A DNA stretch of 64,000 nucleotides from Phalacrocorax aristotelis. Lineage: Eukaryota > Chordata > Aves > Suliformes > Phalacrocoracidae. This document shows positions 1 through 64,000 of this stretch, piece by piece (the first letter of the stretch is position 1; the number at the start of each line of letters is the position of its first letter). A model generated the notes under the pieces. It was given only the letters and a program-made list of their open reading frames with translations. It searched no databases and was not told the origin of the DNA. The stretch spans positions 11,483,401 to 11,547,400 of the forward strand of contig NC_134310.1 of NCBI RefSeq assembly GCF_949628215.1. Reading direction: 5' to 3'. The translations under genes were made by a program, and so were the position numbers.

Positions 1-640
1 TGACCTAGCTGATGGTATTACAAATGAAACTGCACTACAAAGCTTTGCACGACTGCCTAGCACTTTGTGCTGTCTTCCTGGCTTAGCCTGAATATTTGCT
101 CACAGATAGTAGTTCTGGATGACAGATGGAGCCTGGAAACAAAGTGAATTCAGGTAGTCAGTTAAGCTGGGCTTGGACTGCATTCAAGCGGATTTTTTTT
201 TCCTTTCATGCATGAATGCAAACTCAGTAATGATAGTGGTATTGTGGTGAGTGAAGGATCTAGGAGAAGTAAACTTTACGTAAACTGATATACCTGAAAA
301 AATGAACAAGCATTTTGACACTTTTTGACATAGTGTTGGAGTACAGTATTGTTAGGGAGTTGCTTTGCTTAAAGCTGTTAATGAGCCGTCATCTGCTCTT
401 ACTGGTTTGAATTCTGTTCTGTTAAATGTCAGTAATATCAGTCAGGCTATAAATATTCATGTTCTTTCTCCTCCATCTTGCAAACTTTTTCTGATGAGCT
501 TTGGTTTTTTTTTTTTGCTTGGGTAAGAAATATGGTTGTGTTTTATCTGTTTTGCCTGTTTAAAAATACTCTTAAAATTACAAATGGAGCCTGTGCTTTC
601 TCCCCCTTCTCCAAGGGATTCAGCCAGGACAGCTGACCCA
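1..640. other. AT-rich unique DNA, no gene seen
   Basis: No open frame, exon-like block or recognisable repeat is visible. There are short T-runs only (for example near 509). It reads as ordinary intergenic or intronic bird DNA. Confidence 0.5.
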
Positions 641-965
641 AATTATAGAAGCATAGAATCATTTAGGTTGGAAAAGACCTTTAAAATCGAGTCCAACCAT
701 TAACCTAACACTGCCAAGACCACCACTAAACCATGTCCCTAAGCGCCACAGCTACATGTCTTTTAAATACCTCCAGGGATGGTGACTCAATCACTTCCCT
801 GGGCAGCCTGTTCCAATGCTTGATAACCCTTTTGGTGAAGAATTTTTTCCTAATATCCAATCTAAACCTCCCCTGGTGCACCTTGAGGCCATTTCTCTTG
901 TCCTATCGCTTGTTACCTGGGAAAAAAAAGACTGACACTTACCTCACTACAACCTCCTTTTATTG
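641..965 (-). repeat. CR1 LINE 3' fragment
   Basis: The plus strand carries the reverse complement of a CR1 3' end: it starts with the tail-like 'agaatcatttaggttggaa' and runs through the conserved CR1 segment encoding the end of the reverse transcriptase ORF. The copy is 5'-truncated, as is usual for CR1, and has no coding capacity. Its left edge marks the CR1 3' terminus. Confidence 0.85.
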
Positions 966-984
966 AGGAGGTGATATTCTAATT

Positions 985-1298
985 GATCAAAGAGTTATTC
1001 CATACCATATAATGTCATGCTTAGCAATAAAAGGAGCACGGGGGAGTTTTTTCAAGGCAGCCATTGCTTGGAGACTGATTAAGCATTGGTTTACTGGTGG
1101 TCAGTGGCTGCTTTTACATCACTTGTTTCTTTTTTTTCTTCCCTTCACTTATTAAACTGTAAACTGTCTTTATTTCAACCGATAGAGTTTTTAACTTGCT
1201 TTTGCTTTTCTGATTCTCTCCTCCATCCCCCTGGGGAGGGGAGTGAATGAGTGACTGGGTGAGGTCTTACCTGCCAGCTGGGGTCAACCCACCACACA
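985..1298 (+). repeat. ERVL-type LTR fragment (3' part)
   Basis: This resembles the 3' two thirds of the ERVL LTR at 52211-52784: a 'ccataccatataatgtcatg' block, a T-rich stretch with 'cttattaaactg', a 'ctcctccatccccctggggagggg' block and an end in 'ggtcaacccaccaca' like 'ggttaaaccacgaca'. The U3 start is missing. Probably a truncated or solo LTR. Confidence 0.7.
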
Positions 1299-1335
1299 TG
1301 GCCAAAAGGGAGACTCTTGTAATATGGATCTCCTT

Positions 1336-1412
1336 AAGGGGGGGGGGGGCGGGAGGGGCAGGGGAGGGGCAGGGGAGGACACGGACAGACGGACAGCAGG
1401 GCAGGGCAGGGG
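1336..1412 (+). repeat. G-rich low-complexity tract
   Basis: A run of about 12 G is followed by repeated GGGGCAGG and GGGCA units and then GACGGACAGCAGGGCAGGG. Several runs of three or more G lie within 80 bases, so a G-quadruplex on the plus strand is possible. The overlapping open frames are by-products of composition. Confidence 0.7.
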
Positions 1413-1420
1413 GAACATCT

Positions 1421-2514
1421 GGTGCATCACTCTCAACATTTGAGATTGACATTCCCTAACAAGAGTACCTTCACATAGAAATAGGTTGAGCTGCCTACCA
1501 ACTGATGTTAGATATGGGATCGATATCTAGACTGAAGGGAGGAATAGAGCACAACGAAGGGTTAAATAGTGTCACTAGATGTTACAGGAGTCCTCCAGTT
1601 CCTAGACTACTAACTCCAGTCTGAGTCTAGCCCAGCTTAGTAGTTTCTGGAAGTAGTAACTGCTTGTGACGTCTGTGCAGAGAGTTAAGAGACTTCATCC
1701 TGCAATGGCCACACAGGTGATCACATATGTAAAACCAAAACAACCCTCTAATAATTGCTTATTTCAACATTCATTGCTAGTCATGATGACTACTGAGAGA
1801 TTTTAGACCGAAGAACCTTCATATCCTTGGGGACAATCCTTCATACTAGAGTAGGCCAACATAAGGAAGTTTCTGCTTATACACTCTAGTAAGTGCCAAC
1901 TCTATGTATAAAGAGCTTTGTTACAAGCAAAACTTCTCGTGGACACTTCTAAAGAGTGATTGGGAATAGCAGTAGCTTTTCTACTTTCCCTGGGTTTGTC
2001 ACTCTCCCCAGTCTAAATCATGGGATTACTGATATCGCATGAGTTGGAACCTCCTTGAATGACACTAAAACATGTTCATACCCAATTAATGGACAGACAG
2101 GAATTCCGTACTTTAAAATCTAGCACTAAACTTGGAGACTCAGTAAATTATATCTCTGAGTCAGGAATAAAATTTAGCCTCATGCAAATTGTGCTCCTGC
2201 CCATAACTTTTTGTCAGTGCTGATGAATGACTTACAGTTGGTGTTTCAGAGGTTGAGTGCTGTGTCTCAATTACATGATTACTTAGATGTCAGAAACTGC
2301 TACTGGCAACATAAACTTATATTAAAGTGCAACCTATTTTAATATTACACCCCTTTCCATGGCATCTGAACAGACAGCAGTTCAGTTGAAGGAGGAAGGC
2401 TGTTTTTCAGACATGTCCTTTAAGAAAAAAGGGTCCTTTTAAGCAGAAAGGCATAAACAGGTGTCTTTGAGATAATTAATATGTCTGTTTTCCAGTGGCC
2501 TGTAGGAAAGAGAT
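1421..2514. other. Unique non-coding DNA
   Basis: No open frame of note, no repeat family recognised and no splice-bounded coding block seen. Confidence 0.45.
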
Positions 2515-2551
2515 TTAGAATCAGAGTCATAGAATGGTTTGAGTTGGAAGG
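2515..2551 (-). repeat. CR1 tail interrupted by ERV LTR
   Basis: The segment 'catagaatggtttgagttgg' is the reverse complement of a CR1 3' terminus. It is cut off at 2552 by the LTR of the adjacent ERV. The rest of this CR1 is not found right of 5460, so the site was rearranged after insertion. Confidence 0.65.
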
Positions 2552-3146
2552 TGTTGTCCGAAAAGTGGATTCATTGCCCAGTGTGCAATGAGTCAATAAT
2601 CACACACTCAGGAGAGACATTGCTAACTTATTTCAGGGTTGCGCAAGCCTGGGTGCTCAGTGGTTTTCCACAAATCAAGCACACCAAAGTCGACTACCTC
2701 ATATTTATACAATAAGTCCATACATATTCTGCCTATCTAATACATATTCATTCTAATCTGCGTAGGTTGCATAATGGCATTAGGTCACTCTTCTTGGCTC
2801 TGCTTCAGATTCTTCTGCGCATGCCTTCCTCTCTTCGGGGGCCTTTGGTGGTCTTTACAGATGAAGTAACCCTAACCCTTTTTATCCATATATATGGTCA
2901 TGTGTTACACAAGGACAATTTAAGGCTATTTTCTCTTGCCAACTCTCCTTAATTTTCTTCTAAAAGGAATGCTTGTCCTTGATTAAATGGTTAATCGCTG
3001 ATGGCCAAGATATCCTGTCCCTAAGCTTAGGTTAAATATTAAAACATGAAACAGTGCTTGATCAAAAAGAAAGGAGTCTAGATTCATGCTAATTAAACAT
3101 ATACAATATCTGTTCTTTCCAAGGGGCGGTTGTTCTCTTACAGTCA
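2552..3146 (-). repeat. 3' LTR of ERV A
   Basis: On the minus strand the LTR runs from TGACTGTAAG to GGACAACA, with TG/CA ends. It is preceded by the purine-rich tract AAAAAGTGGGGAGA (plus 3147-3160), the plus-strand primer site. Length is about 595 bp. The same terminal sequence recurs inverted at 5342-5460, which supports the outer boundary. Confidence 0.75.
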
Positions 3147-3191
3147 TCTCCCCACTTTTTGAGGCTTGAGGTGTCTTAACACCTCTAAGTC

Positions 3192-4033
3192 TCAAACCAT
3201 TCCTTTATATCTCCTCAGGGTACACTGAATAAGACAAGTGGTTATGATTATCAGTACAATTAATAAGATAATTACAAACAGTTGCTTTAGCCATCCTAAG
3301 TTGGAAAGCCATGAGGTTAACCAAGAAAGATCCAATCCTTCCCTTTCATAAGCTCCAGAGGCTAATTTTCTCAATTGTATTTTCTTTTCTCATAGCTGTG
3401 AATTATCTGAGAGATTGAAACAACACATTCCTTTAAATTCCTCACAACCATGATTGTGTCTTAACAATAAATAGTCAATAGCTGCCCGGTTTTCTAAGGT
3501 GGCTTCTTGGATTTGGGTCAATTCAATACCAATGACTGCCAAGGCCTGTGAAGTAAAATTTATGTCTTTTACCAGCACACAAACAATTCATTTTAGAATG
3601 TGGTAATTCATAGCTACCCAGGGTCCAGGGGTGAGAATGGCAGCTGCCATGATTTCACTTGGTCTATATAAAATGATTTGTGAATCACAGTCATTAGGTA
3701 GCTGATAAACATCTCTTCTTTTTCTCGATTCAAGTTGTAAATCTTTCTTATTTAAAAGTAAGGGGGCCAATCTTCCTGTAGAGCAAGGGCCTCCGGTTAT
3801 ATTTGCTGGAGTTCTAGGGGAGTGGGAACTCCTATCAGGCATGAACTATACATGTCTCCTGCTGAATTCCCAGATCCAATACAAAAGGAGAATCTATTGG
3901 TTACCTCTCGGGCTAGCAATTCCCATAGATTTTGACTTCTGTCCCATTGTCGTAGCATGATCTGTGAATCACTTTTTCCCATCCAAATTATCAGAACACC
4001 TACAACAATCAACCATTTCATTATTAGTTTCAC
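3192..4033 (-). pseudogene. env: ERV A env pseudogene
   Basis: This encodes a retroviral envelope relic in at least four frame-broken pieces. The first (4033-3797) starts with a hydrophobic signal-like segment and contains the short motif SCLIGVP. The second (3842-3588) contains a furin-like RKRR site followed by the fusion region. The third (3578-3390) has the immunosuppressive-type segment NRAAIDYLLL and the C-x6-CC motif (CEEFKGMCC). The last (3374-3192) has a strong membrane anchor (IILLIVLIIITTCLI) and a short basic tail. Compared with the Env at 35855, most of the central SU is missing. Frameshifts make it a pseudogene. The CX6CC form is typical of gamma-type or alpharetroviral TM subunits. 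Confidence 0.8.
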
Positions 4034-4385
4034 AAATAATTACCCAATATCATATAAAACTATTTTCCCTGGATACAATCTTATTCAAATAATTCAATAC
4101 TGGATACGATTTAGCGCTAATTTCAAGAGTTCCTTTGGTGTGGAAGTCTACGGAGGTGCTCCAGTGGGCTAGCTTTTTCTTGCGTTCACAATGTTATTCT
4201 GATGTTAAGTAATGCCAAGGACAAAACCTCAGTCCATTTCATCCGGGTTTCTTGACATAACTTTCTAATTTGTTGTTTAATTGTTTGATTCATCCTTTCC
4301 ACTTTCCCACTAGATTGTGGTCTCCACAGAGTGCGTAAATTGCATTTGATCTGCAAAAATTTTGAAACTTCTCAGATAATTTCTG

Positions 4386-5341
4386 CTACAAAATGTCTGA
4401 TGAATATCCCTCAGGGACTCCAAATATGGGTATTATTTCTTTTAAAAGCACTTTTACTACCTCTTTGGCTTTGTTGGTGCGACATAGGAAAGTCTCTGGA
4501 CAGCCTGAAAAGGTATCAACAGTTACCAATAAATACTTATACCCTTTACACTTCAGTAAGTCTGAAAAATCCATTTGCCAATAACTCCCAGGTACAGAGC
4601 CTCTTTTTACCTCTCCTGGTAAGGGTCTCTTTTGACTTTTTGGATTATTCCTTAAACAAATCTCATATCCCTTTGTAATACCTTTGGCAATTTTTAGCAT
4701 ATTAATGCCTACTGCATATGTTTTTGTCATTTCTACTAATGCTTCAGTTCCCATATGAGTGGTACCATGTGTTTTTTTTCATAATTTCTCTCATTATTTG
4801 AGGAATAACTACACATTGTCCATCTGGAGTTTTCCATCATCCTTCAGAGGTCTTGATACAATTTAGAAACTCAGCCAGTTTATTTTCCTTCTCTGAATAT
4901 TCAGGAACACTAATATCAAAAGTTCTTTCAGGGGCTAAGGCCACTCTCCTTATAAATGTGCATGTATTACCCCAAACACATATTTTGAGTCTGTATAGAT
5001 GTTAGCTCGCTTTCCTTCCGATATTTCCTTCCGATATTTCCAAGTCTTGAATCAATGCAATTAATTCAGCAGATCACCAGATATGTCACATTCATCTGAA
5101 CAACTTGTGCCTTTTTCCTTGACACTCTCTGTCCTGCTAGTCCCCAAAAGTACAATAAGCTTATGGTTGCTTTTTGCATTCCTCAGCTGTGTCTGCCCCC
5201 AACAGTATATCAGCCACATACTGTAATAAGGTAATATTACTTCCTTTACATTGCCATTGCTGCAACTCTTTTGAAATTACGTTACCAAAAATCATGGGAC
5301 TGTCCTTGAATCCCTGTGCTAGTCCTTGTGCTCGATTTATA
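4386..5341 (-). pseudogene. pol: ERV A pol pseudogene (RT and integrase pieces)
   Basis: The clearest part is integrase at 4754-4386. It reads WQMDFSDLLKC for the first catalytic Asp and a YLLVTVDTFSG block. The second Asp region is degraded (PEGYSSDIL where a DNG is expected). Near 5330-5200 is an RT palm fragment with QGFKDSPMIFG and, at the catalytic box, YVAD instead of YVDD. RNase H between them is only weakly visible. Multiple stops and frameshifts are present. RT joins directly to inverted LTR sequence at about 5341, so the 5' half of the provirus was lost. Confidence 0.75.
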
Positions 5342-5460
5342 GAAAACCACTGAGTACCTAGGCTTATAAAACCCTGAAATAAATTAGCAATTTATCACCT
5401 GAGTGTGTGATTATTGAATCATTGCACACCGGGTGACAAATCCACTTTTTGGACAACAGC
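5342..5460 (+). repeat. Inverted LTR scrap of ERV A
   Basis: Read on the minus strand from 5460 it matches the plus strand from 2552 (TGTTGTCC, then 'caataatcacacactcag', then 'ctcagtggttttc'). It is therefore the terminal 119 bp of the same LTR facing the other way, making an inverted repeat around ERV A. A simple provirus would have a direct repeat here. Confidence 0.75.
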
Positions 5461-5755
5461 ATGGACCATGGGATATGTTTGGAGCCATCAGATGGTTGAT
5501 TCCAGCATTGACAGCACATGGCGATTGCCTTTTTGGGTTTGTGGGAGTGTGATATAATCAGTCCGCCAGGCCTCTCCATATTTATATTTCAGCCATTGTC
5601 CTCCATACCAGAGAGACGTTACCCGCTTGGCTTGCTTGATTACAGCGCATACCTCACATTCATAGATAGCCTGCACAAGAGCGTCCATGGTGAAGTCCAC
5701 CCCTCGATCACGAGCCCATCTGTGTGTTGCATCTCTCCCTTGATGGCCTGAGGTG
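5461..5755 (-). pseudogene. ERVL integrase fragment
   Basis: The minus strand encodes the ERVL integrase zinc-binding and core start (ECEVCAVIKQAKRV, WLKYKYGEAWRTDYITLP), closely matching 7235-7474 in the neighbouring ERVL. It ends at 5755 exactly where the intact sequence would continue from 'gaggtg', and the ERVL LTR begins there with TGTCGTGG. The two share GTGTC at the junction, which suggests a recombination or microhomology join rather than a clean insertion. Confidence 0.75.
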
Positions 5756-6228
5756 TGTCGTGGTTTAGCCGGCAGCTCAGCCCCACACAGTCACTCACTC
5801 ACTCCCCCACCGGTAGATGGGGGAGAGAATCAGAAGGGTAACGCTCGTGGGTTGGGATAAGAACAGTTTAATAATTAAAATTAAAAGAAACAACTATAGA
5901 AATGCAATGTAAAGGAGAACAACGAGAGGCGCAAAACCCCGGGGGAGGGGGGAGGGGAACGAACTGCCGAAACAAACCGCACGTAACGCAGCCGCCCACC
6001 GACCCGACGCTGCGCCGCTCCGAGCCGCAAACTGCCCCCCCTTAATATACTGGTCATGAATTCACATGGTATGGAATGAACATGCCGTTGGCCAGTCGGG
6101 GTCAGCCGCCCCCACCACGGCCCTGCCCCTCCCAACCCCCCCCCGATGCGGCAGAGAGTGGGAAGCTGGAAAGGTAGCTGACCCCCACAGTGAGGAGAAT
6201 TAACCCCTTCTCAGCCAAAACCAGCACA
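5756..6228 (-). repeat. 3' LTR of ERVL 1
   Basis: Plus strand TGTCGTGGTTTAGCC to AACCAGCACA, about 473 bp, closely matching 11710-12190. On the minus strand it is preceded at plus 6229-6244 by the purine tract AAGGGGTGGAGAA. The reverse-complement poly(A) signal region (tttaataattaaaattaaaa) lies near 5868-5887. Confidence 0.9.
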
Positions 6229-6632
6229 TTCTCCACCCCTTATTCCATACCATTTACACCATGCCCAGGTCCCATATGATGCAATACAACCATACCAACC
6301 ACCACCCCTCCCCTTCCCATCCTTTAACATAATACACAGACATCATTCCCTTAGTTCATGGACCTTCCCTGTTAAATGTCCATTAAAATGTCCATTGAAT
6401 TCACCCAGTCCATGACTCTGGGCTGCATCTGTCGTATCAGTCTTTCCGGGTGGGAGAGATGGTGTGTGGCGTTGGGTTGCTGCATACCGAGTCAGTCATC
6501 GTTCCATCACTGCTGCACGGCTTGTTTCATAGTTGATCTTCCGTGGGTTGGGAGGCTCGTACTCTGATATCATTGATACAACACAGAGGTGACACACAAT
6601 ATTACACAGCAGTTCACATTGTGCCATTCAGT

Positions 6633-9620
6633 TCATTGACTGTTTTCGCCCAAAATCAAATCCCCTTGAGGCACACATCGGATTTCTCCATCTTCCCACA
6701 TCACCCACCAAGTGCACCCAGGTCCTCGAGCAAAAGCAATCCCACGAATGGGTTTGCCTTTGCCGGAGGCAGGAAGAACCCAGACTGTTTTGCCCAGCAT
6801 ACTTTTTGCGTGCACTACAGGGACTCTATCCCCTTCCACAGTATGTAGGATTTCTGACTGGGCAGGGCCAGCTCAGTTGGCAGATCCCCTCGTGTTGACT
6901 AACCACGTGGCTTTTGCTAAATGTGTATCCCAGTGCTTGAATGTTCCACCCCCCATTGCTCTCAGTGGAGTTTTTAACAGTCCATTGTACCGTCCAATTT
7001 TCCCAGAGGCTGGTGCGTGATAGGGGATGTGATACACCCACTCAATGCCATGCTCTCTGGCCCAGGTATCTATGAGGCTATTTTGGAAATGAGTACCACT
7101 GTCTGACTCAATTCTCTCTGGGGTGCCATGTCGCCACAGGACTTGTTTCTAAAGACTCAGGATAGTGTTCCGGGCAGTGGCGTGGGGGACAGGATATGTT
7201 TCCAGCCAGCCAGCAGTTGTTTCTACAATTGTAAGGACATAATGCTTGCCTTGGAGGGTTTGTGGGAGTGTGATATAGTCAATTTGCCAGGCCTCCCCAT
7301 ATTTATATTTCAGCCATCGTCCCCCATACCACAGAGGCTTTACCCGCTTCGCTTGCTTGATTGCAGCGCATGTGTCACATTCGTGGATAACCTGTGCAAT
7401 AGCGTCCATGGTCAAGTCCACCCCTCGATCACGAGCCCACCTGTATGTTGCATCTCTCCCTTGATGGCCTGAGGTGTCATGGGCCCATCGAGCTAGAAAT
7501 AGTTCACCCTTATGTTGCCAGTCCAGATCCACCTCAGCCACTTCACTCTTGGCAGCCTGATCCACCTGCTGGTTGTTCCGATGTTCTTCAGTGGCCCAAC
7601 TCTTGGGGATGTGAGCATCCACATGCCGTACCTTTACAACCAGGTTCTCTACCCGGGCAGAAATATCTTGCCACAATGTGACAGCCCAGATGGGTTTGCC
7701 TCTGCGCTGCCAGTTGCTTTGCTTCCATTGCTGCAGCCAGCCCCACAAGGCATTTGCCACCATCCAGGAGTCAGTACAGAGATAGAGCACTGGCCACTTT
7801 TCCCATTCAGCAATGTCTAAGGCCAGCTGGATGGCCTTTACCTCTGCAAACTGGCTCGATTCACCTTCTCCTTCAGCAGTTTCTGCTACTTGTCGTGTAG
7901 GACTCCATACAGCAGCCTTCCATCGCCGATGCTTTCCCACAAGGCGACAGGACCCATCAGTGGACAAGGCATATTGCTTCTCATCTTCTGGCAGTTTGTT
8001 ATACAGTGGGGCTTCTTCAGCACGTGTCACCTCCTTTTCTGGTGATAATCCAAAATCTTTGCCTTCTGGCCAGTCCATAATCACTTCCAAGATTCCTGGG
8101 CGACTGGGGTTTCCTACTCGAGCCCGCTGGGTGATCAGTGCAACCCATTTACTCCACGTAGCATCAGTTGCATGCGGTGCAGAGGGGATGTTTCCTTTCA
8201 ACATCCAGCCCAGCACTGGCAGTCGGGGTGCCAGGAGCAACTGTGCTTCAGTACCAACCACTTCTGAAGCAGCTCGAACCCCTTCATATGCTGCCAATAT
8301 CTCTTTTTCAGTTGGAGTATAGCGGGCTTCGGACCCTCTGTATCCCCGACTCCAAAACCCTAGGGGTCGACCCCGGGTCTCCCCATGTGCTTTTTGCCAG
8401 AGGCTCCAGGTAGAGCCGTTATCCCCGGCTGCAGTGTAGAGCACATTTTTTACATCTTGTCCTGCCCGGACTGGCCCAAGGGCTACTGCATGAATTATCT
8501 CCTGTTTAATCTGTTCAAAGGCCTGTTGTTGCTCAGGGCCCCATTTGAAATCATTCTTTTTCCGGGTCACGTGATAGAGAGGGCTTACGATCATACTGTA
8601 ATTTGGAATATGCATTCTCCAAAAACCCACAACACCCAAGAAAGCTTGTGTTTCCTTTTTGCTACTTGTTGGAAACATGGCTGCTATTTTGTTGATCACA
8701 TCCATGGGGATCTGACAACGTCTGACTTGCCATTTGATTCCTAAGAACTGGATTTCTCGTGCGGGTCCCTTCACCTTCCTTTGTTTTATGGCAAAACCAG
8801 CTTTCAGAAGGATTTGGACTATTTTCTCTCCTTTCTCAAAAACTTCTTCTGCTGTGTTGCCCCACACAATGATGTCATCAATGCATTGAAGGTGTTCCGG
8901 AGCTTCCCCCTGTTCCAGTGCAGTCTAAATCAGTCCATGGCAAATGGTAGGACTGTGTTTCCACCCCTGGGGCAGTCGATTCCAGGTGTACTGGACACCC
9001 CGCCAAGTGAAAGCAAACTGTGGCCTGCACTCTGCTGCCAGAGGGATGGAGAAGAATGCATTAGCGATATCAATTGTGGCATACCACTTGGCTGCCTTTG
9101 ACTCCAGTTCGTATTGAAGTTCCAGCATGTCTGGCACAGCAGCACTCAACAGTGGAGTGACTTCATTCAGGCTACGATAGTCTACTGTTAGTCTCCACTC
9201 TCCATTAGACTTCCGCACTGGCCATATCGGACTGTTAAAGGGTGAATGGCTCTTACTGATGACTCCTTGGCTCCTCAGTTGATGAATGAGCTCATGGATG
9301 GGAATCAGCGAGTCTCTGTTGGTGCAATACTGCTGCCTGTGCACTGCTGTGGTGGCGATTGGCACCTGTTGTTCTTTAACCCTCAGCAACCCCACAGCAG
9401 AAGGGTCCTTCGAGAGGCCAGGCAAGGTGGACAGCTGTTTACTTTCCTCCATCTCCAAGGCAGCTACACCAAAAGCCCACCTGTACCCTTTTGGGTCCTT
9501 GAAATACCCTCTCCTGAGGTAGTCTATGCCAAGGATGCACGGAGCCTCTGGGCCAGTCACAATGGGTTGCTTCTGCCACTCATTCCCGGTTAGGCTCACC
9601 TTGGCCTCCAATACAGTTAG
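6633..9620 (-). pseudogene. pol: ERVL 1 pol (protease, RT, RNase H, integrase), broken
   Basis: Reading right to left, 9611-8925 holds a protease end (ILGIDYLRRGYF) and RT fingers/palm (FNSPIWPVRKSNGEWRLTVD, LPQGWKHSP). A frameshift near 8925-8867 falls around the RT catalytic box, which reads CIDD instead of the usual YxDD. A long frame of 572 codons (8867-7149) covers RT thumb, RNase H (LSTDGSCRL, AEVKAIQLAL, CTDSWMV, VDQAAK) and the integrase HHCC and core start (HECDTCAAIKQ, AWQIDYITLP). It stops early at 7149. Integrase core and C-terminal pieces continue in 7041-6826 and 6839-6633 (VWVLPASGKGKPI, GCTWWVMWEDGE). The enzyme is inactive but recognisable end to end. Confidence 0.88.
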
Positions 9621-9853
9621 CTCTTAGAATCCCCTTGTCACTCCAGCGATACTGATGGGTTCTGCCCCTATATGGTTTCGTGGGATTAGGGTGCACCGGT
9701 GTCCACTAAAGCTTTATACTCCTGTGGGTCAGATGTGCCAGGCCATCGGATCCACACAGTCCAGTAAACCGGGTTGTTCCTTTCCTCCACCTGGCTGGAG
9801 GCAGGGCCCCTCTAGTGCCAGTAATGGCATTAACAACTCACTTCCTGTAGATG

Positions 9854-11644
9854 TCAATCAAGAGTCTCTCTATTAAGCTCAGAAATAAAATCAGCACTTC
9901 TAGTTCTCTTTCTGGGGAACTGCCCACTGGAAACTGGAGCAGCAGCTTTCTTGGAAGAGCCTCCCTGAGTGACTGTTCTTCCTTGCAGCTCACGTATCCG
10001 TGCATCTAGGGTCAGGGTAGATTTTCCATCCCATCTCCTCATGTCCTCTCCGTGGTCACACAGGTAAAACCATAGGGTGGCCCATGGTGTGTATCCTCTC
10101 TCTTGAGGAAAGGGACGCTTACTTCTAACAGCTGAGCTACTGGACTGTACAGGTGAGAGGTAGGACATATCTTCTTTGTGTTGCCTGAACAACCAGGACA
10201 CATTCTCCAGAGCTGAGATGAGGGAGGAAGAAATATTTTCTTTATTATCCCCGATTTTATCAATCACATCCCCCACCACTGGTGCCTCTTCATCATTCCA
10301 GTACATTACTGCCAATGAGTTTGCATGCGAAGATGGTGCTCTCTGTACAAACTTGTGCCATGTTGTTTGTGTGCACTGGGCATCATCTGGATCTTTGGGT
10401 GGCTGTTCACTATCCAGGTCACCATAAGTCAGGCACGGCTAATTCCCTGAGGTAATGGATACCTTTCTCCATGGTTGTCCATTTTCCTGGGTGATGTATA
10501 TTATCTTCCTTGAAGGGATACCTTTCTGCCACACCAGACAGGAATCACCTCCAGAGGCTGAGGGCTTGTGCCCTTTTTCCAATGGCTTTGTTAATGCCCC
10601 CTTCCCCAGAAAAGGATCCCAGTTGTTTGGCTTCCTTCCCCTCTAGTTCCAGGCTACTGGCCCCATTATCCCAGCATCAGAGCAGCCAGGTGACAATGTG
10701 CTCACCTGAACGACGGCTGAAATCTTTTTGCATATCTCGCGACTCGCTCAAGGACAGGGATCGGGTGGTCTCTATTTCATTTATGACGACTTCCTCCGCT
10801 CCTTGTCACGGCCCTGCTTTTTCATCATCCCGTTCTAAACAAGTTGACATCTGCTTCCAATATTTCATCTTGTGTATGGGGGCAACTGATACTGGCACGG
10901 GTTGATTCTCTGAGCCAGCTCCAGTACTTGTCATGGGGGTTTGAGTGGCCACAGTACCTCTCACTTTGCCTTTCAATCCAGAGACATTCTCTTCCCCTTG
11001 GGGGCACTGAATACTGTTGAGCAGGGCTCGGTATACATGGGCCAGGCCCCAGCACGTTGCAGTTATCTGTGTCTCTCTGGAGTTCCCAGCGTAACAACAT
11101 ACTTTCTCCAAATATTCTACTAGTTTTTCAGGATTCTGCACTTGTTCGGGGGTGAAACTCCAAAACACTGGGGGTGCCCACTGCCCAAGGTATTTGCCTA
11201 TGCTATCCCACATGCCCTGCCACACATAATTATCAAGCCTCAGGGCAGATTTCTGGGTGATATTCTTAAGTTGCTTAGTCAAAACCAAAACAACATGCCC
11301 AAAAACTAACAATAAGTGCACCTTAACCACCCAAGGATGTTCAGGATACAAAAAGGTTGTTGTAACAAAGGCACAGACATCATAGAACAAAGTTGCAAAG
11401 TACTATTCTGTACTTCCTCCATATAAAATCTCTCAGAGGAGGAGGTATAATTGCTAATTACCTCAACAAGGTGGTATCCAAAGTACAGTAACGGTTTCAG
11501 CAAAAACCCCAAATACCAGATAAAGCTGAAAACAAGTGTTTGTATAACAAATCTCTTAGGCAAAATGTTACTAATCACAGGAGAACACAGCAGACTAAAC
11601 AAACCAACACTAATCTGTAACACCATCTGCAAAAAGGACAACAT
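9854..11644 (-). pseudogene. gag: ERVL 1 gag with hydrophobic N-terminus, broken
   Basis: The first plausible ATG (11644-11642) begins a hydrophobic stretch containing FVIQTLVFSF, YLGFLLKPLLYF and the motif SNYTSSSERF. A frameshift near 11390 moves the reading into the frame 11390-10806, which carries a third hydrophobic segment (WVVKVHLLLVFGHVVLVL) and then typical ERVL Gag matrix/capsid sequence (WAPPVFWSFTPEQVQNP). A further piece at 10315-9854 is the Gag C-terminal region. The same hydrophobic start is found in the ERVL copy at 59139, so it is a family trait and not a local accident. Gag is the structural polyprotein; the membrane segments could replace or supplement myristoyl-type targeting (inference). 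Confidence 0.75.
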
Positions 11645-11684
11645 GGTGCTGTGACCAGCAGCTATTGTTATCTCCAACCCTTGA

Positions 11685-11702
11685 GCCCCACGTTGGGCAC
11701 CA
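11685..11702 (-). promoter_or_regulatory. Primer binding site of ERVL 1 (tRNA-Lys1,2-like)
   Basis: On the minus strand the site reads TGGTGCCCAACGTGGGGC, one base from the Lys1,2-type site TGGCGCCCAACGTGGGGC. It lies 7 bases from the LTR end, a longer gap than the usual 1-3. Confidence 0.75.
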
Positions 11703-11709
11703 AAAAGAC

Positions 11710-12190
11710 TGTCGTGGTTTAGCCGGCAGCTCAGCCCCACACAGTCGCTCGCTCACTCCCCCACCGGTAGATGGGGGAGAGAATCAGAAGGGTAACGCTC
11801 GTGGGTTGAGATAAGAACAGTTTAATAATTAAAATTAAAAGAAACAACAACAGAAATGCAATGTAAAGGAGAACGAGAGGCGCGAAAGCTCGGGGCGGGG
11901 GAAAAGGAGGGGAACGAACCGCCGAAACAAACCGCACGCGCCGCAGCCGCTCACCGACCGCCGACCCGACGCCGCGCTGCTCCCGAGCCGCAAACTGCCC
12001 CCCTTAATATACTGGTCATGGTTTCACATGGTATGGAATGAACATGCCATTGGCCAGTCGGGGTCAGCCACCCCCACCATGGCCCTGCCCCTCCCAGTTC
12101 CCTGCCACAGGGCAGAGCTGGGGAAGCTGGAAAGGTAGCCGACCCCCCACAGTGAGGAGAATTAACCCCTTCTCAGCCAAAACCAGCACA
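11710..12190 (-). repeat. 5' LTR of ERVL 1
   Basis: About 481 bp, TG/CA ends, closely related to 5756-6228 but with several substitutions and short indels (for example around 11880-11960 and 12100-12120). The insertion is therefore not recent. A TATA-like 'cccccttaatatactgg' (plus strand view) lies near 11997-12013. Confidence 0.9.
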
Positions 12191-13440
12191 GTGACTGACT
12201 GAAATTTTATTGTAGTGTAAGTCCTTTGTGCTCCTGTGCTAAAAAGTATTGAGATCCTGGAGATCAAATGGCTGATGAGATGAATGCTTTTTCTTCTTGT
12301 TTTGAAAGTGCATGTGGAGTGGGGGGAGATATTTAGAGCAGTAAGTGTTTGCACTGCAGAAGAGAAAGATGTCATTGGAGACCTAAGGATGCTTTCTTAT
12401 TCACCACTAGCTTATTAGCTTCGAGTGTCTTAATGTTAATGCTGGTGTTGCCAGCTTGCATTACAGGACCAACTAGTACCCCAGTTTGCCAGGTAGAGTA
12501 TGAAAACAGAACAATAAAGCAGTGCTACTTCCTCCACCACCACCATTTCAGTGAGTTAACTTTAGTGCCAAATTATTTTCAAATCAATTGCAAAACAAAA
12601 TGTTGTCCTTCAGCAGCACACTCTGCTAGAAGCAAACTGATCTGGCTGAAAATGAAACTTCTATGTTCATATATGTGCGTGTGCACACATACACACACAC
12701 GCAAATGCACTCTTCAGTTAAATTTAGATTATGACTGCATGAAAGCTAGTGTAAGGCTGGATAAGGATCACAGGGTAGGGAAGAGGGGCTGAGATGTCAA
12801 GACCACCCTTTTTCACACCAGCCTGCACTCAGATCCTTTACAAGCCCGTGAGAAAGGTGAAGTATTAAATTCATCAGCCCCAATTTACAGGGAATGAGTT
12901 AATAACAACATTGTGGATGACACTTTAAAAATGTTTTGCCTTGTTCAGGTTAAATCAGAGCCTCTGAGCACCAACAGGTCTCCTTACATAGTTCCACGCT
13001 TTACAAAAAGTGGTGACTAAGTGATATATCTGGTTTCGCAGAGGATACTTACATTAGAATTAGGAATAAAACCTAACAGTACTACACTGCAAGCAGCTGT
13101 CCTCTCTTTGCAAGATGACACGTATTAATGAAAATACCAGAATGAAGGGAAGGGAAGAAAAATCACAAAAAAATAAATTTATATGGTTGGGAAGAGGTAT
13201 AACAAAGAGGAAATAATTTCAGAACCCTTCAATTCCAGCTTTGTTGTTGTTGTTATTATTAGATAATAGGTCTTCATAACAATCATAGAATATATTAATT
13301 TCTTGCACTTCATATTGCTAAAAATTGATTAAGTAAATGTAAACAAAATCAGGTTTTGACATTTCAAATTAAGCTAGTTCATTTCTCATTGCCTCATTAA
13401 ATGTAGCAGGTTGCTTGCTAGCATCTTCCTTTAGGGGAAA
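12191..13440. other. Unique non-coding DNA with short CA repeat
   Basis: No gene or repeat family recognised. A short alternating purine-pyrimidine stretch (gtgcacacatacacacac) is at about 12680-12703. Open frames here have no recognisable protein content. Confidence 0.45.
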
Positions 13441-13456
13441 AAAACCATCAGTTCAT

Positions 13457-14404
13457 TCACATTTTGTAAAAATACATTGAATACAGTTTAGCCAAAGTTT
13501 TGGGATCACATTTCCCAAAGTTGAGAACTTTAACTAAATACATAATGTCTCCTTTGGCTGAACATTCACCAGCTACAGGGTTTGACTGTTGTTTTTGTTT
13601 GGGTTTTTTTGTTTCTCTAATAGAAGTTGACTTTTTGTTTCTGTCACGAGCCACTGTTGGGTTGAACAATTTGGCAGAGGTTAAACCCCCTTGCTTTCCA
13701 ACCAACCTCAGATAATTCTGGGAGGTTGGGGGGGGCTGGACTTAACTTCTGCTTGACTCCAATGTTTTATCATGTCTAGGTTCCTTTTACATTCTCGGAA
13801 ACAGAATTAAGACTCAAAATGGATTCAAGTGCCAAGTCACTTTATTTGGCCAACAGTAAATACGCGAGAGAAAAGCAGAGAAAGAGAGAAAGAAAAAAGT
13901 AAGAAAGGGAAAGAGAGAGAGAGCGAGCACAAGAGTGTTGCAATAGCTACCACCACGGATCTGCGGTGGTCCATCTGTACGACGTAACTTCGAATCTGGC
14001 GGTGGGGGGAGATGTTCCAAAATGCTCCTTGTGGTCTTTGCTGGTTTCCCCTTTTTATAGGGTTGTCCTCTTGCATAGTCAATGACTGTTTTCCATATCC
14101 ATGCCTCCTACTCGGCAGTGGGGCGCATGCCCAGTACCGTCACTTCAGGGTGCTGGAAAGTTCTAGAGGGTCTGAGCCCCTTATCAGTTGACCCTGGGCC
14201 CGGGCGCATGTGCAGATGGCATGTGCTCCAGAGACAACAAGACACACACACTCCCGCTGGGCAGGACTCAACGGGAGTTGAGGCTGTTTTTTCACTGCCC
14301 CATGTATAGCATAGTGTTCTGCACTGGGGCTGGGGGTGGAGGTGTGGTAAGTTGAGAGAGAGAAACGGTACAAGGTTCTTTCTGGAGCTCAATAAGAAAG
14401 GCAC
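13457..14404 (-). repeat. Possible ERV LTR and leader, minus strand
   Basis: On the minus strand there is a TATA-like CCCTATAAAAAGGGG (plus about 14048-14062) and, about 200 bp downstream, AATAAA (plus 13842-13847). This is the spacing of U3/R/U5 in an LTR. Downstream on the same strand, 13705-13457, is an 82-codon basic open frame (RDRNKKSTSIRETKKPKQKQQ) that may be ERV leader or early gag; I do not recognise it. LTR ends, primer site and target duplication could not be fixed. A (GAGA)-rich stretch lies near 13865-13925. Confidence 0.45.
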
Positions 14405-14881
14405 AAGAACAAATGTTTTAATATAATTGTGGTTTTAATAACACAGAATAAGAAGAGGAATATAGATAATGAGTAAATCTTATGACCCTTCAGATGCTGG
14501 TAACCCCATGTTTGTGCAGCATTGAATGGAGCCCGGATTTAATGGCCTTGACTTGCACAAAACAAGGTTTCTGACACTTATATCCACATAGAAGACTTCT
14601 CACCTCTTGCATGCTATGAGCATGCAGCTCTCTAGAGCTAGAGGTTCCCTCTTGCTTGAGCCTAGAGAGGAAGGAGCTTGTATTGTGCCAGATAGAGGAG
14701 TGTTGAGGTGGTTTTGCATTTGCTCTGCATAAGACCCATCAGGAAAGATACACAGCAGCAGCAGCAGCAGAGTTTCATTTCTACATGTTGTGTTTGTAAT
14801 GCAGGGAGGAAATGCCTTGTATTGTATTTGGAATTTGGAATTTGTTTTGTATAAAATGTTGGCTTCTTTTTTGGCACTGAA
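14405..14881. other. Non-coding DNA with short CAG run
   Basis: No gene recognised. Six CAG units lie at about 14754-14771 (gcagcagcagcagcag). The sequence may belong to the ERV whose gag starts downstream. Confidence 0.4.
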
Positions 14882-15450
14882 TTGGTTTCCACTGCTTCCA
14901 GGAAGGCTCCTCTTTGTTCTCCCTTAGGATGCATCATAAAGAATTGGAGTAAATTTGGAGGGGACCCCATGACTAAAGATAAATTAAAACAGCATTGCAG
15001 TCAATGGTGGCCACAATATCAATTGGAGGATGGTGAAACATGGCTTGAAAACAGTTATTTGAAATATAACACTATATTACAGCTGATGTTGTTTTGTTGG
15101 AGACATGAGAAATGGGATGAGATACCATATGTCGATTTGTTGATTTGTTCTTTACATTAAGAGATTACTGGGATAATAGAAAGAAATGTGGTCTGGTGGA
15201 TTTGAAACACCAGAAAGGTATATATTCTTTAACTGAGAAAAGGGGGAAAAAAGGAAGAAGAGAGTTTGAGCTGTACTGACTGTAAGATGAAAAAAAACAG
15301 GTCAGAGGATATGGAGGAAGATACTCAGCTATTGGTAGCCCCTCTGAAACAATTAGGATCAGAGTGCATAAGTGAAGGAGGATTGTAAACACGCTCAAGT
15401 GACTTACAGCTGGGGTGTCGAAAAACACATATGTCATACTAATTGTTGTT
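14882..15450 (+). pseudogene. gag: ERV gag relic (matrix region)
   Basis: A 92-codon open frame contains the matrix-like sequence GCIIKNWSKFGGDPMTK and WWPQYQLEDGETW, followed by LQLMLFCWRHEKWDE. This is the start of Gag in gammaretrovirus-like/ERV1 avian elements. After the stop at 15160 the downstream sequence stays gag-like but interrupted (KGIYSLTEKRGKKGR). No pol follows before 16 kb, so only the 5' coding edge survives. The start shown is the first ATG of the frame; the natural start may be a few codons upstream. Confidence 0.65.
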
Positions 15451-16025
15451 TGGTCTTGTGTGTTGGACAAGTAAAACATCTCTATTTAGGTAACATAGGC
15501 CTGGGTTAGATTTAGAAGCAGCCTATTGAACATGCTTGAGATTGCTGCCCTGCTGTGAGAAAGATCAAAGCACAGTGTGCAATCCAGTTATTCCTCACAG
15601 TGCTGCCTTTAACTTTTGACAACTTCTCACTCTGTTATTTGTCATGTCCAGGCAATTTCTCATGTCACAGCCAGTAGTTTTCTACATTTTGTCCAGTTAG
15701 CTGAACCTCAGGCCAAGGCCTAGTCAGAAATCCAATCACTTGCCTGAAACCCTAACATTTACGTACCATCCACTGCCCCCGAGAGATGCTTATTTTGCTT
15801 AAAGCAAGTGACTGTGTTCTTCCCAAGTGTGAATTCTTCCAGAGGACTTATTAACTCCAAGAGGTCTTACATCACTGTGAGAGTTTTGTCCCAGACATTT
15901 TGCAAGCTGGAATTCCTTTAAGAGGAAGAGGAGGAGATACCTCAGTATCTGTTGTGACTATGGCCTTGAAGCCAGCTTTAGGTTAGCTGGCTTTGCTGCT
16001 GATATCAAAGTAACTCCACATACTG
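15451..16025. other. Unrecognised non-coding DNA
   Basis: No gene and no certain repeat. It may be decayed downstream ERV sequence. Confidence 0.35.
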
Positions 16026-16793
16026 TAAGTACATTTATCCAAGATAAGCAGTGACAGATGCCACACCCCCTCTTTCTGCAGAAGCCCTGCCCCTACTGGC
16101 TGTCACGTGTCCCACTTGCCCCAGAAGTTCCTCCCCTGTTCCAGTCATGTACTTTTTGACTTCTACAGCTACACCCCCAAACAGTGCTGTCTTTCCTGAA
16201 AATATCACGGCCTTTTTAAAACAGAACACTACAGACATCACTTTCCAGAGGAAGCAACACCCCCTCTTGCAGGTACCGCTGTGCCTTTTTCCTACATCAG
16301 CATAAAAAGGGGCCTACCTTCTGAACAGCTTTTAAAACTGCATTCTAATGATTTACTACAGAATGAATGGATGGTGATGCACTTTGCAAAAAATAACTAT
16401 AGACCTTTCCCCTTGACCAGGGCTACTTAAAATATATTTTAAAAAAACCAGGCCTGTATTTCCTGTAATGATTTTCATAAATACATTATGTAAATAAAAC
16501 TTACAACCCAGCTGAAGTGTTTTAAAAATTTCTGTATGCATGTGCGTTCTTTAACTGTTATCCATGCAGGTTTTTTTTTTGTTTTGTTTTTAAGTAGAAA
16601 AACAAAGTTGAAGGGTTTAGAAATTATTTATTTTCAGCAGTAAACTTTGGAGACCCAGTCAGGTTGTTTTCTCTTCTTAGGTGGTGTGGGTGTTGTTCTC
16701 TGGTCCTCTCCAGTCTCTTTAATTTTTTCCAAGAGATCCTGGTCTCTTGTACTACCCATGACAGAAGATGGGAAATTCACCACAGCCATGGTG
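16026..16793 (-). pseudogene. Maverick-related fragment (3' end of conserved gene plus flank)
   Basis: 16640-16793 matches 46998-47154 on the minus strand, the 3' end of a Maverick-type gene (shared plus-strand words 'acccatgacagaagatggga' and 'gcagtaaactt'/'acagtaaactt'). 16255-16640 matches 38850-39170, for example 'gcttttaaaa', 'ggatggtgatgca', 'ctcaaaatatattt'/'cttaaaatatatttt' and 'gtaatgattttcataaat'. Both copies can be read on the minus strand with similar residues (KFYLHNVFMKIIT and KFYLKNKFMKIIT), which may be a real short peptide or only nucleotide similarity. 16026-16255 is also related to 19560-19779. Confidence 0.6.
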
Positions 16794-17342
16794 TCAGGGC
16801 CCTGAGTGTGTTAATAGGCCTCATCTGGGGTCTCCACCCACACCCTCTACCCATGGGTCCAAAGACTCTGTTTGAGTTCAGTCCTGGGCCTTCAGTCCCT
16901 CCTTGAGCTATGTCACAAGAGTAGCTGTCTGCAGCTGCATCATAGCCATGCCTGTGCCTGCAATTACATCAGTCAGCTCCTTCAACACCCTCAGATGCAT
17001 CCTATCTCATCCCATGAAGTTGTGTATGCCCAAACGGTTTGCTAACTCTTTCTTCCCCTACTGCAGGTACTGCTTGACTCCCACAGATGCCACTAGGAAG
17101 CTTAGGGACCTGGGAGGCCTTAGGACAACTCTTACCAGAGAAAAGTGAGGCAAGAAAGGCATTAAGTACCTCAGCCTTTTCAGTGTCCCTTGTCACTAGG
17201 CCCCCTGCCCCATGAGCAATAGGCCCACATTCTCTTTAGCTTTCCTTTTCCTACTGATGTACTTAAAGAACTTTATTGTTACCTTTACCTCCCTTACTAG
17301 TTTCAACCCCAACTGAGATTGACTCCATTTTTACATATGCAG

Positions 17343-17954
17343 TGTCACGGTCCATTTGGATCTCTCAAATTTTACAGGACAACGTACTCTGCAAATTAAA
17401 CTTTATTTTATGAGCTCATTAAGAAATATAACAAACAAACAAGGGCTCAATCCCCTTTGCACAGTCTAGTCTGTCACGTTAATTCACTAATTCATCACTT
17501 AAGTAATGAGATTTCATAACTCGTGCACCTATGAGCAAAATAGCTACCTAGCTGTCAGTGAGAGTGCTCATTCGTCCTCTGTCACAGTGCGTGCATCACA
17601 CCAGGAAGCATGAAAGCCTCAGCAACCCAGCTGCTGTTGGATCTGCTTCAAAAGCCTTTTGGGTAAGCTGACATATTCATACCTTCCAGCTTGGAAGTTT
17701 GGTCTATGCCATTTCCATAAGTTAGCAGATTCTGACGAAACTGCCAGACACTCAATATGCAAATATGATGGCTGCAGGAGACAGCAATCTTCGGGTGATA
17801 ATGGCTGCATAATGCCCTCCAGCTCCTTCTGGCCACCTGTCCTGCTTACCTGGTGCTCTCGCTTTGTTCTAATGGTGCTGCTCCCAGCACACATCAGGCC
17901 TTAGCATGAGCCATGGTAGCTAAAATCTGAGCAGGAGCTGAGTGAACAGTCACA
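17343..17954 (-). mobile_element. Solo LTR, 6-bp target duplication ATGCAG
   Basis: Starts TGTCACGGTCC and ends AACAGTCACA (612 bp, TG/CA). It is flanked by ATGCAG at 17337-17342 and 17955-17960. TTTATT at 17402-17407 is AATAAA on the minus strand, placing U5 on the left and giving minus orientation. A 6-bp duplication fits beta-/alpha-like ERVs. Confidence 0.85.
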
Positions 17955-18306
17955 ATGCAGGCAATGCCTTTGTATTCCTCCCAAGTAGACTTTCCCTGCT
18001 CCCAACTTCTGTGTGCTTACTTTTTTGAGTTTAAGCTCAGTCAGGAGTTCCCTGTTCATCTACGCTGGCCTTTTGCCATGTTTGCTTGACTTCCTGCACT
18101 TGGGAATGGACTGTTCTTGTGCTCTGATGAGGCTGTCTGAAGATCAACCAGCTGTCATGAGCCCCTTTGCCCTCCAGAGTAGTTTTCCATTGGATCCTGC
18201 CAAGCAGATCCCTGAAGAAGCTAAAATATGGTCTCCTGAAGTCCAGGGTTATAATTCTGCTGTCTTGCTCACTCCTCTCAGGATCCTAAATTCTGCAGTC
18301 TCATGG

Positions 18307-18884
18307 TGTCGTGGTTTAGCCCCAGTCAGCAACCAAGCACCATGCAGCCACTTGTTCACTCCCCGCTGGTGGGACAGGGGAGAGAATCAGAAGAGTAAAA
18401 GTGAGGCAACTCATCGGTTGAGATAAAGACAGTTTAATAGGTAAAGGAAAAGCTGCGCGCGGAAGCAAAGCAAAACAAGGAATTCATTCACTACTTCCCA
18501 TGGGCAGGCAGGTGTTCAGCCATCTCCAGGAAAGCAGGGCTCCATCACGCGTAACGGTTACTTGGGAAGACAAACGCCGTAACTCCAAACATCCCCCCCT
18601 TCCTTCTTCTTCCCCCAGCTTTATATACTGGGCACGACGTCATATGGTATGGAATATTCTGTTTGTCAGTTTGGGTCAGCTGTCCTGGCTGTGTCCCCGC
18701 CCAGTTTCTTTTGCACCCAGCAGAGCACGGGGAGCTGAAAAAGTCCTTGACCAGTGTAAGTGCTACTTAGCAACAACTAAAACGTCTCCACATTATCACC
18801 ACTGTTTCCAGCAAAAATCCAAAACATAGCCCCGTACTAGCTACTACGAATAAATTTAACTCTATCCCAGCTGAAACCAGGACA
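18307..18884 (-). mobile_element. Solo ERVL-type LTR, 5-bp target duplication
   Basis: Starts TGTCGTGGTTTAGCCCC and ends GAAACCAGGACA (578 bp), the same family design as the ERVL LTRs elsewhere in the window. Flanks are CATGG (18302-18306) and CGTGG (18885-18889), a 5-bp duplication differing only by a CpG-type change. A TATA-like 'ctttatatactgg' is at about 18620. Confidence 0.85.
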
Positions 18885-19559
18885 CGTGGTCACTACAGCC
18901 AAGGCTGCCCTTGACCTTCACATCCTCCATCGAATCTTCATTGTTTGTGAGGAACAGGTCCAACATAGCATCTCCCCTAGTCAGTTCATTAATTACCTGC
19001 ATCAAGAAATTATCTTCAACATGTTCCAGAAATCTCCTGAATTGCTTGTGCTCAGTCACATTGCAGATATCTAGCAGATATCAGGGAGGTTAAAGTTACC
19101 CATTAATACCCGGGCCTGTGATTGTCAGGCTTTCTACAGCGGCCTAAATAAGGCTTCATCTGCCTTCTCTTCTTGCTCAGGGAGTCTGTAGAAGACACTT
19201 TCTACAACATCATCTGTTCTGGTCTGTCCTTTGATCCTTACTCATAAGCTCCTGGCATGTTCCAAGGCAAAGCTCCATACATTTAAGCCATTCCTTTGGA
19301 GAGATCACAACCCCTCCTCCCCTCCTTCCCACTCTGTCTTTCCTGAAGAACTTCTATCCATTCAATGCATCACTGCAGTCATGAGAGCTAGCCCCATACT
19401 TCTCTGTAATCCGAGTGATGTAATACCTCTGCACAGGCTTCTAATTCCTCCTATTTCTTTCCCATGCAACATGTATTTGGGTACAGGTGTTTGAGATGGC
19501 CCCCAAGTCATGCTGCTTTTACAGGCTGTGAGGCTAGTACTGCCTTCAGTAGTACAGGG

Positions 19560-19779
19560 ACAACTTTTATCCAAGATAAGAAGTGACAGGTGCCCTGGCA
19601 GAAGTCCCACCCCCCTGCAGACAGTCACATGTAGCATTTGTCCTGGAAGTCGCTCCCCTCTTCCGGTCATGTGGTCTGTTGTGATTGCCTGGAAGGACCA
19701 GCCACCCCTTCCAGTTTATTTCAGAACAGGAAGTCCCTTCTCCCTACATACACAGTGTGGTGCCATTTTGTTTCAGCCA
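19560..19779. repeat. Dispersed repeat related to 16026-16255
   Basis: Shares 'tatccaagataag.agtgacag' and the following cytosine-rich block with 16027-16150. Its right part resembles 24290-24350 ('caggaag.ccc.tctccc'). The full-length CR1 at 19780-24139 appears to sit inside this repeat. Confidence 0.5.
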
Positions 19780-20110
19780 GACAGTCGGCAAGGAGCACAG
19801 CGGCGGCAAGGGCAAGTCCCGTGGCTCAGCGCTAGATCAGGGCAGGCAAAGCGGTTCCTCGTACCCGAGAAGCCCGGGGGTGAGCAGAGGGACCCGTCAG
19901 GAGCCGGCAGCTCTCGCGAGTGAGGCTGACGCGCAGCTGATGCGGCGTGGGGCGTTGCCAGAAGCAACGTCGGGAGATTTAAACGGCCTCTAGGGAGCGC
20001 GAGCGACCAGGAGTGTGGTGAACAGGACGGGCAAACAGGGCGTGGCGCGTCAGAAGGGCGTGGCGTGGCAATTTGTGCGCCAGTTCATGCTTGCAGGGTG
20101 AGCAGGGGGG

Positions 20111-21173
20111 ATGCCGCAGCCTTCTTGTAGGTCTACAGTTCAGGCAAATGCTTCGGCCTTGAGTGAAATGGTGAGCACTCGCCTCAGAGCTAAAAACACT
20201 GTTCGTTCAGCGAAAGCCCCCAAGATGTCAGACTCATCCACCCAGACGGATCTGGTAAGAAAGGACACACCAGTACAGGCAGTGGGTTGCGGCAAATGCC
20301 CAAACCCCTCTCCTGATGAAAAGGTAAGTACCTGCACAAGGTGTGCACAGGTTGACGACCTGTTACATCAGGGGGCCAAACTGAAGGAAACGGTTAAGAG
20401 GCTGCATAGTATTAGAGGAGCTGAGGCAGAGATAGACAGGTGGCTTCAGAATCATGTTCCTGTGGCAGACACCACCGAGAATGAGGCACCGTGGACCCTG
20501 GTGACTCACAGGAGCAGGATTCCACATCAGCCTGCACCCTCTACCATCACAATCAGAAACAGATATGAAGCCTTAATGACTGAGGACACCCATGAGCAAG
20601 GTCTGCAAAGTCCCCCACAAGGGAAAACTGTACCAGCAACACACAGTGGACATCGTAAAAAGAAACGACGAGTGCTCGTGGTGGGTGACTCTCTGTTGAA
20701 GGGTACTGAGGCACCCATCTGCCGACCTGACAGGGAGTCACGAGAGGTATGCTGCCTCCCAGGAGCCAAGGTCTGAGACATTGCTGAGAGGGTGCTACAA
20801 CTCATCAGGAAAACAGACTACTATACGCTATTACTATTTCATGTAGGCATGAACAACACTGAGAGCCGCAACCTGGGTAAAATCAAGGAATTCTTTTGAG
20901 CCCTGGGGGAGCAAGTGAAAAACATTGGCGCCCAAGTGATCTTCTCTTCCATTTTGCCAGTTCGAGGGTAGGGAGCAGCCAGAAACAGGAGCATAATGTA
21001 TATCAACTCCTGGATACATGGCTGGTGCCACCGTGAGGGGTCTGGCTTTTATGACAATGGGGTATTCTTCAATGACGACAATGTGCTAGGGAGGGATGGA
21101 ATCCACCTGTCTAAAAGGGGTAAGGGAATCTTCAGCAGTAGGCTGGCTAATTTGGTGAGGTGGGCATTAAACT
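20111..21173 (+). pseudogene. CR1 ORF1 (RNA-binding / esterase protein), broken
   Basis: The first 221 codons are open (20111-20776). They contain a Cys cluster (CGKCPNPSPDEKVSTCTRC), a coiled, charged stretch (KLKETVKRLHSIRGAEAEI) and the start of an SGNH-esterase-like domain (VLVVGDSLLKG). Two in-frame TGA codons (20774 and near 20898) look like decayed CGA codons. The domain continues beyond them with FHVGMNNT and GRDGIHLS, the latter carrying the Asp-x-x-His pair of the family. In CR1 this protein binds element RNA; its esterase role is not well understood. Two of its stops are shared with the copy at 59785-60905. Confidence 0.75.
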
Positions 21174-21299
21174 GAAGGACTTGGGGGGTGGGATCTGTGG
21201 AGAAAACGCTCACACCAGCACATCCAACGGGGGAGTAAGTCAGGCCAAGCAGTGTGGTGATAAAGGTTCCTTAGCTGTCTCCCAAGAGGTGAAACAGAA

Positions 21300-24064
21300 G
21301 AGTAAACACCTCAAGTGTATGTACACGAATGCACGCAGTCTAGGTAACAAACAGGAGGAACTGGAGCTCCGTGCCCACTCAGAAGGGTATGACATCATAG
21401 GAGTAACTGAAACATGGTGGGACAACTCAAACGACTGGGGGATCGCAATGGATGGTTATAGGCTCTTTCGTAAAGACATGCAGGGCAGAAGAAGTGGAGT
21501 CACTGGTCTCTAAATTAAGGAAAACCTCGAATGTGTCGAAGTCAACTATGGTGATTGCAACTGCTCTATCGAATGCCTCTGAGTTAAAGTCAAAGGGGTT
21601 GTCTCCAAGCAGGACCTCACAGTAGGCATCTGCTACCGGCCTCCTAACCACGATGACAATGCCGACAAAGCAATACTTGGGGCACTAAAGCAAGCTTCTG
21701 GCCAACAGAACCTGGTCCTCATGGGTGACTTCAACTACCCAGACATCTGCTGGAAAAACGATACAGCAGCTTGCACGTCATCCACCAAGTTCCTGGAATG
21801 TATAGAGGACTGTTTCCTGATACAAATGTTAGATGTGCCAACCAGGAAGGAGGTGCTGCTGGACTTGCTATTCACAAACCGAGAAAGCCTGCTTTGTAAT
21901 ATCTCGGTTAGTGATAGCCTTGGCTGCAGTGATCACAGTATTGTGGACTTCGGGATCCTGCTGAGTGTGCTGAAGGTCACCTCTGAGACAAGGATTTTGG
22001 ATTTTAGAAGATCAAACTTCAGTGCACTCAGGGCTCATTTGGGAGGGGTTCGATGGGAAGCTTCCATGGAATACAAAGGAGCTAGTGAGTGCTGGGAATT
22101 CTTCAAGAACTCTCTATTGGAAGCACAAAGCCAATTTATCCCCTACAAAGGAAAGGGAAGTAAGTGGAGCAAGAGGCCCCCATGGCTCAACCATGACCTC
22201 CTGGGTCTACTCAAATCCAAAAGGGAAGCCCACCAGAAATGGAGAAGTGGAGGATTATCCACCGAGAACTACAAGGGCATAGCCAGAAAGTGCAGAGATG
22301 CAGTCAGAAAAGCAAAAGCCCAATTTGAATTGAAACTGGCTGTACATGTGAAAAATAACAAGAAAGGTTTCTTCAGACATGTCAACCATAAGGAGAAAAA
22401 GAAGGAAAACATAGGCCCACTGTTAAACAGAAAAGGAGAATCAATCACCAATGATGCAGAAAAGGCAGAGGTCCTCAACACCTTCTTCACCTCTGTCTAC
22501 CAGCACTACCGTGTCCCAGGCTTTGGGAACAAAATTGCCGATTGAACCAAACACCGACCCACCATCAGTGAAGGAAGAGTTAGTACATGAATTATTACAG
22601 GAGCTTGACCCCCACAAATCAATGGGCCCTGACACCATCCACCCAAGGGTGTTGAGAAAGCTGGCTGACATCATTGCAAGGCCACTCTCCATAATCTTTG
22701 AGAAGTCATGGAGAACAGGGGATGTCCCAGAGGACTGGAGGAAGGCAAATGTTACCCCTATCTACAAGAAGGGCTCGAGGGAGGATCTGGGTAACTATAG
22801 GCCCATCAGCCTTACTTCAATCCCTGGGAAAGTTATGGAACGAATCCTCCTGGGAGCCATCACAAGTCAAATGAAACATGAGATTGGGAAAAGCCAACAT
22901 GCCTTCACTAAAGGCAGATTGTGCTTGACAAACCTGGTGGCCTTCTATGACAAAGGGACTTGCCTGATTGACATGGGGTGGGCGGTGGACATTGTCTACC
23001 TGGACTTCTCCAAGGCCTTTGATACGGTCCCCCACAGTCTCCTCCTGGAGAAATTAATGCGTTATGGCCTAGACAAGTGGTCTGTGCAGTGGGTGGGGAA
23101 TTGGCTGAGAGGCCGCACCCAAAGGGTGGTAGTAAATAGCTCTTTCTCAAACTGGCAACCTGTCACAAGTGGAGTCCCCCAGGGATCGATATTGGGCCCA
23201 ATGTTATTCAACATCTTCATAAGTGATCTGGATAACGGGATCAAGTGTAGCCTGATGAAGTTTGCAGATGACACCAAACTGAGTGGGGAAGTAGACACTC
23301 CAGAAGGGAGAGCTGCTCTGCTGGAAGATCTCGATAGGCTGGAAGAGTGGGCCAGCAAGAACCTTATGATGTTCAACAAGGAGAAGTGTAAGGTCATGCA
23401 CCTGGGAAAACATAATCCAGGAGTGCAGTACAGACTGGGATCTACCTGGCTGGAGAGCAGCTCTGTGGAAAGGGACCTGGGGGTCCTGGTGGACAGGAAG
23501 CTCAACATGAGCAAACAGTGTGCTGCTACAGCCAAGAAGGCCAACAGGATGCTGGGTTGCCTCAAAAAGGGCATCACCAGCAGAGATAAAGATGTCATCA
23601 TCCCACTCTACTCAGCGCTTGTCAGGCCACACCTGGAGTACTGTGTACAGTTCTGGTCCCCGCTATACAAAAAGGATGTAGACAGGCTGGAAGGGGTCCA
23701 GAGAAGGGCCACCAAGATGATCAAAGGACTGGGAAGCCTGCCATATGAGGATAGGCTGGGAGAACTGGGTTTGTTCAGCCTTGAGAAAAGGAGGCTTAGA
23801 GGGGATCTCATTACCATGTACCAGTACTTAAGGGGTAGCTGCAAAGAAGATGGAGACTCCCTTTTTACAAGGAGTCACATGGAGAGGACAAGGGGGAATG
23901 GACACAAGTTGCTCTTGGGGAGATTCCGATTGGACATGAGAGGGAAATTTTTCACATTGAGGACAGTCAACCATTGGAATAATCTCCCCAGGGAAGCGGT
24001 TGACTCGGCCACGTTGGACGCCTTTAAGAATTGTCTGGACAGGGTGCTGGGCCATCTTGTCTAG
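21300..24064 (+). pseudogene. CR1 ORF2 (AP endonuclease and reverse transcriptase), broken
   Basis: The endonuclease starts near 21300 (MYTNARSLGNKQEELEL, DIIGVTETWW) and shifts frame after 21513. 21721-22545 continues it with MGDFNYPDICW and LGCSDHSIVDF. A second frame, 22451-24064, carries the whole RT: a [10 protein letters not shown] block, [29 protein letters not shown] and the catalytic FADDTKLSG, then a C-terminal region that is typical of CR1. The two frames overlap by about 95 bases, so one frameshift separates them. ORF2 nicks target DNA and reverse-transcribes the RNA there. The RT half is notably intact. Confidence 0.88.
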
Positions 24065-24139
24065 ACTGTGCTCTTCCTAGAAAGGTTGGACTAGATGATC
24101 CCTGAGGTCCCTTCCAACCTAAGATTCTGTGATTCTGTG

Positions 24140-24660
24140 ACATTTTATGGTAGGGAGCTGCCATTTTGTTAAACAGCATAGCCCATGTGTTTTCATATTG
24201 CTCTGTGACTGTCTGATGGCCATTTCTTGACACTGTCATACCCATGTGTTCTCAGACAGCCACCCACACTTTCCTGTTTACCCCAGAATGATGTCAGAGC
24301 AGGAAGCCCCTCTCCCACTAAATATGCAGAGTCCACCATGTTTTTTCAGTGACCATTTTATGGTAGGTGGCTGCCATTTGCCTCAGTATCATTAACACTG
24401 TCATACCCAAATGTTCTAAGACCTCCTTCTGATTGGCTGTCCACTTCCTTTGGACCAGGAAATGCTCAGATATAAAAATATATACATTTATATGCAATAC
24501 ATACAGTAGGTACATAAATAGAAATAGGCTCAATTTCCTCATAGGACAGATGCTCCAGTCCCTTAATCATTCTTTAAAATGTCCTTTAATAAGAGCTAAT
24601 AGAATGAATAGTTAAAGTTTAAATGTGAATAGACAATAATTAAACAAAGGTAAAAGGCAG
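24140..24660. other. Repeat-derived non-coding DNA
   Basis: Contains two similar blocks, 'cattttatggtaggg.agctgccattt' at 24140-24166 and 'ccattttatggtaggtggctgccatttg' at 24352-24380, about 210 bases apart. This suggests a partial tandem repeat. No gene. Confidence 0.45.
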
Positions 24661-24904
24661 ATTTGGGGTGTTCCACTTTACAAGGCTGAAAATCAAGCCT
24701 TAGCACATCTGGGGTGGGGAGGAAGTTCAAGATGGTGGAGGGGCACCAACAAGGTGGGGGGCACAGACAAACATGCCCGAGGGCTATGCACCCCTCCTAG
24801 GAGGTTCACAAAGGTGCCCCCAGCACAAATCCTGTCACATGCAAAGAAGAAATTAATCCTGTGAGCTGGACTGAGAGGCCCCCACATCCAGGCCCAGCCC
24901 AACA

Positions 24905-25380
24905 GGATGACCATGCAGTATTAATGGGGCAGACTTTGGGCTTTGCATGATGCTGCAAGACACAGGCAAAGCTGCCTGCAAAAATGGAAAACCAGAACAA
25001 AATGCCAACTTCAGAAGGACAAGTACAGTACATGGGGACAATAAGTAAAAGACCCTAAGGGATTCACAAAAAAGATCACGCAAAGCAGAAGAACTGGCCA
25101 ATGGGTCTATGAATCCCAAACTGGATTTCAGGATGTCACACAGAGGGTGGTGGTAGTGGGAAGCTCCCTTTGCCTATGATTGTGGGGGATCTTACAGCTA
25201 CCTGCAAGACCACTATGGGGTGCAGGCTGGTGCTCTATGCTTTTTTATCCTTGGGTCAATGACCTTACATAATATTTCAAATAAAACTCCTGCTGACTGA
25301 CTGATGAGGGAGAAGTCAGAACTGCACCTTGACTTGTCTGCATTGCCGTCCGGGCCTGCAGCGGCCAAAGAAAGGAGAAT
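24905..25380 (+). repeat. LTR-like fragment
   Basis: Shares 'catgcagtatta.tgg' and 'aaaaccagaacaaaat.ccaacttc' with 52788-52890. It ends with a poly(A) signal (caaataaaactcc at about 25278-25290) followed by a GC-rich stretch, as expected of LTR R/U5. No coding ERV sequence is attached. An A-run of 19 follows at about 25407-25425. Confidence 0.5.
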
Positions 25381-25553
25381 GGGCAAAGAAGTGACAATGA
25401 CACTCAAAAAAAAAAAAAAAAAAACACAAAAAGCCTGGAGAAGTCTGACTGGCAACCAATTCCACTTGTACCCTGTTAATAAAATTTATCTGTTAAATTG
25501 ATTGTCCATTGTTTCATTTCGTACGTGTGTGAAGTAGCAGCATGTCAGTAGGC

Positions 25554-26291
25554 ATGTCTATGCCACCACTTCTGTTAGAAGAGATTTACTGTGCTCTTGG
25601 GGAGGTGAGAAGCTTTGGGGGCGTAAATTCCCTTTTTGAAGCTGCTAAAAGGTGAATTGCTGATCTGAACAGAAGCTAAGTGGCCACTTGGCTTGAAAAC
25701 CAGGCTGCTTATGCTAGGCTGTAAGAAAGCAACTTAAAAGAAACAAGGTGATTGTGACAAAGGTGGATGCACAGTGGCAGGCAGACTTGGTGGATAATGC
25801 AACTTTGATGTGCTGTCAGAGCTTATAAAGAGCTATAACCATAGCTTCCAGAGAACTATTAGAGCCAGGCTTGTAGACATGAACCTTTTCAACTCTGCAA
25901 GGGTTTAGAAAACCATATATGGGGGTGTGCTTAAAATTAAAGAATTTGAACCTTTGCTCAAAAAGAGGCCACATCAAGGTGTCAAGAACAAGAGAGATCT
26001 GAGAAAGGTTATGAACAAACATTCACAGATGAAATTTTCATAGTAGCTGAAATTGTGAGAAGGGGACAGATACCTGTGTACTGCTAATAGACTATGGTCA
26101 CAAAGCAATTGAGGGAAAATTTTACACTGAAGAACTTAAAAAAAAGTGAATCCTGACAAAGACAGACTCTAAAGAATTGAAAAGATCATTGCTACAAAAA
26201 GGAAAGGAAGAAATAGCTGCTGGTGAAGTGGCATGGCTGGCCCCAGAAATATAACTGTTGGCTAGAAGCCTCCCAAGTCCAGGACATCTAG
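25554..26291 (+). pseudogene. Maverick integrase, catalytic core deleted
   Basis: The N-terminal part (25554-25805) contains EEIYCALGEVRSFGGVNSLF, then VATWLENQAAY and, after a shift, VIVTKVDAQWQADLVD. That last motif is the start of the Maverick integrase core. Instead of the rest of the core, the sequence jumps at about 25806-25827 to the region after it (KSYNHSFQRTIRAR). It then continues in several frames through the C-terminal domain (RRGQIPVYC, IEGKFYTEELKK) to a chromodomain (LVKWHGWPQKYNCWLEASQV) ending at TAG 26289-26291. Most of the DDE core, about 130 residues, is gone. In active elements this retroviral-type integrase inserts the DNA, and the chromodomain may guide site choice. 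Confidence 0.8.
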
Positions 26292-26316
26292 TGATTGGCG
26301 GTGGAGCAGGGGGAAA

Positions 26317-27063
26317 ATGAAGGATGACAAATGGGGGGGTTCTACATCATCCTACCCAGCAATGCGAGCACCAAATCTTCCCACAAAACACCAGCTTGAA
26401 CTTTACCATACAGTTGGTGGGGCCCCTGGAGCTCTCAGGCAAGTGGGAGGTGGGGCTTGTGGAAATACAGTACCTGCACAGCTGGAATAACATCAATGAA
26501 GATGTTATCTTTGAAATAGTGCTGCAGGGTAAGACATGGCAGTATACGTTGTGGAAAGGCTATTATCCATCCCTCTTCATGTTGGTGGAACTTATGAACC
26601 ATCTTATTAACCCCCACAGCAAAGCTTCAGCCACTGACTCTCCATGGGGGGCTTGGTCTATGATCACGCCATAAGGAAAACAAAGCTCAAAATGGATGAA
26701 AAGCCTTATGCTTTTTCTACAACTGGGGAAACAAGCACATGTTTTGGAGGATTCTCTGGTGGTGGTTTTGTGGCAGACATCACCTTAGGGTTTAACTCAC
26801 TCTACCTCTACACAGATCTTGTAGAACACAAGCTTGTCAGGGACTTTGCGGTTCCATTATTGTGTTGTGTTCTGATTGGCGGTAATAACGACGAGACTGT
26901 GACAATGACGAATGATAAGCTGCACTACATGCTGGTAAACCACCAGCACATCAACATGATCAGCATTGAAATAAAGACTGACCAGAACAAGCACGTCTCA
27001 TTTTGCTTTGGGAAGGTGATCGGGAAGCTGCATCTTTGGCCCCAGAAGCCTCTGATATTTTAA
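26317..27063 (+). pseudogene. Maverick minor capsid (penton-like) protein, frame-broken
   Basis: Two open pieces (26324-26674 and 26644-27063) make up a protein of roughly 245 residues, the usual size. Near the start, after a G7 run that shifts the frame, is the family signature: FPQNTSLNFTIQL, then LSGKWEVGLVEIQYLHSW. The second piece has ADITLGFNSLYLYTDLVEHK and IKTDQNKHVSFCFGKVI, the conserved C-terminal blocks. A frameshift lies between 26617 and 26690. Polinton minor capsid proteins are single jelly-rolls that form capsid vertices. Assignment as penton is from family knowledge; the alternative is another Maverick virion protein. The next gene starts 14 bases after the stop. Confidence 0.72.
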
Positions 27064-27077
27064 GTAACCATGCCAAA

Positions 27078-27595
27078 ATGGTAGTGTTAAAAAGTTATGG
27101 GGACCCATCCTCCTTTGTGAATTATTACAGAGCCCAGGCTTGCAATGGTCTTCCTGGTTTTCAAGGCATTCCTGTGATGTATGGTGTAGGCACTGGAGGT
27201 ATATTCTGTAGCCTGTTTAGAAAGGCCATCCGACTTTTGAAAAGGGTTTTGGAAATTTTTAAGCCTCACGTTAAAAGTATGACATAAGATATTGCAAAAA
27301 ACTGTGTTTGGACATGTTTCCAAGGTTTTCATGGACAAGTTGCACACACTGGCAAATCAGGAGGGCTCAAGATTTGCTTATATTAAAAGAAAAAGCCTCA
27401 ATGAGAGCCATGTCACATTCCCAGAGAGAAGGACCACCCCAGCCTTTTAAAAGAAAAAAGAAGGGGGGCACCAGACAACAGTCTGACCAGGACAAGAAGG
27501 AGAAAAAGAACAAGCCAGGCCAAATGGTGCAAAAGAAACAGAAAACCCAGAGGAAGAGGTCCCATTCTACCACTAGAAAAGGAAATGTATTTTAA
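27078..27595 (+). pseudogene. Maverick PX-like basic virion protein, frame-broken
   Basis: The start at 27078 opens a frame to 27287 containing YYRAQACNGLPGFQGIPVMY and VGTGGIFCSLFRKAIRLL, an amphipathic segment typical of the adenovirus pX/pVI-like proteins of Mavericks and adintoviruses. After a shift near 27288 the match continues as VSKVFMDKLHTLANQEGSRF and AYIKRKSLNESH. A second shift leads into the very basic tail (KRKKKGGTRQQSDQDKKEKK) ending at 27595. The likely role is binding packaged DNA or helping membrane or capsid release. It is followed after 5 bases by the major capsid gene. Confidence 0.7.
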
Positions 27596-27600
27596 AAGGG

Positions 27601-28660
27601 ATGGCTTTCATTCATGGCTGCTCAGAAGAATGTACCAGAACCAAGCTGGATTTGTTTGAAGTGTCCCCAATGCAGATCAGCATCAAGAAATGCCTGTTTA
27701 TTGAGGTGCTTCCACTTTCCCCTATTACAGCATCTGCACCTCTGGACTTTTTCATAGCTGGAAATGGGGAAGATTACAAAGATCCAAACAACACTCTGCT
27801 GCAAGATTGTAAAAGCTGACAGGTCCAACCTTGGAGCTAGTGAGGCTGTGGGTCTCTTGAATTACCCACTGCTCTCTGTTTTCAGCCAGCTGGACATTAT
27901 GCTGGGGGACTCACTGATAAGCTAGAGCAACAACTGTTACCCCTACCGTAACTTCATTCAGTTGCTTCTCAATTACAGCTGTGACACCCCTGTCCACATA
28001 CTTCTCCATGAGGCTGCTCTACAAAGACACAGCTGGGCAGCAGAAAGCAGTCATGCTGGATGGTGTTGCTAATCAGGGCTTCAGGCAATGCTCAGCTCTG
28101 ACGGCCCAAAGGAGGAGGATCAAACTACTGCATCCCCTCCACAGCAATCTGTTCTTTTGAGACAAGCTTTTATTGAATGGTGCAGATGTAAAAATTAGGC
28201 TCACGCACAGCAAAGACAGCTTTTGTTTGATGAGCTCCCCAGCAGCAGGAGCCTGCAAGCTGGTTATTATTTATGCCTCACTGTTTGTGAAGAAAGTGCA
28301 GGTGGCACACTAAGGCATTAATTAGGGCCAACGCTAAATACCCAGTGGACTGGGTGGACATGAGAGTCTTCAGCATGCCACCTGGCAGTTGTGTCAGCTA
28401 CCAATTTGTTTCTGGGACAACTGCTCAAGCTTGTTGTTATTGGGTTCATAGATAACAATGCTTTTAGCAGCAACTATGCCAAGAACCATTTCAACTTTAA
28501 ACATTATGATATAAATTTTGTGGCCCTCTATGTGGATGGTGAACAAATGCCAATAAAAGCGCTGCAGCCTGATTTTGAGAAAGGCTACTATGTGAGAGAA
28601 TACATACAGCTCATTCAGACAGTCAGCAGCCATATAGAGGACCATTCCCTGCTGGTTGTC
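27601..28660 (+). pseudogene. Maverick major capsid protein, broken and 3'-truncated
   Basis: The first frame (27601-27819) reads TKLDLFEVSPMQISI and FFIAGNGEDYKDPNNTLL, the N-terminal signature of the double jelly-roll capsid protein of Polintons (the 'F54H12.2-like' family). Decayed sequence from 27820 to 28390 keeps recognisable words in changing frames (FSQLDIMLGDSLI, HSKDSFCLMSSPAAG). The frame 28391-28726 carries the second jelly-roll (NHFNFKHYDINFVALYVDGE, DFEKGYYVREY). The last about 20 codons of that frame are reverse-strand CR1 3' end, so the true C-terminus has been lost. Full family members are about 450-600 residues. Confidence 0.8.
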
Positions 28661-31365
28661 ATAAAGAGCATCGAGTCCAACTCCCTGCTCCTCGCAGGAC
28701 TACCTAAAACTAAACCATATGACTAAGAGCATCATCCAGATGCTCCTTGAATTCTGACAGGCTTGGTGCTGTGACAACTTCCCTGGGGACCCTGTTCCAG
28801 TGACCGACCACACTCTCAGTGAAGAACCTTTTCCTAATGTCCAATCTTAACTTCCCCTGATGCAGCTTCATTCCATCTCCTCGTATCCTATCACTGGTCA
28901 CCAGAGAGAGGAGCTCAGCACCTCCCCCTCCACTGCCACTCTTGAGGAAGTTGTAGACTGTGATGAGGTGACCCTTCAGCCTTCTCTTCTCCAGGCTGAA
29001 CAAACCAAGTGACCTCAGCTACTCCTCATAAGTCTTGCCCTTGAGGCCTTTCACCATCTTGGTCGCCCTCCTCTGGACACACTCTAATAGTTTGATGTCC
29101 TTCTTATATTGAGGTGCCCAAAACTGCACAGTACTCAAGGTAGGGCCATACCAGTCCAGTGTAGAATGGGACAATTGCCTCCCTTGACCGGCTAGCTATG
29201 CTGTGCTTGATGCACCCCAGGACACGGTTGGCCCTTTTGGCTTCCAGGTCACACTGTTGACTCACATTCAACTTGCCATCAACCCACACCCCCAGATCTC
29301 TTTCTGTGGGGCTGCTCTCCAGCCTCTTGTCCCCCAATTTGTATGTATAAGCAGGATTACCCCATCCCAGGTGGAGAATACGGCACTTGCTCTTGTTAAA
29401 TTTCATATGGTGGGTGATTGCCCAGCTCTCTAGTCTATCCAGAGCTCTCTGTAAGGCCTCGAGGGAGTCCACAGCTCCTCCTAATTTAGTATCATTGGCA
29501 AACTTACTTAATGTACATTCGACTCCTGCATCGAGATCATTGATAAAAACATTAAAGAGCACTGGCCCTAAGATTGAGCCCTGGGGAACTGCACTGGTGA
29601 CTGGCCACCAGCCTGATGTAACCCCATTTACTACAACTCTTTGAGCCCGATCCATCAGTCAATTGTTCACCCATCGTATTATGGATTTGTCTAGCTGTAC
29701 GCTGAACATCTTGACCAGAAGGATACTGTGAGAGACAGTATCAAAAGCTTTGCTAAAATAAGTTTAAAAAGCCCCACATCCACTGCCTTCCCTTCATCCA
29801 CTAGGCGGGTAACCTTGTCATAAAAGGATATTAAGTTAGTAAGGCATGACTTTCCCTTCATGAACCCACATTTGCTCTGACCGATGACTGCATTGTCTCT
29901 CAAGTGTTTTTCAGTAACTCCCAGAATAATCTTCTCCATAATTTTACCAGGCACTGAAGTGAGACTGATGGGCCTATAATTACCAGGGTCTTCCTGCTTA
30001 CCCTTCTTGAAAATTGGAACAACATTTGTTAGCTTCCAGTCGACTGGGACCTCTCCAGATTCCCAAGACAGAGAGGTCTTGCAATAACATCGTCCAACTC
30101 TTTCATTACCCTGGGATGAATCCCATCGGGCCCCATAGACTTATGTGCATCCAGCTGGAGCAGCAAGTCTCAAACAGGTTCAGAGTCAGCTGGGAGTTTA
30201 TCATTCCCCCAGTCTCAGTCTTCCAACACAGGGCTCCAGGGGTCCCAGGGCCCATCATCAGTGTTAAAGACAGAGGCGAACAAGGCATTAAACGTCTCTG
30301 CTTTGTCTATGTCCCTATTTGTGAGTTGACCAACCTCATCAAGTAATGGACCAATATTTTCTTCAGTCGTCTTTTTGCTGTTAGCACACTTAAAAAAGCC
30401 TTTTTTTCTTTTTGTTATCCACCACAGTACTGGCCAGCTTCAACTCCAATTGAGCTTTGGCTATACAATTTTTCTCCCCACAGTGGCGAACAGCATCTCT
30501 GTAGTCCTTCTGTGTAGCCTGACCTTGCTTCCAAAGTCCATACACTTTCTTTTCCCTCCTAAGTACCAGAGGGAGATCCCTGCTCATCCAAGCTGGCCTT
30601 CCGCCCCTCTTGCTTGACTTCTGACACATTGGGATTGCCTGCTCCTGCGCTTTCAAAAGATGGCTCTTAAAAAGTGACCAGCATTTTGGACCCCAATACC
30701 TTCAAAAGCAGATTCCCAGGAGATCTTATTAACTAGCTCCTTCAGCTAGTCTGCTAGCTACCTTCCCAAAGTCTGCTCTCCCCATATCCAGGATTGAAGT
30801 TTTGCTGGCAGTTTTTCTCCTATCACCAACAATTTGAAACTCAAATACTTCATGGTCACGGTGACCAAGACAGCCACTGATCACAATTTTGTCCATGAGA
30901 CCCTCCCTGTTAACAAAGAACAAATCTAGGAGGGCACCTTTCCTAGTTAGCTCCCTTAGTACCTGCACCAAGATGTTATCTTCAACACACTTCAGGAATT
31001 TCCTGGACCTGTTTGTGTCCACTGTATGATATTCCCAGCTGACGTCTGGGAAGTTAAAATCACCCATAAGGGCAAGGGCAACTGATCTAGAGATATCACT
31101 TCATTCCTTACAGAATAATTAATTGGTGTCATCGTCCTGGCTGGGGGGCTGATAGTAGGCTCCCACAACAACATCCGCTTTATTTGCTTTCCCCTTAATC
31201 CTTACCCAGGGGCTCTCAACTGTATCATTGCCAACTCTAAGTGCCATACAATCCAACTCCTCCCTTACATACAGTGCCACCCCGTGCCTCACCTGCCCTG
31301 CCTATCCCTCCTGAAGAGCCTATAGTTGTCCATCACAGGACTCATCCCACCAGGTTTTGCTTATG
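28661..31365 (-). repeat. CR1 LINE, 3' portion of a long copy (left of ERV C)
   Basis: Minus-strand ORF2 with a C-terminal region (29003-28710), RT (29655-29104, with [20 protein letters not shown]; the catalytic box reads FANDTKLGG instead of FADD), upstream RT (29954-29691) and endonuclease (31067-30729, MGDFNFPDVSWEY, RELTRKGALLDLFF). Its 3' end overlaps the end of the Maverick capsid gene. The element continues right of the provirus at 37590. Stops and shifts throughout. Confidence 0.85.
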
Positions 31366-31371
31366 CCAATG

Positions 31372-31835
31372 TGTGGGAAACTATAGGCTTGAATCCACAT
31401 GCGGGTCCCCTGATAAGTTGTTTGAGATAGAAAGCGGGCTGGAGGATTATAGGTACGCGATGGAATTAGCTTGACTACAGACCCAGTGTCAGACCCGGTG
31501 ATGGAAAATTACAGAGATCAGACCCGATGATGGGAAATTACAGAGAATCTGCAAGTCACCAGGAGGAGGAAGAAAGGCGAGAGATATCTCGGCCTTGAGA
31601 GCAAAGAAGAAAGGCAGGAATATCTCTCGGCCTTGAGAGCATCCGACAAACAACAAGGAGTTTAGGCACGAAGTACAGAAATAGACTGTTCGTTAAGGAG
31701 GTGTCGCAATCCGTATGAAGTAATTGTTGAAGCTTGTTTACAAGAGCATATAAAAGCGCTGTGACTTAAAAATAAAACTGAAGCTTGCTCTATCACTCAC
31801 GTTGAGTTGGCTGCTTGCTTTCCTCGCTCGCCGCA
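31372..31835 (+). repeat. 5' LTR of ERV C
   Basis: 464 bp, TGTGGGAAAC to CTCGCCGCA. The promoter has 'agcatataaaagcgc' at about 31744-31758, and AATAAA is at about 31770-31775 close to the TATA box, so R is short. Contains a near-direct internal repeat of 'atctcggccttgagagcaaa' / 'tctctcggccttgagagcat' at about 31588 and 31622. Confidence 0.95.
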
Positions 31836-31837
31836 AC

Positions 31838-31855
31838 TGGCGCCCGAACAGGGAC
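31838..31855 (+). promoter_or_regulatory. Primer binding site, tRNA-Lys3 type
   Basis: TGGCGCCCGAACAGGGAC, two bases after the LTR. This is the sequence complementary to the 3' end of tRNA-Lys3, the primer class of several beta- and lentiviruses. Confidence 0.92.
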
Positions 31856-32079
31856 CTGAAAAGGACTATTTCTGATACGGCAGCGAGAGACGGAGACGCA
31901 CTGGCAGACGGCGGCCAGGGGGCAAAAGAGGAGTCGATTTATGCATCATTTCTGATACGTTCCGACCCTCCGGCCTGGATCCAACCTCGGAATTCAAGAG
32001 GGGATCCGCTTTCCGCAGTTGAAGCTAACCCGGGAGCGAGAGCCGTACAAACGACGCTGATTTATCCTCACATCGGGCG

Positions 32080-33822
32080 ATGGAGGTCGAGGTAGCTTTT
32101 GAATTATTAAAGTGCTTTTTAGAAAAGCGGGGAGTAAGTCAGTTAAAAGACTTGTCAAGGCTAGTTACAGTGGGCAAAGTGAAAGAGTTCTTTAAAGAAC
32201 CGGAGTCGATTTTTGAAGTAGAGGAGTGGAGAGCTTATGGTGATTGTTTGTGGGACTTGGTGATAGATGACGATAAGACAGCGAAAAAGCTAATGAAACC
32301 TTGGCGGGAAGTGATTAACTGTATGAAAAAATATAAAACTGAAAAAAGATTAGCAACAGCCGCCTCTGATCGGCTAGACAATTGTGACCCCAATGCTGGA
32401 AAGATTGGAATTGGCTTAGGCAATCCTTCGCCTCCCTTCTCGGGGATCCCAGTTACCGTACCTCGAAAGCCCCTTATTCCTCCTCCTCCCCCTCCTCCTC
32501 CTCCTGGTGGATCTGTAGAAACTAGCGGAGAAGGAATAAGCTTGGGAAAGGGAGGTGAAGATATTGAAAATTTATGTGATGTAGTTTCTCCGGTGGAGGA
32601 AAATAAGCCGAGCACCCCGTCTAGTCACCGTTCTGTGCCTAGTGTGCGCAGCCGAGTTGACTGGCGGAAAATCGGGTTAGAGGCATTACAAAATGGGGAC
32701 CTAGAGACCGCCGACTTGTTGGCTCAGGCTTTCCCTGTCATCTATCAACCGGACCCTGCTAACAATCAAAATTTATTCGCACACCATACTCCTCTTGATT
32801 GGAAAATCTTGAACCAGCTGAGAAGTACGGTCAGCGAATCGGGTGTACACAGTGAGCCGACCAGACAGATGCTAAATTACATTTGGGGAAGCGGGCTGCT
32901 TTGTCCCGAGGATATTAAAAACATTATGAAGTTCATACTGACACAGTCGCAGCAGCTTTTATGGCAGGCTCACTGGCACGCCCTATGCGATAGATCGGCA
33001 AACACCCAACGCCAGCAAAACGATCCGCTAGCAGGAGTAATAGTAGAACAACTTATGGGAATAGGACCCTTCTCGTCCCTAGACATGCAAATGCAGACAG
33101 GCCCTGATGTATTAAGAGAATCAATGAGGCTAGCAAGGGATGCCTTACAGCGCGTCAAAACAGCACCAATCACCCCTTCTTACATGTCGATTAAGCAAGG
33201 GAGGGAAGAGCTTTTTGCCACGTTTGTGGATCGAGTTACAGAAGCGTTAGATCGTACCGACTTACCTGAGTTTATGAAGGGCCCATTGCTGCGTCAATGT
33301 GTTATGGAAAACTCCAACCAAGCTACTAAAAGTATTTTAATTACACTTCCCCTAGACGCAGGCATTGAGGTGATGCTTGAACGCATGAGTCGAGTACCTA
33401 CCGGTCCTCAAGCTATGTTAGTTGAGGCACTGAGGGAAGTTGGGCAGGGAATGGTACAGGTTCAACAACAAGTTTGTGCCGCTCTCGCCCCATTGGGTCC
33501 AGCTAAAAACCCTAACAGAGGGCCAGCTACTTTTAGATGCTTCCGCTGCAGAAAAGCAGAACACATGAAGAGACAGTGCAGCGAAGCTAACTTATGGTGC
33601 AAACACTGCCAGGCTCAAGGCCACAATACAACTGCCTGCCAGCGTTCGGGAAACGGGAAGCTGAGCACCCAGAGTCGCAGCGCGCAGGCACCAATTGCGG
33701 CTCCAGTGACTTCTCAGCACTCCGTCACCACGCCACCAGTCGTGCCGAGCAGCTCCGGCCAGCTTCCAATTTACAACCCACCACCAGAGGAAGCCTCGGC
33801 TTGGACTTGGCAACAGCAGTAG
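32080..33822 (+). CDS. gag: ERV C Gag polyprotein, intact frame
   Basis: 580 codons, uninterrupted. The matrix begins MEVEVAFELLKCFLEKRG (no Gly at position 2, so no ordinary myristoylation). A Pro-rich run of nine P (about residues 132-142) is followed by an acidic linker, capsid (about 195-460, with SYMSIKQGREELFATFVDRV, a major-homology-like block) and nucleocapsid with two CX2CX4HX4C knuckles (CFRCRKAEHMKRQC and CKHCQAQGHNTTAC). The first knuckle lacks the usual Gly. Directly after the second knuckle is G GGA AAC in frame, the gag-pro shift site. The ATG at 32080 is the first in frame and lies about 225 bases after the primer site. It forms the virus core and could still assemble. Confidence 0.9.
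   Translation: MEVEVAFELLKCFLEKRGVSQLKDLSRLVTVGKVKEFFKEPESIFEVEEWRAYGDCLWDLVIDDDKTAKKLMKPWREVINCMKKYKTEKRLATAASDRLDNCDPNAGKIGIGLGNPSPPFSGIPVTVPRKPLIPPPPPPPPPGGSVETSGEGISLGKGGEDIENLCDVVSPVEENKPSTPSSHRSVPSVRSRVDWRKIGLEALQNGDLETADLLAQAFPVIYQPDPANNQNLFAHHTPLDWKILNQLRSTVSESGVHSEPTRQMLNYIWGSGLLCPEDIKNIMKFILTQSQQLLWQAHWHALCDRSANTQRQQNDPLAGVIVEQLMGIGPFSSLDMQMQTGPDVLRESMRLARDALQRVKTAPITPSYMSIKQGREELFATFVDRVTEALDRTDLPEFMKGPLLRQCVMENSNQATKSILITLPLDAGIEVMLERMSRVPTGPQAMLVEALREVGQGMVQVQQQVCAALAPLGPAKNPNRGPATFRCFRCRKAEHMKRQCSEANLWCKHCQAQGHNTTACQRSGNGKLSTQSRSAQAPIAAPVTSQHSVTTPPVVPSSSGQLPIYNPPPEEASAWTWQQQ
33648..33654 (+). promoter_or_regulatory. Gag-pro -1 frameshift slippery site GGGAAAC
   Basis: G GGA AAC is correctly phased: GGA and AAC are Gag codons (33649-33654). 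The -1 frame opens into the dUTPase start (RGSLGLDLATAVDV). The same heptamer serves gag-pro shifting in type D/betaretroviruses such as MPMV. A downstream pseudoknot was not modelled. Confidence 0.85.
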
Positions 33823-34043
33823 ATGTCACTTTGATGGACACTCGTCCACAGAAGATCAGCATGGCTCACAGAAGAGCCAGTATGGGTCGGGCAGTGGCCG
33901 CTCAAACGGGAAAGTCTACAGCAAGCCCACATATTAATAAAAGAACAATTAGATCAAGGACATCTCCGACCGTCGACAAGCCCCTGGAACACCCCTATTT
34001 TTGTTATCAAGAAAAAGTCAGGGAAATACAGGCTGTTACATGA
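33655..34043 (+). pseudogene. pro: ERV C dUTPase/protease region, mostly deleted
   Basis: In the -1 frame after the slippery site, a linker leads to RGSLGLDLATAVDV, the first motif of a betaretroviral dUTPase. Within about 20 codons, near 33855-33875, the sequence jumps to RT N-terminal sequence (VGQWPL in the related provirus context). The remainder of dUTPase and the whole protease, including its DTG active site, are missing. The frame then runs out of phase to a stop at 34043. Without protease the element cannot process its own Gag. Confidence 0.75.
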
Positions 34044-35641
34044 TTTACGGGCAGTAAATCAGCAAATGCAAGCGATGGGGGCTTTACAGCCTGGCCTTCC
34101 AAATCCAGCCATGTTACCAGCTGGTTGGCATTTGCTAATTATTGATTTAAAGGACTGCTTCTTTACTATAAAGCTGCATCCTCAGGATACCCAGCGATTT
34201 GCATTTACGTTACCAGCAATCAACAGAGAGGGTCCTGACTTACGTTTCGAATGGACAGTATTGCCACAAGGCATGAAGAATAGCCCTACTCTGTGTCAAC
34301 TTTTCGTAGATGCTGCATTAAAAAATGTGCGGCAGCAATGGCTGGACACTATAATTTACCATTACATGGATGACATCTTGTTCGCGCAACAACAACCCTT
34401 CTCGGCACAGCAAGAATTATATTTACAGCAACAGCTCCAGCTACACGACCTAGTAATCGCAGCAGAGAAGGTTCAACGTTCGCCAGTATGGAAATACCTC
34501 GGATGGCGCATCAGTGACTCTCAAGTAAGTCCACAGAAACTTACGTTACACACGGCAATCAAAACCCTTAATGATGCTCGACGGCTGTTAGGAGACCTAC
34601 AATGGCTACGGCCAGTAGCCGGAATCACTAATGATGACTTGGAGGTTCTTCGCCCTATGTTAAAGGGCACTGACCCTGCCGCGCCGGTCCGACCGACTGC
34701 CGAACAAACCTCGATGATACAACGCCTCAGCTCCGAGATCGTTCAGAGAGCAGTAGACCGGCTGGACCCCGATCTCCCCATCGATCTCACCATACTCCAT
34801 GGTTCTACTCACATTTTGGGTGCACTTACTCAGCGCAAAAAGAAAAAGGGGGAGAAGATAAGGGTGTTGGAATGGATATTTACAAGCCTACAGCCGAAGA
34901 CAAGCCTGCCCTACCTGCAGCCATCACGGACCAGGCATAGGGCTAGGAGTTAATCCCAGAGGCCTTCAGGACAGGGAAATATGGCAAATGGACGTTACGC
35001 ATGTGTCAGAATTTGGGAAACTAAAATATGTTCATGTTACTATCGATACTTATAGCAAGTTTTTATGGGCAACAGCACAGTCAGGGGAAAAGGCTGTCCA
35101 TGTTATACGTCATTTAACAGTCTGTTTTGCTGTAATGGGAACTCCAACACAGGTTAAGACATACAATGGGTCAGCATACTGTAGTCAGAAGGTTAGGAAA
35201 TTTTTACAGGCATGGGGGGTACGCCATCTCACGGGCATTCCACATTCACCCACAGGGCAAGCAATAATTGAGAGGGCGCACCAGACTCTAAAACAATATC
35301 TAAACAAATTTCGAGACGTAAAAGATGTACAAGAACGGCTTGCAAAAGTTTTGTTTGTATTAAATCACTTGTGCATATTTGCAGAACACGATAACCCTCC
35401 TGCGTGGGTGCATGGGAATGACGGTAGGAAGGAGTCAAGACAGGCAGTAATGGTAAAGTATCGAGACCCTTCCACTGGTCTATGGCAAGGGCCCGTAGAA
35501 GTCAAATATTTTGGTCGAGGTTACATGTGTGTGCTTACCCCCACAGGTCCAAGATGGATACCCAGTAGATGGGTAAAGGCTATGCCTAACGAACAGAAGA
35601 ACGAAATCTGCGAAGTGACAGGAGACAGTGAAGACGTATGA
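33876..35641 (+). pseudogene. pol: ERV C pol: RT kept, RNase H deleted, integrase mutated
   Basis: RT runs from about 33876, with a small shift near 33912, to 34953. It has LLIIDLKDCFFTIKL, LPQGMKNSP and the catalytic YHYMDDILFA. After the connection region (RKKKKGEKIRVLEWIFTSLQ) RNase H and the His half of the integrase zinc domain are missing. From about 34900 the frame changes and integrase resumes at its CxxC. The open frame 34988-35641 has the first Asp (MDVTHVSEFG) and the Glu (GQAIIERAH), but the second Asp is replaced: KTYNGSAY where KTDNG is expected. The C-terminal domain (WIPSRWVKAMP) is intact and stops at 35641, overlapping the next ATG. The provirus must have been copied with help from other viruses. 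Confidence 0.88.
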
Positions 35642-36075
35642 CTGCACTGGTAGAGGTAGCCAGGATACGGATAGAATGTCCCCAATGTAATAAGTGCCGA
35701 CCCTGGGTACTAAGAGAGTGTCATAGCTGTCAACAGCGCGGGTGGGTAAGAACCCATCGAGCTAGGGGGTGGTGTGACAGTTGCTACTATCACCCATTAC
35801 AGACACATAAGGTTTTAATTATCGCAGGCCACGAAATAGAGGGTTCTAGACGATATGAATTGCACACCCTTGACTGGATTAGACAAATCAATAGTACTCC
35901 CGTTAGTCATCGTAAGTATCGTGATAAGAATCACCGAGGGCATGTACATACCGCCCCAGCCAAAACAGAATGTATGGGTTACCCTGGCAAATCTAACAGG
36001 CCAAGATTCCATCTGCCTATCATTGTCATCGCCAGGAAATCCCCTCTCCACCTGTTTGGTTGGAGTGCCGGTTGA
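35638..36075 (+). CDS. Cys-rich ORF between pol and env (unknown accessory)
   Basis: 145 codons, opening at ATGA, where the ATG overlaps the pol stop TGA. It runs about 220 bases into env in another frame. The first half has three paired-Cys groups, CPQCNKC, CHSC and CDSC, with a His nearby (YHPLQTH), suggesting a small zinc-binding fold. The second half overlaps the Env signal peptide region and is basic (HRKYRDKNHRGHVH). I do not recognise the protein. It may be a genuine accessory gene or the integrase C-terminal extension in another frame. It is uninterrupted in a young provirus, which is weak evidence for function. Confidence 0.5.
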   Translation: MTALVEVARIRIECPQCNKCRPWVLRECHSCQQRGWVRTHRARGWCDSCYYHPLQTHKVLIIAGHEIEGSRRYELHTLDWIRQINSTPVSHRKYRDKNHRGHVHTAPAKTECMGYPGKSNRPRFHLPIIVIARKSPLHLFGWSAG

Positions 36076-37222
36076 TAATTGGACGCTAGTGATACCACAA
36101 AATACACCACACTTAGGGAGCCTTTGTGATACTCCCCAGAATTGTGTGAATAATTGGGACGGTTGGGCAGTCCATCGCCCTCAAACTAATCTCGAGCCAC
36201 AAGAGCTTGAGCTATTAGGTTCTTTGTCAATGGATGCTTGTTTATACTTTAATTATACGGAACGAAACCAGTCTCTTTCTTGGCCTGTGAATGCCACCCT
36301 AAGTGTATATAAAAATGCCACTGCTTGGTGTAACTATACCTCTGCAAATATATCCCGCTCTAGCAATATGCCTATTGCTCTACCTGCAGGTTTGTTTTTA
36401 ATTTGTGGAGACCGGGCTTGGCCTGGCATCCCGTCACATATAAAGGGAGGGCCTTGCTCTATAGGTCGCCTAACACTTCTTACTCCTAACACTTCAATGA
36501 TTTATCAACATTATAGAAAGATGAGAAGCAAAAGGAGCACTCATAAGTTTGAGAACAGCTGTGACTCTACAGCTGAGTTTTGGAATCCGGCAAAGATCAT
36601 AGCTGCTTCCTTCTTGGCTCCTGGAGTTGGTGTTGCTCAAAGCCTCACGACATTAAACAAGCTAGGGTGTTGGCTAGCTAAGCAAACAAATGCCACATCA
36701 AAGGCGTTATCTGACTTATTACTAGATGTAGGCTCTGTAAGACACGCTACGCTGCAAAACCGCGCAGCCATAGATTTTTTGCTTTTAGCCCAAGGACATG
36801 GGTGTGCTGAATTTGAAGGGATGTGTTGCATGAATCTATCAGATCATTCGGAATCAATACATGCAAGTATTGAGAGCTTAAGAAGGAGGGTCTCAGAACT
36901 TAGGGAGGATGATCCATGGCATTGTTTTAACAGCTTGTTTAATGGATGGGGCATTGGCAATTGGATTAAGAGTATTTTGCAGATGGGACTAATGATATTT
37001 ATACTGTTTATCATTGTATTAATGTGTGTTCCTTGTATATTGCAATGTATGCGACGAATGATGGAAAGAAGTATGAGTGCCGTGTTCCTTTCTCAAGGAA
37101 CAAAAGAAAAAGGGGGAAATGTGGGAAACTATAGGCTTGAATCCACATGCGGGTCCCCTGATAAGTTGTTTGAGATAGAAAGCGGGCTGGAGGATTATAG
37201 GTACGCGATGGAATTAGCTTGA
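35855..37222 (+). CDS. env: ERV C envelope glycoprotein, intact frame
   Basis: 455 codons, uninterrupted. The signal segment is IVLPLVIVSIVIRI (about residues 13-26). SU has several N-x-S/T sites (YTERNQS, WPVNATL, YKNATAW, CNYTSAN) and the CLVGVP motif. A furin-type site RSKRS (about residue 227) precedes the TM subunit, with a hydrophobic fusion segment (IIAASFLAPGVGVAQ), the NRAAIDFLLLAQGHG block, the CX6CC motif (CAEFEGMCC), and a membrane anchor (MIFILFIIVLMCVPCI). The frame passes through the purine tract and into the 3' LTR, so the last about 33 residues are encoded by U3. Its relative at 3192-4033 is decayed. It mediates attachment and fusion. Confidence 0.9.
   Translation: MNCTPLTGLDKSIVLPLVIVSIVIRITEGMYIPPQPKQNVWVTLANLTGQDSICLSLSSPGNPLSTCLVGVPVDNWTLVIPQNTPHLGSLCDTPQNCVNNWDGWAVHRPQTNLEPQELELLGSLSMDACLYFNYTERNQSLSWPVNATLSVYKNATAWCNYTSANISRSSNMPIALPAGLFLICGDRAWPGIPSHIKGGPCSIGRLTLLTPNTSMIYQHYRKMRSKRSTHKFENSCDSTAEFWNPAKIIAASFLAPGVGVAQSLTTLNKLGCWLAKQTNATSKALSDLLLDVGSVRHATLQNRAAIDFLLLAQGHGCAEFEGMCCMNLSDHSESIHASIESLRRRVSELREDDPWHCFNSLFNGWGIGNWIKSILQMGLMIFILFIIVLMCVPCILQCMRRMMERSMSAVFLSQGTKEKGGNVGNYRLESTCGSPDKLFEIESGLEDYRYAMELA
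37102..37119 (+). promoter_or_regulatory. Polypurine tract of ERV C
   Basis: AAAAGAAAAAGGGGGAAA directly before the 3' LTR TG. It is read through by the env frame. Confidence 0.9.
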
Positions 37223-37583
37223 CTACAGACCCAGTGTCAGACCCGCTGATGGAAAATTACAGAGATCAGACCCGATGATGGGAAATTACAGAGAATCTGC
37301 AAGTCACCAGGAGGAGGAAGAAAGGCGAGAGATATCTCGGCCTTGAGAGCAAAGAAGAAAGGCAGGAATATCTCTCGGCCTTGAGAGCATCCGACAAACA
37401 ACAAGGAGTTTAGGCACGAAGTACAGAAATAGACTGTTCGTTAAGGAGGTGTCGCAATCCGTATGAAGTAATTGTTGAAGCTTGTTTACAAGAGCATATA
37501 AAAGCGCTGTGACTTAAAAATAAAACTGAAGCTTGCTCTATCACTCACGTTGAGTTGGCTGCTTGCTTTCCTCGCTCGCCGCA
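37120..37583 (+). repeat. 3' LTR of ERV C
   Basis: 464 bp, identical to 31372-31835 except position 37246. It ends GCCGCA and is followed by the target duplication CCAATG. The LTR contains the end of env (stop 37220-37222). Confidence 0.95.
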
Positions 37584-37589
37584 CCAATG

Positions 37590-38745
37590 ATGTCGTAGCT
37601 CTGGGACTGGGACAAAGCTTCTAGCGCCTCTTGTTTATTCTTCATGCTGTGTGCATTAGTATAGAGACATTTTAAATGTGCTCCAGTGTACTCAGCACAT
37701 TGTGGAGCAGACTGAAGGACCTCGCTAGCACACCATCCCTCAAACATTGGTGTTCTGCCCTATGGCTTATCACTAGCGAGCCTGGTTTTATCCCTGTCTT
37801 CTTCAAATCTAGTTTAAAGCTCTTTCAATGAGCCCTGCTAACTCCTGTGCAAAGATCCTTTTCCTCCTTTAAGAAAGGTGTATCCCATCTGTCACCAGCA
37901 GGCCTGGTGTCACGTAGACTGACCCATGATAAAAAACCCCAAAATTCTGCTGGTGACAACAGTCATGGAACCAGGTATTGATCAGCTGGGTCTTCTTGTT
38001 TCTTCCAACAATATTCCCTGCAACTGGAAGGATAGAGGAGAACACTACTTGTGCTCCTGATCCCTTAACCAGTTGTCCCAAGGCCCTGAAGTCTCTTTTG
38101 ATTGCCCTCAGACTTCTTATTGCAACTTTGTTGCTGCCTACATGAAAAAGCAATAATGGATAAAAATCCAGGGCCATACCAGGGTAGGAAATTTTCTTGT
38201 AACATCTTTACCTGGGCCCCAGGGAGGCAGCAGACTTCCCTAAGTGGGTCTGGACTGCATATTGGGCCTTCTGCTCCCCTCAGGAGAGAGTCTCCTATGA
38301 CAGCGAACCATCTTTTTTCTTTATGGAAGTGGTTTTGACATAGTGAGTAGGCTGACTTAACCTTGGCGACACATCCAACCTAGATGGACCATCATCCTCA
38401 CTATTGTTTGGTTCCACTTGCAGAGCCTCATACCTATTATACAAGGGCACCTGGGAAGGTGGGGTAGTCACATAGGAGATGTGCCTGTTGCACCAGGCAG
38501 GAACTTGTTGCCATTGCCCCCTATCCCTTAAGTCACCGCGTTTTGCTGGGTGGAGAGAGGATTGGGAATCCTCTGCATCATGTGTCCTGTCTACCTGAAA
38601 GGTCTGTCCCAGGGACGGTAGGGTGCAGTTCCGGTAGACAATCTCCTTCTCAGCCTCCTTGATACTCCTCAACCTACTCATCTCCTCCCCGAGATCTGCC
38701 ACTAAGCTGAGGCTTTCCTCTATTCAAGTTTTTTGAATCTTATGG
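37590..38745 (-). repeat. CR1 LINE, 5' portion (right of ERV C)
   Basis: Continuation of the CR1 at 28661-31365. It has the ORF2 start (37747-37541, LKCLYTNAHSMKNKQEALEA) and ORF1 with its esterase region (38177-37869, FHVGSNKVA, VTDGIHLS) and coiled region (38702-38295, LGEEMSRLRSIKEAEKEI). The combined element is about 3.9 kb, unusually long for CR1. It lacks a clear 5' UTR. Confidence 0.8.
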
Positions 38746-38779
38746 GTACCCTCAAACAGCGCTCTCTTTCATGAAAGCT

Positions 38780-39180
38780 TCGTGTCATTCTTAAAGCTCA
38801 GTGCTATGGATATTGCATCCCAGAAGCAGCAACAGCAGCATCCCCTCTCCACGGCCTGCGGATACCACAGTTTCTTTCTCCTTCATCATCATAACAAGGG
38901 ACTACCTTTCAAACAGCTTTTAAAATGGTAATCTAATCTAGTACAAAATAACCAGATGGTGATGCATTTTGTAAAATATGAATATGGATTTTTCCCTGTC
39001 ACCAGAGCTACTCAAAATATATTTCAGAATACCCAGTCATGCCTCACTTGTAATGATTTTCATAAATTTATTCTTTAAATAAAACTTATAACCCAGCTAA
39101 ACAGGGGTGTGTTTTTTAATCACTCCCCCCAACATGTTTTTTTAAATGGACAATACAGACAACAGTTTAAGGATTTTATG
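38780..39180 (-). repeat. Maverick-associated flank, copy 2
   Basis: Matches 16255-16640 over about 300 bases. In the copy at 16 kb this sequence runs straight into the Maverick gene end; here a CR1 3' end begins at 39182, and the Maverick gene resumes only after that CR1, at about 46990. This places the CR1 inside the Maverick sequence. Confidence 0.6.
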
Positions 39181-39181
39181 A

Positions 39182-40644
39182 ATCACAGAATCACAGAACC
39201 ACAGAATCACAGAATGGCAGAGGTTGGAAGGGACCTCTGGAGATCATCTTGTCCAACATCCCTGCTTGAGCAGGTACACCTAGAGCAGGGGGCACAGGAC
39301 CACATCCAGGCAGGTTCTGAATGCCTCCAGGGAAGGAGACTCCACAACCTCTCTGGGCAGCCTGTTCCACTGCTCTGTCACCCTCACAGGAAAGAAGTTT
39401 TTTCTCATGTTTAGGTGGAACTTCCTATGTTCCAACTTGTGCCCATTGCCCCTTGTCCTGTCATTGGGCACCACTGAAAAGAGTCTGGCCCCATCCTCTT
39501 GACACTCACCCTTCAGATATTTATAGGTATTGATGAGATCCCCCCTCAGTCTTCTCTTGTCCAGGCTGAACAAACCCAGGTCTCTCAGCCTTTCCTCATA
39601 AGGGAGATGCTCCAGCCCCCGATCATCTCGTTAGCTCGCTGCTGGACTTACTCGAGCAGTTCCCTGTCTTTCCTGAACTGGGGAGCCCAGAACTGGACAC
39701 AGTACTCCAAATGTGGCCTCACTAGGGCAGAATAGAGGGGGAGGATAACCTCCCTCTACCTTCTGGCCACATTCCTTTTAATGCAGCCCAGGATACCATT
39801 GGCCTTCTTGGCCACAAGGGCACATTGCTGGCTTGGGGTCAACTTGCTGTCCACCAACACTCTCAGGTCCTTCTCAACAGAGCCGCTTTCCAGTAGTTCA
39901 GCCCCCAACCTGTACTGGTGCATGGGGTTGTTCCTCCCCAGGTGCAGGACCTTACCCTTGCGCTTGTTGAATTTCATCAGGTTCCCCTAGGCCCAGCTCT
40001 CCAGCCTGTCCAGGTCTCATTGGATGGCAGCACAGCCTTCTGGTGTATCAGCCACTCCTCCCAGTTTTGTATCATCAGCAAACTTGCTGAGGTTACACTC
40101 TGTCCCTTCATCCAGGTCACTGATGAATATATTGAACAGGACTGGACCCAGCACAGACCCCTGGGGAACACCACTAGTTACGGGCCTCTAACCAGACTCT
40201 GCCCTGTTGATCACAACCCTATGAGCTCTGCTGTTCAGCCAGTTCTCAATCCACCTCACTGTCCTCTCATCTAACCCACACTTCCTAAGCTTACCTATGA
40301 GGATATTATGGGAGACAGTGTCAAATGCCTTACTGAAGTCAAGATAGACAACATCTACTGCTCTCCCTTCATCGACCCAATCAGTCATGCCATCATAGAA
40401 GGCTATCATCAGGTTGGTCAAGCATGATCTTCCCTTGGTGAATCCATGTTGACTACTGCTGATAACCACCTTTTCCTCTACATGCCTGGAGATGACCTCC
40501 AGAACAAACTGTTCCATCACCTTTCCCCGGGGATGGAGGTGAGGCTGACTGGCCTATAGTTTCCCAGGTCCTCTTTCTTGCCCTTTCTGAAGATTGGAGT
40601 GACGTTGGCTACCCTCTAGTTTTTGGGGCATCTCTCCTGCCCTC
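39182..40644 (-). repeat. CR1 LINE 3' portion (left of ERV D)
   Basis: Starts with 'aatcacagaatcacagaacc', the reverse complement of a CR1 tail with repeated octamers. It then encodes on the minus strand the ORF2 C-terminus (39573-39280, [20 protein letters not shown]), RT thumb (39977-39756) and RT palm (40520-40188, [19 protein letters not shown]). The segment from about 39659 to 40313 is almost identical to 53832-54486. Confidence 0.85.
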
Positions 40645-40650
40645 CATGAC

Positions 40651-40898
40651 TGTAGGGGAATAGACAGGGATCGGCGACCGGAAGATCACGGGCTGTGACG
40701 GAAAGATAGACTCCTCCCCATAGGAGTGGCAGGAACAGGAAGCGCAAGAGCTATATAAGCGTGTGACGCAGTTAAATAAACGGACATTTTGTATCCCATA
40801 TTGATGTCTGTGCATCACTGTTCCCAGGGTGGGTAGAGCCCTGTGTCCCGGAGGTATGCGGCCCAAGATAAGTTCTCCCGTAGAAGCGTACAGCAACA
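40651..40898 (+). repeat. 5' LTR of ERV D
   Basis: TGTAGGGGAATAG to CAGCAACA, 248 bp. TATA box 'gctatataagcg' at about 40750-40761 and poly(A) signal AATAAA at about 40775-40780. A very short LTR, similar in size to ALV endogenous LTRs. Confidence 0.92.
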
Positions 40899-40900
40899 AG

Positions 40901-40918
40901 TGGTGACCCCGACGTGAT
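40901..40918 (+). promoter_or_regulatory. Primer binding site, tRNA-Trp
   Basis: TGGTGACCCCGACGTGAT, the primer site known from avian leukosis/sarcoma viruses, 2 bases after the LTR. Confidence 0.92.
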
Positions 40919-41009
40919 CGGCGGGGCGGCATGGCAAGTTCGCCGGGGGGAAAAGATAGCTTGAGGCACGCAGGGGCGGGACGGGGAGCCGCAGGTCGGC
41001 GGGCGCGCC

Positions 41010-43209
41010 ATGGATTCAGTCGTAAAGGTACTGAAGGGATTGGGGAAGGAATATGGTACTTCGATTTCGAAGGCTCCTACCTCAAAGGCCATCCAATGGA
41101 TGATTACGCAGGGGCTCATACGAAGTCCCGCAGACATATTTAATAAGGATAAGTGGGCGAGAATTAAAGAGGAGTTAGCCGAAAGGGCTATGATGGGAAA
41201 AACCCAGTACATACAGCTCTGGGGAAAGATACACCGATTACTATTGAAAGCTCGGGATGATCAGGAGACGTGGCGGCAGGCGCGGCGGTGCCTGCACGGT
41301 GCTACAGGCGACAGTAGCCCAGAAATAGACCCAGGATGGGCAGTGGGGACGCAGACAGGGGCAAGCATCGCGGGGGATGGGGAAGAAGGGGAGAGTTCGG
41401 ACGGAGTAGCCTGGCCAGCGACTCAGTCTGAGGCTCCCAAAGAGGTGGATCGGGAAGCGGCGGTGTTCCCTGTTGAGCCAGCAGGACCCTTGGAATACCC
41501 CCCCCACGCATACCCCTGGGACGATTTGGCACAGGCGCGGAGAGGGTGACGTGGCGGCGGGCGCAGCGGGAGTGACGGAGCGGAAGGAGAAAGATGCTCA
41601 GCGCCGGAAGCAGCGCCGGCAGCGGCACCGCCCTCTGCCCGACCCTCGAGACTGGCTCCCGGGGCAACCCTTGAGATGGGAGTCGGACGAGGAGGGGGAT
41701 TGGGGTGCCTGGAGGGGAGGACAGGGTGGGTATAGAACAACCTCGAGTAGCAGCGAATCAGAAGTTGGGGGAGAAACCGATGTCCACATGTGGGAAGAGG
41801 GGGCAGCTTGCCTGCAGCGCGCAAAAAAGAGGCATAAGGCAGCAGAGACTCGGAGGACCAATCAGAAGGAGGGAGGAGAGGGACCGTCAAAAGGGGGCGT
41901 CCGGGGCGCTGCAGCTCCGGAGGGGTCCGCGGAGGACGTGCTGCGGCAGCTGCAGCAGGTTATACGCGCACTAGGGGAAGTAACTCGGCGGCAGACAGGA
42001 CTCTTAACGAAGGGGGCGCCCCAGCGACAGTCAGTCGAGTTACCTAACTGGCGGCTGATAGCCAGAGATTGTAGCCTCGATGGAGTAAGGATAGAGATGC
42101 CCGGGATCTTCCCTGTCCGGCTAGCTCCAGGAGGAGGGGTGGAGTGGACGCCGATAGATGCCAAGCTAGTGTGAAGTTTATGGCGAGAAATTAGAGAAAA
42201 GGGGCTGAAAGACGAAGGAGTAGGATTGCTGCTGGACGCTGCGCATGCAGCGCTGTTGACCCCCTCTGATGCTAAGCAGTTGGCGAAAGCAATATTGGCT
42301 CCCACAATGTACATACTTTGGAAGGAGGCAATGCACAGTGCCTGCCATGCCCTCGTACAGCAAGCGGCGGCAGTTCCGGGCCACCTGCTGAGAGGGACCA
42401 CCCTTGACCGGCTCACTGGCAGAAGTCAAGGACTGGAAACCCCGCAGTTGCAAGCAGCAGAATTAAGGGGCAGGGAGCTGCAAGCGGTAACGGAGAGTTC
42501 CCGCAGAGCGTATAGTGAAGTGGGCAGGTATGAGAAAAAAGCAGAACCTTGGCAAAAGATACAGCAAGGACTAGCAGAGCCATTTACAATGTTTTGTGAC
42601 AGGTTGCAGAAGGCTATTATAGAATCAGAATTGCCACCAGCAGCCAAGGAGGCAGTCCTTATGGATTGCCTCCAAAATCAAGCAAATCCGCAGACACAAG
42701 ATGTCCTCCGCACCCTGGCGGTGGGGGCATCATTGGGTCAAACCATTAGGCATGTCTTGCGCCAGGAGGCGTTGAATCAGCATGGCGGTGTGGGAGCGCA
42801 CGTCTGCCAGAACCCTGACTGTGGAAGCGAAGAAAGGGTGATGGTGCAAGCGGCCGGGGTGGGGCTGAGATGTCACTTGTGTGGACGGCAAGGGCACTTT
42901 AAAGCTGGGTGCCCATTAGCGGAAAGGGGAGGACGTAATGGAGGAGGAGCGCGCCCAGTAGGGAGGTGCTGGGTGTGTGGGAAGCCAGGACACCTGGCAA
43001 GAGATTGTCCAACCACAAAGCTGGGAAACGGCCAAAGGAGGGCGAAGCGAGGGGGATTCGCGCCTCCTGTGAGTCAAATGGCCCCCGTCATGGTGCCAGC
43101 GCCAGGAGCTTGGCCCACCGTAGCGGGCCAAGGGGGAGTGAGACTTCAGGCAGGGGAGCAGAACCAGCAAGATTTGCAGGTTACAGCCCCCGCATGGCCT
43201 TGGTCATAG
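41010..43209 (+). pseudogene. gag: ERV D gag, one frameshift and one stop
   Basis: Matrix in the first frame (41010-41549, MDSVVKVLKGLGKEYGTSIS). A shift before about 41549 leads to a Pro/Arg- and acid-rich region and the capsid start (41473-42174), which ends in an in-frame TGA at 42172. The same frame resumes through capsid (42226 on, KAEPWQKIQQGLAEPFTMFC) and nucleocapsid with two knuckles (CHLCGRQGHFKAGC and CWVCGKPGHLARDC), stopping at 43209. The -1 shift site GGGAAAC follows the second knuckle. Position 2 is Asp, so no N-myristoylation. Close to functional but dead as it stands. Confidence 0.85.
43023..43029 (+). promoter_or_regulatory. Gag-pro -1 frameshift slippery site GGGAAAC
   Basis: G GGA AAC with GGA (43024-43026) and AAC (43027-43029) as Gag codons. 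The -1 frame is the protease frame. Same sequence and same position after the second zinc knuckle as in ERV C. Confidence 0.85.
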
Positions 43210-43562
43210 GCTGTAACAAGAGACCCATGGCAGCAGTGATGATTACCCCGCAAGAGCCAAGTTGCCCGGCACGGATATGCCTGGGAATGTTAGTGGATAC
43301 CAGGGCAGATGTCACAGTGATGCCACTCGAACGGTGGCCACCAACTTGGCCCCTTGCCATGGGAAAGCGTATAATAGGGGTAGGAGGAGAACAACAGACG
43401 AGAACTAGTACTTGCCCTGTAAAACTCGAAGTCCTGGACGAGGAGGCAGGGAAGCTCCTCACGGCCGTAGTGACCATATTAGTAGCAGATGGGGTAGCAA
43501 GCCCCTTGTTGGGGCGGAACGCCCTTGCCCAGATGGGGATTGGGTTGAAATATTTAGCATAA
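43030..43562 (+). pseudogene. pro: ERV D aspartic protease with altered active site
   Basis: The -1 frame (open from 42966 to 43562) encodes a retroviral protease: LGMLVDTRADVTVMP at the active site, then a flap-like region (IIGVGGEQQ) and [14 protein letters not shown], the conserved C-terminal block. The catalytic Asp-Thr-Gly is Asp-Thr-Arg here, so the enzyme should be inactive. No separate dUTPase is visible between the shift site and the protease, unlike ERV C. Confidence 0.8.
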
Positions 43563-46120
43563 GGGCCACTGCCTCAGAGGGGCTTCGACAGCACAAGTTG
43601 GTGTGGAAAACCGAACAGCCCGTCTGGGTGGAGCAGTGGCCCCTGAGAACAGAGAAAACAGAGGCTGTAAGAGCTATAGTAAAACGAGAGCACGAAGCAG
43701 GGCACCTAGAGCCCTCGATGAGCCCGTGGAACACCCCTATATTTGCTATAAAAAAGAAAGATAAAAACCAATAGAGGATGCTGCATGACCTTAGAGCAGT
43801 AAATCAGCAAATGGAGGACATGGGGCCTCTCCAACCCGGCCTACCAGATCTGAGTGCTGTCCCAAAAGGATGGCGAGTCACTGTTTTAGATATCAAAGAC
43901 TGCTTCTTCAGCATTCCGCTACATCCAGATGATAGAAAGAGATTTGCCTTTACTCTGCCCGCGGTGAACCGCGCAGAACCAGGTAGTAGATGGCAGTGGA
44001 CAGTACTTCCGCAGGGGATGAAAAATTCTCCAGCGATCTGCCAGAGGTATGTGGCTTCTGCATTGCAGCAAGTAAGGCAACAGTATCAGGAGAGAATCTA
44101 CATGATCCACTACATGGATGACATCCTCATAGCTGCGCCCACCGAGGCGTTGTGTGAACAAGTCTTTTCAGACACCCAAAGGGGCCTTGCGGGACAGGGC
44201 CTCAAGGTAGCTGAGGCAAAGGTACAGCGAGGACCAGTGTGTGGATTTCTGGGTGCTAGAATACAAGGGGATTCCATACAAGCTCAGCCTATTAAACTTA
44301 CACCTAAGGTTAAAAATTTACACGATGTACAGAAGCTGGTAGGAGCACTGCAGTGGTTGCGGACATTCGTGCGCGTCACCGGTGAGGAGATGCAACCTTT
44401 CTATGCATTGCTGAAAGGGACCGACCCATGGGAGGCCAGGAGTTTAGACCCTGAGGCAGTCCAGCAGTTGCAGATGATAGAACGTCGAATGCAAAAGGAA
44501 GGAGTATGGCGGTGGGACCCCCAGGAGGAATTAATAGCAGGTTGGATTCTGACCGCCAGTGGAGGATTAGGATTGCTATATCAAATACGGGTGGGGGAAG
44601 AAAAACCACTGCGATGGGTATATCAGAAGGTTCCCAAGGATGCATTCTCCACAAAAGTCAAGGTAGCCGGGGGAATGATTTGGCGTCTGCGACGGGAAAG
44701 CAAGGGAATCTTTGGGAAGGAGCCAGATAAGCTGACAGTGCCGTGGAATGGGGAGAAATGGCGGAAGGTGGTAGAGAGTGAAGAGGATATACAATTGGCA
44801 GTATACTCATACCCAGGGAAAATCGTCACAGGCACGATACAGAGGTGGGCCGAGACAGCCAAAGTGGTGGATTTAAGTGTGGATAGTAGAGATTTGGATA
44901 CCCCTCACCCAGGACCAACATATTTCACAGACGCTTCCTCGAAGACGAACGTAGCGGCGGTAGTGTGGAAAGAAGAGAATAGTTGGATGCGCCAGACGTG
45001 TGAGGAGCAGGGTAAAAGTGTGCAGTGGCTAGAAGCGAAAGCGCTAGAGGTGGCCCTGCAGAAGGATATAGATCGGCACATAAATGTGTGCACGGACTCT
45101 TTATACGTGTATAAATTAGTCACGTCCATGAAACCAGAGGGTGTACCACACACGGAAATTGCCTTGATGCTAGAGGTTGCTTTATCGCAGCGAGGAGCAA
45201 CTGTGACAGTAATTCACATTCGCAGTCATCAGACGGGGCCTGGACCACTGATTGAGGGGAATCGCATGGCTGATGAGGCAGCCGCGGGAGTCTGGACATT
45301 GACGGAGGCAAAGAAACTGCATGAAAAACTGCACCTCGGTGCTAAAGCCTTGGCAAAGGAGTGTGGCATCTCAATAAGAGCAGCAAGAGAAGTAGTAGCC
45401 ACCTGTCCTTACTGTCAGCACTCGCCATTGTGGGAGGCAGGAGTCAACCCTCGAGGACTGGAAGCAAATGCTATCTGGCAGACTGACTTTACTGAATGTC
45501 CACAGTTGGCCCCCGGAAGGCACCTGGCAATTACAATTGATACATATAGTGGAGTCATCATGGCTACTCAACATCGGAAGCAGACCGTAACGCACTTGAC
45601 TGCGCATTGGACCACGGTAATGGCGTGGCTTGGAAAGCCCACCGAGATAAAAACAGACAATGGACCATGCTTTCGGGCTCGAAGTACCGAAGAATGGTGT
45701 AAAGCTTGGAATATCGTATTAAAACACGGCATTGCTTACAATAGCACGGGGCAGGCAATAGTTGAACGCGCTCATCGCACCTTGAAAGCAAAAGTAATAC
45801 AGCTTGGGGAGGGGGAGAGGTATAAGGGAGCTATACCCGTAGCAGCTCAGCAAACTATTTTAATGCGTGCATTATATTCGCTTAATCATTTTATACGTGG
45901 GCAGGAGCGAGTTACAGCAGTGGAGAAGCACTTTGGCAAAGCTCAAGCAGGCGAGCGCTATCCGCAGGTACGAGTAAGGTTCCCAGGCAGTGAGCAATGG
46001 GAGAGAGGATGGAAACTGAGATGCCTGGGGAGGGGCTATGCCGCAGTTGAGAACGAAGGGCGCATAGAATGGGTGCCTGCAAAGTGTGTGAAAGCAGAAC
46101 TGTGCAAGGATGTACAATAA
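43563..46120 (+). pseudogene. pol: ERV D pol (RT, RNase H, integrase) with a single stop
   Basis: One frame runs from 43412 to 46120, broken only by TAG at 43772-43774 near the RT N-terminus. RT: VTVLDIKDCFFSIPL, LPQGMKNSP, catalytic IHYMDDILIA. RNase H: YFTDASSKTN, WLEAKALEVAL, VCTDSLYVY and GNRMADEAA, all four acidic residues present. Integrase: His pair (HEKLHLGAKAL) and CPYC, core WQTDFTECPQ, KTDNGPCF and GQAIVERAH, so the D,D,E triad is intact. C-terminal WVPAKCVKAEL. The 780 codons after the stop are fully open, remarkable for an insertion with about 3-4% LTR divergence. Confidence 0.9.
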
Positions 46121-46449
46121 ATAATCCCTCTCTGAGTTGTCTCTTTGCAGGGTCTGCTGACATGGATCCTCATGCTAGCCGTACCATTGGGAAAAGAAAT
46201 GAGCTCCTTGACAAGATCGCAAGCAATATTGCAACGAGAGCGACACTGGGAAAGGGCAGCAAAAGAGAGATATAAACTGGAACTGGATAGTAATAATTGG
46301 GGGGATCTTGTTGTGTGTAGTAATCACAGTTACTTGTGGGCTGCCATTGTTATGCTGTGTTATAAGACAAATCAAAGAGCGCCTGCAAGAGTTACATGAA
46401 TATAGACCTGACCGCAATATGTATCCGCTTACGCAAGTAGCTTTGTAGA
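46121..46449 (+). pseudogene. env: ERV D env remnant
   Basis: After a splice-acceptor-like 'tgtctctttgcag' (46139-46150) comes a hydrophobic leader (GLLTWILMLAVPLG). Within about 40 codons, in another frame, there follows a membrane anchor (WIVIIGGILLCVVITVTC) and a cytoplasmic tail ending at TAG 46446-46448. The surface subunit and the whole TM ectodomain are missing. The provirus could not make its own envelope. Confidence 0.7.
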
Positions 46450-46476
46450 ACTTTTAGTAGCATGGGGAGGGGGAGA

Positions 46477-46722
46477 TGTAGGGGAATAGACAGGGATCGG
46501 CGACCGGAAGATCACGGGCTGTGATGGATAGACTCCTCCCCATAGGAGTGGCAGGAACAGGAAGCGCAAGAGCTATATAAGCGTGTGACACAGCTAAATA
46601 AACGGACATTTTGTATCCATCATATTGATGTCTGTGCATCACTGTCCCCAGGGTGGGTAGAGCCCTGTGTCCCGGAGATATGCAGCCCAAGATAAGTTCT
46701 CCCGTAGAAGCGTACAGCTACA
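46477..46722 (+). repeat. 3' LTR of ERV D
   Basis: 246 bp, preceded by a purine tract (ATGGGGAGGGGGAGA-like, 46461-46476). Ends CAGCTACA, followed by CATGAC. Compared with the 5' LTR it lacks 4 bases after 'gctgtga.gga' and has 2 extra in 'tatccatcatattg'. Confidence 0.92.
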
Positions 46723-46728
46723 CATGAC

Positions 46729-46990
46729 CTTTCAAAGATGATGGAGAGTGGCTTGTCAAGAACATCTGCCAGCTCCCTCAGCACTCGTGCGTGCATCCCA
46801 TCGGGGCCCATGGATTTGTGAGGCTCCAGCTTGCCTAGGTGCTCTCTAACCCAATCCTCCTCAACCAAGGGGAAGTCCTCCTTTCTCCAGGTTTTCTCTC
46901 TCACCTCTGGGGGCTGGGATGCCTGAGGGCCAGCCTTAGCAGTGAAGACGGAAGCAAAGAAGGCATTCATTAACTCCACCTTCTTTATTT
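46729..46990 (-). repeat. CR1 LINE, continuation right of ERV D
   Basis: Minus-strand RT N-terminal region (46994-46620 frame; [37 protein letters not shown]). This is the 5'-truncated end of the CR1 that begins at 39182. Confidence 0.85.
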
Positions 46991-47990
46991 TCAACAGTAA
47001 ACTTTACTGTGACTGGGATTTAGGTATCTTTCTGTTCTTAGGTGGTATGTTTGGTGCTTTTCGGTCCTCCTCAGCCACTTTTAGTTGTTCCAATAGATCC
47101 CATATTGCTCTATGACCCATGACAGAAGATGGGACATTCACCATAGCAATGGCTTTCATAAAAACATTCCAGCCTTTAGGTGTTCTCAGGCTAGAAGGGA
47201 CATAGGTCTGAAGGAAGCACCAGAGTAAATCAAGCAGGCCGGACCCCTTGATGACACCTCCTTTGTATACACTTTCCTGGTTGTCCCAAGAAGAAATATG
47301 CTGGTACTGCCCTAGTTTACCTAGGAGCACTTGTGCATTCTTCTGATACCATGGATCCACATTATCTAGCACTTCCTGAACAACAGGGTCGGAGGCCCTA
47401 GGAGTCTTCAGGGGCTTTTCCACTTCTGTCTTTTTTTCTTCCAGAAAAAACAAGAGTTCTTTTCCCCCTTTCCTGATCGCTCTGCTTCACATGTGCCAAG
47501 TACTTTTGAAGAGCATCTGTATACACCTTAGCTTTCTTGTAGGCCATAAAAACTGGTTTCTGGAGAATGGCCCTCATTTCACCATTCAAAGAGTGCACTG
47601 CATTAGCCCTCACATCTTCCCCATTAGGCAGCACCCTTAGCTGCTCCAGATGATTTGCAGGCACCAGACACATTTTTTCCACATATTCCATCACTGATTT
47701 ACCAAAAGTCCCATGATGAGTGGAAGAGAAAAACTTAGAAGAGGACCAATAAACCCACTGGATTGCTTCACTAGTAGTTATTTCTTTTGAAAGAAACACT
47801 TTTACTACTCAGGCTTTTGATTAATTTGTGGCCCTTTTTCAGCACGCCTATCTGGTGGGATGTTAATGGAATGGTTCCCTTCAAGGTATTCAGGGCAATT
47901 TCAGAAATGGCCTTTATGAGGTCATCAGAAGCAGTGCAGGGTATTGCCAGGGGGAGGACTGGATCAACAGCTCCAGGAGGAGCCAACTAT
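46991..47990 (-). pseudogene. Maverick-conserved protein of unknown function, frame-broken
   Basis: Three minus-strand frames follow each other. 47986-47771 reads LIKAISEIALNTLKGTIPLT, the start of a protein found widely in Mavericks/Polintons. 47799-47398 has VEKMCLVPANHLEQL and YKKAKVYTDALQKYLAHVKQ. 47453-47004 has HISSWDNQESVYKGG and TPKGWNVFMKAIAMVNVPSS. This order of conserved blocks is characteristic of a Maverick gene whose role is unknown to me; a virion or DNA-associated part is possible. The stop is at about 47004 and the start near 47986. An ERVL begins immediately beyond the start, so anything upstream is lost. A second partial copy is at 16640-16793. Confidence 0.7.
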
Positions 47991-48039
47991 AGATGGACTA
48001 GCCAGGCAACTCTGAGAATATGAAGATAATCTTGCTTCC

Positions 48040-48525
48040 TCCATGCAGGCCCGCGTCTCAGCTGTGGACAGTCTGACCCAAAAATTGACCAAGCAAGCCG
48101 AGAAAGATAGGTCTTCCTCACGCACTCCAACCAAGGACTCAGCTATTAAGAGTCAGCCTTTTTCTGTTCAAAGGATAGGGTACTGGTGGCACACCACGTG
48201 CAACCCTGTGGTTCTTCCTGCTTGAGCAGGGGGAGGACATGAGGAAGGGAGATGGTGAACCTGCCTGGAGGCTAGAAGCTTGGGTACAGGAACTGCAAGG
48301 AAAAACAACAGCTAAAAAGCATCCATCCAGGAGAATTACTGCTCCAGTGTCTGTTTGGCAGAGTACAAGGGCTGATCGTACTTTTGACCCTGATGAAGGG
48401 ACTTTGGTTTTGCAGTTACAAAAATCAAGTAATGAAGACTCTGATCAGGAACAGAGGAGCCCTGCCTTTGGCCAGGTGGAAGAAAGGGACACACGGGTTT
48501 ACCAGACTGTGTGGGTTCAATAGTC
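48040..48525 (+). pseudogene. gag: ERVL 2 gag C-terminal part
   Basis: Open pieces 48043-48225 (ARVSAVDSLTQKLTKQAEK) and 48239-48523 (RLEAWVQELQGKTTAKK) correspond to the Gag C-terminal half of ERVL 1 (10315-9854; LDARIRELQGRTV). A stop separates them at 48223-48225. Confidence 0.7.
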
Positions 48526-48529
48526 TGGC

Positions 48530-51500
48530 ACATCAGCCCCACAGAAGTATAAAGCTCTAGTGGACACCCATGCACAGTGTACCCTAATGTCATCAGATGA
48601 CAAAGGGGCAGAATCCATCCGTATTTCTGGAGCGATGGGAAGATCCCAAGAACTGTCTGTGTGTGTTGGAGGCTGAGGTAAGCCTAACTGGGAATGAGTG
48701 GCAAAACCATCCTATTGTGACTGGTCCAGTGGCTCCAGGTATCCTTGGCATAGATGACCTCAGGAGAGGGTACTTCAGGAACCCAAAAGGGTACTGGCGG
48801 GCTTTTGGTATAGCTTCCTTGAGTACAGAGAAGATTAAGCCTGCCTGGTCTCTCAGAGGATCCTTCTATGGTGGGGTTGCTGGGGGTTAAAGAACAACGG
48901 GTGCCAATTGCTACCATGACAGTGCACCAGCGACAATACTGCACCAACTGAGACTCCCTCATTCCCATCCATGAGCTCATTCATCAACTGGAGAGTCAAA
49001 GAGTGACCAGCAAGACTCATTCACTCTTTAACAGTCCCGTATGGCCAGTGCAAAAATCTAACGGTGAGTGGAGGCTAACAGTAGACTATCGAGGCCTGAA
49101 CACAGTCACATTGCTGCTGAATGCTGCCATACCAGACATGCTAGAATTCCAATACGAACTGGAGTCAAAGGCTGCCAAATGTTATGCAACAATTCATAAT
49201 GCTAATGCGTTTTTCTCGATCCCTCTGGCAGCAGAGTGCAGGCCACAGTTTGCTTTCACATGGAGGGGTGTCCAGTACACCTGGAATCGACTGCCCCAGG
49301 GGTGGAAACACAGCCATACCATTTGCCATGGATTGATACAGACTGTACTGGAATAAGGTGAAGCTCTTGAATACCTACAATACATTTATGACATCATCAT
49401 GTGGGGCAACACAGCAGAGAAAATGTTTGGGAAAGGGAAAAGAATAATCCAGATTCTTCTGAAAGCAGGTTTTGCTATAAAACAAAGTAAGGTCAAGGGA
49501 CCTGCACAGGAGACCCAGATTTTAGGAATCAAATGGCAAAATGGACATCATCAGATCCCAATGGATGTGATCAACAAAATAGCAGCCATGTCTCCACCAA
49601 CTAACGAAAAAGAAACACAAGCTTTCTTGGGCATTGTGAGTTTTTGGAGAATGCATATTCCGCATTACAGTCTGATTGTAAGACCTCTCTATCAAGTGAC
49701 CTGGAAGAAGAATGACTTTGAATGAGGCCCTGAGCAACGACAAGCCTTTGAATGGATTAAACAGGAAATAGTTCATGCAGTAGCCCTTGGGCCAGTCCAG
49801 GCAGGACAAGGTGTAAAAAATATGCTTTACACCTCAGCCGGGGATAATGGCCAACCAGGAGCCTCTGACAGAAAGTGCATGGGGAGACCCGAGGTCAACC
49901 CCTAGGGTTCTGGAGCCAGGGATATAGAGGATCTGAACGCCACTATACTCCAACTGAAAAAGAGATATTGGCAGCATATGAAGGGGTTCGAGCTGCTTCA
50001 GAAGTGGTTGGTACTGAAGCACAGCTGCTCCTGGCACCCTGACTGCCGGTGCTGGGCTGGATGTTCAAAGGAAATGTCCCCTCTACACACAATGCAACTG
50101 ATGCTACATGGAGTAAATGGGTCACATTGATCACCCAGTGGGCTCAAATAGGAAACCCCAGTCGCCCAGGAATCTTGGAAGTGATTATGGACTGGCCAGA
50201 AGGCAAAGATTTTGGATTATCACCAGAGGAAGAGGTGACACATGCTGAAGAAGCCCCACTCTATAACAAACTCCCAGAAAATGAGAAGCAATATTCTCCG
50301 TTCACTGATGGGTCCTGTCGTCTTGTGGGAAAGCACCGGAGATGGAAGGCTGCTGTATGGAGTCCTACACGACAAGTAGCAGAAACTGCTGAAGGAGAAG
50401 GTGAATTGAGTCAGTTTGCAGAAGTAAAGGCCATCCAGCTGGCCTTAGACATTGCTGAATGGGAAAAGTGGCCAGTGCTCTATCTCTGTATTGACTCCTG
50501 GATGGTGGCAAATGCCCTGTGGGGCTGGTTACAGCAGTGGAAGCAAAGCAACTGGCAGCGCAGAGGCAAACCCATCTGGGCTATCACATTGTGGCAAGGT
50601 ATTGCTGCCCAGGTAGAGAACCTGGTTGTAAAGGTACGTCATGTGGATGCTCATGTCCCCAAGAGTCAGGCCACTGAAGAACATCGAAACAACCAGCAGG
50701 TAGATCAGGCTGTCAAGATTGAAGCAGCTCAGGTGGATCTGGACCATCTGCATAATGGTGATCTATTTCTAGCTCGATGGGCCCATGACACCTCAGGCCA
50801 TCAAGGGAGAGATGCAACATACAGATGGGCTCGTGATCGAGGGGTGAACTTGACCACGGACAGTATTGCACAGGTTATCCATGAATGCAAAACATGCACC
50901 ATAAACAAGCCAAGCGGCTAAAGCCTTCTTGGTATAGAGGATGATAGCTGAAATATCAATATAGGGAAGCCTGGCAGACTGATTTTAGCACATGCCCGCA
51001 AACCTGCCATGGGAAGCACCATCTGCTTACAATGGTGGAAGCCACTACTGGATGGTTAGAAACATACCGTGTGACCCACTCCACTGTCCGGAATACCATC
51101 TTGGGCATTGAAAAGCAAGTTTTATGGAGACACAGCACCCCTGAAAAGAATTGAATCAGACAATGGGACTCATTTCCGAAACAACCTCATAGACACCTGG
51201 GCCAAGGAGCATGGCACTGAGTGGGTGTGTCACATCCCCTATCATGCATCAGCCTCCAGGAAAATTGAACGATGCAATGGACTGTTAAAGACTACACTGA
51301 GAGCAATGGGTGGTGGGACATTCAAACATTGGGATACACATTTAGCAGAAGCCACTTGGCTAGTCAACACGAGGGGATCTGCCAGTCGACCTGACCCTGC
51401 CCAGTCAAAACCCCTGCACACTGTGGAAGGAAATAAGATCCCTGTAGTACATATGAGGAACTTGTTGGGAAAAACAGTCTGGGTTATTCCTTCTTCAGGA

Positions 51501-51629
51501 AAGGGTAAACCTATTCATAGGATTGTTTCTGCTCAAGGACCTGGGTGCACTTGGTGGGTAATGCAGAAGTATGGGGAAGTCCAATGTGTACTTCAAGATG
51601 ATTTAATCCTGGGTGAAAATAATGCATGA
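48530..51629 (+). pseudogene. pol: ERVL 2 pol, broken
   Basis: Protease end at 48597-48890 (VAPGILGIDDLRRGYF). RT at 49003-49356 and 49399-49725 (FNSPVWPVQKSNGEWRLTVD, LPQGWKHSH). The catalytic box at about 49376-49392 reads YIYD instead of YIDD. RNase H and integrase start at 50049-50921 (FTDGSCRL, CIDSWMVANAL, DQAVKI, VIHECKTCTINK). Integrase core and C-terminus at 51108-51629 (IESDNGTHF, VWVIPSSGKGKPI). Stops at 49354-49356, 49723-49725 and in between. The RT lesion is different from that of ERVL 1. Confidence 0.88.
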
Positions 51630-52210
51630 TTTGAGTTTTATGATGGAAGTATTACATGATACTGTATGTCACCACTGCTATGGCAGCCATATATCAAATG
51701 TATTATAGCAGGAACCTCTCACTGCTATCCAAGCTAGAGGCAAGAGGAGGAATTAATTGCAATATTAAAACTTAAGGCTTATTCCAAAGGGACCAGGTGT
51801 GGAGAACGTAATGAATATACCTTTAAATTGTTGTAACCCATTATTTGAGTTGTATTTTATAGGAATTACTACAGCAGAAACCACCTGAACCAATGGATGA
51901 CAAGCCTTATAAGAAGCAGTATAAGTGCAGCAGTGACCGAATCTGAGCTGGGTTTGGAACCCAATAACTCCATGCGGCACACTACCTCTCCTGTCCTGAG
52001 TGACCACCATAACAGATGGAGCCCAAAGTCATGGACTAAATGAACTGAATGGACATTTGTGGACATTTTACAGGGGTGGTCCATAAACTAAGGTAATGGT
52101 ATCTGCATATTATAATAAAGGACAGGAAGGAGGGTGGTGGTTAATGAGGATATATTGGATAGCGTGGGACCTGAGCATGACATAAATGGTATGGAATAAG
52201 GGGCAGAGAA

Positions 52211-52784
52211 TGTGCTGGTTTTGGCTGGGATAGAGTTAATTTTCTTCACAGTAGCTGGTAAGGGTCTATATTTTGGATTTGTGCTGAAAGCAGGGATGTT
52301 TTAGTTATTGCTGAGCAGTGCTTACACAGAGTCAAGGCCTTTTTGTGCCCTCACACTGCCCCACCAGTGAGTAGGCTGGGGGTGCACAAGAAGTTGGGAG
52401 GGGACAGAGCTGGGACAGCTGACCACAACTGACCAAAGGGATATTCCATACCATATGACATCATGATGAACAAAAAAACTAGGGGGGAGGTTGGCAGGGG
52501 GGCCACTGCTTGGGGACTGGCTGGGCGTCAGTTGATTGGTGGTGAGCAATTTTTTTCATTTGCATCACTTGTCTTTCTTGGGGTTTATTTCTCTCTTTGT
52601 TATTTTCCTTTTCATTACAATCATTATTATTATTATTATTAATTTCAATTATTAAAATGTTTTTATCTCAACCCACGAGTTTTCTCATTTTTACCCTTCC
52701 AATTCTGTCACCCCATCCTGCTGAGGGGGGAGTGAGCGAGTGGCTGTGTGGTGCTTAGTTGCCGGTTGGGGTTAAACCACGACA
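52211..52784 (+). repeat. 3' LTR of ERVL 2
   Basis: TGTGCTGGTTTTGGCTGGG to GGTTAAACCACGACA, 574 bp, preceded by the purine tract AAGGGGCAGAGAA. Contains 'tattattattattatt' (about 52625-52641), a short TAT microsatellite. Confidence 0.88.
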
Positions 52785-52787
52785 GCC

Positions 52788-53391
52788 ATGCAGTATTACT
52801 GGCACAGCCTTTGGGCTTTGTGCTGTGCTGAAGACACAGACAACACTGTCCACTAAAATGAAAACCCAGAACAAAATTCCAACTTCAAAAGAACGTGTAC
52901 ATGGTGATGTAGTGATCCTAACTAGAAGACAATTATAAATCGAGGAGTTAGTGATCCACGCAACGATTAACCTAAGGAAGCCCAGGCCTGCATTATGCTG
53001 CACGCATCCCTTAGCCACAGGATACACTTCGCCAGCTCATTGTAACAGCGGAGCCCGCAGGCAGCTCCTATCTGGTATAAGCGATTACACCCCCTGCATT
53101 TTCTTGCCTTGATCGAAAAGTAAGGCAATGAGTTCTCATGTAAACATCCTTTCTGACTGACAGTAGAAATGAACAGAGTTGTTTTCTTGTAAGAAAACCC
53201 TATAAGAGCTCAAATGACCAAAATGGGGTAACCCTTTCTACAGACAGAGTTTGCGCAGTGTTCTGCACCCTCATCAGAGGGTGCCCAACTCAATGCTGCC
53301 CAACTCGGGGTTCCCAGCATCTGAAGGGACGTAACATTATATTATCCTCTCCTTCTTTGCAGTGTTAGCTCTAATAAATAACATTTTGAAT
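52788..53391 (+). repeat. LTR-like sequence, related to 24905-25050
   Basis: The first 100 bases match 24912-25010. Further right are a TATA-like 'aaaccctataagagctc' (about 53194-53210) and 'taataaataac' (about 53373), suggesting an LTR in plus orientation. The right end abuts a CR1 tail. Ends and target duplication not resolved. Confidence 0.5.
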
Positions 53392-54511
53392 CACAGAATG
53401 GTAGGGGTTGGAAGGGACCTCTGGAGATCATCTCGTCCAACTTCTCTGCTTGAGCTGGGGACACAGGACTGCGCCCAGGCAGGTTTTGAATATATCCAGA
53501 AAAGGAGACTCCACAACCTCTCTGGGCAGCCTGTTCCACTGCTCTGTCACCCTCACAGGAAAGTTTTTCCTCATGTTCAGGTGGAACTTCCTGTGTTCCA
53601 ACTCGTGCCCACTACCCCTTGTCCTATCGTTGGGCACCACTGAAAAGAGTCTGGCCCCATCCTCTTGACACTCACCCTTCAGATATTTATAGGTATTGAT
53701 GAGATCCCCCCCCCCCCCCAGTCTTCTCTTGTCCAGGCTGAACAAACCCAGGTCTCTCAGCCTTTCCTCATAAAGGAGATGCTCCAGCCCCCTGATCATC
53801 TCAGTAGCTCTCCGCTGGACTCGCTCAAGCAGTTCCCTGTCTTTCCTGAACTGGGGAGCCCAGAACTGGACACAGTACTCCAAATGTGGCCTCACTAGGG
53901 CAGAATAGAGGGGGAGGATAACCTCCCTCTACCTTCTGGCCACATTCCTTTTAATGCAGCCCAGGATACCATTGGCCTTCTTGGCCACAAGGGCACATTG
54001 CTGGCTTGGGGTCAACTTGCTGTCCACCAACACTCTCAGGTCCTTCTCAACAGAGCCGCTTTCCAGTAGTTCAGCCCCCAACCTGTACTGGTGCATGGGG
54101 TTGTTCCTCCCCAGGTGCAGGACCTTACCCTTGCGCTTGTTGAATTTCATCAGGTTCCCCTAGGCCCAGCTCTCCAGCCTGTCCAGGTCTCGTTGGATGG
54201 CAGCACAGCCTTCTGGTGTATCAGCCACTCCTCCCAGTTTTGTATCATCAGCAAACTTGCTGAGGTTACACTCTGTCCCTTCATCCAGGTCACTGATGAA
54301 TATATTGAACAGGACTGGACCCAGCACAGACCCCTGGGGAACACCACTAGTTACGGGCCTCTAACCAGACTCTGCCCTGTTGATCACAACCCTATGAGCT
54401 CTGCTGTTCAGCCAGTTCTCAATCCACCTCACTGTCCTCTCATCTAACCCACACTTCCTAAGCTTACCTATGAGGATGTTATGGGAGACAGTGTCAAAAG
54501 CCTTGGTGAAA
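53392..54511 (-). repeat. CR1 LINE 3' portion
   Basis: Minus-strand ORF2 C-terminus (53895-53428, [40 protein letters not shown]) and RT thumb (54150-53929). It stops in the RT palm at about 54511, where unrelated pyrimidine-rich DNA begins. A C14 run lies at 53707-53720 where the sister copy has 6 C. The part from 53832 to 54486 is nearly identical to the CR1 at 39659-40313. Confidence 0.85.
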
Positions 54512-54559
54512 TGCTACGTTACAAGGTCTAAGTGCCTTTCTTACCATGATCGTCATGAA

Positions 54560-54905
54560 CCAGCACCTCCTGGTGCAAAACACCCTCCTCCCTCTCTACT
54601 CCAAATCCCTCTCCCCCACCCGTCCCTCTTTCTACCTCCCCACATTCCCTCCCCCTTACCCCCAACCCCATTCTCCTTTCCCCCCTCCCCCTACTTTCCC
54701 CTCTTCCCCTTCCCTTCAACCCCACACCACTGTGCCTCCTTCTTACTCCCTCTGTATACCTCCCTCTCACTTCCTGTCCCCCTCCTAACTCCCCCTCCTT
54801 ATTTTCCCCATCTTCCTCTCCCTCTTACACCTCCTCCCTTCTCACCTCCTCCTTCCCCCTACCACCCCCCCATCCAATCCATTTTTCCCCCTCCCATGAT
54901 AGTTG
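54560..54905 (+). repeat. Polypyrimidine (C/T) tract
   Basis: About 330 bases in which the plus strand is overwhelmingly C and T (ctccccct, ccttccctt, ccccctcc units), with only scattered A and very few G. Long homopurine-homopyrimidine tracts can form triplex DNA. The open frames seen here are by-products of composition. Confidence 0.8.
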
Positions 54906-54909
54906 TTTT

Positions 54910-56200
54910 ACAATTTCTTCTCTAGACTAATGTCTTTTTGCAAAAGACAAAAAGTTGAAGGGAAAGCAAATAAAATTATGCTAGTCAAAATTTTTGCCTT
55001 TTCATCATTCTTTATAAGGTTCTGCCTCCCTGCTTCCCAACTATGTGGCTCTTACTTCTCCGGACATGTCTGTCAGTAATCAGGCATGCTGCTGCTATCT
55101 TAAACCTCTTATGGGAAAGCTCCTGCAGCAGTCAGGAGCTGTGCAAGGTTTGGAGCTCCCCCTCCCCATTCTGAAATATACATCCCTATCCTTTGGAGCC
55201 TAACGCTAGTAAGAGGCAGAATGAAAAAAATGCACAAAAAAGTATGGGAACACCTCACTAAAATGTCTTAGTTCACCTATGATAAATCAGTATGCTACTG
55301 TGGCCACAAGGTCGCCCTCTCTTCACCTCTCAGCACTTCGCAGCCTAAGCAGAAACACCGACTAGGTAAAACCCACACGTGTGCAATATGGCACCTGTTG
55401 CAGGCAGGCTGGCATTTACCTTTCTCAGCTGATTAAGACGTTACCCCAGTACCCTCTGCATTGCAGGAGTCAGGCAGCCAGGACAGAGCAGGAAGCATCA
55501 GGGCATGTGTCAGATTCATCACTGCTCGCTATACCTACCCGAATTAGAGAGGGTTTTGCAAGCCACACTGGAAAGGAGACAGAATGGGAAGTACCATGAA
55601 CCACCTCGCTGAACTTGTCCCCCTCCTCAAGGCTGCTGTCGAGTTGCTGCCATTCCTCGCTCTCTGGCGTCCTTACAACGAGGGGGGAGATCTTCGTGCA
55701 CCCGCAAATGCGCAACCCCACCGCTCCAGCAATGTGTTCTATAACAGAGGCGAGCCGGGGGGACTCTTCTCCCTGCCTCCCACGGCACGCGGGCAATTGT
55801 CAGAGGCCGAAATGGTGGAGAAGGCTGTGTCTCTGGTGAATGCCTAGAGACAACAGTCTCTCCTAGTTTGGAGGAAGAAGGGGAGAGACCCATCCAGTAC
55901 ATGTAAGCTACGCTCAACACCACAGCTTTCCCTGCGTTGGGTAGTGCCGATCCTCCTTTCCATTGGTTGTGTATTTCCTCTTCCTTCCTGTGTGCAGTAG
56001 CAGCGGCTATTGGACAGAGAAGGAATGGAGAAAAAAAAGAGAGAAAGAATTAAAAAAAACCCAAAACAGGTGGAGAAAGACAGACACTGGGAGTCTTTGA
56101 GCTTAGACCGGGAAAGAGCTGAGGGGTGCAAGAAGGAGACAGTGTTCTTACAGTAACAACAAAATAGGGAACAGAGGCGGGGATTTAGGAAGAGGGGTGT
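54910..56200. other. Unique DNA upstream of KCMF1
   Basis: No repeat family recognised. 55450-55850 is moderately GC-rich with open frames on both strands but no recognisable protein. It might hold promoter-proximal regulatory DNA or a divergent non-coding transcript. No exon was supported. Confidence 0.4.
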
Positions 56201-56280
56201 AGATTAAATCGGCGGAAAAGGAAGAGAGGCTTAAGAATCACTGTATCGCGACGCCTAGGAAGTCGCTGCTGGTAGATCCG

Positions 56281-56312
56281 CCCGCCCGCCCCCCCCCCCC
56301 CCCCCCCCCCCT
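56281..56312 (+). repeat. Poly-C run in the KCMF1 promoter
   Basis: 'cgcccgccc' followed by a run of about 24-26 C, then 'ctcgagggagggagggag'. The minus strand is a long G-run and the plus strand then has (GGGA)n, so quadruplex or i-motif structure is likely. The exact length is prone to sequencing error. Confidence 0.8.
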
Positions 56313-56554
56313 CGAGGGAGGGAGGGAGAGAAAGAGCGAGCTAGGCAGGCAGGCCGGCCGGCCAGCCAGCCAGCCGGGACTGTTGGAATAGTTACCTCTT
56401 TGCTTTACCTTCCCATTTCTTTCCCCTATTCGTTGTTTATTTGTTTCGCGCTTTGGGGTCAGTGCGTAAGGTGGGAGGGACCTAGGCTAAGGCGACGCCC
56501 GAGCAGCCCAGCGGGAGCCTAGGGACAGGCCTGGGCTGCAGCCTCAAAATTAGG

Positions 56555-56570
56555 ATGTCCCGACATGAAG
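56555..56570 (+). CDS. KCMF1: KCMF1 exon 1, coding part
   Basis: ATG TCC CGA CAT GAA G, immediately followed by the splice donor GTGAGAG at 56571. It encodes MSRHE plus the first base of a Gly codon, matching the conserved start MSRHEG of KCMF1, an E3 ubiquitin ligase with an N-terminal ZZ-type zinc finger and C2H2 fingers. The known first intron interrupts the gene right here in phase 1. It lies in a CpG island, and an in-frame continuation is not possible without splicing (exon 2 is not in this window). KCMF1 works in N-degron/UBR4-linked protein turnover. The short match rests on 16 bases plus donor, CpG context and phase, so a W or Z copy cannot be told apart here. Confidence 0.8.
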
Positions 56571-58541
56571 GTGAGAGACCCAAGGCCGTGGGGGGGGGTG
56601 GGTGGGGGGGGGGGGGTGGGGAGGTGGCGGGGAAGAGATGCCCTTGAGCCATGTACGGCGTTAGGGCCTCGCATGCCGCCATGTGAGGTGGGTCAACATG
56701 GCGGCGGCGCCGTCTCTGAGAGCGGGGCCTGGGGAGTCTGTCGCGGAAAGTGGCCGTGGTGGGAGGAAGAAGGTGGCGGCCAGGCCTCGCTTTGTAGTGT
56801 CGCGGGAGGGGAGGTGGTGGCGGCGGCGGCCGTGACCATTACGGGTAGGCCTCGAGTCCCTTTTGTTGCCACTAAGCACGCACACCAGGCCCGTGTTCGC
56901 TGAGGTTGAAGGGCCTGTTGCAGCTTGAAGTAGATCTAGTCTCTATCATCCCTTACTAGCCTGCGACTCGGGCCTTGCCTTGCCCTGGACAAGGAGTGTG
57001 TCCGAGGCAGATAATAGAGGGGAGGAGACAGGAGAGCTGTTTATTTTCATTCTTACTTCACTGTTTAAAGGATGGGCCTGGAGGAATCTCTTTTTGGGGA
57101 AAGGAGGAAGGTGTAAAGGGGATGAGAGGTGTGCATCAGGGTGGCTTGCTGATGTGTCCTGGGAGTTGTGAATGGCATGATGTGAAAGGGAGAAGGGGTG
57201 CAGAAGGGGAGGCAGGCTTGGTATGATATGCTCCCTGTGAGGGGAAGTACCCCCAGGTTTCTTAGAGTAGGGAGGAGGAGAAGGGACTGTGGGGCATGAG
57301 GCACAGGGAGAATAGTGCTTGAAGGGTGGCCTGGCATCTAGGGGAAGTGGATTGGGGTGTGGTCTGGTTTGGTATAATGAAGGTGGTGGGGTTGCATGGC
57401 AGGTGTAGAAAGAACTCATACATGTCATTGGCTGTGGTATTGGGATTGGAAGAAAGAGTTTATGCAGTCTTTGTGGCCTTGTTCAGGTATAGTTTGTATT
57501 CTGGTAGCTTTGGCAGGTTGGGAAGTAATACATTCTTTTCCTCTTTTAAAATACAAAACTAAAAACATGCTGATGTAGTAGCAGTTTTTTTAGAGATGTC
57601 ATCGTATAGTTATTTTGCATGTTTGTCCTTGTTCTTCTGTGTGTGTTTTTGTGTGGTGTTTTTTCTGTGGGTAAGTGAAGTGGATAGTTAAGGATTAATA
57701 AAAATGAGAAGAATGGAGAGAAAAAAGAAGGGAATTCATGTAGAGAGAAGTGGTGTGTGATATTTGTAAAGAAACTTGCTTGGTTTTATACCTCCTCTTA
57801 CTGGTAGTTGCACTAGTATAAAATATTCTGCAGGAGTTCTGCTTTGTATCTTGAAAGGATAATATTTTGCTCTGTTAGGAACTAAATTTAGCACCTGTCT
57901 CCATACATAGTTTTGATTCTTCTAGAACTGTGAGAATAATCTTTTTTAAAAGGAATGGAGATATCTTTATTTAATCTTAATGTTTTGAAAGCAATGTGCT
58001 AGAATACTTCTATATTTGTGAGTTAATAATACTGACTTCTAGATGGAGGGCTGGTAGTTTGTTGCTGAACTAGAGTATGATGGCTATTCAGTGTATAGCT
58101 ACAGCATTTTGTTAGTATGTGTGCTTGCCTATCCAAGACCAGTCTTGCCAGAATCTAATGCTTTTTTTTCTAGTAAAGGTACCAAATCCTCTTGGTTCTT
58201 TTCTGATTAAGAAAGGTTTGTGTTTGTTTGGGTTTTTTTTTGGTGGTGTGTGGCTTTTTTGGTGTGTTTGGATTTTTTTGTTGTGGTGTGGTGTTTTTTT
58301 GTGTGTGTGTTTGGTGTTTGTTAAAAGAGGGTGGTGGGGTTGTTGGATTATCTGCATCCTGTGCAGATGATGAGGCAAATGCTAAGAACAGTGAGTAAAA
58401 TAAGGCTTAATAAAAACCTTTTGTTTGTGGCTTTGTTGGAGAAAGTACTCTAAACTTCTGCTGTGATACATATACGTAGTATGCAATTTAAAGCACAGTA
58501 GTAGGATATGGACTTGTTCGATTGCACTGGTTAAAGCTACA
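56571..58541 (+). other. KCMF1: KCMF1 intron 1, first part
   Basis: Begins with GTGAGAG. A G-rich block (56590-56632, runs of 9, 3 and 13 G) follows within 20 bases of the donor. Further on is T/G-rich simple sequence at 58215-58325 (gtttgtttgg, ggtgtgttt units). No exon with KCMF1 zinc-finger codons was seen to the window end. Confidence 0.65.
58215..58325 (+). repeat. GT/T-rich low-complexity stretch
   Basis: Irregular runs of T8 to T9 and GTGTG units. The apparent open frames on both strands follow from composition. Confidence 0.7.
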
Positions 58542-59031
58542 TGGTTTTAGCTGGGATAGAGTTAACTTTCTTCACTCTAGCTGGCATAGTGCTGTGCTTT
58601 GGACTTAGTATGAAAACAAGGTTGATAACACACAGATGTTTTCATTGTTGCTGGGTAGTGCTTGTACGAGTCAAGGACTTTTCTAGCTTCCCATGCTCTG
58701 CCAGGTGCACAAGAAGCCAGGAGGGGAGGGGGCACAGCTAAGAGAGTGGATTCAAAGTGGCCAAAGGGACATTCCATATCATGTGACATCATGCCCAGTA
58801 TGTTAACTGGGAGGAGCTGGCTGGGGGAGGGAAGCAGCAATCACTTTTCCCTTTTATTATCATTATTATTACTATAACAATCATCTCTTATCTCAACCCA
58901 CAAGTTTTTTTGTTTTGTTTTTTTTTTTTTCTTTTGCTCTTCCGATTCTCTCTCTCCCATCCCACAGGGGTGGAGTGAGCAAGCGAGCGGCTGCGTGGTG
59001 TTTAGTTGCTGACTGAGGCTGAACCACAACA
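58542..59031 (+). repeat. 5' LTR of ERVL 3
   Basis: From TGGTTTTAGCTGGGATAG to GCTGAACCACAACA, aligned with 52211-52784. Contains TTATTATCATTATTATTA near 58851-58868. Confidence 0.8.
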
Positions 59032-59039
59032 GTCCTTTT

Positions 59040-59057
59040 AGGTGTCCAACGTGGGGC
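59040..59057 (+). promoter_or_regulatory. Primer binding site of ERVL 3 (degenerate)
   Basis: AGGTGTCCAACGTGGGGC, about 2 changes from the site of ERVL 1 (TGGTGCCCAACGTGGGGC). It is 8 bases after the LTR, as in ERVL 1. Confidence 0.7.
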
Positions 59058-59138
59058 ACGAAAGGTTTGAGATAATAACAGTTGCTGGTCACAGCATTGA
59101 TTCACCTGTTCTCAATATTAATTTGTCCAATCTACACC

Positions 59139-59576
59139 ATGCTGATTTTGAAGTACATGTTAAAAATTGCTGTTGGTTTTTGTAGCCTGCTGTGCTCTGC
59201 AGTGATTATAGATGTTTTGCCTAGGAGATTTGTTATTAAAACACTGGCCTTGACCGTTATCAGTTACTTAGGTCTTGCATGGAAGCTGTTACTATACTTC
59301 AGCTACCACCTCATGGAGGCAATTAGCAATTATACCTCCTCCTCTGAGAAGTTTTTTATGGAGGAAATACAGAATGGCACCTTAGCTACCATCTTACATA
59401 ATGTCTCCTCCTTCATTACTACAACTTTTCAGTATCTTGAACATCCTTGGGTAGTTAAGATACATCTATTGGTATTTCTTTGGCAGACTGTTTTGGTTTT
59501 GTCTAAGGTTAATAAGCAATTTCACAATATCATCCAGAGATTATATGATGTGTTGTTCAGTGTTACAATGTTTTAA
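59139..59576 (+). pseudogene. gag: ERVL 3 gag N-terminus, hydrophobic
   Basis: An open frame (59082-59576) whose ATG at 59139 aligns with that of ERVL 1. It holds three hydrophobic segments: LKIAVGFCSLLCSAVIIDVL, VISYLGLAWKLLLYF and VKIHLLVFLWQTVLVL. The motif SNYTSSSEKFFMEEIQN contains a possible N-glycosylation site. The frame runs through the region where ERVL 1 is frameshifted, so it shows the intact layout, then stops before the typical Gag capsid region. It may be the N-terminal part of Gag or a separate small membrane protein. Confidence 0.65.
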
Positions 59577-59585
59577 TAAAGGAGA

Positions 59586-59784
59586 ATTATCAAAGCAGGT
59601 TGTTTTTTTTTTTTTAAAATGCATTCCTGATTGATAGAGGTTATATTTTGAGGTTTTTCTAGTGGATGTTAGGTTTTGATTGTAGTACAGGGGATAATGT
59701 TTTTCTATTCATCGGCAGAAATCAAAGCATGGTTTTGTTAAGAATTGGAAACAGGTACATCAATGTTCTTTGAAGTTGCATGTT
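59586..59784. other. T-rich intronic DNA
   Basis: No feature recognised between the ERVL relic and the CR1 copy. Confidence 0.4.
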
Positions 59785-60905
59785 TTAAAGCCTGTTTCTG
59801 GCTGCTCCCTTCCCTCGAACTGGCAAAATGGAAGAGAAGATCACTTGGGCGCCAATGTTTTTCACTTGCTCCCCTGGGGCTCAAAAGAATTCCTTGATTT
59901 TACCCAGGTTGCGGCTCTCAGTGTTGTTCATGCCTACATGAAATAGTAATAGCGTATAGTAGTCTGTTTTCCTGATGAGTTGTGGCACCCTCTCAGCAAT
60001 GTCTCAGACCTTGGCTCCTGGGAGGCAGCATACCTCTCGTGACTCCCTGTCAGGTCGGCAGATGGGTGCCTCAGTACCCTTCAACAGAGAGTCACCCACC
60101 ACGAGCACTCATCGTTTCTTTTTACGATGTCCACTGTGTGTTGCTGGTACAGTTTTCCCTTGTGGGGGACTTTGCAGACCTTGCTCATGGGTGTCCTCAG
60201 TCATTAAGGCTTCATATCTGTTTCTGATTGTGATGGTAGAGGGTGCAGGCTGATGTGGAATCCTGCTCCTGTGAGTCACCAGGGTCCACGGTGCCTCATT
60301 CTCGGTGGTGTCTGCCACAGGAACATGATTCTGAAGCCACCTGTCTATCTCTGCCTCAGCTCCTCTAATACTATGCAGCCTCTTAACCGTTTCCTTCAGT
60401 TTGGCCCCCTGATGTAACAGGTCGTCAACCTGTGCACACCTTGTGCAGGTACTTACCTTTTCATCAGGAGAGGGGTTTGGGCATTTGCCGCAACCCACTG
60501 CCTGTACTGGTGTGTCCTTTCTTACCAGATCCGTCTGGGTGGATGAGTCTGACATCTTGTCTTTTGCTGAACGAACAGTGTTTTTAGCTCTGAGGCAAGT
60601 GCCCACCATTTTGCCAGAGACCAAAGTACTTGCCTGAACTGTAGACCTACAAGCAGGCTGCGGAGTCCCTCCTGCTCGAACTGCCGCGCAAACCGCTGCG
60701 CTGCACTCCCTACGGGCCATTTAAATCTCCCGCCGTTGCTTCTGGCAACGCCCCATGCCGCATCAGCTGCCCGTCAGCCTCACTCGCGAGAGCTGCCGGC
60801 TCCTGACGGGTTCCTCTGCTCACCCTTGGGCCTCTTGGGTTTGACGAACTGCTTTGCCTGCCCTGATCTAGCGCTGAGCCACAGGACTTGCCCTTGCTGC
60901 CTGAA
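59785..60905 (-). repeat. CR1 5' UTR and ORF1 only (3'-lacking copy)
   Basis: Minus-strand copy of 19800-20990: 5' UTR (60905-60720), then ORF1 (60720-60109 frame: CGKCPNPSPDEKVSTCTRC, LHSIRGAEAEIDRWL), shifting near 60108 into the esterase part. It lacks all of ORF2 and the CR1 tail. Protein-level identity to the copy at 20111 is very high. Ordinary CR1 copies keep the 3' end, so a 5'-only copy is unusual. Confidence 0.85.
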
Positions 60906-61064
60906 TATCAAGCTCCTGTATGTAATTTCCTAGACTAGAGAACTATCTTGATGTGGTAAAACAGTAGGGTGATAAGAGTTGTACATTTCTGTGATGTGCA
61001 TTCTTGAAAGGAAACTTGAAAATACAGCACATGGATGAGATCATCTTATGTGCAGCATCAAATC

Positions 61065-62050
61065 ATAGAATGGTTTGGGTTGGAAGGGACCTTTTAAAGA
61101 TCGTCTAGTCCAACCCCACTGCCATGGGCAGGGACATCTTCCACTAGATCAGGTTGTCCAGAGCCCCCTCTATCCTGACCTTGAACACCCCCAATGATGG
61201 GGCATCCACTTTGTCTCTGGGAAACTTCTTCCAGTGTCTCACCACCCTCATTTAAAAAAAAAAAAAAATAATCTTATGTCCAATCTAAATCTACCCTCTT
61301 TCAGTTTGTAACCATTGCCCCTTGTCCTGTTGCTACAGGTCTTGGTAAAAAGTGTTTCTCCATCTTTCTTATAAGCCCATTTTAAGTATTGAAAAGCCCC
61401 AATAAGGTATACCCCAACTCTCTCAGTCTTTTTTCAGAGGAGAGGTGTTCCAGCCCTCTGATCATTTTCATGGCCCTCCTATGGACCTGCTCCAACAGGT
61501 CCATTTCTTTTTTTTTTTTTTTTTGTTGGGGACCCCAGAGCTGGACACAGTACTCCAGGTGAGATCTCATGAGAACAGAGTAGAGGGGCAGAATCACTTC
61601 CCTTGACCTACTGGCCACGCTTCTTTTGATGCGGCCCAGGATATGGTTGGCTTTCTGGGCTGCAAGTGCATGCTGCTGGCTCATGTCCAATTTCTCATCC
61701 ACCAGTATATCCCCAAGTCCTTCTCTGCAGGGCTGCTCTCAACCCCTTCATCCCCCAGTCTGTATTAATGCTGGGGATTGCTCTGACCCAGGTGCAGGAC
61801 CTTGCACTTGGCCATGTTGAACTTCATGAAGTTCACATGGGTCCACTCCTCAAGCCTCTCAAGGTCCCTCTGGATGGCATCCCCTTTCCTCTAGTGAATC
61901 AACTGCACCACTTGGCTTGTTGTTGTCTGCAAACTTGCTGAGGGTGCATGCCATCCTACTGTTTGTCATTGATGAAGATACTAAATGGTATTAGTTCCAT
62001 TATGGACCCTTGAGGAACACCACTCTTGTTACTTGTCAATGGCTCAATGT
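61065..62050 (-). repeat. CR1 LINE 3' fragment
   Basis: Begins with the tail complement 'aatcatagaatggtttgggt' and encodes RT C-terminal words on the minus strand (61702-61382, [40 protein letters not shown]). A T19-like run at 61509-61524 and an A-run at 61256-61268 interrupt it. 5'-truncated. Confidence 0.85.
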
Positions 62051-63815
62051 CCAAGTGGAAATCATCTGTGCATCTTATGCTTTTAAAGTAGGTGCTAACT
62101 ACTGGAGGTGCATTTCATGTGAGGGTGAGCATTTCCTCACAGGCATCTGACGATTTCAGATTGCTCATAAACATACTGAGTGAAAATGACCCTTTTGAAT
62201 GACATTTGAGTGAAGCTCAATAAAGAACAAGATAGGACTTAGTCTATTCTTTGGAATTTAAAATCGGAGCTGTTTGTTCTTTGGTGTTTCAGCTGTCATA
62301 TCTCTTTCCCTGAGATACTTCTATATTGTTACCTCATGTTTTTTTCTGTATTTTCAGTGTGTCCCCTCCCTTTATTATCTAGGTTTTCTTCCTGAGCATC
62401 TGATTGCCTTTCTACTTCTAGCGGTCAATACATGTAAAAGCATACTATGCTTGCAACAAGAGAGCACTGGACTTTTCTTTTGAACTAACTTACAGCATTT
62501 TATTTCCTTTTACCTTTTTATATGTGGATCAGAGACTCATGCTTTTCCTGTTTCATGACATTAACATAGTCCAGAGATCACAATATTTTCATATCCTAGC
62601 TTCTATAGGCAGTTTTTACCATACTACTATTTATTGTTCAGTTGTGAGCCTCAATCAAATCTATATTCTCTCCTGTTATTTCTCAGATCTACTGGGTCTT
62701 ATTTTGCCACCTAGCAGACTTTTTGAGTCCGAAGTGCTGACTGTATTTCAGTTGTTATCCAATTCCTTTAGCTAAATATAGATCAAATAACTCGTTTCTC
62801 TGAATAAGTGAACAAGACTAAAATATACTGCCTTAAAGATCAAGGGGAATCTTAGATAACCAACTGTGATTTTTCTGAATGTGACTCTATCATATAAAAG
62901 GTATAATTTACAGAGTAGCTATTTCTAGATTTCTAGGTTTATTTAAAATCTCCTAATTCTCAAGCATTTTGTAAGCTTTCCTTTTCTAATAGGTCACTGA
63001 AATAATAATCCTGGTGAAGATTTGTCAAACTTCTATAGTTGACACACACCCCCAGCCCCCCACCCACCCCTGTTAAAATACTATTAAATAATATTATACT
63101 ATTCTGTGCCTTTTCTTTTTGTAGTTGCACCTTGGGGTCTGAGTATATAATTAGGAATCGTGAGACCTGGATTTTGTTGCTCTCTTTGCTTGTTTCTCAA
63201 CCTATGGAGTGGGATATGTGTGTTGATGCAATGAATTATTAAATACAATGTTGCATCATATATTTCAACCTAATAGTATAAAGTTTGTGTTTTCAAAAAG
63301 CTATTTCAGCAAATAAAGGAGATTATCTCTGTAGCATAGAATCACTTTAAATTTAGGAAAAAACTTTTTGGCTTGAAGTTTAATGTTCTAATTTTTAAAA
63401 CTTGGTGTGTATGTGTCTTGTTCAGTAAGTCAATTACTAAATTTGGGATTCTGTATTAAGCCTTTTGAAAGGGGTTTATGTTGAACATAAAACCACAGTG
63501 ACTATTTTAAGGGAACTACTTTGGAGTCATTGTCCTCAAATAAAAATAAATGCTCAAAATAATGGCCTTAACATGTTCTCAGTTTCTAGACATGCAGAAA
63601 TAGATGATTTTTTTTTAAATTGCATGTAATTCTTCTGTTTTGTCGAAACAAAAGTAAATTCTCTCTTCTTGTAATGAAATTTCCTAGTATGATTTGGACT
63701 GTATGGCACTAATAGTGACGCTGATAAACTTGTATTTCTTAATCGTTCCCTACAGTATGTTGATCCATTGCTATCTGACATTGACAGAATTATGAATTTG
63801 CTCTTTTCCCAACTG
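62051..63815. other. KCMF1: Intronic AT-rich DNA
   Basis: No exon, repeat family or RNA gene recognised. Open frames (for example 62274-62483) are hydrophobic by T-richness and have no recognisable content. Confidence 0.45.
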
Positions 63816-63821
63816 TAGTCA

Positions 63822-64000
63822 GTGATGTCTCCAGGTGTGATCTCATGTGCCCAGTTCTGGGTTCTATAGTACAAGACTAACATGGACATGTGGTGTAGTT
63901 GACATCCTGATGCCATCCAGAGGGACCTGGAGAGGCTTGAGGAATGGGCCCATGTGAATCTCATGAGGTTCGACAAAGCCAAGATTTTCCTGCACCTGGG
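63822..64000 (+). repeat. CR1 LINE fragment running off the window
   Basis: Plus-strand RT palm/thumb sequence: 'gagggacctggagaggcttg' then 'gaatgggcccatgtgaatct' and 'aagattttcctgcacctggg', the usual CR1 block after the catalytic box. The left part (about 63822-63890) is less certain. Confidence 0.75.

Follow-up and report, generated by a model that had tools for sequence, protein, structure and literature searches.

A decayed Maverick/Polinton element split by CR1 and ERV insertions on a very probable W chromosome of Phalacrocorax aristotelis

The window analyzed here, a 64,000-nucleotide stretch of Phalacrocorax aristotelis DNA (C35:11483401-11547400, on a 31.3-Mb contig of a 1.279-Gb genome in 352 contigs), contains what we regard with high confidence as a dead, right-truncated Maverick/Polinton that was probably inserted by its own integrase into an ancestral bird genome, decayed there, and was split by CR1 and ERV insertions. 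Measured against a sibling copy, L009 (C1:134.33 Mb), the fossil spans approximately 19531-47932, with about 6.2 kb of Maverick sequence distributed over about 28 kb and with CR1s and ERVs that arrived later, about 22 kb in all, lying between the pieces. At 25554-28660, decayed genes for an integrase, a minor capsid, a PW-like protein, and a major capsid follow one another head to tail on the plus strand. An earlier sequence-only reading had noticed this cassette; the cassette is real, but it is only the middle of a larger element, and that reading included neither the loss of the integrase core, nor the CR1 that cuts the capsid gene, nor the parts of the element outside 25554-28660. The features are as follows.

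19531-19779, plus strand: outer part of the left TIR, identified by sibling TIR matches; the terminal (AGT)2 is degraded, and the start is approximate and set by eye.
19780-24140, plus strand: CR1 LINE inside the TIR, a later insertion; L011 has the site without the CR1.
24141-25553, plus strand: inner TIR and left arm, in which no gene was recognized; patchy matches to L009, L010, L011, and L012.
25554-26291, plus strand: integrase pseudogene with chromodomain, carrying frame changes and stops (P0008-P0013, tblastn, PF00385).
26317-27063, plus strand: minor capsid (penton-like) pseudogene, frame-broken (P0004-P0007, tblastn).
27078-27595, plus strand: putative PW gene remnant, read earlier as PX-like, frame-broken (gene order in PMC8097293; DNA similarity to L009, L031, and L036).
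27601-28660, plus strand: major capsid pseudogene, frame-broken, its C-terminal part lost at the CR1 junction (P0001-P0003 over 28257-28657; N-terminal part by sibling DNA only).
28661-38725, minus strand: CR1 LINE carrying a young ERV (31372-37583), later insertions (CR1-tail matches; LTR pair).
38726-39183, plus strand: Maverick resumes with the post-capsid segment, at the expected place of the protease (L009 and L011 matches).
39184-46983, minus strand: CR1 (minus strand) and a second ERV, later insertions; L009 is contiguous here.
46984-47932, minus strand: Maverick resumes at the pz position, the putative first gene of the opposite-strand module from this side (L009 match).

The identification of the cassette as a Maverick/Polinton fossil in a bird is supported by the published gene order, by homologous proteins from bowfin, turtles, a crane, and read assemblies, and by CHD1-type exons on two large contigs, the pattern of avian Z and W chromosomes. 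The second module of vertebrate Mavericks contains integrase, minor capsid, PW, major capsid, and protease (PMC8097293). The window order of int, mcp, pw, and Mcp matches that module; polB lies on the opposite strand in the sibling L036, and the opposite-strand module of the window copy is represented by the pz-position piece only. The place and order that the sequence-only reading gave for the four genes were borne out, with protein homology for three of the four, and its gaps of roughly 5 to 35 bases agree with intergenic spacings of 25, 14, and 5 bases (by eye). Protein comparison of the decayed frames, for which single-frame window pieces were used as queries, yielded Maverick-type matches for integrase, minor capsid, and major capsid. 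Besides the chromodomain, Pfam searches of the window pieces returned chance-level matches only (E 0.056 to 0.23), and IMG/VR scans with P0002, P0006, and A4 found no relative. Chance similarity is disfavored because a blastn control, in which the script that compared sibling pieces with the window plus its right flank (E 1e-3) was run on the reversed sequence, gave no match.

The integrase frame, with X placed at stops, matched 6 of 106 candidates, which came from hawksbill, softshell turtle, bowfin, and read assemblies, and four of these six homologues (P0008-P0011) contain both rve and Chromo Pfam domains. By tblastn, residues 13-60 and 64-89 of the turtle protein P0008 match 25572-25715 and 25718-25795, while residues 205-340 and 271-367 match 25807-26211 and 26001-26288, overlapping in different frames; the best single HSP has an E of 1.35e-17. 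Approximately residues 90-204 (about 115, most of the catalytic core) are deleted from the window integrase. A 24-aa chromodomain piece at 26217-26288 matches PF00385 with E 1.9e-4 and 21.7 bits, below the Pfam cut-off of 25.1 bits.

The minor capsid gene is spread over at least two frames. Residues 17-100 of P0006 align to 26372-26623 (E 1e-20) and residues 151-242 to 26773-27048 (E 5e-32), and P0004 is 80% identical across 26692-27060. With the piece at 26638-27060 as the query, 4 of 17 candidates matched, all of them from read assemblies and the best with E 4e-59. P0006 and the integrase P0010 each come from a 4237-bp source contig, which is probably one and the same. Judged by position and by the gene order in PMC8097293, this family would be the Maverick minor capsid. 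Downstream of it, the third gene of the cassette is upheld by its position and by sibling DNA similarity, but the earlier PX-like label is without homology support, as homology searches with approximately 27078-27595 gave no protein match. Its assignment as PW rests on position and on sibling DNA similarity.

For the major capsid, the turtle protein P0003 aligns to 28257-28657 in three frames (E 9e-42). The piece at 28364-28723 matched 3 of 13 candidates, namely two turtle proteins and the crane (Grus japonensis) protein P0001 (E 1e-38), and the turtle protein P0002 is named F54H12.2-like, a label that we take to denote a Polinton capsid. When the same piece was compared with the genome, 34 of 40 matches were confined to its last 64 or so bases, which are CR1 tail. 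The minus-strand CR1 cuts the capsid gene near 28660; where the element resumes, at 38726, it has skipped about 0.4 kb of the L009 sequence. AlphaFold models of the minor and major capsids were too poor to use (mean pLDDT of 33.0 and 28.8, respectively), and PDB sequence searches gave a single match, with E 1.4, for the former and 0 matches for the latter.

Comparison with siblings extends the element on both sides of the cassette. The window is colinear with L009 at 19572-19779, 24199-24888, 26375-28668, 38726-39183, and 46984-47932, and L010 covers the integrase, which L009 lacks. L009 has kept both TIRs, its left end reading AGTAGT, and the left TIR of the window is 74% identical to the right TIR of L009 (E 1e-24), 67% to its left TIR (E 5e-9), and 71% to L011 (E 2e-30). 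Within the left arm (24141-25553), the longest match-free stretches are 24889-25039 and 25178-25434; the possibility that this arm is unrelated flank was ruled out, as siblings carry parts of it beside their own Maverick genes or TIR. Beyond the capsid, 38726-39183 is 76% identical to L009 6117-6577 (E 1e-87) and 77% to L011, and 46984-47932 is 78.6% identical to L009 6580-7525 (E 0). The name pz and the strand of this last piece are putative, given by position from PMC8097293.

Two of the insertions have empty-site counterparts, 19780-24140 in L011 and 39184-46983 in L009, and the 100-base flanks joined across each of the two align end to end to L011 and L009, respectively. CR1 boundaries were set by eye, and CR1-like ORFs run, by eye, from 20102 to 24064. 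The ERV at 31372-37583 has LTRs that are 99.78% identical over 464 bp. By eye, it is flanked on both sides by CCAATG and contains long frames resembling pol and env. The LTRs of the second ERV, at 40651-46722, are 94.8% identical over 250 bp. To the right, neither the polB modules of L010 and L036 nor the right TIR has a counterpart in the window or in the adjacent 10 kb; the window copy therefore either lacks its right end or has it beyond the stretch searched, and with no match to polB or the right TIR it could not, taken by itself, establish a full Maverick.

Genome searches revealed many relatives. Among the best candidates, the minor capsid protein gave 16 matches, the major capsid 13 matches at 8 loci, and the pz-position DNA 9 matches at 8 loci. 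No polymerase was found in the window copy; the PolB family PF03175 has one match in the genome, in the sibling L036 at C35:13465132, scoring 27.1 bits in the genome search and 28.8 on the open piece against a cut-off of 25.8. At that locus the remnants of minor capsid, PW, and capsid are on one strand and this PolB is on the other, as in the published two-module layout. Pfam searches of ten sibling and window pieces found PolB once and a chance-level transposase match (E 0.046), with no match to an FtsK-like ATPase or a protease family; an ATPase-like Walker A was read in L009, by eye only. L036 (C35:13463000-13472999) and L035 (C35:13399000-13408999) form a palindrome whose inverted arms are 99.98% identical over 5335 bp and carry minor-capsid remnants; the L036 PolB piece is outside the duplicated part.

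The age of the fossil can be approached through a crane. P0001 is 84% identical to the window over 85 aa and aligns to it without gaps across the capsid/CR1 boundary, its last 20 or so aa being CR1-derived. At five of seven capsid loci elsewhere in the genome the CR1 point was examined; four read through it, and L012 is ambiguous. These data suggest one CR1 insertion common to the window bird and cranes, a suggestion that rests on one protein and is open to later duplication, and we infer that the window and crane loci are orthologous. The proposal from sequence alone that such an element colonized the avian lineage or an ancestor fared well, in that colonization of an avian ancestor is likely given the shared capsid/CR1 junction. 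K2P distances between the window copy and four siblings on C35 and L009 are 0.21 to 0.28, and its terminal branch in a ten-copy tree is 0.098, the supports of that tree ranging from 0.07 to 0.89 with three of seven above 0.8. At assumed neutral rates of 1-2e-9 per site per year, this would amount to about 50 to 100 million years, a rough figure. The order of insertion, from Maverick to CR1s to a very young ERV, serves as a relative clock, and when the locus has been traced, the junction shared with the crane can supply a minimum age.

We propose that an endogenous dsDNA virus entered an ancestral bird genome via its own chromodomain integrase and has since undergone neutral decay on a chromosome that today is very probably the W, and that a CR1 then landed in the left TIR, a CR1 and a young ERV in the capsid gene, and a CR1 and an ERV in the middle. 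The main competing account, which we consider improbable, holds that the copy at 24.1-28.7 kb is separate and that other Maverick copies, inserted nearby, gave rise to the pieces at 19.5, 38.7, and 47.0 kb. Clustering of this kind does occur, as evidenced by remnants at 16031-16791 and about 1 kb left of the window and by a fragment at 52786-52901. However, the pieces are colinear with L009 and do not overlap, the breaks fall at L009 6577/6580 and L011 4911/4909, and the flank joins align end to end with siblings, all of which argues for one interrupted element.

Two further explanations were rejected. A viral gene retained or co-opted for an antiviral or other role might account for the open minor-capsid frames of 123 and 164 aa in read assemblies (P0004 and P0005) and of 141 aa in the window, but the integrase, minor capsid, and major capsid all contain frame changes, the integrase core is lost, and the capsid is cut by CR1, which leaves co-option highly improbable. 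No present function of the fossil is discernible. Assembly contamination by fish or turtle DNA would fit a distribution in which intact Mavericks occur mostly in fish, with a few in other cold-blooded vertebrates (PMC8097293). Nevertheless, the genes lie inside CR1- and ERV-rich sequence of a 31.3-Mb contig, many diverged siblings occupy other contigs of the same genome, and a crane protein shares the junction, so contamination is scarcely credible.

In birds, CHD1 is the classic gene pair of the Z and W chromosomes, with CHD2 as an autosomal relative. PF13907, the CHD1-like C-terminal family, has four matches in the genome, on C36, C35, C7, and C18; the CHD1-type exons of C36 and C35 lie in stretches that both contain stops and are 75% alike over 1649 bp. 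The HIT family, searched as a W marker, gave three matches, all on C36 and none on C35, which we take to be HINT1 and APTX. A W and a Z are also consistent with the sizes of C35 (31.3 Mb) and C36 (78.9 Mb), with the palindrome, and with the high density of ERVs; C35 is very probably the W chromosome.

Among the best candidates, 21 Maverick loci were counted, with the C19 tandem array and the 99.98% C35 palindrome each merged: 7 on C35, 5 on C36, and 9 elsewhere. C35 makes up 2.5% of the genome. Binomial probabilities are 5e-7 for C35 and 0.008 for C36, but the count is query-biased: of its three queries, two derive from the C35 copy itself and favor its near relatives. A query-neutral search with the turtle major capsid placed one of eight loci on C35 (p 0.18), with no W excess. 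Moreover, an interval of 50 kb holds three of the seven C35 loci, and loci may have multiplied by duplication on C35. The W chromosome is known as an ERV refugium (Peona et al. 2021, PMC8310711), and the main text of that paper mentions neither Maverick nor Polinton. Whether the avian W is likewise a refugium for Maverick fossils, with a last activity perhaps shared with cranes, is a notion that we entertain tentatively and with some doubt; if true, the W, whose nested CR1 and ERV insertions can be placed in order, could hold a datable record of the last Maverick activity in birds.

The sequence-only reading placed such genes mainly in fish, amphibians, reptiles, and invertebrates, but birds are not a new host group, as degraded bird copies were already described (PMC8097293, PMC9683012, and PMC4992247). 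Barreat and Katzourakis (2021, PMC8097293) report degraded Mavericks in birds, as does PMC9683012. The elements described in PMC8097293 resemble ours in gene order, in an opposite-strand second module, and in the (AGT)2 end seen in L009; unlike them, the window copy is truncated, interrupted by CR1 and ERV insertions, and located on a probable W, with neither polB nor ATPase in view. In the main text of PMC8097293, the word crane does not occur, and the sole mention of W is a platyfish reference. Guizard et al. (2016, PMC4992247) described Polinton remnants on chromosomes 2 and Z of chicken and turkey, likewise bird copies, in which the frames for integrase, capsid, and PolB are interrupted, but in the part of that paper drawn on here no W copy is named, in contrast to the probable W location reported here. 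L010, which lies on C2, may, at a guess, be the chicken chromosome 2 Polinton locus. Adintoviruses, reportedly described by Starrett et al. in 2021, are said to have a similar virion gene set. Fossils on human chromosomes 7 and 8, from placentals, are likewise ancient and apparently nonfunctional, but are in mammals (PMC9683012).

Literature searches on Mavericks with birds or with the W chromosome showed no bird W Maverick in titles or abstract openings. The kind of element is therefore already known in birds, and the W setting and nested layering are new details as far as the literature was searched; with the window, the known bird record gains a stratified Maverick fossil that is probably W-linked. 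When and why bird Mavericks died out is described as a mystery in PMC9683012, and should the excess on W prove real, assemblies of that chromosome would be the place to seek the last of them and the timing and cause of their extinction.

Additional Maverick pieces and repeats were observed in and around the window. In a second remnant, at 16031-16791, which lacks the genes from integrase to capsid, a piece of TIR adjoins the post-capsid and pz-position segments. Outside the window, about 1 kb to its left at C35:11482212-11482471 (L030 8731-9208), a third remnant is minor capsid on the minus strand, and 52786-52901, which is 79% identical to left arm 24911-25027 and sits beside a repeated LTR-like stretch, is a possible further fragment. 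On another contig, C19:892979-958793 holds five minor-capsid matches in 66 kb, four of equal score and one slightly lower, forming an array with a Maverick piece. Finally, 7355-9424 and 48842-50910 form an inverted pair that is 85 to 91% alike over about 2 kb and ERV-like by eye, and 20221-20989 and 59791-60559 are CR1 5' parts in inverted orientation that are 99% alike.
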